Positions 1-64,000 of a DNA stretch of 64,000 nucleotides are shown here, piece by piece. The stretch lies in the NCBI GenBank assembly GCA_016194635.1, contig JACQBC010000037.1, forward strand, positions 62,001 through 126,000. Direction: 5' to 3'. The position numbers and the translations under genes were made by a program. The notes beneath the pieces are model-generated. The model was not told the DNA's origin, made no database searches, and saw nothing but the letters and a program-made list of their open reading frames with translations. Positions within the stretch are counted from its first letter, which is position 1. Each line of letters begins with the position of its first letter. Source of the stretch: Gammaproteobacteria bacterium (GTDB taxonomy: Bacteria; Pseudomonadota; Gammaproteobacteria; UBA6429; Thiohalophilaceae).

Positions 1-369
1 GTATTTTTCGGTGATCTTCTGGGTTGCCAGGATCAGATTGCGTTCGGGATCAAACAGGGCCACTTCCTGGCCGACCTTGAGCTTATCGGCTGTGGCTTTA
101 TCGGTTGATAAGGTAATGGGGATCGGCCAGAACAGGCCGCTGGCCATCTTCATGCCGTCACAGACCCCTTGCCAGTCGGCGCGGGTCATGAACCCGTCCA
201 GCGGGGTAAAACCGCCGATGCCGAGCATGATAATGTCGCCCGATTCACGCGAGCTGACGTTGACTTTGGAAAGCGTCGCGGCCTTGGCCAGTTCAGACTT
301 CAGCGCGGCACCTTCTAGTAATAGCGGCTTGAGCGGGCCACCACCGTGTGGATTGACAAGCTTACTCAT
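1..369 (-). CDS. sat: Sulfate adenylyltransferase (ATP sulfurylase), N-terminal part, cut by window edge
   Basis: The minus strand reads from an ATG at 369 to the window edge without a stop, giving about 123 residues. The protein begins MSKLVNPHGGG, continues with LKPLLLEG and contains the motif GGFTPLDGFM followed by FWPIPITLS. These are hallmarks of the dissimilatory ATP sulfurylase family (PUA-like N-terminal domain). In sulfur oxidisers this cytoplasmic enzyme runs in reverse, turning adenosine phosphosulfate plus pyrophosphate into ATP and sulfate after AprAB; in assimilation it runs forward. The catalytic HxGH region lies outside the window. An AAAGGG stretch about 5 bases before the ATG could serve as ribosome binding site. 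The family call is firm; the oxidative direction is inferred from the family type. Confidence 0.85.
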   Translation of the reverse strand, partial: MSKLVNPHGGGPLKPLLLEGAALKSELAKAATLSKVNVSSRESGDIIMLGIGGFTPLDGFMTRADWQGVCDGMKMASGLFWPIPITLSTDKATADKLKVGQEVALFDPERNLILATQKITEKY

Positions 370-797
370 CTAGCACCCTTTTATTGAAATCAATAAGTTA
401 TGGAAAAATCGTTATACCCTTCGCCGGAGGCGTGCGATATGCTTCCAGGGGGGCCCTAAATTAGCTAGTTTTGCGCGTAAAATAAAGCGAATTTCTCGTT
501 ACAAAACAATAGATTTACGTAGGCTAGCATAAGCAGAACTTATCTAGGTTGCAAACATGATCCGTCAGGGCCCTCAAGTGGGATGGGTGCAGCGCGTTTT
601 TACCACGTGCGTAGTGTTTGAAGGGTTCGTCTTTGAAACGACGTTGAGTGGAGGGATTTATTTGCGATTGATTCCACGTGGGCAGATGAATTTTCCGGGC
701 TACGTGAAGAACCTCAAGTATTTTGGGCGCGGGATCTCGCTGCACCGGTTTTTCAGAAAAGGAATATTTTTACACCCAAAGAATTTATGTTTTCCTT
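370..797. other. Intergenic region between sat and the exonuclease gene
   Basis: About 430 bases with no convincing gene. Open frames on both strands (for example 557-805 plus and 524-745 minus) have no recognisable motif, signal peptide or good ribosome binding site. The sat promoter presumably lies within the left part, reading leftward, but no clear -35/-10 pair was identified. Confidence 0.4.
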
Positions 798-1295
798 ATG
801 AATAATTTGAATCTTATTGATATCGAGGCAAGCGGTCTGCATCGCGACTCGTACCCTATTGAAATAGCGATCCTGGTTAATGGGAAAATATTGTCCTGGT
901 TAATCACGCCTGAAAAATCCTGGTCCCATTGGGATGTGGCAGCAGAAGCGTTGCATGGCATTTCAAGAGAGCAGCTTAGCAAACACGGTCAAGCCGCGCG
1001 TTACGTGGCGGATGCGATAAATGGTGCTGTTGCCCGTACTAACGGATTGCTTTATAGCGACGCCGCCGCTTGGGATGCGGAATGGATCAACACCTTATAT
1101 GACGCCGTTGGCGCGCTACCGCAGTTGCATATTCTTCCACTGAGTGATTTATTTTCAGAGGCCGGGTATCGGTTGTTTGAGCAGCAGCGCGATGCCCTGG
1201 CCCGCAGCGGCCACTATCGACGCCACCGTGCCGTCCAAGATGTAAAAATGATTTATGCGGCGTACACTGCTGTTACAAAAACAGAACAACCTTAG
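798..1295 (+). CDS. Small DEDDh-type 3'-5' exonuclease-like protein
   Basis: A 165-residue cytoplasmic protein of the RNase T / DNA polymerase III epsilon exonuclease fold. Exo I is seen as DIEASG (Asp8, Glu10), the middle region has HGIS at 53-56 and an aspartate pair near 88 and 93 (YSDAAAWD), and Exo III is HRAVQD (His143, Asp148), matching the HxAxxD signature of DEDDh enzymes. All four acidic ligands and the general-base histidine appear present, so it should be catalytically competent on nucleic acid with two metal ions. The ATG at 798 was chosen because Exo I normally lies within the first ten residues; the frame stays open upstream to a TTG at 723, but that extra sequence does not look like family sequence. 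No ribosome binding site is strong. The substrate is unknown. Confidence 0.7.
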   Translation: MNNLNLIDIEASGLHRDSYPIEIAILVNGKILSWLITPEKSWSHWDVAAEALHGISREQLSKHGQAARYVADAINGAVARTNGLLYSDAAAWDAEWINTLYDAVGALPQLHILPLSDLFSEAGYRLFEQQRDALARSGHYRRHRAVQDVKMIYAAYTAVTKTEQP

Positions 1296-1453
1296 CGCTA
1301 AAAAAATCCCTGTGCGCAGAACATAGGCATACCACTTCTTACTCGTATCCGTGTGAAACAGTTCCTGTTTTTCTTAACCACGGCTGACTTAGTATATAAC
1401 CAGTTTCTGATATGCCTGTCGCCCAGACGTCACCCTTCAGGGAGGAAAAGATC

Positions 1454-2581
1454 GTGTTACACCCAATAAAAATATTGTTACTGTGTGTGGGGCTGTTAGG
1501 GTTATATGCGTGCGGCGGTGGGAGTGGCGGAGCGTCCTCGCCGACACCCACACCGATGCCCATGGCAACGCCAACGCCATCCCCCACACCTACGGTAACC
1601 CCCACACCTACGGTAACCCCGGTTCCTAGCATAACACCTACGCCTACGACCATACCGGTGCCAACGATAACCCCTAGCCCAGGCGGGTTCTCGTTATTTA
1701 TCAAGCAAGGTACGGTCACTATTACCGCCAGCCCGGATACCCTTAATGGCGCACAGTCGCTATCGGTCTGGGGTTATAGCGCCACGGAATCAAATACTGG
1801 AACAACAGTTCCGGGGGTGTTGCTGGAGGCGCGTGAAGGCGAGACCATCACGGTTAACATCAAAAATGATCTTTCCCAGCCGCATAATTTTAGTGTCCGC
1901 AACCTACCCTCCACACAAATCACGCCCGCCGCGAGCGCGCTGATCGATAGCGGCAAATCCCTCACATATACGCTAACCCCGACAACGGCAGGAGTGTATT
2001 TGTATGAGGATACAGTAGCTAACGGTGTGAATAGCGCGGTAGGGATGGCCGGAGCATTGATTGTTCGTCCGGCACAGGCCTTGGGTAAGGTCGCCTGGCC
2101 GGGTGGGCCGACCTATGACAAAGAGGCGCTGTGGGTCATTCAGGATATGGATTACAGCCATTGGAATCTAGTCGCCCTGGATCCAAGCCAAGGTCCAAGC
2201 AAAGTGATCACCGCCAGTTACACACCCAATTATTTTCTAATAAACGGTATGAACGGTTTTCAGGCAATGTATGCCCCTGGCACCGAGCTGCGCGGACCTG
2301 CGGGTACCACCACCTATTTGGTACGCATCGTGAACAGCGGCCAATACGCGCAATCGCTGCACTTTCACGGCAACCATTTTAAAGTGATCAGCCGTAATGG
2401 AGTGCGCTTGTCGGAGTTTGAAGAAATCGACACGCTGAATATGCCACCCAAGGAAACCGCCATGGTTCTCTACACGATTAGCCAACGGGGTTATTACCCG
2501 ATGCACGTGCATAGCGCGCAATTGGAAACCGGCAACGGTGTGTATTTAAACGGTACCGCCGCCATGATTGTCGGTGAATAG
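1454..2581 (+). CDS. Cupredoxin-domain lipoprotein, multicopper-oxidase-like, type 1 copper site missing
   Basis: Starts at GTG 1454 with GGAGG eight bases upstream. The 375-residue product has a lipoprotein signal ending in the lipobox LYAC, a Gly-rich turn, then a spacer of about 45 residues made of Thr-Pro repeats, which would hold the folded part away from the membrane. Two cupredoxin domains follow. The first has [13 protein letters not shown], but the place where multicopper oxidases carry HCHxxxH reads [11 protein letters not shown], so the cysteine and histidines are absent. The second has LHFHGNHF, like the HxHGxH copper loop, and [15 protein letters not shown], where HVH replaces HCH. 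Histidines for a type 2/3 cluster remain but no type 1 copper cysteine does. It lies 12 bases before a second cupredoxin gene that does carry the HCH motif, so the two probably work together. Likely anchored in an envelope membrane. Confidence 0.75.
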
Positions 2582-2593
2582 GAGACTGATGGT

Positions 2594-3712
2594 ATGAAAA
2601 TTAACGGATTATTTAGCCCGCGCGTTCTAACAGGATCGGCGCTGCTGCTGGTTATTTCCGCCTACTCGAACACGGTGCTGGCGCAAAAAGCCTTTGTGGT
2701 GCGGGATGTGGCCACGGCGAATAACGTAAGTTTGGTGGTCAGGGACTTTACGAAAACCATGCGTGACGGCACACCGGTCCCTTTTTGGGTGTTTTGCACG
2801 GGTTGCATGGGAATGAATAATACCGGTCTCACCTTGCCCGGCCCCATTCTGGAACTGACCGCGGGGACACCCGGGCAGGTCACCTTAAACATGATGATGG
2901 CCCCGCAGGAGGACACAGGAAGTATCGCATCCAACGCCTATCTGGGGCATACAATCCATTTGCATGGATTAGACATGGACACCCAAAACGATGGGGTGCC
3001 TGAATCCTATGCCGCGCAAAACAGCGGTTCGTCGGTGACCTTGCGCGAAGGCGTGACCTATATGATAAATCCTCCAGGCACTGTCCGTGTCGATGATCGG
3101 TATATTGGCAGCCATATGTACCATTGCCACGTGCATACCGTGAAGCATCTTGAGATGGGCATGTACGGGATGTTTATCGTCAAAGGTGGCGGCGCACTGG
3201 CCGGGCACATCAATGCCGCCGGGCCGAAATACGATGAAGAATGGAACATGATGCTGAGCACGGTGGACCCCCGCTATCATACCGCCGCTGCCAAAGGCGA
3301 CAGCACCATTTTTGCGGATTACATTCCAAAATATTTTCTGATCAACGGCGAAGAAGGTTATGACGTTGCAAATCCCAGCAATCTGGATTTACGTCACAGC
3401 GTGACCTTGGCGGGGCAGAGCAAAAATTTGGTGATCCGTTTGATGGGTATCCTCTCGACCCAGGCGAGCTTTGAAATACGCGATGCGAACAATGTAGCGC
3501 TGCCTTTTACCTTGTACAACGTGGATGGGTTTGCCCTCAAGACCCCGCAAACCGTCACCCAGGTGCAAATTTCACCGGGCCAAACCAAGGATATTATGGT
3601 GACCTTGACCACAGCGGGTGTTTTTTATCCTCAAGTGCAATTCAGTGATTTACGCAGTGCCCAACCCTACCCCAATGGCTTGGTAAAAACCGAACTGACG
3701 GTGGTGCAGTAG
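2594..3712 (+). CDS. Exported two-domain multicopper oxidase family protein
   Basis: A 372-residue protein with a signal peptide that probably ends after NTVLAQ, starting at ATG 2594 with GGAGA eight bases ahead. Domain 1 carries THDx-like loop IHLHGLDMD and, further on, HMYHCHVHTVKHLEMGM. The latter supplies a type 1 copper Cys/His/Met set and the HxH ligands of a trinuclear centre. Domain 2 (from about residue 215) is cupredoxin-like in pattern but has no HxH pair. Classical three-domain oxidases place two HxH motifs in domain 1 and two in domain 3, so this protein alone has only half of the usual set. The upstream lipoprotein supplies the complementary HxHGxH and HVH loops, suggesting a two-subunit enzyme. 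Substrate is unknown: phenols, metal ions or nitrite are all possible for the family. The gene ends just before a hairpin at 3720. Confidence 0.8.
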   Translation: MKINGLFSPRVLTGSALLLVISAYSNTVLAQKAFVVRDVATANNVSLVVRDFTKTMRDGTPVPFWVFCTGCMGMNNTGLTLPGPILELTAGTPGQVTLNMMMAPQEDTGSIASNAYLGHTIHLHGLDMDTQNDGVPESYAAQNSGSSVTLREGVTYMINPPGTVRVDDRYIGSHMYHCHVHTVKHLEMGMYGMFIVKGGGALAGHINAAGPKYDEEWNMMLSTVDPRYHTAAAKGDSTIFADYIPKYFLINGEEGYDVANPSNLDLRHSVTLAGQSKNLVIRLMGILSTQASFEIRDANNVALPFTLYNVDGFALKTPQTVTQVQISPGQTKDIMVTLTTAGVFYPQVQFSDLRSAQPYPNGLVKTELTVVQ

Positions 3713-3719
3713 TGTTTTT

Positions 3720-3748
3720 GAGGGACAGAATGAATCCTGTCCCTCTTT
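3720..3748 (+). terminator. Hairpin after the cupredoxin pair; member of a GGGACAG palindrome family
   Basis: GAGGGACAG (3720-3728) pairs perfectly with CTGTCCCTC (3737-3745) across an eight-base loop and is followed by TTT. It sits eight bases after the stop codon, so it can end transcription. The same core GGGACAG...CTGTCCC recurs at 11107-11130 and 43789-43812, so it is also a dispersed repeat. Confidence 0.65.
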
Positions 3749-3849
3749 AATTATAATATTCACAACATTCACACCGGCCCGTCCTGTTAATTGCCGTTGC
3801 GATCGGTGTACTATTAGTCCCTCCAGCATCCACTTCCGCAGGGGGAGCC

Positions 3850-4443
3850 ATGATCGGCACGATTGTTGTACTCGTACTTCTGTTAGCCTTGTTTTTCTAC
3901 ATTGTTAGTATTTTCAATAATCTAGTCGCATTGCGGAATCGGTTTAAAAACGCCTTTGCGCAGATCGAGGTGCAGTTAAAGCGGCGTTATGATTTAATCC
4001 CCAACCTGGTGGAAACCGCCAAGGGCTATATCAAACACGAACGCGAAACCTTGGAGGCGGTGATCGCGGCGCGCAATACCGCCGTGCAAGGGTTGCAAGC
4101 GATGAAACAAGACCCGGGCAATGCCGCCGCCGTGGGCCAGTTCGCCGGGGCGGAATCGATGTTGGGCCAGGCGATGCAACGTTTGAACGTGGTGATGGAG
4201 GCCTATCCGGATCTCAAGGCCAATCAGAACATGATGCAATTGTCAGAAGAGCTGACCAGCACCGAAAACAAAGTGTCGTTCGCGCGTCAGGCGTTTAACG
4301 ATGCGGTGCAGGCGTATAACACCTACAAACAATCCTTCCCACCTGTGCTGTTCGCGGCGGTATTTGGCCATTCTCAAGATGCCAGCTTATTAGAATTTGA
4401 AGATCGGCAAGCGATCCAGGCGGCACCTAAAGTCAGCTTTTAA
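3850..4443 (+). CDS. LemA family membrane protein
   Basis: A 197-residue protein with one N-terminal transmembrane helix (residues 3-23) followed by a long helical domain. The signature is clear: FNNLVALRNRFKNAFAQIEVQL, RRYDLIPNLVETAKGYIKHE, then AVIAARN and the C-terminal SFARQAFNDAVQAYNT. The ATG at 3850 follows GCAGGGGGAG. LemA proteins are single-pass envelope proteins of unclear biochemical role that very often travel with a membrane M48 protease. Here the stop codon overlaps the next start by one base (TAATG), so the two are translationally coupled. LemA may present substrates to, or regulate, that protease; this is inferred from recurring gene order only. Confidence 0.9.
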   Translation: MIGTIVVLVLLLALFFYIVSIFNNLVALRNRFKNAFAQIEVQLKRRYDLIPNLVETAKGYIKHERETLEAVIAARNTAVQGLQAMKQDPGNAAAVGQFAGAESMLGQAMQRLNVVMEAYPDLKANQNMMQLSEELTSTENKVSFARQAFNDAVQAYNTYKQSFPPVLFAAVFGHSQDASLLEFEDRQAIQAAPKVSF

Positions 4444-6344
4444 TGGATTTTTTCAGCCAGCAACATCAAGCGCGGACCAAGACCCGCAAATTGCTGGTGT
4501 ATTTGTTGTTGGCGATTGCCAGCCTCCTTGCCATCACCCACGGTATTTTTTATCTACTGTTGTCCTACGATCAAGCTGCGCCGGATCGCGCGCGTTACTT
4601 CACGCCCGGCCACTATGATCTGGCCACTTATGTACAGTCCGGCGTATTTTGGATCATCAATCTGGCCATCCTGGTGGTGATCGGCTTCGCCAGTTTATAT
4701 AAATGGCTGACGATACGCGCTGGGGGGTATGTTATCGCCGAGCACCTGGGGGGGGTGTTAATTCCCAATACTACCGCCGACCTGAATGAAAAACGGGTAT
4801 TAAACGTGGTGCAGGAGATGGCCATCGCCTCCGGCACACCGGTTCCCCCCGTCTATATATTAGAGGAGGATGGCATCAACGCCTTTGCGGCGGGGTATAC
4901 CCCGGCCGATGCGGTGATCGGTATCACGCGCGGCGCGATCACGCGTTTTAATCGCGAACAATTGCAGGGGGTGATTGGGCATGAATTCAGTCATATTTTC
5001 CATGGCGACATGCGTCTGAATCTACAGTTGATCGCCCTGCTGCACGGGATTTTGGTGATCGGATTACTGGGGTATTACGCCATGCGTGTGGCGGGCAACA
5101 GCCGGGGACGGGGCGCGGCGGGTTTACTGGGGATCGGCATTGCGCTGATCATCCTGGGCTATGGCGGCACATTTTTTGGAAATTTGATCAAGGCGGCGGT
5201 ATCGCGTCAACGCGAATTTCTCGCCGATGCCTCCGCGGTACAATTTACCCGTAATCCCGAGGGCATTGCCGGCGCCCTGAAAATCATCGGCGCCAGCAGC
5301 GGTAGTGTCTTAACCCATGCCCGCGTCGACGAGGTCACGCATTTATTATTCGCCGAGGGTAAACACTTTGCGACCGATTGGTGGGCCACCCATCCGCCGT
5401 TGGAGACACGCATTCGCCGCATTGAACCGCGTTGGGATGGTATATTCATCACACCCGCCATTACCACAAGCACAACAGATCAATCCCCCCCGCCTAGGCC
5501 GTCGCCTATGCGCCCGGCCGAGGGTTTGGTTGCCGCCGCCGCCGTGCTCAGCAGTGTTAACCGCATCGGCACAATTGACAGCGAACACCTGGGATATTCA
5601 CAACAGTTATTGCAACAACTTCCGGCGACGTTGATCGCCTTGTCGCAAACACCGGCAAGCGCGGCCGAACTTATCCTGGCGCAGGTGCTGTTACGAACCG
5701 AGGTGGTATCCACAATGGATCCTGCTACACAGCAACTGATCCAGGCCAAACAAACCGAGTACGCTAGTCAGTTGCAGTTACTCACGGCACTGCCGGATCC
5801 GATGCGTTTACCCTTGCTGGATCTGTGCGTGGCGAGTTTAAAACAAGGCACGGCAGCCCAGTACCAGCAGTTTATGCAGGTGTTGGATCAATTCATTGGG
5901 CTGGATAAAAAAATCAGTTTATTCGAGTGGTGCTTAAAGCGCGTGGTTGATTATCAATTAAAAACATTTTTTTACGGTCCGGTCCAACCCTCCAAGCTAT
6001 TACGTTTATCCGACTGCCGTAACGAATTAAGCATTGTACTATCGCTCTTGGCGCAATTTGATACGGGGAAAAACCCGGCAGCGATTATTAAAACCAGCGC
6101 CGATACCTTTCATCTAACCGGTCTACAAGCCTTACCTCCCGAACAACTTTCTGCGGCCAGCTTTGAAGTTGCCGTGGATCGCTTGGGCTTGTTACATCCC
6201 ATGGATAAACCCAGCGCCATTAAGGCATGCGCGCAGGTAATTACCTATGATCGACAGATAAGCGTGCGCGAGGTGGAAGTATTACGCGCCTTGGCCAGTA
6301 GCTGGGATTGTCCCATGCCACCCATCCTCCCCAATCAAACCTAG
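4443..6344 (+). CDS. M48 (HtpX-like) membrane zinc metallopeptidase with long C-terminal extension
   Basis: A 633-residue integral membrane protease. Transmembrane helices appear near residues 17-38 and 62-82, the zinc site HEFSH (in GVIGHEFSHIFHGDM) follows at about 180, two more helices lie near 195-215 and 225-245, and the third zinc ligand is in REFLADASAVQF. This is the order seen in HtpX/Ste24-type enzymes, which cut misfolded membrane proteins. HtpX itself is about 290 residues; the extra 280 residues after the WWATHPPLETRI segment are mostly helical and have no motif I recognise. The gene overlaps the lemA stop by one base. The extension may be a regulatory or substrate-binding domain. 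The metalloprotease call is firm. Confidence 0.88.
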   Translation: MDFFSQQHQARTKTRKLLVYLLLAIASLLAITHGIFYLLLSYDQAAPDRARYFTPGHYDLATYVQSGVFWIINLAILVVIGFASLYKWLTIRAGGYVIAEHLGGVLIPNTTADLNEKRVLNVVQEMAIASGTPVPPVYILEEDGINAFAAGYTPADAVIGITRGAITRFNREQLQGVIGHEFSHIFHGDMRLNLQLIALLHGILVIGLLGYYAMRVAGNSRGRGAAGLLGIGIALIILGYGGTFFGNLIKAAVSRQREFLADASAVQFTRNPEGIAGALKIIGASSGSVLTHARVDEVTHLLFAEGKHFATDWWATHPPLETRIRRIEPRWDGIFITPAITTSTTDQSPPPRPSPMRPAEGLVAAAAVLSSVNRIGTIDSEHLGYSQQLLQQLPATLIALSQTPASAAELILAQVLLRTEVVSTMDPATQQLIQAKQTEYASQLQLLTALPDPMRLPLLDLCVASLKQGTAAQYQQFMQVLDQFIGLDKKISLFEWCLKRVVDYQLKTFFYGPVQPSKLLRLSDCRNELSIVLSLLAQFDTGKNPAAIIKTSADTFHLTGLQALPPEQLSAASFEVAVDRLGLLHPMDKPSAIKACAQVITYDRQISVREVEVLRALASSWDCPMPPILPNQT

Positions 6345-6466
6345 GTTATCCCATTCCGATAATACGGTTTCTCAAGTTAAGAAACCCAAAGGTAAGCCGA
6401 TACTCTCCCCTGTTGGTTCTGAATTTCTAACCACGGCTGCAAATAAATATCAGGGATGCCTGCGCG

Positions 6467-7294
6467 ATGATAAGGTTGCAAATGCGACGATTAACCGGGT
6501 TATTCGTTGGTTATCTGTGTTATGCGGCCTTGGCGCAAGCCGAGGTCTACAGTGTGGGCGTGGTGCCGCAGTTTGATGCCCGCCAGCTGTATTCAACCTG
6601 GCAACCCCTGCTCGACGCCGTGACGACACAGTCCAAGATCGAATTGCAGCTCATGGCTTCGCCCAATATTGCAGTATTTGAACAGCAGTTTAGTATAGGC
6701 AAGTTCGATTTTGTGTACTTGAATCCCTACCACTGCTTGCTTGCCAACCAGGCCCAGGGGTACCTGCCGGTATTGCGTGACCACGCTGAAAAACTTCAAG
6801 GTATTTTATTGGTGCGCAAAGACAGTGGTATCACCCAGGTGCAACAATTGTCCGGCCAAGAAATTGCGTTTCCCTCCCCCAATGCCTTGGGGGCTTCGTT
6901 GTTGATCCGCGCCGAGTTAACCCGCCTCGGGGTGCAGTTCATACCGAAATACGTCAAGAATCACTCCTCGGTGTATCTAAACGTGGCCTTGGGTCAGGTC
7001 AAAGCCGGGGGCGGGATATACCGAACTTGGCAGATGGAAAACGACGATCTGGAATTCCAGTTACGGGTGCTGTATCGCACCCGCGAGATTGCGCCCCATC
7101 CCTTATGTGTCCATCCACGCGTCCCTAAAAAAGTCCGCGACGCGGTAGTGCAAGCATTGTTAGATCTAGGACAAAGCCCGCAAGGCCAACGGCTGTTAGC
7201 GGCAATTCCCATCCAGTCGATCGGCCCTGCGACGTTGGATGATTATGCCCCTCTGCGTGAGCTGGGGCTGGAAAAATTCGTACAGCGGGAGTGA
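6467..7294 (+). CDS. PhnD/SsuA-like periplasmic binding protein, sensory partner of the following kinase
   Basis: A 275-residue protein with a cleavable signal (residues 1-25, ending in ALAQA). The mature part starts EVYSVGVVPQFDARQLY and includes the phosphonate-binding-family pattern FDFVYLNPYHC, SGQEIAFPSP and a conserved Lys/Gly-rich turn. The family binds phosphate, phosphite or phosphonate esters, although many members are orphan sensors. No transport genes adjoin it. The stop is only three bases before the GTG of a hybrid histidine kinase, so this protein most likely presents a periplasmic ligand to that kinase's N-terminal domain. Ligand identity cannot be read. A second such protein sits next to a GGDEF/EAL gene at 31320-32195. 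Confidence 0.8.
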   Translation: MIRLQMRRLTGLFVGYLCYAALAQAEVYSVGVVPQFDARQLYSTWQPLLDAVTTQSKIELQLMASPNIAVFEQQFSIGKFDFVYLNPYHCLLANQAQGYLPVLRDHAEKLQGILLVRKDSGITQVQQLSGQEIAFPSPNALGASLLIRAELTRLGVQFIPKYVKNHSSVYLNVALGQVKAGGGIYRTWQMENDDLEFQLRVLYRTREIAPHPLCVHPRVPKKVRDAVVQALLDLGQSPQGQRLLAAIPIQSIGPATLDDYAPLRELGLEKFVQRE

Positions 7295-7297
7295 TGT

Positions 7298-10200
7298 GTG
7301 AGTATCCGCGCCAAACTTTTTCTGCCGATCATCATTGCCTTGGTGTTGTTTGGGACCATTATGCATTGGTATTGGTTACCACAGTATCTGCGACAACAAA
7401 CCGAGCATTTCACCCAAACCCAAAGCCGCGAATTGAATTTATTAGCCACCGCCATTACGCCGGCCTTATTAGCCGGTGATCTGGCCCAGGTCCACTCCAC
7501 CTTGAATGAAACCCTGGCGTTGCGGCCGTTCTGGCGCGATATACGTTTGTTTAATAACAACGGCCAGCAGCTATTCCCGTTGGTTAATCATCCTGTCGTG
7601 CGGACAGAAAATTTAATTAGCTTGTCCGCGTTAGTCAAATACGAGGCGCGTCCCTACGGCAAATTACAACTCGGCACGGATGTCACCAGAGTGCTGAGAG
7701 AAGAAACCGCGTCGATTCATTATTTGGAAGTGTTCGCTATGGTTTTTTTATCTTCAATAGCTGTATTAACTTTGGTGATCCAAGATTACTGGGTGCGTCG
7801 CCCGCTGAATTTATTGCACGTGGCGGTACGGCAACTGGCCAAGGGTAATACCGAGGCGCCTATTCCAACCGTAGGCAACGATGAAACCGGTGAGTTAGCG
7901 CGCGCTTTTGCGGCGATGCGACATGCGGTGTTAAAACGTGAACAGGGTCTACGCGCGGTGTTAGATCATATCGTCGATGGCGTTATCGGCATGGATACTC
8001 ACGGGATTATTCAGAGTTTTAATCCGGCCGCCGAGAAAATCTTCGGTTATCCGGCTGCCGAGGTCATTGGGCAAAACATCAGGCAGCTCATGCCCGAGCC
8101 CGACCACAACCAGCGCAATGATTATTTACAGGCGTATTTACAAGGTAGCGAGCACAAAATAATCGGTAATAAACGCGAGACCCAAGGAAGGCGCAAGGAT
8201 GGGCAGGTGTTCGTGATGGAATTGGCGATCAGTGAATACCAGGTGGGGGTAGAGAGATTTTTTACCGGCCTGGTACGTGATATTACCAGCCGCAAATGCG
8301 CAGAAGAGGCCATGCGCCAGCAATACCAGTTGCTGGATTGCATCAATCAATCGCAGTCACGTTTTATCGCGCAAAGCGAACCCAAGGTGTTATTTGCCGG
8401 ATTGTTGAATGATTTATTACATTTAACCGGCAGTAGCATTGGATTTATCGGTGAGGTGAAACGCGATAGTGAAGGAGCGCCGTATCTACACACGCATACG
8501 ATTTCCAACATCGCGTGGGATGAGGCCAGTCGGCAGTTTTATGCTGAGAATATCGAAGCCGGCCTGGAATTTCGTAATCTGAATACATTGTTCGGCCGGG
8601 TGTTAGTTACCGGCCAAGCCTACATAAGCAATGATCCCCTGCAGGATGAATACCGTGGGGGACTGCCGGTGGGGCATCCGCCCTTGCACGCCTTCATGGG
8701 ATTGCCGATTCAGCACCAAGGCGAGTTGCTGGCGATGGTGGGGTTAGCCAACCGCCAAGGCGGTTATGACGCCGCCGACTTGAATTTTCTCAAACCCTTA
8801 GTGGGCACCTACGGCGGCGTGATCTCGGCCTGGCGTAATGCCCAACGACTACGCTTTGAAGAAGAGCGCTTGTCTCTCGCCTTGAGAGCAACCGAAGCTG
8901 GTTTGTGGGAGTGGGATATCCAGCACGGGACGACATTTTATGACGCCCGCCTGATCACCTTGTTGGGATTTGAACACGATGATCAAACCGGCGGGGGTTA
9001 TGCCTGGGGTAGCATCCACCCGGAAGATGTTGACTCGGTGATGCGCGAGTTAAATGATCACCTGGATGGGAACACCGCACAGTATTCCTCCGAACACCGA
9101 AAACGCCACCAACATGGTCACTGGGAATGGGTACACGAACATGGACGGGTGATAACTCGCGACATGAAGGGCGAACCGCTGCGTTTGATCGGAACCTTAA
9201 CCATCATTACCGCGCGACGCGAAGCCAATCGCATGCTGGAGGAGGCGCGCGACCAGGCCCTGGCCGCGGCGCGCGCCAAGAGTGAATTCTTGGCTACCAT
9301 GAGTCACGAGATCCGTACCCCCATGAACGGGGTGTTAGGCATGGCGCAGATCCTCTCCACCACGGCCTTAACACCCGAACAACAACACTACCTCGAGACC
9401 ATCATCCGTTCGGGTAGGGCGCTGCTGACAGTGATCAACGATGTATTGGATTTTTCCAAGATAGAGGCCGGCAAACTTAACTTGGAAGCCATTGTTTTCG
9501 ATCTGGGTTATACCGCGCACGATGTTTGCCATTTACTAATGAATAACGCCACCGAAAAGGGTTTGGAATTAATCCTACGCTACGCACCGGATAGTCCGCG
9601 CTGGTTCACGGGTGACGTCAGCCGGCTGCGACAAGTGCTGATTAATCTGATCAGCAACGCGATCAAGTTCACCCACCAGGGGTATGTATTGTTGGATATC
9701 CATTATAAAACTGATCAACTGCCAGCCCCGCAGGTCGTGATCAAGGTAATTGACACTGGCATTGGGATTGCCCCGGAGGTAATACCCCGGTTATTCCAAT
9801 CGTTTACCCAGGCGGATAGTTCAACCACCCGCCGTTATGGCGGTACCGGTTTGGGCTTGGCGATCTGTAAAAATATTATTGAAGTCATGGGTGGGCGTGT
9901 GGGTATCGAGAGCCAGCCCGGCCGAGGCTCGACCTTTTGGTTTGAAATTCCATTAACCCCCGCGCCAACCCCCACACAACTGTCCAAGGCCAATTTAACC
10001 GGCGTACGGGTTCTAGCAGTGGACGATTTCCCGTTGAATCGACTTGTGTTACAGGAGCAGCTCTCGGCGCTGGGCATGCGGGTTACCACCGCCAGTGATG
10101 CACACGAGGCGCTACACGTTCTGCAGCGCAGCAAACAGTTAGCCGCGGAAGAAATTGAATTGGTTATCCTGGATTACCTGATGCCGGAAATTAACGGCGA

Positions 10201-10861
10201 ACAACTCGCCAAGATGATCCACGCCAAGGCGGATTTTGCCCATTTACCCCTGATCATACTCACCTCCAGCGCCTTGCGTGGCGAAACCAAACGGTTTGAA
10301 GAAGCCGGATTTTCCGCCTATCTCACCAAACCCGCGTTGAGCGAGCAATTGGCGGCGGTACTGGCCGTGGTGCTGGGTAGCGCGCGGCATGGAGAAAAAT
10401 CCAGACTGATCACCGCGCATTCGGTTGCTGAGGACACCACCACAACACACTCCGCCGTGCATTTGACCGGCAGGGTCTTATTGGTTGAAGACACGGTGGT
10501 GAATCAAATGGTGGTCCACGCCATGTTAGAGAAGGCGGGTTTGGAGGTTGTGATTGCCGAGAACGGTGCCGTGGCCGTGCAACAGTGGGAGGATCAAACA
10601 TTTGATCTGATCTTGATGGATTGTCAGATGCCCATCATGGACGGGTATCGCGCCACGGAATTGATCCGCCGCGCGGAACAGAGCCGCGGCACCCATATTC
10701 CTATTATCGCACTCACCGCTAACGCCATGGCCGAAGACCGGGCCAAGTGCCTCGCGGCGGGCATGGATGATTATCTCGCCAAACCCTTCGAGGCAGGCGC
10801 GCTGAGCAATATTTTAATGACCTGGATAACAAACCCGAGGCAACGCAAAGTAGCTGGGTAA
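7298..10861 (+). CDS. Hybrid sensor histidine kinase (HAMP-PAS-GAF-PAS-HisKA-HATPase-REC-REC)
   Basis: An 1187-residue inner-membrane kinase beginning at GTG 7298. Visible order: transmembrane helix 7-27, periplasmic domain to about 140, second helix near 145-165, HAMP to about 215, PAS (VDGVIGMDTHGIIQSFNPAA), a large GAF domain (about 345-520), a second PAS (LWEWDIQHG), HisKA with phospho-accepting His670 in MSHEIRTPMNG, HATPase with GTGLGLAI, and two receiver domains with phospho-accepting aspartates at 959 (ILDYLMPEING) and 1108 (LMDCQMPIMDG). No C-terminal Hpt domain or DNA-binding domain is present, so a separate phosphotransfer protein must carry the signal. Three bases separate it from the upstream PhnD-like gene, its probable periplasmic ligand sensor. 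The target response is unknown. Confidence 0.9.
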   Translation: MSIRAKLFLPIIIALVLFGTIMHWYWLPQYLRQQTEHFTQTQSRELNLLATAITPALLAGDLAQVHSTLNETLALRPFWRDIRLFNNNGQQLFPLVNHPVVRTENLISLSALVKYEARPYGKLQLGTDVTRVLREETASIHYLEVFAMVFLSSIAVLTLVIQDYWVRRPLNLLHVAVRQLAKGNTEAPIPTVGNDETGELARAFAAMRHAVLKREQGLRAVLDHIVDGVIGMDTHGIIQSFNPAAEKIFGYPAAEVIGQNIRQLMPEPDHNQRNDYLQAYLQGSEHKIIGNKRETQGRRKDGQVFVMELAISEYQVGVERFFTGLVRDITSRKCAEEAMRQQYQLLDCINQSQSRFIAQSEPKVLFAGLLNDLLHLTGSSIGFIGEVKRDSEGAPYLHTHTISNIAWDEASRQFYAENIEAGLEFRNLNTLFGRVLVTGQAYISNDPLQDEYRGGLPVGHPPLHAFMGLPIQHQGELLAMVGLANRQGGYDAADLNFLKPLVGTYGGVISAWRNAQRLRFEEERLSLALRATEAGLWEWDIQHGTTFYDARLITLLGFEHDDQTGGGYAWGSIHPEDVDSVMRELNDHLDGNTAQYSSEHRKRHQHGHWEWVHEHGRVITRDMKGEPLRLIGTLTIITARREANRMLEEARDQALAAARAKSEFLATMSHEIRTPMNGVLGMAQILSTTALTPEQQHYLETIIRSGRALLTVINDVLDFSKIEAGKLNLEAIVFDLGYTAHDVCHLLMNNATEKGLELILRYAPDSPRWFTGDVSRLRQVLINLISNAIKFTHQGYVLLDIHYKTDQLPAPQVVIKVIDTGIGIAPEVIPRLFQSFTQADSSTTRRYGGTGLGLAICKNIIEVMGGRVGIESQPGRGSTFWFEIPLTPAPTPTQLSKANLTGVRVLAVDDFPLNRLVLQEQLSALGMRVTTASDAHEALHVLQRSKQLAAEEIELVILDYLMPEINGEQLAKMIHAKADFAHLPLIILTSSALRGETKRFEEAGFSAYLTKPALSEQLAAVLAVVLGSARHGEKSRLITAHSVAEDTTTTHSAVHLTGRVLLVEDTVVNQMVVHAMLEKAGLEVVIAENGAVAVQQWEDQTFDLILMDCQMPIMDGYRATELIRRAEQSRGTHIPIIALTANAMAEDRAKCLAAGMDDYLAKPFEAGALSNILMTWITNPRQRKVAG

Positions 10862-11106
10862 CATGCAGTCCGCATAGCTTTCGCGGTAAATATTTGATCA
10901 TTTGCAGTTACTGCACCGGCTGCACCCAGGCGTGGACTCACGGGTTGTGCAATATTGGCCAGGTCGGCCGGGAGGCCGTCGCTATCCAATCCTTATACTC
11001 AAGACCGTCTCAGCAGCAGGGATGTTGCTGTCGAGTCTACAGGGAGGTATTGACAGCGTTGTCTTGGTGGGAGGGTATCCTTTCCATGTGATTAGTAATA
11101 AATCAA

Positions 11107-11130
11107 GGGGACAGCATTAATGCTGTCCCC
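11107..11130. repeat. Perfect 24-base palindrome of the GGGACAG family
   Basis: GGGGACAGCATT is followed directly by its exact reverse complement, giving a perfect 24-base palindrome. It lies 13 bases beyond the 3' end of the phosphoesterase gene, which reads toward it, and some 250 bases after the kinase gene from the other side, so it could serve as a terminator for either. Related copies are at 3720 and 43789. The rest of 10862-11143 shows no gene. Confidence 0.7.
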
Positions 11131-11143
11131 TGGCTTCAAGCTA

Positions 11144-12883
11144 TTAAAAATCAAACAAGTTCATTAGATCGCCAATCGCCGGAGCATTGACCGGCACATA
11201 GGGATTGTCCTGCCGCGTGACCGGATTGGGCAGGTTATCACGGCTACGATCCGAGAGGGGTTCGAGGCCCCAATTACGTTCGATAAACTTTAGTATCGAG
11301 GCATGATCGTAATAGGTATGGTCGACATAGCCCTGTTTCGCGAACGGTGACACCACCAGCAAGGGGATCCGTGTGCCGTCGCCGAAGAAATCGACGGGTT
11401 GTATGTAGCCGGAGTCATAATAGCCGCCGCCTTCATCCACGGTGATCAAGATCGCGGTTTTGGCCCATAATGCTTTATTGGACTGAACCCGTTGGATCAG
11501 ATCGGTAACGAAGCGTTCAAAATCGGCCACGGTGGCGTTGGCGGGGTGGCCGGCCTTGCTCTCGAACGGACGTACGTACGACACCGCCGGTAGATCACCC
11601 TGCGCGACGTCGGCGTAGAACTGTTCGACACCTTGTAAATTATCTTTTAATGCCGTTGTCATGACGCTGCTGAAGCCGGTGAGCGGATCACAGATCCCGC
11701 AATATTCACCCGTGGGTGGCGCGTTGGCGACGCGACCGCCGCTGTAATACTTCCAGCTGACGTGTTTGGCGCTGAGGGCATCGGCAATGGTGGGAATGGT
11801 TTGCGGCGGCAAGGTAAACTTGTCAGCGCCTAGCGCGGCGACGGTACCGTCGTAGTGGTAACCCAAGTTATAGTTATTCACCAAATAATAGGCATCGGCG
11901 GCGCAGTTGCCATCATGAAACGGTTTATACGACAGCGAATGCAGGTACGCCTTGATGGGTGCTACTCCGGGTTGGGTAGCATCGGCGCAATTCACATAAG
12001 AGCCGCCACGATAGCCGTCTTCGGTATACCAATTATTCAATCCAGCCTGAGGGTTGGGATTTTCAATTTGGTTGGCCGGTGGGGTTTGTGCTACTCCGTT
12101 GCTGTTATAAAACGCCGCATCTGCCGTGACCAGGGCAATAAAATTAGCCCCCGTGCCACCCATGATCGATTGGTGATAGTTATCGCTGATCGCGAAGTTA
12201 TCCGCGAGTGCTTTAAATCCTGCCGCATCACCGCTGCTCATATTATAGAACCCCATCGATTCGCCCCCTTGATTGGGTTGCGTGGGAGTGGGAGAAAATC
12301 CGTCGTTGCTCGGGCCGATGCTGGCGGTGGTGGCTACCCAGGGAAAGAGATCATGGCGGCCTTGATCAACTTGTTGCCACATTTGAAAAAAGCGATGTAC
12401 CGGATCACCGCTGTAGGCGTCGTAGGGAATGTACTTGGTAAGCTGGAACGGGCCGTTCGGCAGGTCCGCGGGGAAACGTGTGTCCGCCGTATTGGGGGGC
12501 AGGCCGGTGGCACGGGTTGTATTCGGCTGTGGCAGTGTCGCGTAGCTGCCGGTGATGGACGGATTAAGGCGATAGACATCCACATTAGTAGCCAACCGTT
12601 GCGCCGCCTGGGCAAAATGCGGCCCGGGGCTGCCGTCTTGGTTGATGATACCCTTGGATAACAAGTTATCGATGTGTTGCCCGGAAGTGGGCTTATAACC
12701 GGCGAAGAGATTGTCGAAGGTGTGATTTTCACCTACCACTACGATGACGTGTTGTAGCGGAGTGCGAGTGTCTTCCATATCGTCATGCGCCTGCCTTGCC
12801 AATGCCTGTAATGGGATAACCTGTCCCGCCATGGCGAGACTCATCGCCAATGCCAGTGGTTTACGATGTTGAGGATAGATCAT
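11144..12883 (-). CDS. Exported phosphoesterase (phospholipase C / acid phosphatase family)
   Basis: A 579-residue protein of the phosphoesterase family that includes bacterial phospholipases C and AcpA-type acid phosphatases. Signal peptide at residues 1-29 (LALAMSLAMAGQVIPLQALA). The metal-site pattern VVVGENHTFDNLFAGYKP lies at about 49-66, and the distal metal ligands are in ITVDEGGGYYDSGY and YYDHASILKFIERNWGL near the C-terminus, as expected for the alkaline-phosphatase superfamily fold. The ATG at 12883 has AGGAG seven bases upstream. It probably releases phosphate or diacylglycerol from phosphoesters in the periplasm or outside. It stands alone on this strand, and a 24-base palindrome marks its 3' side. 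Confidence 0.88.
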   Translation of the reverse strand: MIYPQHRKPLALAMSLAMAGQVIPLQALARQAHDDMEDTRTPLQHVIVVVGENHTFDNLFAGYKPTSGQHIDNLLSKGIINQDGSPGPHFAQAAQRLATNVDVYRLNPSITGSYATLPQPNTTRATGLPPNTADTRFPADLPNGPFQLTKYIPYDAYSGDPVHRFFQMWQQVDQGRHDLFPWVATTASIGPSNDGFSPTPTQPNQGGESMGFYNMSSGDAAGFKALADNFAISDNYHQSIMGGTGANFIALVTADAAFYNSNGVAQTPPANQIENPNPQAGLNNWYTEDGYRGGSYVNCADATQPGVAPIKAYLHSLSYKPFHDGNCAADAYYLVNNYNLGYHYDGTVAALGADKFTLPPQTIPTIADALSAKHVSWKYYSGGRVANAPPTGEYCGICDPLTGFSSVMTTALKDNLQGVEQFYADVAQGDLPAVSYVRPFESKAGHPANATVADFERFVTDLIQRVQSNKALWAKTAILITVDEGGGYYDSGYIQPVDFFGDGTRIPLLVVSPFAKQGYVDHTYYDHASILKFIERNWGLEPLSDRSRDNLPNPVTRQDNPYVPVNAPAIGDLMNLFDF

Positions 12884-13323
12884 AGGGATACTCCTGTTGC
12901 AGCTGAGTGGGTGTTAATGACCTGATTGGAATACCGTCCCAATCGCAGTGATCATCGAACCGGAGTGTTGCAAGCGTGTGGAGGTTGTGTGACAGAAAAA
13001 TGGCAGGGGGCTGCCTCATACCACACCGAAGCGTTGCAGTTAAATCGGTAAGAACTTAGGGTTTGCGGTATTCCAGTATCCCCTCTGCGTCTGGGCCAAT
13101 GGTTAGCGCAACGCGTTCCACCCGCAAAGAGTGCATTTTAGAGGTTATTTGCGCGATAATAACCGCGCCTCGTGCGTCCACAATACATGTGTGATCTGTG
13201 CGGCCAGCGGTGCTGGGCAAGAAGTTTTTCTGCCGCGTGTAGTACGGCACGCTTAACCCTGGGATAAATTAAGTCAGCCATAAGGATTGCCAGACCTGGC
13301 GCATAACGCGGAGGCGGTTACCG
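12884..13323. other. Intergenic region between divergent phosphoesterase and methyltransferase genes
   Basis: About 440 bases that must hold two divergent promoters. No clear consensus promoter, RNA gene or repeat was seen. The open frame at 13056-13250 (minus) has no recognisable motif. Confidence 0.4.
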
Positions 13324-14184
13324 ATGGAAATAGATATGAATACAGCGAACAAGGTGAAACACACCTCCTATCAGTACGGCGAAGAATATCAGCGTAAACA
13401 GGTTGAGAAGTATAAAGATCGGGCGAATAATCATTGGCAGTTTCGCATTCAACTGGCACATGATTTGGTTCGTAACCATGTGGTCCCCCAACTCGGGGAC
13501 CGGGCTAAATCCACGATCATCGTGGTGGACGTGGGTACCTCGATCGGTACCTTTGCGCTTGAATTTTCCAAACTGGGCTACAAGGTTTATGGTGTGGACT
13601 TCGATGAACAAGCGTTAAAAATCGCGCGCCAGCTCGCCGCGGAAGAAAAAGTACAGCCGGAATTTATTCGCGCCGACATTTCGGACTGGTCGCAAAATTT
13701 TCCACCGATCGACATCGCCATCTGTTTCGATATTTTTGAACATCTGCACGATGATGAATTGGGGGCGCTATTAGTGGCCATCCGCAAAAATCTGGCGTTA
13801 AACGGCCACCTGGTTTTTCATACTTTTCCAACCCAATACGATTATTTATTGTATGACAAAAGATTGTTGCGTTACCCGCTGTATTTAATCAGTAAACTGC
13901 CAACCAGGATGTTCGAGCGGTTGCTTAGGATCTATGCGGCGTTTTTTGATATTGCGCTACTGTTAGCGCGTGGCGTGGACTATAAAGAAACCATCAAAAC
14001 CTGGTCGCATTGTAATCCACTGACCCACACAAGACTCACCGACATGCTTAAACGGGCGGGGTTTGATATTGTCTGTATTGAATCAGCAACGCTTTATCCA
14101 TCGACCCACGCCATCGCCAGAATATTTAAAAAACAACTCATCAGCCACCGTAATCTGTACGGCGTCGCCACGCCAAAGGTCTAG
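13324..14184 (+). CDS. Class I SAM-dependent methyltransferase
   Basis: A 286-residue cytoplasmic protein. Motif I of the Rossmann methyltransferase fold is VVDVGTSIGTFALEFSKLG (residues about 62-80), the acidic ribose-binding residue is in VYGVDFDEQAL, then ADISDW and the post-II region AICFDIFEHLHDDE, a combination seen in the Methyltransf_11/23 (UbiE-like) group. The C-terminal half contains basic and hydrophobic segments (LLRYPLYLISKL) that could contact membranes or lipids. GGAGG lies nine bases before ATG 13324. Acceptor substrate unknown. The nearest genes (phosphoesterase, toxin tail) do not identify a pathway, so it may be accessory cargo. Confidence 0.8.
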   Translation: MEIDMNTANKVKHTSYQYGEEYQRKQVEKYKDRANNHWQFRIQLAHDLVRNHVVPQLGDRAKSTIIVVDVGTSIGTFALEFSKLGYKVYGVDFDEQALKIARQLAAEEKVQPEFIRADISDWSQNFPPIDIAICFDIFEHLHDDELGALLVAIRKNLALNGHLVFHTFPTQYDYLLYDKRLLRYPLYLISKLPTRMFERLLRIYAAFFDIALLLARGVDYKETIKTWSHCNPLTHTRLTDMLKRAGFDIVCIESATLYPSTHAIARIFKKQLISHRNLYGVATPKV

Positions 14185-14427
14185 CTTAATGCTGATTTTG
14201 GTGCAATGACGCTGGCCCAATGACTCTGGAGTGACGGGCTGATTATGCTAAATGCTAAAGTTTTGAGTGGCTTTGCGAGATCAAGATTTTTAACAGCGTG
14301 ATAAAGGAGTCGTAGGAATTGGAATAGGGGGTCAAGGCCCTTTATCCCGAACCTGCCGGATCCCCCGCCGCAGGACAACGGCAACTGTAGTTTCGCGCAG
14401 ATCTTTATTGCGGCCATAGTCATTGTC

Positions 14428-15360
14428 GTGGCGGCCGTAACACAACAATATTATCTATTGGAATATGGTCCTTGGGCGAGCGTGATCGGGGCGGCGGCCG
14501 GTAACATTGCCGGGCAGTGGGTTGGTATGGCGCTGGGCGTACAAAAAAGTTTTGACTGGAGTGCATTGGCGCAAGCCAGTTTGACCGCCATGATCCCCAC
14601 GCCGGGGGTCGGCGGGTTGGGTCCGATGGGCAATCAAATGCTCAGCGGGGCGCTGCAAAACGTGATGAGCCAGGGCCTCGGCATCCTCACCGGACAACAA
14701 TCAGACTTTCATTGGAACCAAGTCGCCACGGCGGCGATTGCGGCGCCGGTTGTGAATGCGATCGGCGGGGCGATGGACAGCGCCTACGGCTCCTCGGCCG
14801 AAACTCATCCGTTTCAACACGACCTGGTGCGTGGCCTGGCCACTGGCACGGGTAGCGAACTGGTGCGCATGGCCGTGAACCACGACGGTAGATTCCAGTT
14901 TGCCGCCGTGGCCGCGAACAGCTTTGGCGATGCCCTGGGGAACAGCATCGTGGGGGACATGCGGATGAACCGGGAGTTTGAATACCAGCAGCAACTGGAT
15001 GGATTTTTGAATGATCCGAACCGGCCTCGCGGGTTTGCACTGACGGGGTCGGGGGGTGTGGCCGGGTACGGGTCCTCCGGTTATCGCAAACCATGGGTAA
15101 CTACGTGGCCTTCTCCGGTGATGGCGATCCCTACGGGGCCACTGCGGATGCCTTTGCGGCGGCGGATCGCATGCAGAACGGCGATGCGATCGATCGCAAT
15201 GGCAATGGGGTGCAACGTGGTAGCCGGGAGTATGCCGATGTGGCGGATCGGTATAACACCGTGCAACGGTTCGATGAAGCCGATCGCTTCCAAAATGCGG
15301 ATGCCATCGATAAAAATGGCAATGCGGTGGCGCTGGGCAGTGAGGCGTATACCCGGTTAA
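14428..15360 (+). pseudogene. Remnant of a polymorphic-toxin/adhesin C-terminal region, upstream piece, frameshifted
   Basis: From 14305 the frame reads like the pre-toxin part of large RHS- or hemagglutinin-type proteins: a proline-rich IPNLPDPPPQ, a hydrophobic FIAAIVIVVAAVTQQYY, then Gly/Ala-rich helices (GAAAGNIAGQWVGMALG, KSFDWSALAQASLTAM) and an HDLVRGLATGTGSELVR segment. There is no signal peptide and no N-terminal scaffold; an in-frame stop at 14302 cuts it off. After about residue 220 (SSGYRKP) the sequence becomes nonsense in this frame and the proper continuation is found in another frame from 15093, so a frameshift lies near 15070-15095. This is best read as the decayed front of the next entry, not an independent gene. 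A sequencing error at the shift cannot be excluded. Confidence 0.6.
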
Positions 15361-16415
15361 TGCAGCGGTATCAAACGTCACAGGGTGCGGCGGGGATGTC
15401 AGCGCGAGGCGGGGGTGTTGCTAACAACAACGCCCCGGATGATGTAGGCGCAGAAAATTTCGGGCTGCGTCCTGGTGAGGATTGGGGGGATACCGCCAGC
15501 AGTTCAATGCCCAAGGTCAGTGTACGATGGAAACAATACGCCTTACCGACACTGCCTTCGGCGGCCGAGATCAGTAACTGGGCCTCGACCACGTGGTCGG
15601 ACATCACCACCGGGTTGTCCAATGCCTATAACCGGGTTCAAGCCTGGCAGGATCAACCGGCGGTCACCTACACCGCGGAACAACAAGCCATGCTGGACAG
15701 CATGGGCGATGGCTCGACGATCCCCACGGATACCGTAACTCAACAACTGCTTGGCGATACGCGTGATCAACTCGATAACACCGGCGCGGGCCGATATCTC
15801 AATACAGCTTGGGAAGGGAAGAATTGGAATGATACGTTCGCGGGGGCATACAACGCGGCAATCGATATCGGACAGATGGTGTCAAAGGGGGGGCTAAATA
15901 ACTCATTGTTTGGGATGGTGTCGCCCTTTGAGGTTAACATTGATTACAGCCCTTGGCAGGCGGATTATAATAGTAAAGAATACGGCACACTCGTGCAGAT
16001 GGCAGCACCGTTATTAATTCCAGGTGTTGGTGGGGAAGCGGTAGGTGCGAGGGCGCTGGGTGGGGCGGAGAGGGTAGTTGCAAACAGTGGGGAGCGTCTG
16101 CTTTGGGGTTCTTGGAAGGACTACTCGAAGGTTTCTATCGAAGGTCGAGAGTACGCCCAGATTGGTGACAGACTTTACACACAGCACTCCGTCAATCGAA
16201 TGCAACCATCGGGTCTTGGGGCTCCGGCTGGTGAGCTCACTCCGGGTAGAAACATATCGCCGAATTTCGTTGAAGACGTGATTCGAACAGGACAGCAAAC
16301 TCATACCGTAGTAGACGATGTATCTAGGACGGTCCATTGGAGTGGCAATGTAGGTGTTGTCACTGAGAACGGCGGAAATGTCGTTGTTACTATCCTTAGA
16401 AGGAGCAATCAGTGA
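15093..16415 (+). CDS. Polymorphic toxin C-terminal part with DUF4258-like toxin tip
   Basis: A 440-residue frame that continues the fragment upstream. The front carries two imperfect tandem repeats of about 38 residues (RMQNGDAIDRNGNG and RFQNADAIDKNGNA, each followed by a Tyr-rich stretch), then a spacer, then a C-terminal domain of about 90 residues starting near GDRLYTQHSVNRM. The pattern QHSVNRM, SPNFVEDVIRTG and a final beta-rich GNVGVVTENGGNVVVTI resembles the DUF4258 (BECR-fold) ribonuclease-type toxin tips (H...RM...V..VI..G). No secretion signal is present here because the N-terminus is lost. The stop codon overlaps the start of the next small gene by four bases (GTGA), as is usual for a toxin and its immunity gene. 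Toxin activity is inferred. Confidence 0.6.
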   Translation: MGNYVAFSGDGDPYGATADAFAAADRMQNGDAIDRNGNGVQRGSREYADVADRYNTVQRFDEADRFQNADAIDKNGNAVALGSEAYTRLMQRYQTSQGAAGMSARGGGVANNNAPDDVGAENFGLRPGEDWGDTASSSMPKVSVRWKQYALPTLPSAAEISNWASTTWSDITTGLSNAYNRVQAWQDQPAVTYTAEQQAMLDSMGDGSTIPTDTVTQQLLGDTRDQLDNTGAGRYLNTAWEGKNWNDTFAGAYNAAIDIGQMVSKGGLNNSLFGMVSPFEVNIDYSPWQADYNSKEYGTLVQMAAPLLIPGVGGEAVGARALGGAERVVANSGERLLWGSWKDYSKVSIEGREYAQIGDRLYTQHSVNRMQPSGLGAPAGELTPGRNISPNFVEDVIRTGQQTHTVVDDVSRTVHWSGNVGVVTENGGNVVVTILRRSNQ

Positions 16416-16717
16416 CCAACTGGATTTATCCGGACGCTGTTGAGCGTGTTGAAAAAGCATGCGGCTTTTTTTTGAAGGAGCAGATAGATGCAAAGACCTT
16501 GCAAGCCGCACTCTATCAATCGGAGCAAGAGATAGAGGCGGTTGAAGAGAAGTGGTTACGTTCTCTGTTGTTCGATGCAGAGAACAAACTTGAGGAGATT
16601 ACATACACCGTATCTAGCGACAAGCGAAAGGCGGCGATGTTTGGGATAGTTCAGCAGTTGCTGAATGACATGCATAGCGGGAAGGATCGGGTAAAGACCT
16701 GTAGTTGCAAACAATGA
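16412..16717 (+). CDS. Probable immunity protein to the upstream toxin tip
   Basis: A 101-residue, mainly helical and acidic protein (many Glu and Lys, for example EQEIEAVEEKW) with no signal peptide and no catalytic motif. It starts at GTG 16412 inside the last codons of the toxin-tail gene, a four-base overlap that couples translation. Small, charged, quickly diverging proteins in this position are typical immunity partners of DUF4258/BECR toxins. I do not recognise the family; the role rests on position and size. The C-terminus ends in CSCKQ. Confidence 0.5.
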   Translation: MTNWIYPDAVERVEKACGFFLKEQIDAKTLQAALYQSEQEIEAVEEKWLRSLLFDAENKLEEITYTVSSDKRKAAMFGIVQQLLNDMHSGKDRVKTCSCKQ

Positions 16718-16718
16718 C

Positions 16719-17105
16719 TTGGCAATGTTCCGTCGTACTGCGAACCAAGGTGCATTCTCGGAACTCCCAGTTTTGATGGATTTGAAAACTGTTCGAAGTT
16801 ATGCCAACGAAGCTGGCGTAGGGCTCGACGGCGTCAAAGTTCGGATTATTCGTGATGAATCTATGATTGGAAAAGATCTTCATGGATACACTCATCCAAA
16901 CGGCAAATTCATTGACCTGTATCCCGATGCTTTTTCAAGTCCTGAGAATTTGGTTAGAACCCTCGGCCATGAAAGAATGCACGTCTATCAGGTGCGTACT
17001 TTTGGGGTGCCTCAAAATGCAGTGGAGCTACGTTTGAACGAGAACGCTGCTTACGGACTCGAAGATTCGTTTGTAAAATACTGGCAGTCAAAAGGCGGAC
17101 GCTAA
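16719..17105 (+). CDS. Orphan toxin-tip fragment with HExxH zincin-like motif
   Basis: A 128-residue frame directly after the first immunity gene. It contains HPNGKFIDLYPDAF, then LVRTLGHERMHVYQVRTFG, where HERMH fits the HExxH zinc motif, and a helical tail with LRLNENAAYGLEDSF that offers a glutamate as third ligand. This layout is like the metallopeptidase-type tips displaced from contact-dependent or RHS toxins, stored as orphan cassettes behind the intact gene. The start is a weak TTG at 16719 (or ATG 16725) with no good ribosome binding site, so it may not be expressed unless recombined onto a scaffold. The stop overlaps the next gene start by one base. It could also be a free-standing cytoplasmic protease. 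Confidence 0.55.
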   Translation: MAMFRRTANQGAFSELPVLMDLKTVRSYANEAGVGLDGVKVRIIRDESMIGKDLHGYTHPNGKFIDLYPDAFSSPENLVRTLGHERMHVYQVRTFGVPQNAVELRLNENAAYGLEDSFVKYWQSKGGR

Positions 17106-17398
17106 TGTTTAATGATTGGCTTAACTTGTACAAGCGCATAAGGGAAGGCGTTACGAAGTCGGAATTGACTTGTCCTGAATGTAGCAGTGGCGGCTCTGTC
17201 GATTTTCAGTACGTAGGAAGTGCCGAGAAGCGGATCGGATATCTTGATATATGGTGCACAAGTTGTAATAAAGGTGTTCACTTTTCACGGGTATCGATCC
17301 CCGAAGGATTTTCGTTGATCTCGTTCGACGATCCTGATCAGATTCTTGTTGCGCGCATTCCGAATTTTGAACAAGTAGTCCCTCAGGAGGGAATGTAA
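17105..17398 (+). CDS. Small zinc-ribbon-like protein, probable immunity partner of the orphan tip
   Basis: A 97-residue protein with paired cysteines CPEC (about 23-26) and CTSC (about 51-54), a spacing that suggests a structural zinc site, followed by a beta-rich acidic C-terminus (SFDDPDQILVARIP). It begins at ATG 17105, overlapping the stop of the HERMH protein by one base (TAATG), so the two are made together. In polymorphic toxin arrays the gene behind each tip is its immunity protein, which is the most likely role. I do not recognise the family by name. Confidence 0.5.
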   Translation: MFNDWLNLYKRIREGVTKSELTCPECSSGGSVDFQYVGSAEKRIGYLDIWCTSCNKGVHFSRVSIPEGFSLISFDDPDQILVARIPNFEQVVPQEGM

Positions 17399-17517
17399 GA
17401 TTTGCCGATGGTGGAGTGAGTCGCGAGGCTTAAGGTAAGCGCAAAATAAACGACACTCTATTCAACCGTTGAGAGATGGACTAGGGTAGATCTCTTTTAT
17501 CAATGAGGAGAGTACCC

Positions 17518-17655
17518 ATGGTGTATGGTACCCCTGAAGAATGGCGGGCCTTGATTGACGAACAAGCCAAGGGTGGCAAAAGCGCGGCGGTGTTTTGCTG
17601 TAAGCGATCAATGAAGGACATTCTTCCCCTGTGGTCAATGGGGCTAGAGCAATAG
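17518..17655 (+). CDS. Short remnant resembling IS66-family TnpA (accessory orfA)
   Basis: A 45-codon frame with GAGGAG seven bases before ATG 17518. The first half reads GTPEEWRALIDEQAKGG then SAAVFC, very close to the start of the helix-turn-helix accessory protein TnpA of IS66 elements (pattern W..li..q..sg.s.a.FC). The second half diverges and stops, and neither TnpB nor the transposase follows. It is therefore probably a scrap left by an element that visited the toxin-tail locus. Inverted repeats were not identified. Confidence 0.45.
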   Translation: MVYGTPEEWRALIDEQAKGGKSAAVFCCKRSMKDILPLWSMGLEQ

Positions 17656-17688
17656 GCAGCGAAGGTGGCACCACGACAGCGCAGGCAT

Positions 17689-17705
17689 TGAGCCATTGTG
17701 GTGCA
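17689..17705 (+). promoter_or_regulatory. NtrC-like enhancer site upstream of the urease operon
   Basis: The 17-base site TGAGCC-N5-GGTGCA matches the NtrC consensus TGCACC-N5-GGTGCA at 10 of 12 defined positions; the right half is perfect. It lies about 350 bases before the inferred start of transcription at the sigma-54 promoter near 18028. Confidence 0.4.
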
Positions 17706-17793
17706 ATTAAATTCTGATTTGGACCTTATTTCAGCGCAGAATTGTGTATTTATACACCATATTTTCGCAATTCCCGGGTAGATATAACCGAAT

Positions 17794-17810
17794 TGCACCA
17801 ATATACCGCA
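17794..17810 (+). promoter_or_regulatory. Second NtrC-like half-site upstream of the urease operon
   Basis: TGCACC-N5-ACCGCA: the left half is a perfect NtrC half-site, the right half keeps only the terminal GCA. It is 105 bases after the first site. Between them at 17744-17757 lies an unrelated short inverted repeat, GTGTAT-TT-ATACAC. Confidence 0.3.
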
Positions 17811-18027
17811 ATACAGTAAATATAAGCGTGGTATGCGCACTATACTGGATCAACCTTGACCGTTAGCTGTGATCTGGTTGGATTCGGCGCGCGCGTGGGA
17901 ATGTCGCTAGGTTTAAAACCGTTACCGTAAACCTCTTGCTAACTCGCGGAAAAATAACAACTGTCCGTGAGCTCCCTACGTTGTCTGCGCGGTTCGATGG
18001 GCACGAATAAAACAGGGTTGGACGGCA

Positions 18028-18043
18028 TGGCACAAATGCTGCT
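18028..18043 (+). promoter_or_regulatory. Sigma-54 (RpoN) promoter for the urease operon
   Basis: TGGCACAAATGCTGCT fits the -24/-12 consensus TGGCACG-N4-TTGCW with the exact GG-to-GC spacing; only the base after TGGCAC and one T of the -12 box differ. Transcription would start near 18055, about 120 bases before the nickel permease gene. NtrC-like sites lie upstream. Confidence 0.65.
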
Positions 18044-18177
18044 ATCTCCGCACTGAGCAAGAAAATTTAGCCACCTCGATAACAGACAAACACAAACCGA
18101 GGTTGCCAATAAAAATAATCGGCGGCTGATCGCGCCACGCGATGCGTTGATCGAAACCACAAGGGCAAGGGTGTGTC

Positions 18178-18858
18178 ATGCAAGGGTCCAATCTATGGGA
18201 AATTCTGTTGATCGGCGTCGGACTGGGCATGCTGCACGCGCTCGATAGTGATCATCTGTTGACCCTCGCCAATTTCACTCCGAACCGTACCTCGATTTCA
18301 AACAGCCTAAATTTTTGCAGCCGCTGGGCCATGGGTCATGGCGTGGCAATCCTTATTGTTGGCGTTGCAGTTGTCGTGTTTCAGCAAGCGATTCCTTTCA
18401 GGTTAGCCTCGATGGCGGAACGGGTTGTCGGCCTCGTATTAGTTTTGCTTGGGCTTGGCACCTTGCTGCGTTCAGCCCGTGCATTCACCGCGGCAAGGGG
18501 TTTTCTTCCTCGGGATGAGGGCGGAGCAAATTTTTCATCGTTGTTGAACCGAGGATCAGGATCGCCCTGGCACCAACACCGCGTCGTAGGGATTGGTTTC
18601 TTGCACGGTATTTCCGGATCGGCGGCATTGCTGGCATTGTTACCGATGACACAGTTGGCGACAGCGTTGCAGGCCATGGCGTATTTATTGTGTTTTTCCC
18701 TCGGGGTGTTGTTCGCGATGCTGGTGTTCGGCGGTGTATTAGGCGGACTATTTCAACGTCTGGGCCAACGTTATCTGCGCGCCCTGTCGGTGTTACGTCT
18801 GATCATAGCCGTGCCGGCCATCATCATCGGTGCCCTGATGGTGGTGAACCAGTCATGA
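18178..18858 (+). CDS. NicO/UreH-type nickel permease
   Basis: A 226-residue membrane protein with about six transmembrane helices. The N-terminal LGMLHALDSDHLL corresponds to the HAxDADH nickel-binding helix of NiCoT/NicO transporters, followed by RWAMGHGVAIL and GFLHGISGSAALLAL, which are conserved in the urease-linked subgroup often called UreH in Bacillus. It would bring nickel into the cytoplasm for urease assembly. It is the first gene of the urease operon, behind a sigma-54 promoter, and its last codons overlap the start of ureD by four bases (ATGA). Substrate could in principle be cobalt, but the gene context argues for nickel. Confidence 0.8.
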   Translation: MQGSNLWEILLIGVGLGMLHALDSDHLLTLANFTPNRTSISNSLNFCSRWAMGHGVAILIVGVAVVVFQQAIPFRLASMAERVVGLVLVLLGLGTLLRSARAFTAARGFLPRDEGGANFSSLLNRGSGSPWHQHRVVGIGFLHGISGSAALLALLPMTQLATALQAMAYLLCFSLGVLFAMLVFGGVLGGLFQRLGQRYLRALSVLRLIIAVPAIIIGALMVVNQS

Positions 18859-19691
18859 ACTTGACACTCCCAACGACGCTCGGTTGGTCGGCGCATTTGA
18901 ATTTAGAGTTTAGCCAGCGACAGACCCAAACCTATTTGAGCAAACGCGAACACCGTGGACCCTTGGTGGTGCAAAAACCTTTTTATCCCGGTGATGGGGC
19001 CTGCCATGTGTATGTCTTGCATCCGCCGGGCGGGATTGTCGGCGGTGATAATTTAACCCTGGAGGTGGATGCGCAACGCGGTACCCATGTGTTGTTGACA
19101 ACACCCTCGGCCAATAAATTTTATCGCAGTCAGGCTAAACCTGCCAGCCTGCGGCAAACCCTGCAGGTGGCCGACGGCGCGCGCTTGGAATGGTTACCGC
19201 AGGAAACCATCGTCTACGACGGCGCGTTTGTGAATATGCAGACGCGTATCAATTTGGCCCCACAGGCTCGATTCATCGGTTGGGAGATCACTTGTTTGGG
19301 TCGACCGGCCGCGCAGGAGCAGTTTACACGCGGTGAATGTCGGCAGGGTTTGGAACTCTGGCGCGATCAAACTCCGCTGCTGATGGAACGCGCGCGGCTC
19401 AGCGGGGGTTCACCGTTATTGCAGGCGGCCTGGGGCATGGGCGGTGCCACGGTCAGTGCCACGCTGCTGGCAACACCGGTGCAGGCGTCGCAACTTGAGG
19501 AGCTGCGTCGTTCACTGTGTGCGTGCCTGACGGGATTATTTAGTATGACCTTGATCGACGGGGTGTTGATTGCCCGGTTTTTAGGTCAACAGGCGCGTGC
19601 CGCCTTGGAGTATTTTCAAACCGTATGGGCCTTATTGCGTCCGATGATGATGGGCGTGCAGGCCTGTACACCACGCATCTGGGCCACCTGA
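18855..19691 (+). CDS. ureD: Urease accessory protein UreD
   Basis: A 278-residue protein that starts at ATG 18855 inside the stop codon of the permease gene. Typical UreD features are HRGPLVVQKPFYPG, HPPGGIVGGDNL, TTPSANKFYRS and LEWLPQETIVYDGA in the expected order. UreD is the scaffold that binds apo-urease and receives UreF and UreG for nickel and carbon dioxide delivery. The C-terminal RPMMMGVQACTPRIWAT ends as in other UreD proteins. Length is close to the family norm (about 270-280). Confidence 0.93.
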   Translation: MNLTLPTTLGWSAHLNLEFSQRQTQTYLSKREHRGPLVVQKPFYPGDGACHVYVLHPPGGIVGGDNLTLEVDAQRGTHVLLTTPSANKFYRSQAKPASLRQTLQVADGARLEWLPQETIVYDGAFVNMQTRINLAPQARFIGWEITCLGRPAAQEQFTRGECRQGLELWRDQTPLLMERARLSGGSPLLQAAWGMGGATVSATLLATPVQASQLEELRRSLCACLTGLFSMTLIDGVLIARFLGQQARAALEYFQTVWALLRPMMMGVQACTPRIWAT

Positions 19692-19703
19692 GGAAATACA
19701 ACC

Positions 19704-20006
19704 ATGGAATTAACTCCGCGTGAAAAAGATAAATTATTACTGTTCACCGCGGCCCTCGTGGCGGAGCGGCGCAAGGCGCGGGGGGTGAAATTGAATTACC
19801 CCGAGGCGGTGGCGCTGATCTCCGCCGCCATCATGGAAGGCGCGCGCGACGGCAAGACCGTGGCGGAGTTGATGAGCTACGGTACGACCTTGCTGTCGCG
19901 CGCGCAGGTGATGGACGGCATCGCGGAGCTGATCCCGGAGGTGCAGGTGGAAGCGACCTTTCCGGATGGGACCAAATTGGTTACGGTGCATAACCCGATT
20001 GTGTAA
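19704..20006 (+). CDS. ureA: Urease subunit gamma
   Basis: A 100-residue protein, exactly the usual length, starting [14 protein letters not shown] and containing the family signature [27 protein letters not shown] and [23 protein letters not shown]. UreA is the small subunit of the (ABC)3 cytoplasmic urease, which hydrolyses urea to ammonia and carbamate. GAGGAA precedes ATG 19704. It is the first structural gene in the order A-B-C. Confidence 0.97.
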
Positions 20007-20126
20007 TTAATCTTAAAGAGGCCCGACCTACAACGGCACCGTTCTATTCTGGTAGTTTGGTTGGTGGACACTATTTCGGAGCGGTTATTTTAAACAAGAA
20101 CTCAGAGACAATTGATGGAGTGGTGC

Positions 20127-20432
20127 ATGATCCCAGGTGAATATTTTATCGAGGCGGGCGAAATCACGCTTAACGCGGGTCGCAAGACGGTGCGGGTGAC
20201 GGTGGCCAATAGCGGTGATCGGCCGATTCAAGTCGGTTCGCATTATCATTTTTTTGAAACCAATAACGCCTTGCATTTCGACCGCGCTAAGTCGCGGGGC
20301 TGTCGTTTAAATATTGCCGCGGGCACGGCGGTGCGGTTTGAGCCGGGTCAATCGCGCGAGGTGGAATTGGTGGAGTTTGCTGGGGCGCGCACGGTGTATG
20401 GTTTTCAAGGCAAAGTGATGGGCACGTTATAA
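20127..20432 (+). CDS. ureB: Urease subunit beta
   Basis: The start was set at ATG 20127 because family members begin MIPGEY and GGAG lies six bases upstream; an earlier TTG/ATG (20112/20115) would add only five or four residues. The 101-residue protein has [31 protein letters not shown] and [24 protein letters not shown], the complete beta-subunit signature. It contacts the catalytic alpha subunit in the urease trimer. Confidence 0.97.
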
Positions 20433-20546
20433 CGAAAAAAAGGCAGTAGCACAAACAAGCCCCCGCGATGGTTTTAAACTGGACAGCAGTAGAAAAGACT
20501 ATAGAAGGCAAAGCAACCTCATGGACAAGTGATAAGGAAAAAAATA

Positions 20547-22250
20547 ATGGCAAGTCTCAGTAAACAGGCCTATGCCGATATGTTCGGTCCCACCGCCGGC
20601 GATCGTGTGCGCTTGGCGGATACGGATCTGATCATCGAGGTCGAGCGCGATCACACGATCTACGGCGAGGAAGTAAAATTTGGCGGCGGTAAGGTGATCC
20701 GTGACGGCATGGGACAAAGCCAGGCGGTGGCGGCCAAGGTGGTTGACACGGTGATCACCAATGCCTTGATCGTGGATCACTGGGGGATTGTCAAGGCCGA
20801 TATCGGCCTCAAACACGGCCGGATCGCGGCGATCGGCAAGGCCGGTAATCCCGACATCCAACCCGGTGTGAGCATTGTGATCGGACCGGGCACCGAAGCG
20901 ATTGCCGGCGAGGGTTTGATTGTCACGGCGGGCGGGATCGATTCGCACATTCATTTTATCTGTCCGCAACAAATCGAAGAGGCTTTGATGTCGGGGGTCA
21001 CCACCCTGATCGGTGGCGGCACCGGCCCGGCCACCGGGACCAATGCCACAACCTGTACTCCTGGCCCGTGGAATCTACATCGTATGTTGCAAGCGGCCGA
21101 AGGCCTGCCGGTGAATCTGGGCTTTCTAGGCAAGGGTAATGCGAGTTTACCGCAAGCGCTGAAGGAACAGATTGAAGCCGGTGCGATCGGTTTAAAACTC
21201 CATGAAGACTGGGGTACCACGCCGGCGGCGATCGACAACTGTTTAGCAGTCGCCGATGCCTACGATGTGCAAGTGGCGATCCATACCGACACCTTGAATG
21301 AATCGGGATTCGTCGAAGATACCATCGCGGCCTTCAAAGGACGGACGATTCACACCTACCACACCGAAGGCGCGGGCGGCGGCCACGCCCCCGACATCAT
21401 AAAAGTATGTGGTGAGGCCAATGTCTTGCCGTCGAGCACCAACCCGACGCGGCCCTATACCATTAATACCATTGACGAACACCTGGATATGCTGATGGTG
21501 TGCCATCACCTCGACCCCTCGATTCCCGAGGACGTGGCCTTTGCCGAATCGCGTATTCGCCGCGAGACCATCGCCGCCGAGGATATCTTGCACGACCTGG
21601 GGGCGTTTTCAATGTTGTCCTCGGATTCGCAGGCCATGGGCCGCGTCGGTGAAGTGATTACCCGTACCTGGCAGACAGCGCATAAAATGAAGCAACAGCG
21701 CGGCGCCTTGGTGCAAGACAGCGGGCGTGCGGATAATTACCGGGTTAAACGTTATATCGCCAAGTACACCATTAATCCCGCGTTGACCCACGGCATCGCC
21801 CACGAGGTCGGATCGATCGAGGTTGGTAAACTCGCCGACTTGGTGTTATGGAAACCGGCGTTTTTCGGGGCTAAACCGGCCTTAATCATCAAGGGCGGTT
21901 TTATTATCGCCGCGCCGATGGGCGACCCCAATGCCTCGATTCCCACGCCCCAACCGGTGCACTATCGACCGATGTTTGGCGCGTTTGGTCTGGCCTTACC
22001 CGCCAGTTGTTTAAGCTTTGTATCACAAGCGGCCTTGAGTGCCGGGATTAAACCGCAATTGGGATTGCAACGTGACGTCGTCGCCGTGCGCAATACCCGC
22101 ACCGTTCAAAAAAAGGATTTGATCTTGAACAACGCCCAACCCCATATGGAAGTCGATGCCCAGACCTATGAGGTGCGTGCCGACGGCGAGTTGTTGCGCT
22201 GCGAAGCGGCGAGCGTCTTGCCGTTAGCGCAGCGGTATTTTTTGTTTTGA
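20547..22250 (+). CDS. ureC: Urease subunit alpha (catalytic)
   Basis: A 567-residue catalytic subunit. With the start at ATG 20547 (AAGGA eight bases ahead) the nickel-bridging carbamylated lysine in GLKLHEDWG falls at residue 217, the standard number, which supports this start over GTG 20529. The nickel ligands are visible in [37 protein letters not shown] and [12 protein letters not shown], and the flap is [22 protein letters not shown]. Nothing is missing, so the enzyme should be active once nickel is inserted. It lies between ureB and ureE. Confidence 0.98.
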
Positions 22251-22253
22251 GGT

Positions 22254-22760
22254 ATGTCAATGTTACGTATTGAAGAAAAACTCACGCAGGTGACGCAGAG
22301 TCAGTCGAGTTTGACCCTGCCGTTTGATCTTCGGCAGAAGAGCCGTTTGCGTGCCAGGCTGGATGACGGGCGCGAAGTGGCCCTGATCTTGCCGCGCGGC
22401 TACATCTTGCGCAGTGGGGAGTGTTTGCGTGCCGAGGATGGAACGGTGGTGGCGATCAAGGCGGCGCTGGAAACCGTATCGTTGGTGCGTAGCGAGGATC
22501 CCGTGTTGTTGGCACGGGCCTGTTATCATTTAGGTAACCGTCATGTGCCATTACAAATTGGCCCTGGCTGGTGCCGTTATCTGCACGACCACGTGCTGGA
22601 TGCGATGGTGCAAGGATTAGGTTTGAATGTGGGCTGTGAGCTGGCCGCGTTTGAACCGGAGAATGGTGCCTATGGACAGGGAACGACGCGTAGCCATCAC
22701 CATTCTCCACATGCCGATCAAGATGCTCATCGTGATCAACATGGGCACAGCCATGATTGA
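22254..22760 (+). CDS. ureE: Urease accessory protein UreE (nickel chaperone)
   Basis: A 168-residue protein with the UreE core: an N-terminal beta domain ([24 protein letters not shown]), then [19 protein letters not shown] and [17 protein letters not shown], where the HDHVLD segment carries the conserved metal-binding histidine at the dimer interface. The tail is rich in histidine ([13 protein letters not shown] and HGHSHD), a nickel store like that of Klebsiella UreE. It hands nickel to UreG. The start is at ATG 22254, three bases after ureC, and its end overlaps the ureF start by eight bases. Confidence 0.95.
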
Positions 22761-23424
22761 TCCCGGTCAGTTGCAGCTGTGGCGTTTAATCAGCCCCATG
22801 TTGCCGATCGGTGCCTATGCCTATTCCACCGGTTTGGAAGCGGCGGTCGAGGCGGTTTGGGTACACGATGAAAGCAGCGCGCGGGAATGGATCCACGGGC
22901 TGTTAACCCATAATTTGCAACAGGTTGATCTGCCCTTATTTGCGCGCGCCTATGCCGCTTGGCAGCGGGATGATCGCGAAGCCGTATTAGGCTATCAGCG
23001 ACAATTACTGGCGATGCGCGAATCGCGTGAATTACGCCAAGAAGATCTGCAGCTGGGTGATGCGCTGAAGGTGATCCTCAAGGAAATTTTACCGCCGGAG
23101 ATCTCCCCGCAGGCCCCAACCCATGAGGTGAGTTTCGCCGTGATCTATGCCTTTGCTTGTACCCGACTCGATATCGAATTGACCGGCGCCGCCTCCGGTC
23201 TGGCGTTCGCCTGGTGTGAGAACCAGGTGGCGGCGGCCATGAAACTGATCCCCTTGGGGCAACGCGCCGGACAACGCATCATGACCCGTTTGATTGCTTC
23301 GATTCCCGCCGTGGTGCAACACGCACTGGCGATGGAAGACGAGTCCATTGGTTGTTTGTTACCACGGCTGGCGATAGCCAGTGCTCAGCACGAGGCGCAG
23401 TACAGCCGATTATTTCGTAGTTAA
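22753..23424 (+). CDS. ureF: Urease accessory protein UreF
   Basis: A 223-residue helical protein beginning [22 protein letters not shown] followed by [11 protein letters not shown], the UreF signature. The C-terminus contains [26 protein letters not shown], also typical. UreF sits between UreD-urease and UreG and controls GTP-dependent nickel delivery. The open frame runs further upstream into ureE sequence, but the ATG at 22753 fits the family start and gives an eight-base overlap with ureE. Confidence 0.94.
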
Positions 23425-23449
23425 CACGGTGAACTAGAAGGTGAAACAG

Positions 23450-24064
23450 ATGAGTACGACAAGTCAGGTATTACGCATCGGCATCGGTGGCCCGGTGGGG
23501 TCGGGTAAAACGGCGCTGGTGGATTCCTTGTGTAAATCCATGCGCGATCGTTATCAAATCGCGGTCGTGACCAACGATATCTACACCAAAGAAGACGCGC
23601 AGTTTTTAATGCGCAGCAAGGCGCTGACCGAGGATCGCATCATTGGTGTTGAGACCGGGGGTTGCCCGCACACGGCGATCCGCGAGGATGCGTCAATGAA
23701 CCTGGCCGCCGTGGCGGAATTGCAGAGCAAGTTTACCGATCTGGACTTTGTGATCGTCGAAAGTGGAGGGGATAACCTCAGTGCCACCTTCAGCCCCGAG
23801 TTATCGGATTTAACGATCTATGTGATCGATGTGGCGGCGGGCGACAAGATCCCCCGCAAGGGCGGGCCGGGTATCACCAAATCTGATCTGCTGGTAATCA
23901 ACAAGATTGATCTGGCACCGTACGTTGGCGCGTCCCTCGAGGTGATGGATCGTGATGCGAAGAAAATGCGCGGCGATCGGCCGTTTGTGTTTTCCAATCT
24001 CAAAACCGGGCATGGGTTGGCAATTATTGAGCAATTCATCGTCGATAAAGGTATGTTGAATTGA
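23450..24064 (+). CDS. ureG: Urease accessory GTPase UreG
   Basis: A 204-residue SIMIBI-class GTPase. P-loop [18 protein letters not shown], nickel-binding Cys-Pro-His in [32 protein letters not shown] and the guanine specificity motif [11 protein letters not shown] are all present. The start was placed at ATG 23450, eight bases after AGAAGG, rather than GTG 23441. UreG dimers carry nickel and, on GTP hydrolysis, load it into urease through UreF/UreD. Last gene of the urease operon. Confidence 0.97.
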
Positions 24065-24175
24065 GTTATCACAATACTGAAACCTTACTGAAACCTTCGC
24101 GGTCGATTTTGTTGTGTATCCCCAACGCTGTTTGTTGTTCCGCCACAGGTGTACAATAAAAGCGCACCGACTTAA

Positions 24176-24192
24176 GGCACCGATCGAGTGCG
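24176..24192 (+). promoter_or_regulatory. NtrC-like enhancer site upstream of the porin gene
   Basis: GGCACC-N5-AGTGCG keeps the GCAC-N7-GTGC core of the NtrC site with exact spacing (9 of 12 defined bases). Its centre is about 118 bases before the inferred sigma-54 start of transcription, a normal enhancer distance. Confidence 0.4.
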
Positions 24193-24274
24193 CACGCACC
24201 ATGATCGCACAGCTGCAAATCGGGGGTTTCTTCAAAATTTTTATAACTTATTGTAATCAATCAATAAAACCCTT

Positions 24275-24290
24275 TGGCATAGCGCTTGCC
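24275..24290 (+). promoter_or_regulatory. Sigma-54 (RpoN) promoter for the porin gene
   Basis: TGGCATAGCGCTTGCC matches the -24/-12 consensus with correct spacing (TGGCA and TTGC boxes). Transcription would start near 24302, leaving a leader of about 65 bases before the ATG at 24368. Confidence 0.65.
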
Positions 24291-24367
24291 TTCCCAGAGC
24301 TAAGCAGGGTAATACAACCCTGAATTATGATTTTTATGACACCAACAACTTTTTCGGAGGAAATTCC

Positions 24368-25480
24368 ATGCGCAATACAAAAACCCTGCTTTCCGTCGCT
24401 GTGGCCACTGCCCTAGGTGCGGCGGCTGTACCAGCTAGTGCGGCAGCTCCAATAGTGTATGGTGATCTCGCGGTTGCCCTTGTTTCTAACGGGGCCTATG
24501 CCAGCACTGGCACTGGTTCAAAAGGTAGTTTAACGATGTACGATAATGTGTCCTTATTAGGTGTAAAAGGCGATGTGGGTACGATAGATGGAATCAAGTA
24601 TTTCTATGATTTTAATTGGCTCCTCAATATAACTACTAACCATGCGACGGGTTCTGCAGGGACCCACTTGAGCATGGTGGGTATGGAAGGAGGTTTTGGT
24701 ACCGTCAGTTTGGGTAAACGCGATGTTGGCCTGTTTTCGCAGATGGTCGATGGTGGAACTTATCTTACTAACTACTATTATACGCCCGGGATGTCTTCGT
24801 TCCAGGTGAGCGATGCTGTCAAATATGTGAGCAAATCTATGGGGGGTTTTCAAATCGGGGCGCAAGCTTTTGATATAGGAAAAGATAATACCTCTGGGAA
24901 ATCCACCAACAATTATACCGTGGCAGCCACGTATCTGACGGGTGATTTGACTTTGGGTGCAGGATATACCGATTACTCTAAGTATGCGGATGGGTCAAGC
25001 ACAAAGTACGGTTTTTCAACTGATTTAAATCAATTCATTGATTCACAAAATACCTGGTCGGGTATTGTTCTGAAGAGCACAGCAGGTATCAGTGCTGCGT
25101 ATAAGATGGGTAAATTTGGTGTGGTTGGGGCCTATGACATGCGCAAACCGGCTGATAAATCCGGTCAAGTTACAAATACGATCAATACCTTGATGTTAAC
25201 TGGTTCGTATGCCATGACAGATAAAATCACTTTCGTCGCGGATTATTCTGACACCAGTCAAAGTGATGGTGCGGTACCTGACACAGGCAAAAAAGGTAAC
25301 ATCATTACCGCTATGGTTTCCTACGCGCCGTCGTCTGCCATACTCTATTCGCTTGAACTGCAAAATTCAGATAAAAATGCAAATAAAAAAGGCATTACCG
25401 GTTCATCAGCTTACGGCCTTGGTGGCACACCATCTAAAGCTAGCACTGGTATCGCGCTGGGTGTAACTTATAACTTTTAA
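24368..25480 (+). CDS. Outer-membrane porin (general Gram-negative porin family)
   Basis: A 370-residue protein with a signal peptide ending at about residue 26 (AAAVPASA) and a beta-barrel pattern of alternating hydrophobic and polar residues. The porin_4 type signatures are NVSLLGVKGDVGTIDGIKYFYDF and GGFGTVSLGKRDVGLF, and the C-terminus ends in phenylalanine (GVTYNF), the BAM recognition signal. A GGAGG precedes the start. It lies between the urease and urea-transporter genes and has its own sigma-54 promoter, so it likely lets urea or related solutes cross the outer membrane under nitrogen limitation. Its base composition is more AT-rich than the neighbouring ure and urt genes, as is common for surface proteins. 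Confidence 0.88.
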   Translation: MRNTKTLLSVAVATALGAAAVPASAAAPIVYGDLAVALVSNGAYASTGTGSKGSLTMYDNVSLLGVKGDVGTIDGIKYFYDFNWLLNITTNHATGSAGTHLSMVGMEGGFGTVSLGKRDVGLFSQMVDGGTYLTNYYYTPGMSSFQVSDAVKYVSKSMGGFQIGAQAFDIGKDNTSGKSTNNYTVAATYLTGDLTLGAGYTDYSKYADGSSTKYGFSTDLNQFIDSQNTWSGIVLKSTAGISAAYKMGKFGVVGAYDMRKPADKSGQVTNTINTLMLTGSYAMTDKITFVADYSDTSQSDGAVPDTGKKGNIITAMVSYAPSSAILYSLELQNSDKNANKKGITGSSAYGLGGTPSKASTGIALGVTYNF

Positions 25481-25500
25481 TCGTTAACGATAGAAACTAT

Positions 25501-25525
25501 AAAGACGCCTCTTTGAGGCGTCTTT
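25501..25525 (+). terminator. Terminator after the porin gene
   Basis: AAAGACGCCTC pairs perfectly with GAGGCGTCTTT around a three-base loop, with T-rich flanks, 20 bases after the porin stop. It separates porin from urtA, where read-through may still occur. Confidence 0.8.
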
Positions 25526-25562
25526 ACATTAAGATGCTAACCAACCCTACGAGGAGTCAATA

Positions 25563-26858
25563 ATGGATAATTCTGTGTTGCATAAATTAAAACTGTGGGG
25601 TACGGCGCTCGTGTTGGGCGCCACCCTCCAAGTAGTACACGCCGAAGACACCATCAAAGTCGGCATCCTGCATTCGCTCTCGGGCACGATGGCGATCAGC
25701 GAGACTACATTGAAAGATACCATGCTGATGTTGATTGACGAGCAAAATAAAAAGGGTGGTTTGCTCGGCAAGAAACTCGAGGCGGTGGTGGTCGATCCGG
25801 CCTCTAATTGGCCGTTGTTCGCGGAGAAGGCCCGTGAGTTGATCCAGAAAGATAAAGTAGCGGCGATTTTTGGCTGCTGGACCTCGGTGTCGCGCAAATC
25901 GGTGTTGCCGGTGATTGAAGAGCTCAATGGCTTGTTGTTCTACCCGGTGCAGTACGAAGGTGAAGAGTCGTCCAAGAACGTGTTTTATACCGGTGCTGCG
26001 CCAAACCAACAAGCGATCCCGGCGGTGGATTATTTGATGAAGGATCTAAAAGTAAAACGTTGGGTGTTGGCCGGGACCGACTACGTTTACCCACGGACCA
26101 CCAATAAGATTCTGGAAGCCTACTTGAAGGCCAAGGGTGTTAAGCCAGACGATATCATGATCAACTATACGCCGTTTGGTCATTCCGATTGGCAAAGTAT
26201 TGTGGCGGATATCAAAAAATTCGGCTCGGCCGGCAAGAAGACCGCGGTGGTGTCCACGATTAACGGCGACGCCAACGTACCGTTCTACAAAGAACTGGGC
26301 AATCAAGGGATCGCGGCCAGCGATATCCCGGTTATGGCGTTCTCGGTGGGTGAGGAAGAACTCTCCGGCATTGATACCAAACCCTTGGTGGGTCATCTGG
26401 CGGCGTGGAATTATTTCATGAGCGTGAAGTCACCGGCCAACACAGCTTTCATTAAGCAATGGCACGATTACATCAAAAATCCCAAGCGTGTCACCAATGA
26501 TCCGATGGAAGCGCATTACATCGGTTTCAATCTATGGGTGAAGGCGGTGGAGAAGGCCAAGAGCACCGACACCGACGCGGTCGCCAAGGCCATCCTGGGA
26601 TTGGAGGTACCGAATTTAACCGGCGGTACGGCCAAGATGTTGAATAACCATCACATCACCAAACCGGTGTTGATCGGCGAAATTCAAGCCAACGGCCAGT
26701 TCGACGTGGTGTTCAAGACCAAGAAAGAAGTGGAAGGCGATGCCTGGTCGGATTTCCTCCCCGGCAGCAAAGACATCATTGCCGATTGGAGCGCGCCGAT
26801 CAACTGCGGCAATTACAATACCAAGACCAAGAAGTGTTCGGGACAAGTTTATAAATAA
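25563..26858 (+). CDS. urtA: Urea ABC transporter, periplasmic substrate-binding protein
   Basis: A 431-residue protein with signal peptide (residues 1-27, ending VVHA). The mature start EDTIKVGILHSLSGTMAISE and the segments AVVVDPASNWPLFAEKA, IFGCWTSVSRKSVLPV, GLLFYPVQYEGEESS and NDPMEAHYIGFNLWV define UrtA within the branched-chain amino-acid/amide binding family. It captures urea in the periplasm for UrtBCDE. GAGGAG lies before ATG 25563. A strong terminator-like hairpin follows at 26886, so urtA is likely transcribed more than the membrane genes, a common pattern for binding proteins. Confidence 0.95.
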   Translation: MDNSVLHKLKLWGTALVLGATLQVVHAEDTIKVGILHSLSGTMAISETTLKDTMLMLIDEQNKKGGLLGKKLEAVVVDPASNWPLFAEKARELIQKDKVAAIFGCWTSVSRKSVLPVIEELNGLLFYPVQYEGEESSKNVFYTGAAPNQQAIPAVDYLMKDLKVKRWVLAGTDYVYPRTTNKILEAYLKAKGVKPDDIMINYTPFGHSDWQSIVADIKKFGSAGKKTAVVSTINGDANVPFYKELGNQGIAASDIPVMAFSVGEEELSGIDTKPLVGHLAAWNYFMSVKSPANTAFIKQWHDYIKNPKRVTNDPMEAHYIGFNLWVKAVEKAKSTDTDAVAKAILGLEVPNLTGGTAKMLNNHHITKPVLIGEIQANGQFDVVFKTKKEVEGDAWSDFLPGSKDIIADWSAPINCGNYNTKTKKCSGQVYK

Positions 26859-26885
26859 AAAAGTGTGTGTGTAAGTCCGACTTTA

Positions 26886-26917
26886 ATTGGCGATGCGTGA
26901 GCATCGCCAATGTTTTT
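26886..26917 (+). terminator. Hairpin between urtA and urtB
   Basis: ATTGGCGATGC (26886-26896) pairs perfectly with GCATCGCCAAT (26901-26911) across a GTGA loop, followed by GTTTTT. It should stop part of the transcripts after urtA; read-through would feed urtBCDE unless they have their own promoter. Confidence 0.8.
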
Positions 26918-26959
26918 AGGGGATAGTAATTTAGTATTCTTGAATGAGTTCTATTTAGA

Positions 26960-28627
26960 GTGGCTAAAGTGATGACGATGACGCGGTATCAGCGAATCCA
27001 AGGATTATTCGTGTTAGTCGTGGGCTTGGGCGGGGCGTCGCTTAGCCATGCCATTGACACGGTTACGCCTAACCCAGCCGCGATATTCGCTCAGGCCCTG
27101 GCGGGATTAAAATCCGATGACTTTGATCAAAAAGAGATCGCTATCCGGCAATTGGCCGCGAGTGGCGATCCCCGCAGCGCCGAGGTTATCAAAGCCTTGC
27201 AAGACGCGCGTTTATATTATTCGACCACGACCGGGGAGATGGTTTACCTGGATGACAGCGGGACTAGCGTTAAGGCCAGCAAGGTATTAAGTGGGGAAAC
27301 CATCGCGGTGGTGGATATATCGGCCTACGACAAGGTTGGCGTCAATAACCAACTGCGTGCCGTCATCAAGGAACTCGCCGCGGTGCTGAATTTACATAGT
27401 CCGGATCGCACCCTGCGCCTGGCGGCGGTGAGCGAGCTGGTGGGCGAGGTAAGCCCGGAGAAATTAACCCTGTTCAGGGAGTTGGCGACGAAAGAAACCG
27501 ACCCCGCGATTTTAGAAATGCTGAACGTGGCCGTGGCCATCGCCGAGTTAGACAACAAGGATAATGCGTTATGGCTAAAAGCCTTGGCCACATTGGGCGA
27601 CAGTCTGCGCCCCGAGGCTTATAACAAAATAAAAAGTGTACTTAGAGAGCTATCTGGCGCCACCGATGCTGAATCGCTACGGGTGAGGGATGTCGCTCAG
27701 GCGGCGCTGCGGCGGATCGACGGCCAGCGTGAAAAATACCAATTTATCAAAACCACGTTTTTTGGTTTGAGCCTGGGGTCGATTTTATTGCTGGTGGCCA
27801 TTGGTTTGGCGATCACCTTTGGTGTGATGGGGGTGATTAACATGGCGCACGGCGAGTTGATGATGCTGGGTGCCTATACAACCTATCTGGTGCAAACGCT
27901 GTTGCCCTCCTGGCTTGAATACTCGATTCTTATCGCGATTCCGCTGGCCTTTATTGTCTCCGGGCTGGTCGGTATCGCTATCGAACGCAGCGTCATCCGT
28001 TTTCTCTACGGTCGACCGCTGGAAACATTATTGGCGACTTTTGGTATCAGCCTGGTGTTGCAGCAAATACCCCGTACGTTTATCTCCGCGCAGAATGTTA
28101 CGGTTAAAAATCCCAGTTGGTTAAGCGGTTCGTGGGAGATCAATCCTGCCTTGTCCTTTACCTATAACAGTGTATTTATTTTTATTTTTTCCATGGGTTT
28201 ATTTCTGGCCTTGTTATTGATCCTAAAGAAAACCAACCTGGGGTTGCAGGTGCGCGCGGTGGCACAAAATCGTGCCATGGCCAAGGCAATGGGTGTGCGG
28301 ACCGAATGGGTGGATGCAATGACGTTCGGATTAGGATCCGGCATCGCCGGTATCGCGGGGGTGGCCTTGAGTCAAATCACCAACGTCGGTCCAAATTTAG
28401 GGCAAGGTTATATTATCGATTCCTTTATGGTGGTGGTGTTCGGTGGGGTGGGGAATATCTGGGGTACGCTGGTGGGTTCACTAGCGATGGGCGTGGTGAA
28501 TAAATACCTGGAACCTTGGACCGGCGCGGTATTGGCGAAGATTCTAGTGCTCATCTTTATTATTTTATTCATTCAAAAACGTCCCAGGGGATTATTTCCT
28601 CAAAAAGGGCGCGCTGCCGAGATGTGA
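26960..28627 (+). CDS. urtB: Urea ABC transporter permease UrtB
   Basis: A 555-residue protein. Residues 1-30 form a signal-like segment, residues 30-250 are a periplasmic extension (LASGDPRSAEVIKALQDARLYY and Asp/Glu-rich helices) found in many proteobacterial UrtB proteins, and the rest is a LivH-type permease with about eight helices (GVMGVINMAHGELMMLGAYT, LLATFGISLVLQQ, GGVGNIWGTLVGSLAMGV). It forms the urea channel with UrtC. The start is uncertain: GTG 26960, GTG 26969 or ATG 26972, none with a strong ribosome binding site. The stop overlaps urtC by one base. Confidence 0.93.
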   Translation: MAKVMTMTRYQRIQGLFVLVVGLGGASLSHAIDTVTPNPAAIFAQALAGLKSDDFDQKEIAIRQLAASGDPRSAEVIKALQDARLYYSTTTGEMVYLDDSGTSVKASKVLSGETIAVVDISAYDKVGVNNQLRAVIKELAAVLNLHSPDRTLRLAAVSELVGEVSPEKLTLFRELATKETDPAILEMLNVAVAIAELDNKDNALWLKALATLGDSLRPEAYNKIKSVLRELSGATDAESLRVRDVAQAALRRIDGQREKYQFIKTTFFGLSLGSILLLVAIGLAITFGVMGVINMAHGELMMLGAYTTYLVQTLLPSWLEYSILIAIPLAFIVSGLVGIAIERSVIRFLYGRPLETLLATFGISLVLQQIPRTFISAQNVTVKNPSWLSGSWEINPALSFTYNSVFIFIFSMGLFLALLLILKKTNLGLQVRAVAQNRAMAKAMGVRTEWVDAMTFGLGSGIAGIAGVALSQITNVGPNLGQGYIIDSFMVVVFGGVGNIWGTLVGSLAMGVVNKYLEPWTGAVLAKILVLIFIILFIQKRPRGLFPQKGRAAEM

Positions 28628-29751
28628 TGGTGATGTCGCAAACCTCGTTAATCACAAATTTCCTGCGGCATGATCGCGGCGGGCAGATTTTATTGGCAGG
28701 ATTATTGTTGATCGGGATAGCCATACCGTTAGCAAATTTAGTCCTGCCCGAATCCTCGCCATGGCATGTCTCCACCTATACCGTCACCTTGCTGGGAAAA
28801 TACCTGTGTTATGCCATCGCGGCCATCGCCTTGGATCTGGTGTGGGGCTACTGCGGCATTCTGAGTTTAGGGCAGGGGGCGTTTTTCGCCTTGGGCGGTT
28901 ACGTCATGGGGATGTATTTAATGCGGCAGATTGGCGATCGCGGGGTCTACGGTAATCCCGTGTTACCGGATTTTATGGTATTTCTAAATTATAAGGAATT
29001 GCCCTGGTTTTGGTTTGGCTTTGATCACTTCGGGTTTATGTTATTAATGGTACTCGTGGTGCCGGGGCTGTTGGCCTTGGTGTTTGGCTGGTTTGCGTTT
29101 CGTTCACGGGTGACCGGTGTGTATTTGTCGATCATCACCCAGGCGTTGACCTTTGCCTTGATGCTGGCGTTTTTTCTCAACGCCATGGGCTTTGGGGGTA
29201 ACAACGGCCTGACCGGGTTTAAAGATATCGCTGGCTTTAATCTGCAGTCCGACGGGGTTCGTGTGTCGTTGTTTCTCGCCAGTGTTTTAATGCTGGGGTT
29301 AAGTTATGTGTTGGGACGGTATATCGTCACGGCAAAATTTGGCCGGGTGATCACCGCGATCCGCGACACTGAGGCCAGGGCGCGTTTTGTTGGTTACAAA
29401 GTTGAATATTACAAGCTGTGGTTGTTCGTGGTGGCGGCGATCATGACTGGAATTGCCGGGGCGTTGTATGTCCCCCAGGTCGGCATTATCAATCCCAGTG
29501 AATTCCAACCGTTGAATTCAATTGAGTTGGCCATTTGGGTGGCGGTAGGGGGACGTGGCACGTTATACGGCGCGGTCGCCGGCGCCTTGGTGGTGAATTA
29601 CGCCAAAACCTTTTTCACCGGATTTTTACCCGAGGCCTGGCTTTACGTCCTGGGAGGAGTATTTATTTTTGTGACGTTATTGCTGCCCAAGGGGTTGGTG
29701 GGTGTATTCCAATCACGGCGCGGGTTGAAACCACGGATCGTTTCGCCATGA
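28627..29751 (+). CDS. urtC: Urea ABC transporter permease UrtC
   Basis: A 374-residue LivM-type permease. The start at ATG 28627 shares a base with the urtB stop (TGATG). Recognisable parts are LDLVWGYCGILSLGQGAFFALGGYVMGM, NNGLTGFKDIAGF, AIRDTEARARFVGYKVEYYKLW and GRGTLYGAVAGALVVNYAKT, in the order expected for UrtC, with about nine transmembrane segments. It pairs with UrtB in the inner membrane. The gene overlaps urtD by four bases (ATGA). Confidence 0.95.
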   Translation: MVMSQTSLITNFLRHDRGGQILLAGLLLIGIAIPLANLVLPESSPWHVSTYTVTLLGKYLCYAIAAIALDLVWGYCGILSLGQGAFFALGGYVMGMYLMRQIGDRGVYGNPVLPDFMVFLNYKELPWFWFGFDHFGFMLLMVLVVPGLLALVFGWFAFRSRVTGVYLSIITQALTFALMLAFFLNAMGFGGNNGLTGFKDIAGFNLQSDGVRVSLFLASVLMLGLSYVLGRYIVTAKFGRVITAIRDTEARARFVGYKVEYYKLWLFVVAAIMTGIAGALYVPQVGIINPSEFQPLNSIELAIWVAVGGRGTLYGAVAGALVVNYAKTFFTGFLPEAWLYVLGGVFIFVTLLLPKGLVGVFQSRRGLKPRIVSP

Positions 29752-30578
29752 GCAACACCGAACTTAGCGGCTTGATGCCCGCGAGCTCCGGGCAAGATTT
29801 TGGCACCCATCCGCTAATCGAGGGTGCGATCGATACCAGTCATTCGATCATTTTATATTTGGAAAGTGTCAGTGTCAGTTTTGATGGTTTCAAAGCGCTA
29901 AACAATCTGACCCTGTATATCGAGGACGGCGAATTACGTTGCATCATCGGCCCGAACGGCGCGGGTAAAACCACCATGATGGATGTGATCACCGGTAAGA
30001 CCCGGCCGGACAGCGGTCAAGTGTTTCTCGGGCAAACCCTGGATCTGACCACCATGTCAGAACACGAAATCGCCACGGCGGGCATCGGCCGGAAATTCCA
30101 GAAGCCAACGGTGTTTCCCGAACACAGTGTGTTTGAAAATCTCGAATTGGCGATGCACGCGGATAAACGCGTCTGGGCGAGTTTAGTGGCGCGTCTGAGC
30201 GGTGCGCAACGTGATCGTATCGACGAAGTGCTGCGGACGGTAATGCTGGCCGAACACGCACACCAGCAAGCAAAATTCTTATCCCACGGTCAAAAACAGT
30301 GGCTGGAAATCGGTATGTTATTGATGCAGAATCCACGCATCTTATTGGTAGATGAACCCATTGCCGGGATGACTCATCAAGAAACCGAACGTACCGCGGA
30401 ATTATTAACTTCCTTGGCCGGTAAACACTCGGTAGTGGTGGTCGAGCATGATATGGAGTTTGTCCGTTCGATCGCCCGGCACGTCACGGTATTACACGAA
30501 GGCGGCGTGTTGGCGGAAGGTACGATGGATGAGGTGCAGAATAATCAGCGGGTGATTGAGGTGTATCTGGGAGAGTGA
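29748..30578 (+). CDS. urtD: Urea ABC transporter ATP-binding protein UrtD
   Basis: A 276-residue LivG-type ATPase starting at ATG 29748 within the urtC stop. It has an N-terminal extension of about 35 residues before the ABC domain, Walker A GPNGAGKTT, GIGRKFQKPTVF after the Q-loop, the signature LSHGQKQWLEIGMLL (typical of UrtD, with Ser-His-Gly), Walker B RILLVDEP and a final switch histidine in VVVEHDMEFV. With UrtE it powers urea import. The stop is seven bases before urtE. Confidence 0.95.
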   Translation: MSNTELSGLMPASSGQDFGTHPLIEGAIDTSHSIILYLESVSVSFDGFKALNNLTLYIEDGELRCIIGPNGAGKTTMMDVITGKTRPDSGQVFLGQTLDLTTMSEHEIATAGIGRKFQKPTVFPEHSVFENLELAMHADKRVWASLVARLSGAQRDRIDEVLRTVMLAEHAHQQAKFLSHGQKQWLEIGMLLMQNPRILLVDEPIAGMTHQETERTAELLTSLAGKHSVVVVEHDMEFVRSIARHVTVLHEGGVLAEGTMDEVQNNQRVIEVYLGE

Positions 30579-30585
30579 TGCTGGG

Positions 30586-31281
30586 ATGTTGCAGATTAAA
30601 CAACTCAATCAGTTTTACGGCGAGAGCCATACATTGTGGGACGTGGACGTGGATGTGTCCGAAGGCGCTTGCGTGTGTTTAATGGGCCGTAATGGGGTTG
30701 GAAAAACCACCTTGCTCAAAAGCATCATGGGGCTGTTGCCGATTCAATCTGGGCAAATGCAGTATAAAGATAAAACCTTGCAGCGACTTCCCGCACAACA
30801 GCGGGCCCGATTGGGGATAGGATACGTGCCGCAGGGCCGCGAGATATTTCCCTTGTTGACAGTGGCGGAGAATTTGCGAATCGGCTTGTCGGCGTTGGGA
30901 AAAAACAAGCGTTCGATTGCCGCGCGTATTTATGAGTTATTCCCGGTGCTCAAGGATATGTTACAGCGGCGGGGGGGTGATCTGTCCGGTGGGCAGCAAC
31001 AGCAATTGGCGATTGGCCGCGCCCTGACCTTGGATCCGAAATTATTGATCCTCGATGAACCCACCGAAGGTATTCAACCCAATATCGTACAGGAGATCGG
31101 TGCTATCATCTTGCAACTCAATCAGCAAGATAAACTGACGGTGTTATTGGTAGAGCAAAAACTTCCCTTCGCGCGCCGCGTTGCAACGCAATTCGTGATT
31201 ATGGACAAGGGCCGCAGTGTGGCGCAGGGTGCAATGCCGGCATTAAGCGACGCGCAAGTGAAGCAGTATTTAACCGTATAA
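30586..31281 (+). CDS. urtE: Urea ABC transporter ATP-binding protein UrtE
   Basis: A 231-residue LivF-type ATPase starting MLQIKQLNQFYGESHTLWDV. Walker A GRNGVGKTT, IGYVPQGREIFP, signature LSGGQQQQLAIGRAL, Walker B LLILDEPTEGIQPN and LLVEQKLPFA are all intact; the EGIQPNIVQEI stretch is a known feature of UrtE. It is the last gene of the urea transporter operon and is followed by a small hairpin at 31293. Confidence 0.95.
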   Translation: MLQIKQLNQFYGESHTLWDVDVDVSEGACVCLMGRNGVGKTTLLKSIMGLLPIQSGQMQYKDKTLQRLPAQQRARLGIGYVPQGREIFPLLTVAENLRIGLSALGKNKRSIAARIYELFPVLKDMLQRRGGDLSGGQQQQLAIGRALTLDPKLLILDEPTEGIQPNIVQEIGAIILQLNQQDKLTVLLVEQKLPFARRVATQFVIMDKGRSVAQGAMPALSDAQVKQYLTV

Positions 31282-31292
31282 CATCCACCGTC

Positions 31293-31313
31293 TCCCCTGG
31301 TCTATCCAGGGGA
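31293..31313. terminator. Hairpin between converging urtE and PhnD-like genes
   Basis: TCCCCTGG pairs with CCAGGGGA across a five-base loop. There is no clear T-run, so it is a modest bidirectional terminator candidate between two genes that end 38 bases apart. Confidence 0.45.
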
Positions 31314-31319
31314 AAGAAG

Positions 31320-32195
31320 CTAGGGTGAGGATTGGTTCTGCTCTTGCGCGCGTTCCACCTGCAACCGCTGCCTGAGCAATTTCACGTAGGGCCGGAGCGT
31401 GCGCATTTCACGGTTGGTGATCTCACCCATGTCACCGTAGCCGCTGTTTTCAAAGAAGGTCCTACCCGCGCCGGCGGCGGTAAACCGCAACATTGATCGG
31501 CGTAATTGCTGGTAATCACCGTCCTTGAGTTTGGGACTGGCCATGAACATCATATGCGGTACCTTGGGAGTGGTGGTGAGGATGCGGAGCTTATCGCGCA
31601 CCTCGACAGGCATGGTTTCAAATACCGCTGCTGATGTCACCGCGGCGTCGGCCTTACCACTCGCTACCGCCATGATGGCATTGTTATGCGATGGGGTATA
31701 TTGTACGGTGATGTTCTTCCCCGCGATCAATTGGTTATCGCGCAACAGCTGCTCGCCCAACATGGTGGTGATGGCGGTGTCCGACGGCGCGATAAAGATA
31801 CGGCCTTTGAGATCCTGTAGGGTCTTAATCGGGCCGTCCTTGCGAACTACGATGCTACCGTCGAGTTCACGGGTAAGGCGGCTGATGCGTCGGTAATGAA
31901 AATCCGTTTCTACCAAGGCGGCAATGTGCGGCGCGGTTAAATACAGGTCGTATTGGTAGTGTTCGGCGCGTTCAACATAACTGCTAAAACTCGGGGCGGT
32001 TTCCAAGATTACCGGCCGATGCAGGTTGATTTCCAAGTAGGTCTTGAGGGGCGCGAACCGCTCCAGTAATTTCTCGGTACTTAAGTAAGGTAACAGGCCA
32101 ACCCGCAAGGGTGGTGGGCCGGCGGATCTTTCAGCGGCATGGGTGAGTATTATTACGCAATACAACAAGGTGGTAACAACCCAACGATACACCAT
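31320..32195 (-). CDS. PhnD-like periplasmic binding protein, partner of the adjacent GGDEF/EAL protein
   Basis: A 291-residue protein with signal peptide (residues 1-20, ending ILTHA). It has LRVGLLPYLSTEKLLERFAP, YDLYLTAPHIAALVE, LKGRIFIAPSDTAITTML and SGKADAAVTSAAVF, the pattern of phosphate/phosphonate binding proteins of the PhnD group. TAGGAGA precedes ATG 32195. It is nine bases behind the GGDEF/EAL gene on the same strand and has no permease or ATPase nearby, so it probably works as a sensor subunit, not in transport. The C-terminal tail (LLRQRLQVERAQEQ) is a charged helix. Confidence 0.8.
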   Translation of the reverse strand: MVYRWVVTTLLYCVIILTHAAERSAGPPPLRVGLLPYLSTEKLLERFAPLKTYLEINLHRPVILETAPSFSSYVERAEHYQYDLYLTAPHIAALVETDFHYRRISRLTRELDGSIVVRKDGPIKTLQDLKGRIFIAPSDTAITTMLGEQLLRDNQLIAGKNITVQYTPSHNNAIMAVASGKADAAVTSAAVFETMPVEVRDKLRILTTTPKVPHMMFMASPKLKDGDYQQLRRSMLRFTAAGAGRTFFENSGYGDMGEITNREMRTLRPYVKLLRQRLQVERAQEQNQSSP

Positions 32196-32204
32196 GGCGG
32201 TCTC

Positions 32205-35042
32205 CTATGTGTGTATGGCGGCGACAGTGGATGTGGGTGGCTCGGCGCTAGGTTTATGCAGATAATAGCCCTGAACCATGTCTACCCCTAGTTGTTGTAA
32301 CATGATCAAAGTCTCGTGGTTTTCGACGAATTCGGCGATGGTTTTCTTATGCAGACCCTTCGCGACATCGACGATGGCCTTGACGAAGGTTTGGTTATCG
32401 TGGTCGTTGGGCAGGTCGCGGATAAATTGGCCGTCGATCTTTAATAGATTCGCCTTGAGATGTTTTAAATAAGTAAAGGAAGAAAAGCCGGCTCCAAAAT
32501 CGTCCAAGCATACCTGGCAACCGGTTTGTTGCAGTGATTCAATAAAACGCTGCGCATCATGCAGATCCGAAATCGCCGAGGTCTCGGTAAGTTCCACCAG
32601 TAATTTTTCAGGCGCGACGTTGAAGTACTCCAATTGGTCAGCGATATATTGTGGTAGTGAGGGGGCATCAAATGAACGGCCGGAAATATTTACCGACACG
32701 GGCACATTGGGGAAATTTGGCACATTGGCGATCAAGGCGATGCTATTGCGGATCACCCAGCGGTCAATATCGAAGATTTGGCCGCTTTTTTCCGCGAACG
32801 GAATAAAACGCCCTGGCATGATGATTTCATTGTGATGTTCTTCGTCAACCATGCGTACCAGCACTTCGACGTGGGCGAGTTTACCGGTGTTGGTATAATA
32901 GATCCCTTGGTAATGTAGCCGTAGCAGATTGTGTTCCAGTGCTTGGGCGATGCGGGTAACCCACGACAAGCGGTCCAACATCAGGCGTGAGGTATCAAGA
33001 TCGGAGCGGTATACCCGCCAGGCGTTTTTGCCGGCTTCTTTGGCCTGGTACATGGCGGCGTCGGCGTGAGCGATCAGCTCGTCTTGTTCAGAGGCGTGTT
33101 GCGGGTACATAGCGATGCCGACACTGGTGGTCAGGCGCAGGTTGCGTCCTTCAAAACGAAATGGAATTTGATAAATAGCGCGAATCACGCGCTCGGCGAG
33201 TTGCTCGGCCTCTTTTAGGCTGGCGTCGGGCATCAATATCGCGAATTCATCGCCGCCCAGACGGCTGATGAACTCTGATTCGCGGATCAAGGCGCTGGCC
33301 TCATGGCCCACACGGATTAACATCGCATCACCGGCGCGATGACCGTAGGTATCGTTGATGTATTTGAATTCGTCGAGATCAAAGAATAACAGGGCTGTAT
33401 TCACTTTGCGGCGTACCGAAATACTTATGGCGCGGGCCAGCTCGTCTTCAAAACGGCGTCGGTTAAACAAACCGGTTAAGGGATCGCGCTCGGCCAGATA
33501 AATAAGTTGCTCCGCTGTTTGACGTTCACGCGTCACGTCTTCGTAAATCCACAAGCGCCCTAGAAACCGACCTTCAGCGTCACGCACGATATAACACAGT
33601 TGGGTGATGACCCGGCCGTCGGACATTTCCACTTCCAGGTTATCGCTGACTTCGTGGGTTCCCGCAACGTGCATAATATGGCGTGAAAAGTGATCCGGCT
33701 GGGAGAGGATATTGGTTGACAGCGCCAATACCTCATCGGTGGATCGTCCGGACAAATCGATTGCCGGATCGATCATCCAGATCTGCAAGAAGGCGGGATT
33801 ATAATACGCAATACGATTGTCGGTGGTTTCAAACAAAATACCCAGGCGCATCGCGGACAACAACGCCACCATGCGTGCGTGTTCTTGTTGACTGTGTAAC
33901 AGCAGTTGCCGTTGCTGGTCTTCGGATTGGCCCAGGGCATGAAGTTTTTCCTGTAGGGTTAGTTCGACCTGGATCTGGTCACTGATGTCACGAATACTGC
34001 TACGGATGCCTTGGTACTGGCCCTGGTTATTATAAATCGGTTGCCAAGCCGCGTGCGCCCAGAACATGCTGCCGTCGTTGCGTATGATCCGGAAACGCGC
34101 CGTGCCGGTGCTAGCGTGGGTATGAATGGTGAAATCGTCGACGGCTTGACTGCGATCGTCGCAGTGGATGATCGGGAATGGAAACCGCTCCATCTGCATA
34201 CATTGTGCGATGTTATACCCGGTCATACGTTCAACGGACGGATTAATCCATACCAAGTTGTGGTCCGGTCCATGCCAGGTTTCCCAATCATAGGTGTAGT
34301 CGGCGATGGCGTGAAACTTGGCCTCGTTTTGACTTAGCTCTTCAATCCGCTGGCGTATCGCCAACGCCATGGCGTTGAAGGTGCGCGTGAGTTGCCCTAC
34401 TTCATCCTCGCTATGGACCTCCAGCCGAGTGGTAAATTCACCACGGCTAATGTCGGTACTGGCCTCGGTGAGGTTGCTCAAGTGACGGGTCAACCAAATA
34501 CCCAAGGCCGCGAGCATGATAATCGATAACCCGACCTCCATCGTGGCAATCACTAGACTCTCGCGCAATAGGCGTTGTTTGGCCTCGTGCAGAAAGCGGG
34601 TCGAGATGCCGTAACGTAAAAGCCCGTATTGTGTCCCGGCGATTTTAATCCGCAAGCTGCTATCAAAGCGATGCAGGGGATCGTCTAAATCCTCTAGTAG
34701 GCTGGTTTCGACCGGTGGCAGGGTGGTGTTTAAATTCCAATTGCTGGCTACCACCGGGGTATTGGTATCATCGAACAACACCAGGTAAACGATGCCTTCG
34801 TCCGTCAAGGATTTATCCATGATGTCCTTGAGCGTGGCGTAATCGCGTTGCACCAGTGGGGCGGCAAGCGCGGTATTGAGTAAATGCTCTAACTCATGTT
34901 GGCGCAGTTGCGTGAGCCCTAATAATTCGTGCTGGATCAAACGCAAACTGTTACTGACCAAAATGGTCAGCATCACGGCTTCCACCAGTACGCTGGTGGC
35001 GATAAGTTTAAGTCGTAAGGAGCGTTTGAGAAAAGAAAACAT
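32205..35042 (-). CDS. Membrane sensor with HAMP, PAS, GGDEF and EAL domains (c-di-GMP turnover)
   Basis: About 945 residues. An N-terminal helix (near residues 8-30), a periplasmic domain with TLKDIMDKSLTDEGI, a second helix and HAMP (TEASTDISRGEFTTRLEV) precede two or three PAS/PAC units (FHAIADYTYDWETWHGPDHNLVWINPS; IRDISDQIQ). The GGDEF domain is intact (RLGGDEFAIL) and the EAL domain has EVLVR at the EAL position, with the catalytic Glu kept, plus LTETSAIS, CLDDFGAG, KIDGQFI and EFVENHE. Both synthesis and breakdown of cyclic di-GMP are thus possible. Start: ATG 35042 chosen; GTG 35060 would add six residues. It is followed nine bases later by a PhnD-like binding protein, its probable ligand sensor. 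Confidence 0.9.
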   Translation of the reverse strand: MFSFLKRSLRLKLIATSVLVEAVMLTILVSNSLRLIQHELLGLTQLRQHELEHLLNTALAAPLVQRDYATLKDIMDKSLTDEGIVYLVLFDDTNTPVVASNWNLNTTLPPVETSLLEDLDDPLHRFDSSLRIKIAGTQYGLLRYGISTRFLHEAKQRLLRESLVIATMEVGLSIIMLAALGIWLTRHLSNLTEASTDISRGEFTTRLEVHSEDEVGQLTRTFNAMALAIRQRIEELSQNEAKFHAIADYTYDWETWHGPDHNLVWINPSVERMTGYNIAQCMQMERFPFPIIHCDDRSQAVDDFTIHTHASTGTARFRIIRNDGSMFWAHAAWQPIYNNQGQYQGIRSSIRDISDQIQVELTLQEKLHALGQSEDQQRQLLLHSQQEHARMVALLSAMRLGILFETTDNRIAYYNPAFLQIWMIDPAIDLSGRSTDEVLALSTNILSQPDHFSRHIMHVAGTHEVSDNLEVEMSDGRVITQLCYIVRDAEGRFLGRLWIYEDVTRERQTAEQLIYLAERDPLTGLFNRRRFEDELARAISISVRRKVNTALLFFDLDEFKYINDTYGHRAGDAMLIRVGHEASALIRESEFISRLGGDEFAILMPDASLKEAEQLAERVIRAIYQIPFRFEGRNLRLTTSVGIAMYPQHASEQDELIAHADAAMYQAKEAGKNAWRVYRSDLDTSRLMLDRLSWVTRIAQALEHNLLRLHYQGIYYTNTGKLAHVEVLVRMVDEEHHNEIIMPGRFIPFAEKSGQIFDIDRWVIRNSIALIANVPNFPNVPVSVNISGRSFDAPSLPQYIADQLEYFNVAPEKLLVELTETSAISDLHDAQRFIESLQQTGCQVCLDDFGAGFSSFTYLKHLKANLLKIDGQFIRDLPNDHDNQTFVKAIVDVAKGLHKKTIAEFVENHETLIMLQQLGVDMVQGYYLHKPSAEPPTSTVAAIHT

Positions 35043-35162
35043 ACGGAAGGTCAAGTCCACCCTGATTCTAATTATGGCGACAGAATGTTAACAGCATAGC
35101 CTACCCACAAATGAATACAAGGCTTTGTTTTTAATTATGAAATTCAGATTATGGGTGGCGGG

Positions 35163-35567
35163 TTAGCGGGCGGTTGTACATGACATGGCTTGACTAATCC
35201 ACGTGCATTTTGACTTGTGATTAGACGCGCATAGCGTGCAGCAACGACATTGAATATCTGGTGATAGGCAAAGCATGCGGTGTAATGCGTAGATGGAGTC
35301 TCTCCTCAGGGAGCCGTGCTGTAGAATCAGCCAATCTTGCGGCAGGTTATTCATCGCACGCAAGGCGTTATGCCGGAATAACAAATGGATAATAATACTC
35401 AAGAAAATGCAGATGCAGATATCGATCAACCACTGCTGCTGCAACATCCACTGGGCGTGTTGATTTTGACTGTCTTTACTGACGCCGATTGCGATCGCGC
35501 CTGGTATTTTTAGCGTTCTAGGTCTTTTCTTGGACGATATTCCCGTGAGGGGCGTCGGTGAGACCAT
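35163..35567 (-). pseudogene. Possible fragment of a membrane sensor protein
   Basis: A 134-residue frame. The middle reads IPGAIAIGVSKDSQNQHAQW then a clear membrane span IDICICIFLSIIIHLLFRHNALR, which resembles the end of a periplasmic sensor domain and its second helix. After that the sequence loses protein character (Cys-rich, no motif). With no HAMP or output domain it is likely a broken piece. The remaining sequence of 35061-35780 shows no other gene. Confidence 0.25.
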
Positions 35568-35780
35568 GGTCCATCCATTGGACTTAATTCAAAATAGTGC
35601 TTAAGGGCAGGGGTTTTTGAACCGTTATAGTAGGGTGCCTGCGAGCGTAGTAGGGGGAGACCCGGGCTCTTCCCTTACTTTAAATATGTAAATCAAATGC
35701 TGTGCTATACCAAGTTACAGCGGCGGTATTTGGCTGGGGGGTACGGATAGACAGTGCATAATTTTTAACGAGGTGACGGC

Positions 35781-37715
35781 ATGGATTTCAACTTGCGGCT
35801 ATTGGTGGTGGATGATAACGAGTCCATCCATGAGGATTTTAAAAAGGTATTGTCCAGCCATCACCAATCCCACGATCAGGCGGTGACCGATCTCGAAAAA
35901 GAATTGTTCGACGAGGCCGAAACCAAGACGGGCGCGGTGGAAAGAATGGAGCTGCCTGTTTATGTGGTGGACCATGCCTTGCAGGGACAGGAGGCCCTCA
36001 AAAAAGTGATCGCCGCCGACGAGGAAGGCAAGCCCTATGCCATGGCGTTCATGGATGTGCGTATGCCTCCGGGCTGGGATGGGATCGAAACCATTCAACG
36101 GATCTGGGAAAAATATCCGTATATTGAAATGGTGTTGTGCACCGCGTATTCGGATCATTCTTGGAATGAGATCATCGCGCGGCTTGGCAACACCGATAAA
36201 TTGTTATTTATCCGTAAACCCTTCGATGCCACCGCGGTGCAACAAATAGCGCTGACCTTGGTAAAAAAATGGAATCTTGGTTGGCAAGCCAGGCGCTACG
36301 TTGAGAAGCTGGAGACCGAGGTTGCTAGCCGGACCTCACAGCTGCAATCCGTATTAACCGAGTTAGAAAGAAAGAACGCCCAGTTGCAGTCGTCCAACGA
36401 GGCGTTAGAACACGCCGCCTTGCACGATCCGCTGACCAAATTACCCAACCGTGCGTTGTTACACGATCGACTGTATCAGTGCATCGAATCGGCGCGTCGC
36501 GATCATACCGGCTTCGCCTTTGCCATCATAGACGTGGATAAGTTTAAAACGGTCAACGACACCTATGGGCACTTGGCGGGTGATAAGGTGTTGCAAGACG
36601 TCGCCGAGCGGCTGGTGTTGCAGTTGCGTTCGAGTGATACCGTGGCCAGACTGGGCGGGGACGAGTTTGCATTAATCATGCCGCGCGCGGACCGTGCAGC
36701 CTGTGTACCCATTGTTAAAAAAATTACCCGTGTGATGCAAGAGCCGATTATGTTCAACCAACAGTGCTTATTGGTGGGGTGTAGTGTCGGCATTACCTTT
36801 TATCCAGAACACGGTATGGACGTCGCAAGTCTTATGAAACACGCTGACGCGGCCATGGACCAAGCCAAGCGATCCGGTACCGGATTTGAAATCTTCGACG
36901 CGGTGGAACATGAGAAGGTCACGGAACAAGAACAATTGATGATTGATCTGAGTGACGCCGTCCACAATGGGAAATTGCATTTAAATTATCAACCGATCGT
37001 GGATATAAAATCGGGTGTGGTGTACGGCTTGGAGGCATTATGCCGCTGGAATCATCCACATATGGGATTTATACCGCCGGATAAGTTTATTGCCATGGCG
37101 GAGCAAAAAGGACTGATCAAGCCGCTGACCGATTGGGTAATTAACGAAGCGCTCAAACAAACGGCGTTATGGCATAAAAAAGGTTTTTTAGTCCATATCG
37201 CGGTTAACTTGTCGGTTAGGAATTTTTTGGATCCAACGTTACCGGACTTGATAAAAGTGGTTATGGATAAATACGATTTTTCACCTACCTATTTGACCTT
37301 GGAAATCACCGAGAGCATGACCATGTCCGATCCCGAGCGCGCACTCAAGATTACCAATCTGTATAAGGGTATGGGAATGCAATTATCGCTGGACGATTTT
37401 GGTACCGGCTATTCATCCTTGTCGTATTTAAAACGCCTACCATCGCGTGAATTGAAGATCGATCGAGATTTCATTCTGAACCTTCCCAATGACGCCGAAT
37501 CGCGGATCATCGTCAAGTCCACGGTTGATCTGGCGCATAATCTTGGTCTTAAAGTCGTAGCGGAAGGTGTTGAGGATCAAGCTACACTTGAATTACTCGC
37601 CGCCATGGGTTGCGATCGCGCCCAGGGTTATTACATCTGTAAACCGCAAGTGAATGCTGAAATCGTCAAATGGCTGATGGATTCTAAATGGTCCGCCAAA
37701 CAGCAGGCCGGCTAA
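35781..37715 (+). CDS. Response regulator with GGDEF and EAL domains (REC-GGDEF-EAL)
   Basis: A 644-residue cytoplasmic protein starting at ATG 35781 (GAGGTGA upstream). REC domain: VVDDNESIHEDF at the start, then an acidic insertion of about 40 residues before the second strand, phospho-accepting aspartate in AFMDVRMPPGWDG and the conserved lysine in FIRKPFD. A coiled coil (about 175-215) links to GGDEF (RLGGDEFALIMP, intact) and EAL (YGLEALCRW, LEITESMTMS, SLDDFGTGYSS, KIDRDF, AEGVEDQ, all catalytic residues present). Both activities for cyclic di-GMP should work, the EAL probably dominating or controlled by phosphorylation. No kinase gene is beside it. Confidence 0.93.
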   Translation: MDFNLRLLVVDDNESIHEDFKKVLSSHHQSHDQAVTDLEKELFDEAETKTGAVERMELPVYVVDHALQGQEALKKVIAADEEGKPYAMAFMDVRMPPGWDGIETIQRIWEKYPYIEMVLCTAYSDHSWNEIIARLGNTDKLLFIRKPFDATAVQQIALTLVKKWNLGWQARRYVEKLETEVASRTSQLQSVLTELERKNAQLQSSNEALEHAALHDPLTKLPNRALLHDRLYQCIESARRDHTGFAFAIIDVDKFKTVNDTYGHLAGDKVLQDVAERLVLQLRSSDTVARLGGDEFALIMPRADRAACVPIVKKITRVMQEPIMFNQQCLLVGCSVGITFYPEHGMDVASLMKHADAAMDQAKRSGTGFEIFDAVEHEKVTEQEQLMIDLSDAVHNGKLHLNYQPIVDIKSGVVYGLEALCRWNHPHMGFIPPDKFIAMAEQKGLIKPLTDWVINEALKQTALWHKKGFLVHIAVNLSVRNFLDPTLPDLIKVVMDKYDFSPTYLTLEITESMTMSDPERALKITNLYKGMGMQLSLDDFGTGYSSLSYLKRLPSRELKIDRDFILNLPNDAESRIIVKSTVDLAHNLGLKVVAEGVEDQATLELLAAMGCDRAQGYYICKPQVNAEIVKWLMDSKWSAKQQAG

Positions 37716-37788
37716 GCCCGCGGACAGGCGCTTGTATTTGGCTCTAGTTGGCCCTATTTTACTCTTCTGTTTCGACAGGAGAATCTCC

Positions 37789-38646
37789 ATGGCGGCACGT
37801 ACTATCAAGCAACTGATTAAGGCCCAAGCGGTTTCCGAAGGCGCCGGTGTTACGGTACACCGCACTATCGGTACAGCCGCGCTTAAACATCTCGATCCAT
37901 TTCTGATGTTGGACTATTTCAACAGTGATAACCCGGACGATTATATCGCTGGGTTTCCCGATCACCCGCACCGTGGTTTTATAACCTTTACCTATATGCT
38001 GGACGGCGATATGTTGCACCGTGACAGTATGGGTAACCAAGGTCACTTGCACTCTGGTGGTGCGCAATGGATGAAAGCCGCCAGTGGCGTGATCCATTCC
38101 GAAATGCCCAAACAAGTCGCCGGACTGATGCGTGGTTTTCAGTTGTGGATCAACTTGCCCGCCAGTGAGAAGATGACGGCGCCGGCCTACCAAGAATTTT
38201 CCGACGCGGCGATCCCGCGGATCAGTTCCGCAGGCCAACAGGTAAAAATTCTCAGTGGTGAGTATCAAGGGGTGCGCGGTCCGATCATTGATGCAACGAC
38301 CCAGGTGATATACCTGGATGTCAGTTTGCAAGCAGCTCAAACCTTTAGCCATGATTTAGAGGCGGGTTTACAGGGATTTATCTACGTGTTTGAAGCCGAG
38401 CTTAACGTGGCCGGCACCCGGCTTGCAGAGCATAGCTTTGCGGTGCTCAATGACGGTGATACGTTACAGGCCGTCAGTGGCGACAAGCCCGCCCGGTTTA
38501 TTATTGTCGCCGGTAAACCTCTGCGCGAGCCGATCGTGCAATACGGTCCCTTCGTAATGAATACCACCGAGGAAATTAAGCAGGCGATCAGTGATTACAA
38601 TAACGGTGTGTTAGTGCAGAACAAGGCCGCGGTTAATAGTTATTAA
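37789..38646 (+). CDS. Pirin family protein
   Basis: A 285-residue bicupin protein. The start is ATG 37789 with AGGAG seven bases ahead. The metal site is FPDHPHRGFITFTYMLDG followed by GHLHSGGAQWMKAASGVIHSEMP, giving the three histidines and one glutamate of pirins, then GFQLWINLPASEK. Bacterial pirins bind iron and some act as quercetin dioxygenases or redox-sensing regulators. The C-terminal cupin has GFIYVFEAELN. Its last bases overlap the convergent SGNH hydrolase gene. Confidence 0.93.
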   Translation: MAARTIKQLIKAQAVSEGAGVTVHRTIGTAALKHLDPFLMLDYFNSDNPDDYIAGFPDHPHRGFITFTYMLDGDMLHRDSMGNQGHLHSGGAQWMKAASGVIHSEMPKQVAGLMRGFQLWINLPASEKMTAPAYQEFSDAAIPRISSAGQQVKILSGEYQGVRGPIIDATTQVIYLDVSLQAAQTFSHDLEAGLQGFIYVFEAELNVAGTRLAEHSFAVLNDGDTLQAVSGDKPARFIIVAGKPLREPIVQYGPFVMNTTEEIKQAISDYNNGVLVQNKAAVNSY

Positions 38647-39602
38647 TAATGGTACACGCCTGTGGCGTGTAGTGTGGTTCGTAACTGCTGCTTAGCATAG
38701 TCGGCGATCAGCCGATGCACATGGGTGGTGGGGTGTAGTCCATCCCAAAAGAAATACTGCTCTGGTTCTTGACATACCGCGTGCGCAATCACCCCGAACT
38801 TTAGACAGGGTGTCTGGGTATAGGTAAGATTAAATTGCGCGGGTGAGTTGATGATTTGCGTGATGTAAGTATAAATATCTAAACGCGTTATCTGAATCGG
38901 TAGGTTGGTTTGCAGTTGTGTGAGCAGATGATCCAGACCCAGGTTATACTGCACACTGAAAAAATGTGCCGCGGCCTGTGCCTGGGGTCCGAGATAAGCT
39001 ACCGCCGGTACCAAGCCCAGGTCCGGCGCCGTGCCGATAAGAAAGTTATTCGCGCCGGAGGCCGCCAGCGCCAGCAGGTTGTCGCTCACACTGGTCAGTG
39101 CCGCGTTGAGAAGCTGTGCGCTGCTGGCCCCGCTTGGATCCGAGGCCAGAGCGGCGATGGCGTCGCGAATATCGTTACCGCCGATCACAATTATATATAG
39201 CGTATCGGCCGAGGGCTCAGGGTGGCTGAAGTAACTGCTCACCTGGGTGGTTAAATCCATAAACCCGCTGGCGCGGGCACGGGCGCCGAGCACGGCATAA
39301 TTGCTAAAGCGCGGGTCACGGTACGCGGGACCGGCTTGGGTATCCAATTCGTGGGCCAGATATTCCACCCAGGTTTTGCCATTACTGACATGCATGCCGC
39401 CGATGGCATAAGGAGCGCTGGGGATCACATCGTAGGGGGCGGTGCTGAACTGGCCTGTCAAGGCGTAGAAATTACCCGGATCCGATAGGCTGTCGCCAAA
39501 CACCACGAGGTGGTGGGGGTTTTCGTCCGCCGTCGCGGTCCGGGTTAAAAGCGCACAAGCAACCACTACAACGGCTAACCAACGATAAATAGCATGAGTC
39601 AT
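38643..39602 (-). CDS. Exported SGNH/GDSL-family hydrolase (esterase/lipase)
   Basis: A 319-residue protein. The start was set at minus-strand ATG 39602, which gives a signal peptide (WLAVVVVACALLTRTATA) and has GGGGGAG eight bases upstream; the longer frame to 39671 lacks these. Block I is VVFGDSLSDPGNFYAL (catalytic Ser), block III IIVIGGNDIRD, block V FFWDGLHPTTHVHR (catalytic Asp and His). The family hydrolyses carboxylic esters or lipids; the protein is likely periplasmic or secreted, with no autotransporter domain at this length. Its promoter would lie inside the 5' part of the diverging SprT region. Confidence 0.88.
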   Translation of the reverse strand: MTHAIYRWLAVVVVACALLTRTATADENPHHLVVFGDSLSDPGNFYALTGQFSTAPYDVIPSAPYAIGGMHVSNGKTWVEYLAHELDTQAGPAYRDPRFSNYAVLGARARASGFMDLTTQVSSYFSHPEPSADTLYIIVIGGNDIRDAIAALASDPSGASSAQLLNAALTSVSDNLLALAASGANNFLIGTAPDLGLVPAVAYLGPQAQAAAHFFSVQYNLGLDHLLTQLQTNLPIQITRLDIYTYITQIINSPAQFNLTYTQTPCLKFGVIAHAVCQEPEQYFFWDGLHPTTHVHRLIADYAKQQLRTTLHATGVYHY

Positions 39603-39741
39603 GATAATAGCTCCCCCGACGATGATACCCTTTATGGTAGACCATTCTGCGTTTGGTGCTGTAGCCGACAATTACATATTCCCGGGCAAATCATGCCGCG
39701 CCGCGCTTGCCAATTGTGCCCAAGCCGCTGAAGATCAGCCA

Positions 39742-40302
39742 ATGGCAACCCACGGTGTATCGATCGATAGTCAACAACAGCAGTTAGTAATTACTACGAC
39801 GCTGGCGTATTTACGCCAAGCCGGTGAAATATTAAGGTGTACCATTGCCCCGATTGCGGTACGGTTTGATCTCAAGGGCCAGGCGGCGGGCATGTATGGG
39901 AGTAAGGACGGGGTGCGGGCGATTCGTTACAATCCTTGGCTGTTTGCGAAGTTCTTTGACGATAACCTCCACAATACCGTGCCGCATGAAGTGGCACACT
40001 ACCTCTGCGATGTCCTATACGGCAGACAGCGTATCCGCCCCCACGGCCAACAGTGGCGTGCCCTCATGTTGTTGTTAGGGGCCAGTCCACACACTAAACA
40101 CCGTTATGATTTGCAAGGAATACCGCAACGCCGTCAGCGGCGTTATCCCTACCGTTGCGCGTGCCGTACCCATGCACTCAGTGTCCAGCGTCACCGCCGT
40201 ATACAACACGGGCAGGGGGTTTATTGGTGTCGGCATTGTCAAACCCCTTTGCAGGATTGTGGCACGGCGACGGCTGACGTAAGCCTGTCTCCGGGTAATT
40301 AA
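39742..40302 (+). CDS. SprT-like zinc metallopeptidase family protein
   Basis: A 186-residue protein with HEVAH in NTVPHEVAHYLCDVLYG, the HPHGQQWRALM-like second part (RPHGQQWRALMLLLG) and a C-terminal zinc ribbon with YPYRCACRTHALSVQRHRR and YWCRHCQTPL. This is the E. coli SprT layout, where the HExxH lies near residue 80; choosing ATG 39742 puts it at 82. The frame is open upstream to ATG 39601, but that part overlaps the diverging hydrolase start and has no family similarity. The eukaryotic relative SPRTN cuts DNA-protein crosslinks; the bacterial role is unclear. Two bases separate it from uup. Confidence 0.85.
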   Translation: MATHGVSIDSQQQQLVITTTLAYLRQAGEILRCTIAPIAVRFDLKGQAAGMYGSKDGVRAIRYNPWLFAKFFDDNLHNTVPHEVAHYLCDVLYGRQRIRPHGQQWRALMLLLGASPHTKHRYDLQGIPQRRQRRYPYRCACRTHALSVQRHRRIQHGQGVYWCRHCQTPLQDCGTATADVSLSPGN

Positions 40303-40304
40303 CC

Positions 40305-42194
40305 ATGGCCTTACTCTCATTGGATAAGGTCTCGCTGGCTTATGGGCATGTACCGTTATTGGCGCAGGTAACCCTACAGATCGAACTGGGGGAACGGGTG
40401 TGCCTGATTGGACGCAATGGAACGGGTAAATCCACCTTGTTTAAAGTGATCACCGGGGTAGCGCAGCCCGATGAGGGCATGGTCTGGCGACGCGACACAC
40501 TGCGGATTTCTCATCTGGAACAGGAGGTGACCGATCATATCCCGCAAACCGTATTCGATGTTGTGGCCGGCGGGCTGGGCGCGCTGGGAAAGCTGTTTGC
40601 GGATTATCACCACGCCTTGCATGCGGACCAACACGATCAAAATGCGCTGCATCGGTTAAGCGAGCTGCAACAGCAAATTGAAGTCCACGGAGCTTGGAAC
40701 ATACAACAAAAGGTTGAAACCATCCTCAGTAAACTCCACCTGCCCGAGGATAAATTCTTGGCCGATTGTTCCGGCGGTCTGCGTCGCAGGGTTATGCTGG
40801 CGCGCGCCTTGGTTAGCGATCCCGACGTGTTGTTGCTGGACGAGCCGACCAACCACATGGATATCACCGCCATCACTTGGCTGGAAGGGTTCCTGCGTGA
40901 GTTTCGCGGCGCGTTGATTTTTATTACCCACGATCGTACCTTTTTAAAGAATCTCGCCACCCGGATTATTGAATTAGACCGCGGTAAGCTCAGTTCCTTC
41001 CCGGGCGACTACGAAAACTACCAGCGCCGCAAAGCCGAAATGTTACACGCGGAAGAAAAAGCCCATGCTAAGTTTGACAAATTTCTTGCCGAAGAAGAGG
41101 TCTGGATCCGCCAAGGGATCAAGGCGCGTCGTACCCGCAATGAAGGACGGGTACGACGCTTGATAGATCTACGTCAAGAACGCAATCACCGCTTGTCAAT
41201 TACCGGCAAGGTCAGCATGCAGGTCGACAGCGGCGAGGCCTCGGGTAAACTAGTGACGGATTTTAGGCATGTAAGTTTTGCCTACGCCGGACGGAATATT
41301 ATCCAGGATTTTTCCACGCGTATTCTGCGCGGTGATCGGATTGGCATTATTGGCCCTAACGGATCGGGGAAAAGTACCTTATTACGGTTGATCCTAGGAG
41401 AACTGCGCCCCCAATCCGGTCAGGTCATCTTAGGCACTAAACTTGAAGCCGCTTATTTCGACCAACACCGCGAGCAACTCAACTTAGATAAAACAGTGCG
41501 TAATAATTTATGCGAGGGTAGCGATTATGTCGACGTGCGTGGTAAACCCCGGCATGTCATCAGTTACCTGCGTGACTTTTTGTTTCCGGCCGCGCGCATC
41601 AACGCGCCGGTGCGGGTATTGTCGGGCGGCGAACGTAATCGGTTATTACTTGCTAAAATTTTTACTCGTAGCGCTAATTTATTGGTATTGGATGAGCCCA
41701 CCAATGATCTGGATGTGGATACACTGGAATTATTGGAAGACTTGCTCAGTGACTATGACGGTACGTTATTACTGGTAAGCCACGACCGCGCTTTTCTCGA
41801 TAACGTGGTTAGCAGCACCATTGTATTTGAAGGCGAGGGTCAGCTGCATGAATACGTTGGGGGTTACGAGGATTGGTTACGACAGCGGCGTGACTCCGTG
41901 GCTGCCAACGGCAAGTCAACCGCAGTAAGAATATTCTCTGCGGATGTTCCTACGGCCGCGCCCGAAGGTCTGGCCAGACCCAAGCTTAGTTACAAACAGA
42001 GCCGTGAATTGGACGCTTTACCGCAGCAGATCGAACAACTCGAATATGAACAAACCCAGTTGCAACAACAAATTGCCGATCCGACATTTTATCGACAAAA
42101 CAAAGCCGCTATTGGAGATCTAATGGCGCGCCTGACAGTCCTGGAACAAACCATCCAGGCGGCTTATATGCGTTGGGAGCAACTCTCTAAATGA
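40305..42194 (+). CDS. uup: ABC-F family ATPase Uup
   Basis: A 629-residue soluble protein with two ABC domains: Walker A GRNGTGKST and GPNGSGKST, signatures CSGGLRRRVMLARAL and LSGGERNRLLLAKIF, Walker B VLLLDEPTNH and LLVLDEPTND. Between them is the ABC-F linker (RRKAEMLHAEEKAHAKFDKF), and the C-terminus has a coiled coil (PKLSYKQSRELDALPQQIEQ), which in Uup binds DNA or branched structures. ABC-F proteins work on ribosomes; Uup also limits precise excision of transposons. Located directly behind SprT. Confidence 0.93.
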   Translation: MALLSLDKVSLAYGHVPLLAQVTLQIELGERVCLIGRNGTGKSTLFKVITGVAQPDEGMVWRRDTLRISHLEQEVTDHIPQTVFDVVAGGLGALGKLFADYHHALHADQHDQNALHRLSELQQQIEVHGAWNIQQKVETILSKLHLPEDKFLADCSGGLRRRVMLARALVSDPDVLLLDEPTNHMDITAITWLEGFLREFRGALIFITHDRTFLKNLATRIIELDRGKLSSFPGDYENYQRRKAEMLHAEEKAHAKFDKFLAEEEVWIRQGIKARRTRNEGRVRRLIDLRQERNHRLSITGKVSMQVDSGEASGKLVTDFRHVSFAYAGRNIIQDFSTRILRGDRIGIIGPNGSGKSTLLRLILGELRPQSGQVILGTKLEAAYFDQHREQLNLDKTVRNNLCEGSDYVDVRGKPRHVISYLRDFLFPAARINAPVRVLSGGERNRLLLAKIFTRSANLLVLDEPTNDLDVDTLELLEDLLSDYDGTLLLVSHDRAFLDNVVSSTIVFEGEGQLHEYVGGYEDWLRQRRDSVAANGKSTAVRIFSADVPTAAPEGLARPKLSYKQSRELDALPQQIEQLEYEQTQLQQQIADPTFYRQNKAAIGDLMARLTVLEQTIQAAYMRWEQLSK

Positions 42195-42363
42195 GCGTTG
42201 CAAAAAGAGTTAGGGATTCGTCATCCTTTCTCGCCGCGGGAAACGGCGGGGAGAGAGGGGTCATAGCCGCTTGTTGGCAACGTTTCGTTTGCCGCACACG
42301 GCGTGGGCGGTTTGCCAAGGGGCAAGATTTTAATCGATGATTAAACTCCTCGCAGGAGGGAAT

Positions 42364-42942
42364 ATGCTACTACGTAATTCAATCGGCTTGGTCCTGGCAG
42401 GAATAGTCGGGGTTATACCGTGTGGACTGACCCGCGAGATTGCTGGGATTATACTCGCTGAACAAACAACTCTGGACCCCGGCGCGGTAACCCTGCAACT
42501 CAATGGCGCGGGAATACGCAGTAAGTTCTTTGTCAAAGTCTACGTCGGGGCCTTGTACTTACCGGAAAAAATCGCCTCGGCGCAGCAGATTATTCAGCAA
42601 ACCGGCCCGTGGCGGGTACGCATGCAGATGCTATACGACGAGGTTAGCAAGGAAAAACTCACCAAGGCTTGGAACGAAGGGTTTGAAAACAATAACAGCC
42701 CGGCGGACTTGGTTGGATTAAAACCACGCTTGGAACAATTTAATCAGTTATTCACCGACGTGAAACGCGGTGATGTGGTGATAATCGATTATTTACCGAG
42801 CATCGGCACCCGTGTCACTCTTAATGACAAGCTGCAAGGTCTTGTCGCCGGTGAGGATTTTCAACACGCGTTACTCAAAGTGTGGCTGGGGGAGGACCCC
42901 GCGGATACCCATCTGAAACGCGCAATGTTAGGTGAGCAATAA
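42364..42942 (+). CDS. Chalcone-isomerase-like periplasmic protein
   Basis: A 192-residue protein starting at ATG 42364 behind AGGAGGG, with a hydrophobic N-terminal signal (LLRNSIGLVLAGIVGVIPCG). It then shows LQLNGAGIRSKFFVKVYVGALYLPEK, MLYDEVSKEKLTKAWNEGFENN and DVVIIDYLPSIGTRVTLNDK, the bacterial chalcone-isomerase-like (Chalcone_3) pattern. Bacterial members do not isomerise chalcones; they are thought to bind fatty acids or small ligands in the envelope. A frame start at 42337 lacks a ribosome binding site. A hairpin-like GC-rich sequence (42228-42252) lies between uup and this gene. Confidence 0.85.
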   Translation: MLLRNSIGLVLAGIVGVIPCGLTREIAGIILAEQTTLDPGAVTLQLNGAGIRSKFFVKVYVGALYLPEKIASAQQIIQQTGPWRVRMQMLYDEVSKEKLTKAWNEGFENNNSPADLVGLKPRLEQFNQLFTDVKRGDVVIIDYLPSIGTRVTLNDKLQGLVAGEDFQHALLKVWLGEDPADTHLKRAMLGEQ

Positions 42943-43225
42943 CCGTTTGGCTTTGACATGCTGTAACCACCCACCGAACGGCGGTTACGCATTCGTGTAG
43001 TATCACCCACGTCAAATTTGTGGCTTAACTATTTATTTATGAAGGGATAATTTACCCTGGTGGTGACACGGGGGTGAACCTGGTTATCAACCAAGGGATG
43101 GACTATACTTGCCTCTAATTGCAGATCCATTAGGTTTTTTCAGGTGTTTCCCTTCCGGTTATCTTCTGTAAATCCCGCAAGCGATAGGCAAGAGCGTCGG
43201 TTTAATTTTTCGAGGTTTATTCTTT

Positions 43226-43432
43226 ATGGCAACAGGTACTGTCAAGTGGTTTAACGAATCCAAGGGATTTGGGTTTATCACGCCGTCAAATGGTGATAAG
43301 GATGTGTTCGTGCATTTTTCCGCGATTACCGGCGATGGTTTCCGTACTCTGGCGGAAGGACAGAAAGTGACGTTTGAAATCGAAAAAGGCCCTAAGGGCC
43401 TGCAGGCGACGCAAGTGAAACTTGATAAATAA
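43226..43432 (+). CDS. Cold-shock protein, CspA family
   Basis: A 68-residue OB-fold protein, nearly identical in pattern to Csp[18 protein letters not shown] with RNP1 [15 protein letters not shown] (RNP2), [10 protein letters not shown] at the end. It binds single-stranded RNA or DNA and melts RNA structures. Upstream, the 280 bases from 42943 have no gene and may contain a long 5' leader, which in cspA genes controls cold induction; this leader was not folded. Followed by a clear terminator at 43455. Confidence 0.95.
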
Positions 43433-43454
43433 GGTCAAGTTACTCGCACTGTTC

Positions 43455-43490
43455 AAGGTCCTAGACACTCGATTAGGGCCTTTTGTTTTT
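43455..43490 (+). terminator. Terminator after the cold-shock gene
   Basis: AAGGTCCTA pairs with TAGGGCCTT (one G-U pair) around a ten-base loop, followed by TTGTTTTT, 22 bases after the stop codon. Confidence 0.8.
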
Positions 43491-43504
43491 ATACAGCACC
43501 GTTG

Positions 43505-43801
43505 ATGGTGTGGTTTGTGTATATCGTCCGTTGTGTAGACGCGACTTTGTATACTGGGATCACGCGTGATATCCAACGGCGTCTGCATGAGCACAACGGC
43601 GATGACCGACGTGGCGCACGTTATACACGTGGACGTCGGCCGGTTGAATTGGTGTATAACGAATCCTACATTTCGCGTTCACTCGCGTCTCGCCGCGAGG
43701 CCGCGATCAAGAAATTACCGCGGATCCGTAAAGAAGCCTTAATCCGGCAGCGGCCGCAAGCCGCCGACAGGCAGAATCCACAACCGCCGGGGACAGAATA
43801 A
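43505..43801 (+). CDS. GIY-YIG domain protein (UPF0213/YhbQ-like)
   Basis: A 98-residue protein. The motif VYIVRCVDATLYTGITRD is the GIY-YIG signature in its VYI-YTG form, followed by RRLHEHN and GARYTRGRRPVELVY, then RREAAIKKLPRIRKEALI. Such single-domain nuclease-fold proteins are common; their natural function is unclear, with suggested roles in DNA repair. ATG 43505 (or TTG 43502) is 15 bases after the cold-shock terminator. The last three sense codons and the stop (Gly-Thr-Glu-stop) are supplied by the palindrome repeat at 43789, so the C-terminal tail has been altered by it. Confidence 0.88.
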   Translation: MVWFVYIVRCVDATLYTGITRDIQRRLHEHNGDDRRGARYTRGRRPVELVYNESYISRSLASRREAAIKKLPRIRKEALIRQRPQAADRQNPQPPGTE

Positions 43802-43812
43802 ATTCTGTCCCC
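43789..43812. repeat. GGGACAG-family palindrome spanning the stop of the GIY-YIG gene
   Basis: GGGGACAGAAT and its exact reverse complement ATTCTGTCCCC are separated by two bases (24 in total). The GIY-YIG stop codon lies within it and the minus-strand gene at 43849 ends just beyond, so it can act as terminator for both. Other copies: 3720 and 11107. Confidence 0.7.
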
Positions 43813-43848
43813 AAATAATTAATTGCACGGTCTCTCAGAATGGAGCGG

Positions 43849-44301
43849 TTAGGCGGCCTTGTATTGTTCCTTGGCTTCGCGTGCGGCCTTGGCTTCCTCA
43901 GCGGAGTAAGCCTTACCTGACCACAACATTTCATAGGCAATCTCTTCATTACCATTCTCACATAATTCCAGAACCTTATTAAACAAGGGTTGGAAGGTCG
44001 AGGATTTATGCGATTCTTCATGATCCCTAAAGCTGCGCCAGAAGGTCACAATCAAGGCTTCTTTGCCCTTAAACGGGCTTTCCACCGCTTGGCCTATGGT
44101 TGAGCCTTCATTCGAGACTTGGCCGCTGTTGAGGGCTACGAAACCGCCGACAAAGCCGGTATCGGAGTGATAGGTCTTGACGTTTTCACATAAGAAGGCC
44201 ACACGTTCTTGTAAATCATCAACGGTGTAGCCGGGTTTGAGGATCACGCGATTGATCGTAACAACACCGTCGTGTGGAAAGTTATGAATTAGGGTAGACA
44301 T
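43849..44301 (-). CDS. Single-domain protein resembling the N-terminal half of sulfur oxygenase reductase
   Basis: A 150-residue soluble protein of ferredoxin-like (antibiotic-monooxygenase) type. Residues 84-98 read IVTFWRSFRDHEESH. From memory of archaeal sulfur oxygenase reductase (SOR), the iron site there is TFWKDWKDHEEMH with His86, His90 and Glu114; here His94, His98 and Glu120 (in NEEIAYEMLW) fall at matching places, and Cys38 lies before GFVGGF as the SOR active-site Cys31 lies before GFVGF. SOR is about 310 residues with two such halves; this has one. It might bind iron and act on sulfur compounds, or be an unrelated dimeric monooxygenase-fold protein. CGGAGG precedes ATG 44301. A promoter with overlapping inverted repeat lies upstream, so it is likely regulated alone. 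Confidence 0.55.
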   Translation of the reverse strand: MSTLIHNFPHDGVVTINRVILKPGYTVDDLQERVAFLCENVKTYHSDTGFVGGFVALNSGQVSNEGSTIGQAVESPFKGKEALIVTFWRSFRDHEESHKSSTFQPLFNKVLELCENGNEEIAYEMLWSGKAYSAEEAKAAREAKEQYKAA

Positions 44302-44321
44302 ACAAACCTCCGAGTAAAATA

Positions 44322-44341
44322 ATATTAGTAACTACTAATAT
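44322..44341. promoter_or_regulatory. Operator-like inverted repeat upstream of the SOR-like gene
   Basis: ATATTAGTA and TACTAATAT form perfect nine-base arms with two bases between. The repeat spans the -10 region and start of transcription of the promoter described next, the position for a repressor such as an ArsR- or MarR-type dimer. The regulator is not encoded nearby. Confidence 0.6.
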
Positions 44342-44367
44342 ACTAGAGGCGTTGTCCATAATGTCAA
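44339..44367 (-). promoter_or_regulatory. Sigma-70-type promoter of the SOR-like gene
   Basis: On the minus strand TTGACA (44367-44362) is followed 17 bases later by AGTATA (44344-44339). Transcription would begin near 44331, about 30 bases before the ATG at 44301. The inverted repeat overlaps the -10 box. Confidence 0.6.
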
Positions 44368-44431
44368 TGATGGGCACATCAATAGTTTATATCCACGGAG
44401 AGATACCTTACTTAAACCGTGCTCATTAAAT

Positions 44432-44821
44432 TCAGGCTAAGTGTTTGTTCCATAACTGTTTTAGTTGATGTGCCAGGGTCATGGGGTCAAAGGGTTTGGG
44501 GATCACGTCCAAGGCCCCTAGCGCAAGTAATTGGGCGATTTCCTGCGGTTGCACCTTGGCAGTCATGAACATAACAGGTATTTCACGCATATTAGAAAGC
44601 TGACGCATGGCCTGCAAGGTTGAAACCCCATCCATCCCCGGCATCATGACATCAAGCAGCAACAGATCCGGTTTGAACCCAGGGGCTTTGGCGAGGGCTT
44701 CCTTACCCGAGCCGCATACCTCGAGCGTGAAACCGCCCACCGTCTCTAAGGCAATACGGGCAACGGCCTGGATGTCGGGCTCGTCCTCAACGTATAGAAT
44801 ACGATTCAAGGTGCAATCCAT
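44432..44821 (-). CDS. Single-domain response regulator (CheY-like)
   Basis: A 129-residue receiver domain: acidic pocket YVEDEPD, phospho-accepting aspartate in LLLLDVMMPGMDG, Thr in FMTAKV and Lys in IPKPFDP. There is no output domain, so it must act by binding another protein. It starts three bases after the stop of the 1801-residue hybrid kinase on the same strand and is presumably its cognate phosphate acceptor. Confidence 0.92.
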   Translation of the reverse strand: MDCTLNRILYVEDEPDIQAVARIALETVGGFTLEVCGSGKEALAKAPGFKPDLLLLDVMMPGMDGVSTLQAMRQLSNMREIPVMFMTAKVQPQEIAQLLALGALDVIPKPFDPMTLAHQLKQLWNKHLA

Positions 44822-44824
44822 AGC

Positions 44825-47800
44825 TTAGTTTGGTATAGCGATCGACGTGGATGCGGGCGGCGGGTTGACCTGTTCATGATCGCGGATCACGGACATGATA
44901 ACGTTGATCAGTTCTTTACGACTTTCACGAGATTTCACCAAGGCCGCCTTGACGGCGTGGTTGACCTCGGTACCCACTTCTTGTGCGGAGAACACCACCA
45001 CCGGCGGGGTATAGTCTAAATCGCTCAGGTCTTTTAACAGGTCCAAGCCCGAGCCGTCGGTGAGTTCCACATCGAGCAAGACCAAATCGTAGCTGCCTTC
45101 ACGTAATTTTTTGTGGGCATCGGCCAGGCTGGGGGCGTGTACCAGGTTAACCTGGCTACGTAAGATCACATTGACCATTTCATAGATGATCGGATCGTCT
45201 TCCACGTGTAATACCCGTGGCAGGCCGGGTTTATGATGGGCGATGAATTGCACGGCATTCAGTAACCGGGATTCATCCAGAGGTTTCTCCAGCCAATCGA
45301 TGATGCCGAAGGCACTGCCCCGCAGCCGGCGCTTGGTTTGATCGGCGGTGGCCGCCAGCACAATAATGGGTAATTCACGCGCACTGTCGGTACGGCGGAT
45401 TTCCTTGATCAGTTTGACACCTTCTTGGTCGTAGGTCTGGCCCTGTTCATCCGGTAAACTCATGTCGAGGGTTACCGCCAAATAGTGATTGTCGCGGATC
45501 AATTCCTTGGCCTGTTCGACCGTGCGCGCCAAATCCGAATCAAAGCCGGCTTGCGCCAAGACGATACGCAACATGTAAGCAACGTCGGCGTCGTCCATGC
45601 AAATCAAGATCCGATATTTCGCCGAACTGGGCAGGCGCGGTGGATCTTCCATATCGCTCTGAACCCATTCGGGCAGATCAAAGAAAAAGGTAGTACCGAA
45701 ATTCTCGCGCGAGATAAAATCGATCAAACCACCGTGTTGATCGATGATCGCCTTGCTGATCGATAAGCCCAAGCCGGTACCGCCCAATTGACGGGTATCC
45801 GAGGCGTCGGCTTGGGCGAATTTCTTAAACATGTCTTTATGAAAGACTTGAGGGATGCCCTTGCCGGAGTCGGTGACCGCGATACGCACCTTATGCGCGC
45901 GTTTAACCGCGGAGATATCCACGTTACCCCCACGGGGAGAAAATTTTGCCGCGTTGGACAACAGGTTGTTCATGACTTGTAGCAGGCGATCCTCATCGGC
46001 GTAGATGGAAACATCTTCCGGGCATTGCGTAACAGTGAAGCGTACCGCGAATTGTTCTCCGTAGGCTTGGTTGGCTTGCACCGCGGTGTCGATGAATTGC
46101 CGTAAATTGAGTAATTTGTAATGGAACACCATCTTGCCGGATTCGATCTTTTCCATGTCGAGGATGTCATTGATCAACAACAATAGGCGTTCGGTATTTT
46201 TATTGGCGATATTGACCAAGGTCTTGGCTTGGGTAGGTAACAGACCGCCGGCCCCGCCTACCAATAAACCCAGCGATCCGCGGATCGAGGTGAGCGGAGT
46301 GCGTAATTCGTGGCTGACCGTGGAAATAAATTCGTTCTTGATCTGCTCAATGCGGCGCCGTTCGGTGATGTCGTTGAAAATCACCACCGCGCCGGAAATA
46401 CGGCTGTTTTTGCGGATCGGAGTTACGGTATATTCTGCCGGGAAGGAGCTACCGTCGCGCCGCCACATCACCTCGTTGTAGACACGCTGGATCACCCCCT
46501 GGGTGATCGCGGCGTGAATCGGACTGGTTTCATAGTCGTACAGAGTGCCGTCTTTACGGGTGTGGTGTGCCAGGGCGTGGATAAAAATATTAATCAATTC
46601 GTTGGTTCTATAACCGAGCATACGCGCGGCGGCGGGATTGACGAAGGTGGTCTTGCCGTCCAAGTCCAGCCCATAAATACCCTCACCGGCAGATTCGAGC
46701 AGTAAGCGGGCACGTTCTTCGGCTTGGGCGAGTGATTCCGCGGTACGGCGGCGATCGGTGATGTCGCGCACAATTGCCACAAACCGTGGCTCTTGATCGA
46801 CGGGATAAATATATTGCAAGAAGATTTCCACTGGAATGAAATTGCCAGTACGACTACGATGATGCGTCTCGATCGTGATGGTATTGCGTTTTCCTTCGAC
46901 CATCGGGCGGATCAGGCGGCGAAAACTGGTCTGGTCGAACTCCGGCATCAAATCGATCGGCGTTAGCCGTAATAATTCATTATATGTGTAACCCACTTGT
47001 TCCATCGCGCCTTGGTTAATATAAAAAAACCGCAGGGTTTCAGGCGAGAACATGAACACGCAATCCAGTGTCATATCAAGCGTGGTTTTGAAACGACTGA
47101 TTTCTTCCTCGGCCTGTTGCTGGCGGCTGATGTCACGCGCCATCGCCACAAAACCGATGGTTTCGTCGTTCTTATCGTGCAACGCGGTCATGGTGAGCAA
47201 GACCGGAAAACGCGAGCCGTCTTTGCGAATATAAGTCCACTGCTGTTCATCCGCGATACCAACACGGGCCTTGGCAATAAATACCTCAAAATCGGGTTTG
47301 ATGGGTTGGCCTAACTCATCGCTGAGTTTAATCGCGCGTTGCGTGATTTCATCTTTGTCGTGGAATAAGATCGGCGTGGCGCGTCCTAGGATCTCACGCT
47401 CGCTATAACCGAGCATCTCCTGCGCGGCGGCGTTAAACGATTGGATGTAACCACGCGCGTCGGTCGAGATAATACTCAGCTTGGCGGAATCCAGAATCCC
47501 TTGGGTCAGGGCCATGGTATCTTGTAATAAACGATCGGCTTCTTTGACATGGGTAATATCGCGGATAATCCCCGTGAAATAGCGCTGTTTACCAAAGTAC
47601 ATTTCACTCACGGCCAACTGCATCGGGAACACGCTACCGTCGGCGCGTTGTCCTGTGACTTCGCGCCGTTTGCCAAGTATCATCGGGACATTGTCAGCCA
47701 GATAACGTTGTATAAAACCCGCGTGGGTTTCGCGTTCGGGCGAGGGCATGAGAATTTTAACGTTTTCGCCGAGGATTTGCCCCGCCGTGTAACCGAAGAT

Positions 47801-50230
47801 TTTTTCCGCTGCGGGATTAAAGGTCTCGATAATTCCTTTTTCATTGATAGTGACGATACCATCGACCGCGGTTTCGAGGATCGCGGTAATACGGGTTTCG
47901 CGTTCTAAAATGGCGTGTTCGGCCTCTTTGCGCGCAGTGATATCGGTGTGGGTACCGACCACCCGCAGGGGTTTGCCTTGGCGGTCTCGCTCGACCACCT
48001 TGCCACGATCCAAGATCCAACGCCATTCACCATCCTTGGTGCGCACGCGGTGTTCGCTTTGATATATCGGTGTATTGGCGTTGCAATGTAATAACATACG
48101 CTGTTTGGCCAGCGGCAGATCATCAGGATGGATCAAGGACTCCTTGGCACTGATATCCGGTTTGATCTCGCCCAGTTCAAATTTCAACATGCCTTGCCAA
48201 CGCGGGCTGTAATAGGTACGACCCGACGCCAAATCCCAATCCCATAACCCGTCATTGGCTCCTTCCAAGGCCAATTTAAGTTGTTCTTCGCTTTTGCGTA
48301 AGGCACGGTCGGTATTGATCCGTTCCTCATCATTGTGCAAGGCCCAAATCAGGTTCGCGGTGGCTGTCACCAACGGTGCCAGCATATACAGTGTGGAATC
48401 GGCATAACCCTCGGCGCTATTGCCTAAGCCCAACATACCGACCATTTGTGTACCGTGATACAGAGGGATCCCCAGATAGGCGGTCAACATCGGGTGACCG
48501 TCGGCATAACGTGGCAAATTTGGATCATTTCCAAACCCGTTTATGGTCAAGGGTGCGCCGTTACGCATTACCTCAGCTATGAAATTATGCGGATCATTTT
48601 GCCGTGCGTTGGCGAGGGTGTCTTGCAGGAACTCTTCGAGTTCCGGGCTAGGGTTATAACGCTGATTGATGGTTAATAAACGCAGCTGCAATTTATCACC
48701 GACGTAGATGCCTTCGGCGATGAATCCAATATTACTATAGGTCAGCGCTAATAAATCGTTGAGCACCTGGGCGAAGATGGTATTGGTCTGGACATTTTCT
48801 GAAATAAAATACGATTGTGCGCGGCTGATGGATTCAAGCAATTGATTCTTGGTGTGGAGTTGTTGTTCGGATTCACGCCGTTCGATCTCCAGGCCAATCC
48901 ATTGTGCCATCAGCTGCAAGAAACGCAGGTCATCGGCGCTGAATTTGCTCGCATACGCTGTGGTGCTTGAAAAATTCAACGTGCCGTAAAATTTTCCCCG
49001 TACCGAGACGGTGGTGCCTAGATACGCCGCGAGTCGACGCTGCCGGTTATAACCAGGGTGCGACGAGCTATTACTGGCCTGAATCGATTCCACCCCGATG
49101 GGATGACGGGTGCTGAGGGTTTTGCGACAAAAGGTACTGCCTAAGTTAAACGACATTCCGGGTTGCAGTGTATTGTCAGGGCTAACGGCGGTGACGATGC
49201 TGTAGAGGTTGGCTTCTACCCGCGATAAAATCGCCACTTCCATGGAATATTCATCCAAGCCCATCACCAGCAAGGCCCGTACCTTTTCGTTAAAACTTAG
49301 TTCCGAGGAGATGGTGGTTTGTTGTAGGTGATTAAGACGACGTTGCTCGCGTTGCAATTGTTCGCTCTGTTTTAGGGTAAAGCTATCGCCACGGCGTAAA
49401 AACCACAACGCGGTAGAACCTAGCAATAATAAAAGGCTAAATGCCCACAGTGCGGTCGACCAACGTGTGAAAAACGACACCTCGTTGACATTGAGCGCGA
49501 GCAAATCCCAGTGGCTGTCGCTGATGGGGATTGTTTCGCTGGGCGCGTTGGCGCGCGCACTGACAATGTTGTCGGCACTGAGTTTGTTGCCTACTAGCAA
49601 GTCCTGCGGTGGATCACGGTTGATCAGCACGAATTGCTGATGCGGTAACGCCGCATTGTTGAGTAAGGCTAAGATTCCATCCGGTGAAAAACTGGTGAGG
49701 AGGATCACGCTTTGTTGATTGGGAAATACCACTTGGGTTAATAAACTGAAGTGCACACCGTTACCGACCGTGTGCAGGGCTAGCATCGGTTGGCGGCGGG
49801 TTTTGACAAAAGCCAGGATCTCGCTACGGCATTGCGGGTCGATCTGAGCTTGATAATCTTCCAAGATAAGCCGGCCGCTGTGATCCGCCAAGGTAAAACC
49901 CAGGATAGAGGGAAACATCTGTTTAAGATCACCGAGAAATTGTTGTTGCAGGCCGTTATCGTAGGGCTCGTCCACCACGCTTTGCAGGTGATGGCGGTCA
50001 TTGGTGCTAAACAAATTCAAGTCATGGCGCAATTCGGCGAGGTAATGCTCGATACTGGCAGCGGTGCGTTGTTGAGTATTATTCAGCAACACCTGTTCTT
50101 CATGCTGCAGCGTGCGGTTCTGGTCGATGGTATGCCATAGGATCAAACCGCAGGCCAACAACAGGATCACCAACAAGGTGGTAACCCGATGGCTGCGTGA
50201 GGCGAGGGCAATGATCTGCTGTAATGACAT
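44825..50230 (-). CDS. Giant hybrid histidine kinase with GAF and multiple PAS domains, two receivers
   Basis: An 1801-residue membrane kinase. Transmembrane helices near 15-33 and about 260-285 bracket a periplasmic sensor domain of about 225 residues. Then a GAF domain (about 310-460), a second GAF (about 475-640, similar to that of the kinase at 7298), five or more PAS/PAC units (repeated motifs such as DGIVTINEKGIIETFNPAAEK and YFTGIIRDIT), HisKA with His1307 in STVSHELRTPLTSI, HATPase with GTGLGLSISKAIIDQHGG, and two receiver domains (TLDMSLPDEQG and LLDVELTDGSG). The first receiver has a slightly unusual start (ICMDDADV) but keeps acidic residues. No Hpt domain. The CheY-like gene just downstream is the likely partner. 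The signal is probably redox or small-molecule related, but no cofactor motif was identified. Confidence 0.9.
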   Translation of the reverse strand: MSLQQIIALASRSHRVTTLLVILLLACGLILWHTIDQNRTLQHEEQVLLNNTQQRTAASIEHYLAELRHDLNLFSTNDRHHLQSVVDEPYDNGLQQQFLGDLKQMFPSILGFTLADHSGRLILEDYQAQIDPQCRSEILAFVKTRRQPMLALHTVGNGVHFSLLTQVVFPNQQSVILLTSFSPDGILALLNNAALPHQQFVLINRDPPQDLLVGNKLSADNIVSARANAPSETIPISDSHWDLLALNVNEVSFFTRWSTALWAFSLLLLLGSTALWFLRRGDSFTLKQSEQLQREQRRLNHLQQTTISSELSFNEKVRALLVMGLDEYSMEVAILSRVEANLYSIVTAVSPDNTLQPGMSFNLGSTFCRKTLSTRHPIGVESIQASNSSSHPGYNRQRRLAAYLGTTVSVRGKFYGTLNFSSTTAYASKFSADDLRFLQLMAQWIGLEIERRESEQQLHTKNQLLESISRAQSYFISENVQTNTIFAQVLNDLLALTYSNIGFIAEGIYVGDKLQLRLLTINQRYNPSPELEEFLQDTLANARQNDPHNFIAEVMRNGAPLTINGFGNDPNLPRYADGHPMLTAYLGIPLYHGTQMVGMLGLGNSAEGYADSTLYMLAPLVTATANLIWALHNDEERINTDRALRKSEEQLKLALEGANDGLWDWDLASGRTYYSPRWQGMLKFELGEIKPDISAKESLIHPDDLPLAKQRMLLHCNANTPIYQSEHRVRTKDGEWRWILDRGKVVERDRQGKPLRVVGTHTDITARKEAEHAILERETRITAILETAVDGIVTINEKGIIETFNPAAEKIFGYTAGQILGENVKILMPSPERETHAGFIQRYLADNVPMILGKRREVTGQRADGSVFPMQLAVSEMYFGKQRYFTGIIRDITHVKEADRLLQDTMALTQGILDSAKLSIISTDARGYIQSFNAAAQEMLGYSEREILGRATPILFHDKDEITQRAIKLSDELGQPIKPDFEVFIAKARVGIADEQQWTYIRKDGSRFPVLLTMTALHDKNDETIGFVAMARDISRQQQAEEEISRFKTTLDMTLDCVFMFSPETLRFFYINQGAMEQVGYTYNELLRLTPIDLMPEFDQTSFRRLIRPMVEGKRNTITIETHHRSRTGNFIPVEIFLQYIYPVDQEPRFVAIVRDITDRRRTAESLAQAEERARLLLESAGEGIYGLDLDGKTTFVNPAAARMLGYRTNELINIFIHALAHHTRKDGTLYDYETSPIHAAITQGVIQRVYNEVMWRRDGSSFPAEYTVTPIRKNSRISGAVVIFNDITERRRIEQIKNEFISTVSHELRTPLTSIRGSLGLLVGGAGGLLPTQAKTLVNIANKNTERLLLLINDILDMEKIESGKMVFHYKLLNLRQFIDTAVQANQAYGEQFAVRFTVTQCPEDVSIYADEDRLLQVMNNLLSNAAKFSPRGGNVDISAVKRAHKVRIAVTDSGKGIPQVFHKDMFKKFAQADASDTRQLGGTGLGLSISKAIIDQHGGLIDFISRENFGTTFFFDLPEWVQSDMEDPPRLPSSAKYRILICMDDADVAYMLRIVLAQAGFDSDLARTVEQAKELIRDNHYLAVTLDMSLPDEQGQTYDQEGVKLIKEIRRTDSARELPIIVLAATADQTKRRLRGSAFGIIDWLEKPLDESRLLNAVQFIAHHKPGLPRVLHVEDDPIIYEMVNVILRSQVNLVHAPSLADAHKKLREGSYDLVLLDVELTDGSGLDLLKDLSDLDYTPPVVVFSAQEVGTEVNHAVKAALVKSRESRKELINVIMSVIRDHEQVNPPPASTSIAIPN

Positions 50231-50300
50231 GGGTATTATCCATCGCTGCCAACCAGCAAGGTATACAAGTATATAGTTAGGTGTGGACTTGAGGAACTGG

Positions 50301-50326
50301 CCGCCAACCCGGATCCGGGTTGGCGG
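50301..50326. terminator. Perfect 26-base palindrome between degQ-like gene and kinase gene
   Basis: CCGCCAACCCGGA joined directly to its reverse complement gives a perfect palindrome eight bases beyond the degQ stop. It lacks a T-run on the minus strand, so termination may be weak or the hairpin may protect the transcript end. Confidence 0.5.
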
Positions 50327-50334
50327 AAAAGGGA

Positions 50335-51705
50335 TTACTGTAAATATAGGAATAAAGCGCTATCGCCGCGGCGGATATTCAGTAACAAGCTGCTGGTTTT
50401 GCCAACCGCATCGCGTAATTCCTCCAGATTATGCACATTTTTACGGTTCGCGGAGGTGATCACATCGTTCTTGCGCAGGCCCGCACGCCATGCCGGGCTG
50501 CCGTGTTCAACCGCCAACACCATCACTCCCTCGATTTGGCCATAGAAGGGAGAGTCTTCACTGATTTCACCCAGGGTGGCGCCTTGAAGATGCGGGTTTA
50601 AGGCTTTGCCCGTGGTTTTCACGTGTTTGGGTTCTTCGATTTGTGCCTCTAAGTTCTTGCGTTTACCGTCACGTACAATGGTTAATTCGACTTTTTGACC
50701 TATCCGCAATAAACCCACGGCGTTGCGCAGATCCCCGGCATCACGGATCGGTTTAGCATTGATCTCCACCACGATATCACCGCTTTTTAGTCCGGCTTTG
50801 TCGGCCGGGGAGTCGGGGGTTACTTGGGTAATCACCGCGCCACCGGTACCGTTTTGCAGGCCAAAGGCCTGAATTAATTCGGGGGTAAGGTCTTGCGCTT
50901 CGGCGCCCAACCGGCCGCGGCGCACTTGACCGTGCTCGGATAATTGCGCGCTCACCTCGCGTACCATATTAATGGGGATGGCAAACCCGATTCCGATATT
51001 GCCGCCTGACTGGGAATAGATCGCGGTGTTAATCCCGACCAGTTCGCCGCGCAGATTTACTAACGCCCCTCCGGAATTGCCTGGGTTGATCGAGGCGTCG
51101 GTCTGAATAAAATTTTCATACCCTTCAATTCCTAAACCGCTGCGGCCTAAGGCGCTGACGATCCCAGAGGTGACGGTTTGGCGTAACCCAAACGGGCTGC
51201 CGATGGCGACCACGAAATCGCCCACCCGCAATTTATCCGAATCGGCGAACGGCAGGGCAGTGAGTTTTTCAGCGTGGATCTTGATCAGGGCCACATCGGT
51301 TTCCGGATCTGAGCCGAGCAGCTTGGCCTTGAAATGGCGGCCATCGTTTAACATCACCGTGATGGTATCGGCTTTGTCGATCACATGATGGTTGGTGATG
51401 ATCAAACCCTTGGCGGCGTCGATGATCACCCCCGATCCTAAACTGGAAAATCTTTTCTCGCGCGGTTGCTGGGGTATGTCGAAAAAGCGCCGGAAGAAGG
51501 GGTCGTCAAATAAGGGGCTTTGTTCAATTTGCACCCTGCCGCTGGTGGCGATGTTAACCACGCCAGGGACCACGTTTTCTAACATCGGGGCCAAGCTTGG
51601 TAGCGCCGTCCCTTGACTGTCATGCGTGGGTAGGGCGGCCTGGGCCAGTGGTAGTGCGGCACTGCCCCCTAAGCAAATAGCCAAAACGAGTAATACCGGT
51701 TTCAT
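50335..51705 (-). CDS. degQ: Periplasmic serine endoprotease of the DegP/DegQ family
   Basis: A 456-residue HtrA-family protease. Signal peptide 1-23 (LPLAQA). The catalytic triad is His107 (TNHHVID), Asp137 (ETDVALIKI) and Ser211 (INPGNSGGAL), followed by two PDZ domains (about 260-350 and 370-456) with GTGGAVITQVTPDSPADKAGLKSGD and GVMVLAVEHGSPAWRAGL. The LA loop is short, closer to DegQ than DegP. It degrades misfolded periplasmic proteins. It lies in a group with Hsp20, separated by a hairpin. Confidence 0.9.
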   Translation of the reverse strand: MKPVLLVLAICLGGSAALPLAQAALPTHDSQGTALPSLAPMLENVVPGVVNIATSGRVQIEQSPLFDDPFFRRFFDIPQQPREKRFSSLGSGVIIDAAKGLIITNHHVIDKADTITVMLNDGRHFKAKLLGSDPETDVALIKIHAEKLTALPFADSDKLRVGDFVVAIGSPFGLRQTVTSGIVSALGRSGLGIEGYENFIQTDASINPGNSGGALVNLRGELVGINTAIYSQSGGNIGIGFAIPINMVREVSAQLSEHGQVRRGRLGAEAQDLTPELIQAFGLQNGTGGAVITQVTPDSPADKAGLKSGDIVVEINAKPIRDAGDLRNAVGLLRIGQKVELTIVRDGKRKNLEAQIEEPKHVKTTGKALNPHLQGATLGEISEDSPFYGQIEGVMVLAVEHGSPAWRAGLRKNDVITSANRKNVHNLEELRDAVGKTSSLLLNIRRGDSALFLYLQ

Positions 51706-51821
51706 AGAGTTCTCACTTATGCTGGGTAGTGTCGGTCAGATACGGGGTTAGACTAACCGTTGATGGTCGAAGCCGAAATCATAAACGGTGATAACACTGA
51801 CGGGCTGGACTTGTAAAAGTT

Positions 51822-51847
51822 CCGGTGGCGCGGGGGATCGCCACCGG
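51822..51847 (-). terminator. Terminator after hsp20
   Basis: CCGGTGGCG and CGCCACCGG form a nine-base stem with an eight-base loop 20 bases after the hsp20 stop on the minus strand; the sequence that follows it (AACTTTTAC) is only moderately T-rich. Confidence 0.6.
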
Positions 51848-51867
51848 AGGTTGTACCGTTGGATGGT

Positions 51868-52305
51868 TTAATGTTGTACCGCAATCTTCCGCGGTTGCAC
51901 CTTTTCGTGCTTAGCAATGGTGATTTCCACCACGCCATTCTTACTTTTGGCGTTGATCTTATCCGGGTTAGCGCTGTCCGGCAGGCTGAAGCGGCGATAA
52001 AACGATCCGTAAGAGCGTTCGACACGTTTGTAACCGTCGGCTTCCTCTTTCTTCTCGGATTCACGCTGACCTTTGATCGTCAGGATACCGTCTTCCATAT
52101 TGATTTCGATATCCTTGGGGTCGACGCCCGGAATATCGGCGATAATCGTAAAGGCATCGTCGGATTCTTTCACGTCCACCGCCGGTGACCAGTCGCTGGT
52201 AACCACGCTGCTGTTGCCATTGTTGGTATCGGTATCGAACAGCCGATCCATTTCTTTGCGGAACTGTTGTAATACATTCCAAGGTTCATAACGTACGAGG
52301 GTCAT
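51868..52305 (-). CDS. Small heat-shock protein, Hsp20/IbpA family
   Basis: A 145-residue alpha-crystallin-domain chaperone. It starts MTLVRYEPWNVLQQFRKEMDRL and has AVDVKESDDAFTIIADIPGV, GILTIKGQRESEKKE, YGSFYRRFSLPDS and KNGVVEITIAK, the full family pattern. It holds unfolded proteins in ATP-independent oligomers for refolding. GGAGAAA precedes the ATG at 52305. A heat-shock promoter is visible at 52365-52393. Confidence 0.94.
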   Translation of the reverse strand: MTLVRYEPWNVLQQFRKEMDRLFDTDTNNGNSSVVTSDWSPAVDVKESDDAFTIIADIPGVDPKDIEINMEDGILTIKGQRESEKKEEADGYKRVERSYGSFYRRFSLPDSANPDKINAKSKNGVVEITIAKHEKVQPRKIAVQH

Positions 52306-52364
52306 GGTGTTTCTCCTTTGTCGTAGTGTCGCGCCGTAGCGCGGTTAAATCGCAGATGGCAAGG

Positions 52365-52393
52365 ATATGGGAATGGGGTTTGGGCAGTTCAAG
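52365..52393 (-). promoter_or_regulatory. Sigma-32 (RpoH) heat-shock promoter for hsp20
   Basis: On the minus strand CTTGAA (52393-52388) is followed after 15 bases by TCCCATAT (52372-52365), against a consensus of CTTGAA-N13-17-CCCCATNT. The leader to the ATG at 52305 would be about 52 bases. Confidence 0.6.
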
Positions 52394-52484
52394 CCCTGGA
52401 TTATTTTTGTCGCGCCGGGCTGTTGACCCCTTGATCTGGATCAATCCGTGATAAATTTCAGCTGAGAAAACTGGCATATTAGAA

Positions 52485-52500
52485 ACACAAGATATAGTGG
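52485..52500 (+). promoter_or_regulatory. NrdR box (distal) upstream of nrdJ
   Basis: ACACAAGATATAGTGG fits the NrdR-box consensus (acaCwAtATaTwGtgt). Its reverse complement shares a 14-base core with the second box at 52654. NrdR represses ribonucleotide reductase genes when dATP is high. Confidence 0.65.
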
Positions 52501-52653
52501 TCGGTAAAATTCGGTGCATAGTTCTGTGAATAAGCTCTGGGTAGGATCGGGATAAATCCTAACCCCTTGAATTCTAATTTAACCAGACCCATAAAAAAAT
52601 TTTCAGCCCGGTTTTATTGACACCTTGTTCAGGAGGTCATACTCTTCACTTTA

Positions 52654-52669
52654 TCACTATATCTTGTGG
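52654..52669 (+). promoter_or_regulatory. NrdR box (proximal) upstream of nrdJ
   Basis: TCACTATATCTTGTGG, the inverted counterpart of the distal box, 108 bases before the nrdJ start. The core CACTATATCTTGTG is identical in both. The 169-base distance is much larger than the roughly three helical turns usual between paired NrdR boxes. Confidence 0.65.
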
Positions 52670-52776
52670 TAGTGCGAACCCCAAAATTAACCAGTACAGT
52701 GGCGGTGTGGCAAACACACACCCACCGCCGGGACCACTGCCATCAACCTAATCGATTACGGAGGAAGTAACCCGCG

Positions 52777-55700
52777 ATGAAGCGTGCATTTTTAACCGGA
52801 GTGAATTCCGATTCGCTTGTCCATATCAACTACCAGCCCGCCTCGATGGACATCTGGGACAAAAAATACCGTCTCAAATCCAAGGACGGCCGGGTCATCG
52901 ACCAGAGCATGGACGAGACTTACCAGCGCGTGGCGCGCGCCTTGGCGGAAGTCGAGCCGATTGAACAGCGCCAGCACTGGTACGAAGAATTCCTCTGGGC
53001 GCTGCGCCACGGCGCGATCCCGGCCGGGCGGGTAACCTCCAATGCCGGCGCCTTGGAACACAAACCGGCCACCTCCACCATCAACTGCACGGTGTCCGGT
53101 TCGATCCGCGATTCGATGGATGACATTCTGCAAAAAGTCCACGAGGCCGGGCTGACCCTCAAGGCCGGTTGTGGCATCGGCTATGAATTTTCCACCCTGC
53201 GTCCACGCGGCGCCTATGTGTCCGGGGCCGGGGCGTATACCTCCGGACCGCTGTCGTTCATGGATATCTACGACAAGATGTGTTTCACCGTTTCCAGCGC
53301 TGGTGGCCGGCGCGGCGCACAGATGGCGACCTTCGATGTCAGTCATCCCGACGTGAAGGATTTTATCCGCGCCAAACGCGAGGCCGGACGCTTACGGCAA
53401 TTTAATTTATCGTTACTGATCACCGACGAATTCATGCAAGCGGTCGAGGCCGATACCGATTGGCCGCTGGTATTTCCCATCAAGGAAAAAGAAGCCAGCG
53501 AAGACAACATCGATTTAAACGATACGACAACGGTTGTGTGGCGCGAGTGGCCAATCACCGAGGGCTATGTCACCAATGCCACCGGACTGGTGGCCTGCAA
53601 GATCTACAAGACCATTAAGGCGCAGCGGCTGTGGGACATGATCATGACCTCCACCTACGACTTTGCCGAACCGGGCTTTATTTTGATCGACAAAGTCAAC
53701 GAAATGAACAACAACTGGTGGTGCGAGAATATTCGTGCCACCAATCCGTGTGTCACCGCAGATACCTGGGTGCATACCAGCCATGGTCCTCGTCAAGTAC
53801 AGGAATTGATTGGCCAACCTTTTGTCGCGCGGGTTAATGGTCAAGGTCATGCCGCGGCTGCGGAAGGGTTCTTTAAAACCGCCACGAAACCCGTGGTGCG
53901 TTTGCAAACCACCGAGGGATATCAATTACGGTTAACGCACGATCATCGCGTGCGCCGTGTCACCCTGTTCTCAGGGTATGTCACCGATACCGAATGGTGT
54001 GAGGCCGGTCAATTGCGCGCGGGTGACCGTGTATTGTTGAATGATCATCACCTCAATACGTCCTGGATCGGTGCGCATAACTTTGAAGAAGGGTACTTGT
54101 TAGGTTTGTTATTAGGCGATGGTACACTTAAGCAAGACAAAGCGGTTCTGTCAGTTTGGAAACAGGCGGCAATAGCCAATGGTGTTGATGCCCATTTTGT
54201 CACCGGTGTACAGGCCGTTATGGCAGAGGCCATGCGTGCTGCGCAAAGTTTGCCGCATCGCGGTGATTTTAGCGGTTGGCATGAAGTCGCAGGCCGTAAC
54301 GAATATCGCCTAAGTGTTGCTGCGCTCAAACAATTGGCCGAAGATGTCGGTATGGTGCCGGGTCACAAAGTGATCACACCGACTTTGGAACGTAGCTCCA
54401 GTGACTGTTACCGCGGTTTTCTGCGCGGACTGTTTGACAGTGACGGTTCCGTACACGGCAATCAGTCCAAGGGCGTGAGTGTGCGTTTGGCACAGTCCGA
54501 TCTGCCCACGCTGCAAGCGGTGCAACGCATGTTGCTGCGTTTAGGTGTGGTTGCCACGATCTATCCGGATCGTCGTCCGGCCGGCGCCAGTTTATTACCG
54601 GATGGTAAAGGCGGTAGCAAGCACTATGCGACCAAGCCCCAGCATGAATTAGTGATCAGCGGTGCGAATCTGCTGCAGTTCCAGCAACACATTGGTTTTG
54701 CCAATACTGATAAATCGGATCGTCTGGCGAACGCACTGAGCAATTACCAGCGTGAACTGAATCGCGAACGATTTGTTGCCTGCGTTGCGGCGGTAACTGA
54801 AGATGGTATTGAAGACGTCTATGACGTACAGATACCGGGCATTAATACGTTTGATGCCAACGGGTTGCATGCGCACAATTGTGGCGAACAACCATTACCA
54901 CCCTACGGTTCCTGTTTATTAGGTTCGATCAATCTCACCACCTTTGTGCGCAAACCATTTACCGAACAGACCACGTTCGATTGGGCCGAATACGACAAGA
55001 CCGTTAGCATTTTCACCCGCATGCTCGACAACGTGGTCGAGGTCAACGGCCTGCCGCTGCAAGGCCAACGCGATGAGATCGTGCGCAAACGCCGTCACGG
55101 CATGGGCTTTTTAGGGTTGGGTTCGACGCTCACCATGTTACGCATGAAATACGGCTCACCCGAATCGGTGCAATTCACCGAAAAGATCAGCCGCGAAATG
55201 GCCATGGCGGGTTGGCGCACCGCCTTGGAGCTGGCCAAGGAAAAAGGCCCCGCGCCGATCATGAATGAAGAGTTCACCGTCAGCGCCGCGATGTTACGTA
55301 AACGCCCGGAAATGCAGCGTGACGGTTACAAGATCGGCGATAAAATCCTCGGTAAGTTATTACACGCCAAGTACAGTCGTTACATGCAGCGTGTCGCCAC
55401 GGCCGACGCCGATCTGGTTGAACAATTAGCCACAACCGGCGCGCGGTTTACCCACCATAGCTCGATTGCACCTACGGGTACGATATCGTTGTCATTGGCC
55501 AACAACGCCAGCAACGGCATCGAACCGTCATTCGCGCATCATTATTTTAGAAATGTGATCCGTGAAGGCCGTAAGTCCAAGGAAAAGATCGACGTGTATT
55601 CCTTCGAGATGCTGGCTTACCGCGAGTTGATCAATCCCAAGGCCATGCCTTATACGGATAAAGCGGAGGAAAAACTCCCCGAGTATTTCATCACCGCCGA

Positions 55701-56061
55701 GGACATCACCCCCAAGGAACACGTCGACATCCAGGCCGCGGCGCAAAAATGGATCGATTCGTCGATCTCCAAAACCGCCAACGTGCCAACCGACTACCCA
55801 TTTGAAGACTTCAAGGGTATTTACAAATACGCCTATCAGCAGGGCTTGAAAGGCTGCACCACCTTCCGCTTCAACCCCGAGGCCTTCCAAGGCGTGTTGG
55901 TGAAAGAAAAAGATTTGGAAAAAACCACCTACCGGTTTAAATTGGAAAACGGCGAGGTGGTCGAGGTCAAGGGCAACGAAGAGATCGAATACGACGGCGA
56001 AATCCACACCGCCGCGAACTTGTTCGACGCGTTGAAAGAAGGGTATTACGGTAAATTTTAA
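52777..56061 (+). CDS. nrdJ: Class II (adenosylcobalamin-dependent) ribonucleotide reductase, large part NrdJa, with intein
   Basis: A 1094-residue precursor. Without the 377-residue intein the host protein is 717 residues, close to Pseudomonas NrdJa. Recognisable parts: substrate-loop and first redox cysteine region GLTLKAGCGIGYEFSTLRPRGA, FNLSLLITDEFM, then the catalytic NPC|GEQPLPPYGSC cysteine pair region interrupted by the intein, and IAPTGTISLSLANNASNGIEPSF near the C-terminus. It reduces ribonucleotides to deoxyribonucleotides using vitamin B12, independent of oxygen. ATG 52777 follows GGAGG. The C-terminal redox domain is encoded separately by nrdJb at 56191. NrdR boxes lie upstream. 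Activity depends on intein splicing. Confidence 0.95.
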   Translation: MKRAFLTGVNSDSLVHINYQPASMDIWDKKYRLKSKDGRVIDQSMDETYQRVARALAEVEPIEQRQHWYEEFLWALRHGAIPAGRVTSNAGALEHKPATSTINCTVSGSIRDSMDDILQKVHEAGLTLKAGCGIGYEFSTLRPRGAYVSGAGAYTSGPLSFMDIYDKMCFTVSSAGGRRGAQMATFDVSHPDVKDFIRAKREAGRLRQFNLSLLITDEFMQAVEADTDWPLVFPIKEKEASEDNIDLNDTTTVVWREWPITEGYVTNATGLVACKIYKTIKAQRLWDMIMTSTYDFAEPGFILIDKVNEMNNNWWCENIRATNPCVTADTWVHTSHGPRQVQELIGQPFVARVNGQGHAAAAEGFFKTATKPVVRLQTTEGYQLRLTHDHRVRRVTLFSGYVTDTEWCEAGQLRAGDRVLLNDHHLNTSWIGAHNFEEGYLLGLLLGDGTLKQDKAVLSVWKQAAIANGVDAHFVTGVQAVMAEAMRAAQSLPHRGDFSGWHEVAGRNEYRLSVAALKQLAEDVGMVPGHKVITPTLERSSSDCYRGFLRGLFDSDGSVHGNQSKGVSVRLAQSDLPTLQAVQRMLLRLGVVATIYPDRRPAGASLLPDGKGGSKHYATKPQHELVISGANLLQFQQHIGFANTDKSDRLANALSNYQRELNRERFVACVAAVTEDGIEDVYDVQIPGINTFDANGLHAHNCGEQPLPPYGSCLLGSINLTTFVRKPFTEQTTFDWAEYDKTVSIFTRMLDNVVEVNGLPLQGQRDEIVRKRRHGMGFLGLGSTLTMLRMKYGSPESVQFTEKISREMAMAGWRTALELAKEKGPAPIMNEEFTVSAAMLRKRPEMQRDGYKIGDKILGKLLHAKYSRYMQRVATADADLVEQLATTGARFTHHSSIAPTGTISLSLANNASNGIEPSFAHHYFRNVIREGRKSKEKIDVYSFEMLAYRELINPKAMPYTDKAEEKLPEYFITAEDITPKEHVDIQAAAQKWIDSSISKTANVPTDYPFEDFKGIYKYAYQQGLKGCTTFRFNPEAFQGVLVKEKDLEKTTYRFKLENGEVVEVKGNEEIEYDGEIHTAANLFDALKEGYYGKF
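53749..54879 (+). mobile_element. Intein with LAGLIDADG homing endonuclease inserted in nrdJ
   Basis: A 377-residue in-frame insertion. Splice junctions: first residue Cys325 (CVTADTWVHTS, block A), end VQIPGINTFDANGLHAHN followed by extein Cys702 (blocks F and G with His-Asn). Block B is RLTHDHRVRRV. Two endonuclease motifs, LLGLLLGDGTL and FLRGLFDSDGS, keep both catalytic aspartates, so homing may still be possible. It sits exactly before the active-site cysteine of NPCGEQ, a known insertion site in ribonucleotide reductases. Confidence 0.93.
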
Positions 56062-56110
56062 TCGAACAGGCATAAACTCGGCTTACTGAACAACACACGG
56101 GACAGGATAC

Positions 56111-56218
56111 ATGCAACGATCGTTGATGTTACAAAGAAGATTGATGCAACAACGCCGAGTGCAAGAGCAACAACAGAGGACACGCAGACAATGGCAATTA
56201 AAATCCAAAGCAAAATAG
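56111..56218 (+). CDS. Short Arg/Gln-rich open frame overlapping the nrdJb start
   Basis: A 35-codon frame from ATG 56111 to TAG 56218. Its product is almost only Arg, Gln, Lys, Leu and Met (for example RRLMQQRRVQEQQQRTRRQW). AGGA is three bases before the ATG, closer than ideal. It overlaps the first 28 bases of nrdJb in another frame. Translation is not proven; it may be a leader peptide or a chance frame. Confidence 0.3.
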   Translation: MQRSLMLQRRLMQQRRVQEQQQRTRRQWQLKSKAK

Positions 56219-56901
56219 TCAGCTACGACGTCGCCAAACAAGACGAGGACGACAACGCCGCCGAACAGGCGCTGGCATTGGCGCGCGGTCAAGAACCGGA
56301 AAGCAATGTTATCCAGATGCACGAAAAGCTCGAGCGGCCCGAGATGCTGCTCGGTTCGACCTATAAAATCAAAACCCCGCTCACCGAACACGCTTTGTAC
56401 GTCACGATCAACGACGTGATTCTAAATCCCGGTACGCCGCACGAACTACGCCGGCCGTTTGAGATTTTCATCAACTCCAAAAACATGGATCACTTCCAGT
56501 GGATCGTCGCGTTAACACGGATTATCTCCGCTGTGTTCCGCAAGGGTGGCGATGTCACCTTCCTGGTGGAAGAAATGCGCTCGGTGTTCGACCCGCGCGG
56601 CGGCTATTTCAAAAAAGGCGGCAAATACATGCCCAGCTTGGTCGCCGAGATCGGCGACGCCGTCGAATGCCACCTGCGCATGATCGGCCTGCTCAAGGAC
56701 GACGGCCTTGACCCACACCAGCAAAAACTCGTCGCCGAGAAACGCCAACAATACGAAGCCTCCGTCAAACAAGCCGAAAAAAATACCGCCGGCGATTTTC
56801 CCGAGGGCGCGCAGCTATGCCCCAAATGCACCACCAAGGCAGTGATCAAGATGGATGGGTGTATGACGTGTCTTAACTGCGGTGACAGCAAATGCGGTTG
56901 A
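56191..56901 (+). CDS. Class II ribonucleotide reductase, C-terminal part NrdJb (TSCPD domain)
   Basis: A 236-residue protein matching the separate NrdJb of Pseudomonas. It contains YKIKTPLTEHALYVTINDVIL, the TSCPD-like region with HELRRPFEIFINSKN, and a C-terminal metal or redox centre CPKC (about 205-208) and CLNCGDSKCG at the very end. Such cysteines re-reduce the active site of NrdJa by disulfide exchange with thioredoxin. Starts at ATG 56191, 130 bases after nrdJ, same operon; a terminator follows at 57018. Confidence 0.88.
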   Translation: MAIKIQSKIVSYDVAKQDEDDNAAEQALALARGQEPESNVIQMHEKLERPEMLLGSTYKIKTPLTEHALYVTINDVILNPGTPHELRRPFEIFINSKNMDHFQWIVALTRIISAVFRKGGDVTFLVEEMRSVFDPRGGYFKKGGKYMPSLVAEIGDAVECHLRMIGLLKDDGLDPHQQKLVAEKRQQYEASVKQAEKNTAGDFPEGAQLCPKCTTKAVIKMDGCMTCLNCGDSKCG

Positions 56902-57017
56902 ATACAAACTGCTCCTCCGTGCTTATCTGTTCTTCCTTGAGGAAAGCACAATGCCGGGTGTAATTATCGCAGGCTAGGGTAGGGTTATAGATATGATATA
57001 TTGTGAGAGGATTACCC

Positions 57018-57044
57018 AAAGGCAGCCTGGGCTGCCTTTTTTAG
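57018..57044 (+). terminator. Terminator after nrdJb
   Basis: AAAGGCAGCC and GGCTGCCTTT form a ten-base stem with a minimal loop, followed by TTTAGTTTTT. It closes the nrdJ-nrdJb transcript. Confidence 0.85.
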
Positions 57045-57177
57045 TTTTTGTAGTGTTACAAACAAAAGATGTTTTATATGTACACTGAAGTTTGTAGATT
57101 TTTCGCGGAATGAGGAAAGTAAGATTGTAGGGATAATTCAAATTCAACCTGATGTACAACTAGCAGGAGACTGTTCA

Positions 57178-57834
57178 ATGACAACCGAGCAAAAATCCGA
57201 AACATCACTTGTATTGTCTTATCTTGGACTGCGTAAAGCGATTGGGATTATAGGTATAAGTTTGCCATTTGTGCTTGTTATTGGAAAGCGTATCATGGAT
57301 GGGCCGGGGATGTTACCATCAATTAGTGGCTATTATTACACTACAATGCGAAATGTTTTCGTTGGGAGTTTATTCGCAATAGGTGTTTTTCTGTTGTCGT
57401 ACCGCGGCCCAGAAAGAAAAGACGATGTTGCGGGTAACTTGGCATGCTTGTTTGCGATTGGCGTCGCCATTTTCCCAATAATGCCGGATGGAGGCACGGC
57501 CCGCTTGTCGTTGGTGGTTGGCTATTTGCATCTAGCCTTCGCGATATTGTTATTTTTGACCCTTGCCTATTTTTCATTGTTTTTGTTTAGGAAAACTGAC
57601 GCAACGAAAGAAATGACGGCAAGAAAACGCCACAGAAATGCAATTTATTTGACCTGTGGCATCACTATACTCGGTTCCATAATATTATTGCTAATTTATC
57701 TATTATTTCTGCGCTACATCGTTCCCTATAAACTAGAACCCATTTTTTGGTTAGAATCATTTGCAATTTTTGCTTTTGGAGTTTCGTGGTTGACCAAAGG
57801 CGAGGCTATCTTAAAGGATCATGAGACTGACTAA
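57178..57834 (+). CDS. Unknown integral membrane protein, six predicted helices
   Basis: A 218-residue protein with about six transmembrane segments: 20-38, 61-77, 87-103, 112-136, 155-175 and 184-204. Conserved-looking pieces are SISGYYYTTMRNVFVGSLFAIG and YRGPERKDDVAGNLAC, then IFPIMPDGG, a pattern seen in an uncharacterised bacterial membrane family whose name I cannot place. GCAGGAGA lies before ATG 57178. The gene is clearly AT-richer than its neighbours and stands alone between a terminator and a gene-poor stretch, which hints at acquisition from elsewhere. No catalytic residues recognised. Confidence 0.75.
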   Translation: MTTEQKSETSLVLSYLGLRKAIGIIGISLPFVLVIGKRIMDGPGMLPSISGYYYTTMRNVFVGSLFAIGVFLLSYRGPERKDDVAGNLACLFAIGVAIFPIMPDGGTARLSLVVGYLHLAFAILLFLTLAYFSLFLFRKTDATKEMTARKRHRNAIYLTCGITILGSIILLLIYLLFLRYIVPYKLEPIFWLESFAIFAFGVSWLTKGEAILKDHETD

Positions 57835-58252
57835 GCCCAGGGGCATACGAATCATAGATACCAAGGCTTGCAATGACGCACGTTGATATTTTTAAAAGCC
57901 GGATATTGAAAACATACGCGATATTCCTGCGGTATCCATTGATACTGAATGACTCAAAGGACTAGCTGATAAACCCGTGACTGTTGATTTAAGTAACAAT
58001 GAAATTTTTGTCGGCATCGCACGCTTCGATTTGCCCCACCTTTACTCATGTCAAAATGACCAGTCGCGGCCGAGCCATTCGAGTTTGATCTTGAGTGTTC
58101 TCTAGTAATTGTAGTCCGATTAATCGGCCACGTTGGTTAATTTTTCACGTGGCGGATAGGCAATAATTCATTTTTGAATGGCTACTAGGATGATAACTTC
58201 CAGCGATATCCCATGTGGGATGCCAAGGCAACACAACTTAAGGAGATACCCT
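57835..58252. other. Gene-poor stretch
   Basis: About 420 bases with no open frame of note, no RNA gene and no strong promoter recognised. It lies between the unknown membrane protein and a very small membrane protein. Confidence 0.4.
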
Positions 58253-58447
58253 ATGTCTGGATTTATCATTACTATTACCAGCAATAATAAATGGTGGTAC
58301 CTGTTGGGAACGATTTTGTTCCTGGCGCTGGGTATCATACTTGCCATCGTCGGATTCACGGGTGGAAATACCACGTTGGGTATTGCCGGGATCGTTGTTG
58401 GTGTCGTGTCGTGTGTGTTTGTGGTCGATGCACTCAAGAATTTGTAA
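58253..58447 (+). CDS. Small two-helix membrane protein
   Basis: A 64-residue protein starting at ATG 58253 with AAGGAGA six bases upstream, the best ribosome binding site in this stretch; the longer frame from 58178 has none. It has a polar N-terminus (SGFIITITSNNKWW), a helix LLGTILFLALGIILAIVGF, a Gly/Thr turn and a second helix IAGIVVGVVSCVFVVDAL. No motif recognised. Followed by a terminator at 58470. Confidence 0.6.
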   Translation: MSGFIITITSNNKWWYLLGTILFLALGIILAIVGFTGGNTTLGIAGIVVGVVSCVFVVDALKNL

Positions 58448-58469
58448 CAGGGCATCGCACTATGGCAAG

Positions 58470-58493
58470 AGGGGGGCAGTTACTGCCCCCTTT
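58470..58493 (+). terminator. Terminator after the small membrane protein
   Basis: GGGGGCAG and CTGCCCCC form an eight-base stem with a TTA loop, then TTT, 23 bases past the stop codon. Confidence 0.65.
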
Positions 58494-58689
58494 GGGGATT
58501 TATCGCGACAAGTGGCCGCCTCAAAACTATACTCTCAGCCCGGCTGAAACAATTCAGCAGCGAGAATCGTCGCCTTCCCAAGGTCGTTCCGGCTATCGCC
58601 GACCGGCGCAAAGCATTTCCGCATGATAAATCTGATAAACTCGCCCAACACAAACAGTAATTGAAATTACCTCAGTGCAGTGAGACACC

Positions 58690-59850
58690 ATGATCACCAC
58701 CCTTGCCATCGGCAATTACCGTTCGCTGTTAAAACTGGTCATCCCCCTTGGACGACTCAACGTCATCACTGGCGCAAACGGCAGTGGTAAATCCAATCTG
58801 TATCGCGCGTTGCGTTTATTAGCCGAGACCGCGCAAGGCGGGGTGGTGAATGCCTTGGCGCGCGAAGGCGGACTGAACTCCACGTTCTGGGCGGGACCGG
58901 AAAAAGTGACTCGGCGCATGCGCAAGGGCGAGGTTGCCGTGGAGGGCGGGCCGCGTCAGGAGGTGGTACGTTTGCGGTTGGGTTTTGCCGAGGAGGATTT
59001 TGGCTATGCGATCACCTTGGGCTTACCGACGCCCTCGTCGTCCGCTTTTGCGTTGGACCCGGAGATCAAACGTGAGTGTATCTGGGCGGGACCGTTTTAC
59101 CGCCCGGCAGCGTTGTTAGTGGATCGGGTTGGCGCGCTTATTAAGGTCCGCGCAAAACGCGAGTGGGAGGTGGTGATGCAACATGCCAGTCATTTCGACA
59201 GCATGTTTACCCAAGTAAGCGATCCACGCGCGCTGCCGGAGGTATTTCAATTGCGCGAGACGGTTCGTCATTGGCGCTTCTACGATCATTTTCGCACCGA
59301 CGCCGAAGCACCGGCGCGGGTTCCACAACTGGGGACGCGTACACCGGTGTTGCAGCATGACGGCCGGGATCTGGCCGCCGCGTTGCAAACCATCCGCGAG
59401 ATCGGCGATAGCCACGCGCTCGACCGCGCGATCAGCGATGCGTTTGCAGGCGCCAAATTGGCCATCAGCGTGCAGGCCGACGGTCGTTTTGCGGTAACAC
59501 TGCATCAAGAGGGTTTACTGCGATGCCTCACCGGATCGGAATTGTCCGACGGGACCTTCCGCTATCTATTATGGATTGCCGCGTTGTTAACCCCGCGTCC
59601 CCCCTCACTGATGGTATTAAATGAACCCGAGACCAGTCTACACCCGGATTTGTTACCCGCCTTGGCCCGGCTGATCATTCAAGTGTCGAATAAAACCCAA
59701 GTCTGGGTGATCTCCCACGCCCATCGTTTAATCGCTGCCTTGCACGAAGCACCGCACTGCCAGCGTATCGAATTGGAAAAGCAACTCGGACAAACCCTGG
59801 TCAAGGGGCTTGGGGTATTGGACGAACCCGCGTGGCATTGGCCGGATTAG
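58690..59850 (+). CDS. AAA family ATPase (AAA_21, RecF/OLD-like)
   Basis: A 386-residue protein. It begins ITTLAIGNYRSLLKLVIPLGRLNVITG with Walker A GANGSGKSN at about 29-37, has SGSELSDGT-like signature (LTGSELSDGTFRYLLWIAALL) near 280, Walker B MVLNEPETSLHPDLLP and the switch VWVISHAHRLIAAL. This is the SMC-like ABC ATPase head of predicted ATPases related to RecF and OLD proteins, without the TOPRIM nuclease domain of OLD. Function unknown; members occur in defence and DNA-repair settings but here no partner gene is adjacent. ATG 58690 is 240 bases after the small membrane protein. Confidence 0.85.
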   Translation: MITTLAIGNYRSLLKLVIPLGRLNVITGANGSGKSNLYRALRLLAETAQGGVVNALAREGGLNSTFWAGPEKVTRRMRKGEVAVEGGPRQEVVRLRLGFAEEDFGYAITLGLPTPSSSAFALDPEIKRECIWAGPFYRPAALLVDRVGALIKVRAKREWEVVMQHASHFDSMFTQVSDPRALPEVFQLRETVRHWRFYDHFRTDAEAPARVPQLGTRTPVLQHDGRDLAAALQTIREIGDSHALDRAISDAFAGAKLAISVQADGRFAVTLHQEGLLRCLTGSELSDGTFRYLLWIAALLTPRPPSLMVLNEPETSLHPDLLPALARLIIQVSNKTQVWVISHAHRLIAALHEAPHCQRIELEKQLGQTLVKGLGVLDEPAWHWPD

Positions 59851-59954
59851 TCCTTACCCTCGCTATCGGCATCATTGTCAAAGCGAGCGAGTAAAAACGC
59901 ATCGAGTCGTTCCAGCGCGTGCGTGCTTAGCGGGGTAAACATACCCTCGCTCAT
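59847..59954 (-). CDS. Short frame resembling the start of a UPF0149/YecA protein
   Basis: A 35-codon minus-strand frame reading FTPLSTHALERLDAFLLARF then an acidic tail. YecA-type proteins begin with a similar pattern (pLsdeELerLddFLl) but continue for over 150 residues with a zinc motif; this one stops early, right at the end of the convergent ATPase gene. It is either a truncated remnant or a very small acidic protein. No strong ribosome binding site. Confidence 0.35.
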   Translation of the reverse strand: MSEGMFTPLSTHALERLDAFLLARFDNDADSEGKD

Positions 59955-60044
59955 TTACAAAATTATCCAGTGGAACCGGTTTAGGCGATGTTCGATTGCA
60001 GTTTCAACAACATGCCTTACACGCTTGTTTAATGAGGGTGATCG

Positions 60045-60881
60045 TTACAGGTCCAAGTTCTTCCACAAAGCCAGCGTGGCTTCGGCTTGATTCATGGTAT
60101 AAAAATGCAGCCCGGGCGCACCGCTTTCCAGCAAGTTTTCGCAAAGCTCGGTCACCACCTCTTCGCCGAAGGCGCGGATAGCGGCGGCGTCATCGCCGAA
60201 ACCCTCCAGGCGTTTGCGGATCCAACGGGGGATCTCCGCGCCGCACAAATCAGAAAAACGCGCCAGTTGTTTGTAATTGGTGATCGGCATGATGCCGGGG
60301 ACGATCGGCGCGTTCACCCCTAAGTGTTGGGCGTCATTCACAAAACGAAAGTAAGCATCGGGATTAAAAAAATACTGGGTAATCGCCCGGTCGGCGCCGG
60401 CGTCGATTTTACGTTTGAAATTAAGCAAATCGCTTTCTGGATCGCGCGCCTGCGGATGCACCTCGGGATAGGCGGCGACTTCAATATAAAAATGTTGCCC
60501 GGTTTCGGCGCGGACAAACTCCACCAACTCATTGGCGTAGCGAAATTCGCCCGCGGCGTGCATGCCCGAAGGCATATCGCCGCGCAACGCAACGATATGT
60601 TTGATGCCGTTGGCGCGATAGGTCTGCAAAATAGCGCGGATGTTTTCCTGGGTGGAACCGATGCAGGATAAATGCGGCGCGGCGTTTTGCCCGGACCGTA
60701 TGATCTCCACCACGGTTTCGAGAGTGCCTTGCTGGGTGCTGCCTCCTGCGCCAAAGGTGACTGAAAAATATTTTGGTTTGAGTACGGCGAGTTTATCGCG
60801 TACCAGCCGCAATTTTTCCGCACCCTCGGGGGTTTTGGGCGGAAAGAATTCAAAGCTGAAAGATTTTGTGCTGTGCGCCAT
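60045..60881 (-). CDS. metF: Methylenetetrahydrofolate reductase
   Basis: A 278-residue TIM-barrel flavoprotein. It opens SFEFFPPKTPEGAEKL (catalytic Glu) and has VTFGAGGSTQQGTL, PHLSCIG, ALRGDMP (FAD-binding Asp), ADRAITQYFFNPDAYFRFV and VPGIMPITNYKQLARF. It reduces 5,10-methylene-THF to 5-methyl-THF for methionine synthesis. The normal companion of ahcY in the methyl cycle, transcribed after it, with a repeat-rich 170-base gap between. Confidence 0.96.
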   Translation of the reverse strand: MAHSTKSFSFEFFPPKTPEGAEKLRLVRDKLAVLKPKYFSVTFGAGGSTQQGTLETVVEIIRSGQNAAPHLSCIGSTQENIRAILQTYRANGIKHIVALRGDMPSGMHAAGEFRYANELVEFVRAETGQHFYIEVAAYPEVHPQARDPESDLLNFKRKIDAGADRAITQYFFNPDAYFRFVNDAQHLGVNAPIVPGIMPITNYKQLARFSDLCGAEIPRWIRKRLEGFGDDAAAIRAFGEEVVTELCENLLESGAPGLHFYTMNQAEATLALWKNLDL

Positions 60882-60979
60882 AAATAAATTATTCCTCCTT
60901 CATCCAACTGCACGCGCTGCTATTACCTTGTTACTCGGCGAGGGCGAGGGTATACAAGAAGTCCTCACGTATGCCGCTC

Positions 60980-61045
60980 CCCCCTCACCCGCCACCGCGC
61001 GCGGTGGCCACCCCCTCCCTCAGGGAGCGGGATAGGGTGAGGGGA
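60980..61045. repeat. Nested inverted repeats between ahcY and metF
   Basis: An outer pair CCCCTCACCC (60981-60990) and GGGTGAGGGG (61035-61044) encloses a perfect hairpin GCCACCGC-GC-GCGGTGGC (60991-61008) and a smaller CTCCCTCAGGGAG. It resembles the GC-rich dispersed palindromes found between genes in many proteobacteria and may reduce metF transcription. Confidence 0.6.
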
Positions 61046-61049
61046 CAGG

Positions 61050-62480
61050 TTAATACCGATAATGATCCGGTTTGTAAGGACCATCTACAGGTACGCTGAT
61101 GTAGTCCGCTTGTTTTTGTGACAGCTGCGTGAGGTGTACCCCGATTTTCTGTAGATGCAAGCGCGCGACCTTTTCGTCCAGGTGTTTGGGCAGAACGTAC
61201 ACCTTGTTTTCATATTTTTTGGAATGATTGAATAATTCAATCTGCGCGATGGTTTGATTGGAGAACGAAGCCGACATCACAAACGAGGGATGGCCGGTGG
61301 CGCAACCCAAATTCACCAAACGGCCCTTGGCCAGAACAATTAATTTCTTACCCTTGGGGAAGGTTTTGCTGGGCGGGAACAACACGTGATCAACCTGGGG
61401 TTTGACTTCTTCCCAGGTGTATTTTTCCAGCGCCGCTATTTCAATCTCGGAATCAAAATGCCCGATGTTGCACACTATGGCCTCGTGTTTCATCGCCACC
61501 ATATGTTCATGGGTGATGACGTGTATATTGCCGGTGGCGGTGACAAAGATATCCCCGATTGCCGCGGCCTCGTCCATGGTCACAACCCGGTAACCTTCCA
61601 TCGCGGCTTGCAAGGCGCAAATCGGATCGATCTCGGTGACCCACACCGAGGCGCCCATACCGCGAAACGCTTGCGCGCAACCCTTGCCGACGTCGCCATA
61701 ACCCAGTACCACGCAGATCTTACCGGCGATCATCACGTCGGTGGCGCGTTTAATGCCGTCGATCAATGATTCACGGCAGCCGTAGAGGTTATCGAATTTG
61801 GATTTGGTCACCGAGTCATTGACGTTGAAGGCGGGGAAGGGCAGTTTTCCCTCTTTCTGCATTTGGTATAAACGATGCACCCCGGTGGTGGTTTCTTCGG
61901 TGACGCCACGGATATTTTTCAGGATATTGGAATACCAGCCGGGTTTGTTTTCCAGGCGGTTTTTGATCGAGGCAAATAATACGCGTTCTTCCTCGCAACT
62001 GGGTTTGCTGATCAAACTAGGATCTTTTTCCGCGCGTGAACCCAAGGTGATTAACAAGGTGGCATCGCCACCATCGTCGAGGATCATATTTGGCGTGCCC
62101 GCGTCGCTCCATTCAAAAATACGGTGGGTGTAGTCCCAATATTCTTCCAGGGTTTCACCCTTGTAGGCGAAGACCGGTGTGCCACTGGCGGCAATGGCGC
62201 TGGCGGCGTGATCCTGGGTTGAATAGATGTTACACGAGGCCCAGCGAACGTCCGCGCCCAAGATTTTTAAGGTTTCGATCAGCACCGCGGTTTGGATCGT
62301 CATGTGCAATGATCCGGCGATGCGCGCGCCCTTGAGCGGAAATTTACCGTGGTATTCCTCGCGGATCGCCATCAAACCGGGCATTTCGGTTTCGGCGATT
62401 TCGATTTCTTTGCGGCCCCACTTGGCCAGTTGGATATCCGCGACTTTGTAATCGGTGGAAGATTTGACGACAGCATTCAT
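61050..62480 (-). CDS. ahcY: Adenosylhomocysteinase
   Basis: A 476-residue NAD-dependent enzyme that splits S-adenosylhomocysteine into adenosine and homocysteine. Motifs: [56 protein letters not shown]-binding [33 protein letters not shown] and the C-terminal [27 protein letters not shown]. It has the roughly 40-residue insertion typical of many bacterial members. AGGAG lies seven bases before ATG 62480. An SAH riboswitch precedes it, so it is turned on when its substrate builds up. Confidence 0.97.
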
Positions 62481-62502
62481 GGCATCACTCCTATTTGCAT
62501 AT

Positions 62503-62590
62503 GAGTGAGCGCCGTTATTACAGATAGAGCATCAAGCTTGAGCCTGACAGAGAGTATCTCTGCTGCAGCGCCCCTCAAGTGATGCTCGTC
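62503..62590 (-). promoter_or_regulatory. S-adenosylhomocysteine (SAH) riboswitch
   Basis: On the minus strand, 25 bases before ahcY, the conserved elements appear in order: GAGGGGCGCTGCAGC, GTCAGGCTCAAG and TAACGGCGCTCACT, matching the SAH-riboswitch core (GAGGAGCGCUGC, CCAGGCUCGG, AACGGCGCUC). P1 is extended: GAGCATCACTTGAG pairs with CTCAAGCTTGATGCTC with a two-base bulge. The pseudoknot uses GGCGC against GCGCTC. Binding SAH should raise ahcY expression. Confidence 0.88.
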
Positions 62591-62651
62591 GAGAAACGAA
62601 AGTTTAGCAGCTAACCGCTTGGGTCACCTCTCCCGTGAGGGGAGGGACTGC

Positions 62652-63818
62652 TTATTTTTTAATACCGGCCGCGTCACGCAAGGCCTCGGCTTTGTCGGTA
62701 TGTTCCCAGGTAAAATCCACATCGGAACGGCCAAAATGGCCGTACGCGGCGGTTTTCTTATAAATGGGTCGCAGCAAATCCAACATTTTAACCAGGCCCT
62801 TGGGCCGCAGGTCAAAGTGTTTGCGCACCAGCTCGACAATACGTTCATTGGGGAGTTTGCCCGTGCCGAAGGTATCGATGGTAATCGAGGTAGGCTCGGC
62901 CACACCAATCGCGTAGGAAATTTGGATTTCACACCGCGCCGCGATCCCGGCGGCGACGATATTTTTGGCCACATACCGTCCGGCATAGGCGGCCGAGCGA
63001 TCCACCTTGGAGGGATCCTTGCCCGAAAAGGCACCGCCGCCGTGACGCGCCATACCGCCATAGCTGTCGACAATGATTTTGCGACCGGTCAAGCCGCAAT
63101 CGCCTACTGGACCACCGATCACAAAGCGTCCGGTGGGGTTAATAAAATACTGGGTGTTTTTGTGTAACCATTCTTTAGGTAATACCGGCAGAATAATCTC
63201 CTCCATCACCGCCTCGGTCAGGGTTTTTTGCGGAATGTCCGGGTTGTGCTGGGTGGACAGCACCACCGCGTCAATCGCCACGGGTTTACCCGCGTCATAG
63301 CGGATGGTGATTTGGCTTTTTGCATCGGGGCGCAGCCACGGCAGGGTAGCGTTTTTGCGGACCTCCGACTGGCGTTTCACCAAGCGGTGGGCATAGGTGA
63401 TCGGGGCCGGCATCAAGACATCGGTTTCGTTGCTGGCATAACCGAACATTAAGCCTTGGTCGCCCGCGCCCTGTTCGTGTTCCTTGGTTTCATCCACCCC
63501 CATGGCGATATCGGCGGATTGTTTGCCGATGGCCGACAGTACCGCGCAGGATTCCCAGTCAAAACCCATGTCAGCGGAGTTATAGCCAATGTCCCGCACC
63601 GTTTGACGTACCACGGCTTCCATATCGACCCAGGCGCTGGTGGTGATTTCACCGGCTACCAGCACCATGCCGGTTTTCACCAGCGACTCACACGCCACCC
63701 GGGCCTGTTTATCCTGCGCCAGGATCGCGTCCAGCACGGCATCGGAGATTTGATCACAGACCTTGTCGGGATGACCTTCGGACACGGATTCCGAGGTAAA
63801 AAGAAATTGTTCAGCCAT
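62652..63818 (-). CDS. metK: S-adenosylmethionine synthetase
   Basis: A 388-residue enzyme, standard length, making SAM from methionine and ATP. It starts [29 protein letters not shown] and has [24 protein letters not shown] (ATP site), [43 protein letters not shown] and [19 protein letters not shown]. It precedes ahcY and metF on the same strand, completing SAM formation and SAH removal in one region. GAGGAAGC lies before the ATG at 63818. Confidence 0.97.
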
Positions 63819-64000
63819 CGAGCTTCCTCATGAATTTAAGGCGCGAGTGTAACGATTTCGGCCGGTGCTGAACAGTCTTTAATTCTCCCCAAACGCGGTT
63901 CCAAACAGATTTAGCGCAAACACCCAAACCCCTTGCCTGTGTGCAGGCAGGGATGAGGGGGCTTGCTCAACTCTGTATTTCAAAACCAGTAGCGGGTATC

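Follow-up and report, generated by a model that had tools for sequence, protein, structure and literature searches.

The window, that is, the whole stretch of 64,000 nucleotides that was analyzed, carries a urease (ure) operon, a porin gene and the genes of the Urt urea ABC transporter. The transporter is complete, with UrtA-E all scoring above their NCBIfam cut-offs. The features are:

17667..17810, + strand: three NtrC-like sites (17667, 17689, 17794), about 234-361 bp upstream of the ure -24 element
18028..18043, + strand: predicted -24/-12 promoter element (sigma-54) of the ure operon, with 1 mismatch; first start codon 135 bp downstream
18178..18858, + strand: small membrane protein, first gene of the ure operon; putative nickel permease by motif and position only
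18843..19691, + strand: ureD (PF01774; start approximate)
19704..22250, + strand: ureA, ureB and ureC, urease subunits (NCBIfam)
22254..24064, + strand: ureE, ureF and ureG (profile matches)
24150..24211, + strand: NtrC-like array, with sites at 24150, 24163 and 24176 (3, 3 and 2 mismatches) and a weaker one near 24195
24275..24290, + strand: predicted sigma-54 -24/-12 site of the porin-urt unit, 78 bp 5' of the porin start codon
24368..25480, + strand: porin, Pfam Porin_4 (PF13609), 370 aa, 67.5 bits (cut-off 27)
25498..25528, no strand assigned: hairpin with a 14-bp stem between the porin gene and urtA; 0 of 60 shuffles as strong
25563..26858, + strand: urtA, urea-binding protein (TIGR03407, 577.8 bits, cut-off 492.75)
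26886..26911, + strand: second hairpin, 11-bp stem and T-rich tail, in the urtA-urtB gap
26960..31281, + strand: urtB, urtC, urtD and urtE (TIGR03409, 03408, 03411 and 03410, all over cut-off; starts of C, D and E approximate)

The product of 18178..18858 contains a HALDSDH motif, which we take to indicate a nickel permease. Its only Pfam match was DsbD_2, below cut-off, and a homolog precedes ureD in 8 of 20 stretches from relatives. The hairpin between the porin gene and urtA has a T-rich tail on the - strand only, and is thus, on the + strand, a hairpin rather than a consensus terminator. Should it end transcription, urtA would depend on a different promoter; the 82-bp gap showed no sigma-70-like site.

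A first-pass annotation had located a porin between the ure and urt genes, which was borne out, and Pfam placed it in the Porin_4 family, whose fold is a 16-strand beta-barrel forming trimers. A signal sequence and a C-terminal phenylalanine were recognized by eye. BLAST gave no match to this porin elsewhere in the same genome at E values up to 1. A second Porin_4 gene in this genome (159.9 bits) is closer to the family profile than the window's porin, and had no sigma-54 or NtrC-like sites in the 600 bp upstream. A contig search with the window's porin detected one locus, L111, on a 22,741-base MAG contig (JAHECZ010000041.1, "Gammaproteobacteria bacterium isolate Ww184"), probably the same record as contig G001 in our set of relatives. 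A profile search of PDB sequences returned one match (E 0.41), taken as chance, and an AlphaFold2 model built from a two-row alignment had a pLDDT of 26.6, too low for use. Third-position GC of the porin gene was 0.42, compared to 0.60-0.78 in its neighbors; in G001 the values were 0.42 for the porin gene and 0.60 for urtA, and larger gaps occurred in two loci of other barrel families (L065 and L110). This low value hints at a foreign origin, with high expression or the amino acid composition of porins as other possible causes.

Predicted sigma-54 and NtrC-like sites

The window was scanned with strings that we take to be the sigma-54 (TGGCAYRNNNNTTGCW) and NtrC (TGCACYNNNNNRGTGCA) consensus sequences. 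The site at 18028 (TGGCACAAATGCTGCT) has the GG-N10-GC spacing and that at 24275 (TGGCATAGCGCTTGCC) has the GG-N10-GC core with TGGCAYR/TTGCW, each with one mismatch to the sigma-54 consensus. NtrC-like sites with no more than two mismatches were found at 17667, 17689, 17794 and 24176. The sites of the array before the porin gene are centered 117, 104, 91 and 72 bp ahead of the -24 element. Over the whole window there was no clear excess of either motif by number: 6 sigma-54 matches were found versus 2.95 expected (5 of 100 shuffles, generated here by first-order Markov resampling, reached 6), and 8 NtrC matches versus 8.4.

Two intergenic regions were tested because the first-pass annotation had singled them out as carrying -24/-12 sites with NtrC-like sites upstream. 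Region 17399-18177 had 3 NtrC-like sites (up to 2 mismatches; mean 0.11, with 0/1000 shuffles reaching 3) and one sigma-54 site (mean 0.015, reached by 14/1000). Region 24065-24367 had 3 NtrC-like sites (up to 3 mismatches; mean 0.32, 4/1000) and one sigma-54 site (mean 0.004, 4/1000). Both kinds of sites together (NtrC-like at up to 3 mismatches) were obtained in 0/1000 and 1/1000 shuffles, respectively, confirming that both arrangements are present and jointly rare in their own regions.

The genome encodes one sigma-54 DNA-binding domain (rpoN) and one NtrC over cut-off. Genome-wide, the sigma-54 motif was not in excess by number, with 85 loose matches (TGGCAYNNNNNNTGC) versus 87 for the reversed motif and 14 strict matches versus 12. 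It behaves like a signal in this genome by placement, not number: 12 of the 14 strict matches, which include 24275, lie outside ORFs of at least 80 codons (10 if 60-codon ORFs are counted), whereas 2 of the 12 strict matches to the reversed motif do so. Among the genes that follow strict matches are flgA, flgB, fliL and those for an MFS transporter and a nirB-like reductase. NtrC-like sites (up to 2 mismatches) occur with the nirB-like gene, the MFS gene and a GntR gene; the three flagellar genes had none at up to 3 mismatches.

The predicted promoter of the porin-urt unit is a stronger case than that of the ure operon. In an alignment with the other species of the genus, the -24/-12 site is conserved, as is the NtrC array in its core, with the site near 24195 at 4 mismatches in that species. 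The promoter was found in all 10 Porin_4 or TorF loci of our first set (the window and nine relatives). In the full set of 68 urt loci, which share ancestry, so that counts are not independent, a near-perfect -24/-12 site was present in 2/2 Porin_4 and 17/18 TorF loci (shuffle means 0.04 and 0.24). For 17 sigma-54 sites in the first set (10 before barrel genes, 4 before urtA and 3 before ure), the upstream regions yielded 42 NtrC-like sites with up to 3 mismatches versus 6.1 (sd 2.2) in shuffles, and 24 with up to 2 mismatches versus 0.7, values reached in 0/200 shuffles in both cases; before barrel genes these sites are often in register. No sigma-54 site was found within 400 bp before the window's urtA, nor upstream of nine TorF genes lying next to ure or urt in relatives. 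Comparison thus gives good support to the nitrogen control of the porin that had been proposed earlier, since the promoter and enhancer sites recur in relatives even beside a barrel of another family.

Sigma-54/NtrC control had also been proposed for the ure operon, where it remains plausible: the core and upstream sites are present, but a sigma-54 site within 2 kb before ure occurred in only 2 of 10 relatives examined. None was found in 1081 bases upstream of ure in the other species of the genus, a region that does not align with the window's. In the two relatives that carry a sigma-54 site, NtrC-like sites stand at corresponding distances, one of them perfect.

Barrel families preceding urtA

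A barrel gene in the same direction precedes urtA in 38 of the 68 urt loci, and three families occupy this place: Porin_4 (2/68), TorF (18/68) and ExtI-like (18/68). Porin_4 occurs there in the window's genus only. An expected co-occurrence of this porin type with urt genes was therefore not seen for Porin_4 itself, but does hold for barrels as a class. No barrel gene was found before urtA in 28 of the 68 loci, so that a barrel in this place is not required for urt function; 13 of these 28 have a sigma-54 site, placed before urtA itself. Among the 18 ExtI-like loci, seven have such a site and most do not. A strong hairpin follows the barrel gene in 2/2 Porin_4, 13/18 TorF and 2/21 ExtI-like loci.

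Porin_4 and TorF show no detectable kinship (hhalign probability 10.6%), although one TorF protein matches Porin_4 below cut-off. TorF proteins of the first set have 220-262 residues versus 370 for the window's porin. The latter also has no detectable relation to the ExtI-like profile, and three ExtI-like proteins that were scanned all fell below the ExtI equivalog cut-off. In the UrtA tree the Porin_4 pair adjoins TorF loci, suggesting that the barrel was exchanged and the switch kept.

Regulated entry of urea and known systems

We consider it the best explanation, with a probability of roughly two in three, that, when nitrogen runs short, NtrC and sigma-54 switch on a porin-urtABCDE unit through which urea enters. 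NtrC in its phosphorylated form would bind the predicted sites at 24150-24211 and activate sigma-54 RNA polymerase at 24275, giving a single transcript with the porin first that runs on into urtABCDE. The hairpins 3' of the porin gene and of urtA would probably trim or process the message, with porin exceeding binding protein and binding protein exceeding permease. The porin would raise outer-membrane permeability to urea at low external concentration; UrtA would capture the urea for import by UrtBCDE, and urease, encoded in a separate operon that is probably also driven by NtrC/sigma-54, would release ammonia. The Porin_4 gene would stand in a place held by a TorF barrel in related genera, behind a retained promoter.

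A possible alternative, to which we give less than even odds, is that the porin is nitrogen-regulated but general, NtrC raising permeability to ammonium, amides, amino acids and urea, and urt merely sharing its promoter. The Porin_4 family includes general porins, and the glnK-amtB operon of the same genome begins with a TorF barrel gene that has sigma-54 and NtrC-like sites; of 24 genomes with an amtB match, 8 have TorF no more than 2.5 kb from amtB. The extract available of a study of Burkholderia cenocepacia reports that an ntrC mutant had lower levels of four porins and a higher level of one (PMC5491218). On the other side stand the missing BLAST match to the porin elsewhere in the genome and the second Porin_4 gene without the switch, although neither says anything on specificity.

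That sigma-54/NtrC dependence is limited to the porin-urt unit, with 18028 a chance match and ure driven otherwise, appears unlikely. The scarcity of the site among relatives and its absence in the other species of the genus would fit, but the joint motif test (0/1000), the matching NtrC-like sites of the two relatives, and the NtrC- and sigma-54-dependence of B. cenocepacia urease genes (PMC5491218, in extract) argue against it. Even less probable is a separate porin transcription unit ended by the strong hairpin, with urt expressed on its own and the neighborhood incidental: the + strand hairpin lacks a T-rich tail, no other promoter was seen in the gap, sigma-54 sites of barrel-less loci lie before urtA, and this place is repeatedly taken by barrels, of three families in all.

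The crossing of the outer membrane by small nitrogen compounds is commonly assumed to be unspecific. This uncultured gammaproteobacterium appears to co-induce an outer-membrane pore and a urea importer when nitrogen is scarce, and its relatives to use the same kind of switch with different pores. At slightly less than even odds, the three barrel families, between which no kinship was detected, have displaced each other time and again, the pore being the exchangeable first and most expressed gene of NtrC/sigma-54 units (urt, glnK-amtB) in many Gammaproteobacteria, with Porin_4 and TorF behind the same promoter and outer-membrane entry a selected, regulated step of urea uptake. If the pore family changes while starvation promoter and place stay, outer-membrane passage would limit growth at natural urea levels, and the TorF family, only a "putative porin" in NCBIfam, gains a testable function.

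Among the matches listed, we found no report of a Porin_4 or TorF barrel as the first gene of a urt unit, which, given partial coverage of the literature, is weak evidence of absence. The extracts available describe urea genes under NtrC/sigma-54 control in B. cenocepacia (PMC5491218) and induction of urt by NtrC in Pseudomonas putida (PMC7801951). In P. putida KT2440, nitrogen limitation raised urtA 12.7-fold in the wild type and still 11.1-fold when rpoN was mutated (PMC7801951), so that induction is independent of RpoN there, which counts against our preferred explanation. In both organisms regulator and target genes are as in the window; the extracts place no porin first in the urt unit. 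Nearest in role is FmdC of Methylophilus methylotrophus, an amide/urea-inducible porin (as cited in the part available of PMC5877670), which is also the characterized porin most like ExtI, at 19% identity (PMC5877670). FmdC is thus nearest the type found before urtA in other genomes, whereas the window's porin belongs to Porin_4, a distinction drawn from family assignment rather than from the FmdC sequence. ExtI-like porins (NF040900, Porin_O_P) share the place before urtA, but differ in family and mostly in promoter and hairpin. The TorF putative porins (TIGR02001) resemble the window's porin in place, promoter type and hairpin, and differ in family and length. Precedents exist both for urea genes controlled by NtrC and for a porin inducible by amides or urea; what is new is the proposed exchange of barrels.

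Urea genes and their predicted promoters in the window

The genome that contains the window (G000, 3.7 Mb, 37 contigs; the window is C3:62001-126000) carries a porin gene between its ure and urt genes. Features of this region are as follows:

18028: predicted sigma-54 (-24/-12) site before the ure operon
From 18178: small membrane protein gene, then ureD, ureABC and ureEFG
24275: predicted sigma-54 site before the porin gene
24305-24322: porin leader with a short inverted repeat (CAGGGT...ACCCTG), conserved in G001, the second species of this genus
24368-25480: porin gene, after ureEFG and before urtABCDE
31320-35060, - strand: immediately beyond urtE, a GGDEF/EAL protein and a binding protein of phosphonate type (PF12974), both with homologues at the equivalent position in G001
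36027-36042, - strand: good -24/-12 match, antisense inside a long + strand ORF (35781-37715)

The porin belongs to Pfam Porin_4 (67.5 bits) and received no name from NCBIfam; its third-position GC was 0.42 vs 0.60-0.78 for its neighbours. One further Porin_4 gene over the cut-off was detected in this genome (contig 1, 159.9 bits). BLAST (E up to 1) gave no link between the two, and neither a sigma-54 nor an NtrC-like site (up to two mismatches) was found within 600 bp upstream of the contig 1 gene. The first ure-operon gene had been called a nickel permease in the first-pass annotation; its position and the motif HX4DH (here HALDSDH), which we take to indicate nickel, favor this call, whereas Pfam gave only a weak DsbD_2 match below the cut-off.

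The -24/-12 spacing claimed for 18028 and 24275 was confirmed: both have GG-N10-GC and one mismatch to TGGCAYRNNNNTTGCW. Over the whole window, the sigma-54 motif occurred 6 times vs 2.95 expected (at least 6 in 5 of 100 first-order Markov shuffles) and the NtrC-like motif 8 times vs 8.4 expected; by number, neither was clearly in excess. By place, both do stand out in their own intergenic regions, where a joint test of the two motifs was matched by 0 of 1000 shuffles for 18028 and 1 of 1000 for 24275. The porin promoter aligned with its G001 counterpart, with the core sites intact.

Across the genome, a looser sigma-54 pattern gave 85 matches vs 87 for a reversed control, and a strict pattern, which includes 24275 and leaves out 18028, gave 14 vs 12. 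It is placement, unlike frequency, that separates the strict motif from its control: 12 of the 14 matches lay outside ORFs of at least 80 codons (10 of 14 when ORFs of 60-79 codons were counted as genes), compared to 2 of 12 controls. The two exceptions were one match on contig 32 and the third match of the window (36027, minus strand), the latter probably due to chance. Genes downstream of strict matches include flgB, flgA, fliL, a nirB-like reductase, an MFS transporter, a GntR regulator and an amino-acid permease; for one of the 12 extragenic matches, at the start of contig 9, the downstream gene was absent from the fetched stretch. Among 11 strict sites scanned, three (nirB-like, MFS, GntR) had an NtrC-like site with up to two mismatches within 250 bp, three further sites had one at three mismatches, and the three flagellar sites had none. 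On contig 9 (L113), the nirB-like reductase and MFS transporter genes are separated by divergent sigma-54 sites accompanied by NtrC-like ones, and this gene pair probably serves nitrate assimilation. A single sigma-54 DNA-binding domain and a single NtrC above the curated threshold (746.6 bits; next best 398.2) were found in the genome.

Barrel families before urtA

UrtA was present in 20 of 58 relatives and in 58 of 276 class members with a completeness of 90% or more (the window's genome was counted in both surveys, and five other genomes were common to both), from which 20 + 53 stretches were fetched (L038-L110). G001 has the same gene order and porin as the window (identity 69% over the alignment and 65% by tblastn). 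Eight loci from four other genera of the family carry a TorF (Gcw_chp) gene of 220-262 aa between ureG and urtA; an ExtI-like (Porin_O_P) gene precedes urtA in two further genera of the family and elsewhere in the class, and no barrel gene was found before urtA in two genera of the family (G009, G017).

Family assignments come from Pfam and NCBIfam scans for ten barrel proteins and, for the others, from profiles made with the first set of loci (the window and its relatives). None of 45 genes was matched by more than one of the three profiles, and hhalign revealed no convincing kinship among the families (probability up to 10.6%). The barrels may still share a very ancient origin, since one TorF protein of G000 matched Porin_4 below the cut-off (E 0.0022).

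From 74 loci including the window, six with less than 300 bp upstream were dropped (L042, L054, L055, L077, L090 and L108; L054 carries a perfect sigma-54 site). A same-direction barrel gene preceded urtA in 38 of the remaining 68.

Sigma-54 sites (up to one mismatch) before the barrel gene or urtA, with the mean number of loci in shuffles
Porin_4: 2 of 2 loci; 0.04
TorF, same direction: 17 of 18; 0.24
ExtI-like: 7 of 18; 0.12
TorF, opposite strand: 2 of 2; 0.03
No barrel gene by these profiles: 13 of 28; 0.17

The search covered 450 bp before the longest ORF start and, because true starts are unsure, 60 bp inside the gene when a barrel was first; in barrel-less loci it was limited to the region before urtA. 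Two of these 28 loci (L047, L107) have little over 300 bp upstream and may conceal a barrel gene.

A quick UrtA tree (74 rows) placed the Porin_4 pair (support 93) beside the TorF loci L057 (85) and L039 with L040 (87), these supports being moderate and unstarred. This position suggests that Porin_4 took the place of TorF in the window's genus. As drawn, the tree requires 10 switches between the three barrel types. Fewer are needed when just its well-supported branches are considered: four for the TorF label and five for ExtI-like, barrel-less loci included.

Predicted control and expression of the urea genes

Upstream of 17 first-set promoters picked for having a sigma-54 site (10 barrel, 4 urtA, 3 ure), 42 NtrC-like sites were identified vs 6.1 expected, many centred ~72, 91 and 104 bp upstream of -24; L045 had only distant and weak ones. 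From its place and this control, we infer that urea would pass through the window's porin, as first proposed.

The ure promoter was compared in 10 relatives with ure ahead of urt, leaving out the truncated L057 and three class loci. In L039 and L040, a sigma-54 site lies no more than 74 bp from the first ure gene, accompanied by NtrC-like sites ~101 and 58 bp upstream of -24, of which one is perfect. The other eight showed no sigma-54 site before ure in up to 2 kb (1.1 kb in L038, 1.8 kb in L051), and none preceded the nine TorF genes flanking ure or urt in relatives. An NtrC-like site without a -24/-12 match lies 92 bp before the first ure gene in G001 and ~105 bp before it in L049 and L053. 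In this upstream stretch, the DNA of G001 and of the window do not align. The proposed sigma-54/NtrC control of ure is thus plausible at most.

A comparable arrangement exists elsewhere in G000. On contig 14 (L137:4061-6729), the first gene of a glnK-amtB operon is a TorF gene that has sigma-54 (one mismatch) and NtrC-like (two mismatches) sites; the TorF gene preceding it has no sites of its own. Among 24 genomes with a match to this amtB at E up to 1e-60, tallied from the listed positions, eight have TorF within 2.5 kb of amtB, six in the same direction.

Hairpins were detected between porin and urtA (14-bp stem) and between urtA and urtB (11-bp stem with a T-rich tail). The former fails the terminator pattern toward urt because its T-rich tail is on the minus strand only. 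Such gap hairpins were equalled by no more than 1 of 60 shuffles in 2/2 Porin_4, 13/18 TorF and 2/21 ExtI-like gaps (gaps below 30 or above 260 bases excluded; L057 entered by hand). The window's hairpins would fit expression that falls stepwise from porin through binding protein to permease, or a terminator. Similar step-downs occur in other binding-protein operons.

Comparison with known systems

Our literature search found no report of barrel families being exchanged before urtA downstream of an NtrC/sigma-54 promoter, nor of TorF or Porin_4 acting in urea uptake. According to PMC5491218, a B. cenocepacia ntrC mutant has lowered urea uptake and urease genes, with four porins down and one up, and urease is listed among targets common to NtrC and sigma-54. 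PMC7801951 cites NtrC induction of urt in P. putida, where the rise in urtA was 12.7-fold for the wild type and 11.1-fold for an rpoN mutant, which argues against a general RpoN requirement. A porin induced by amides and urea, FmdC, is cited in PMC5877670, and a comammox fmdC appears in PMC11064514.
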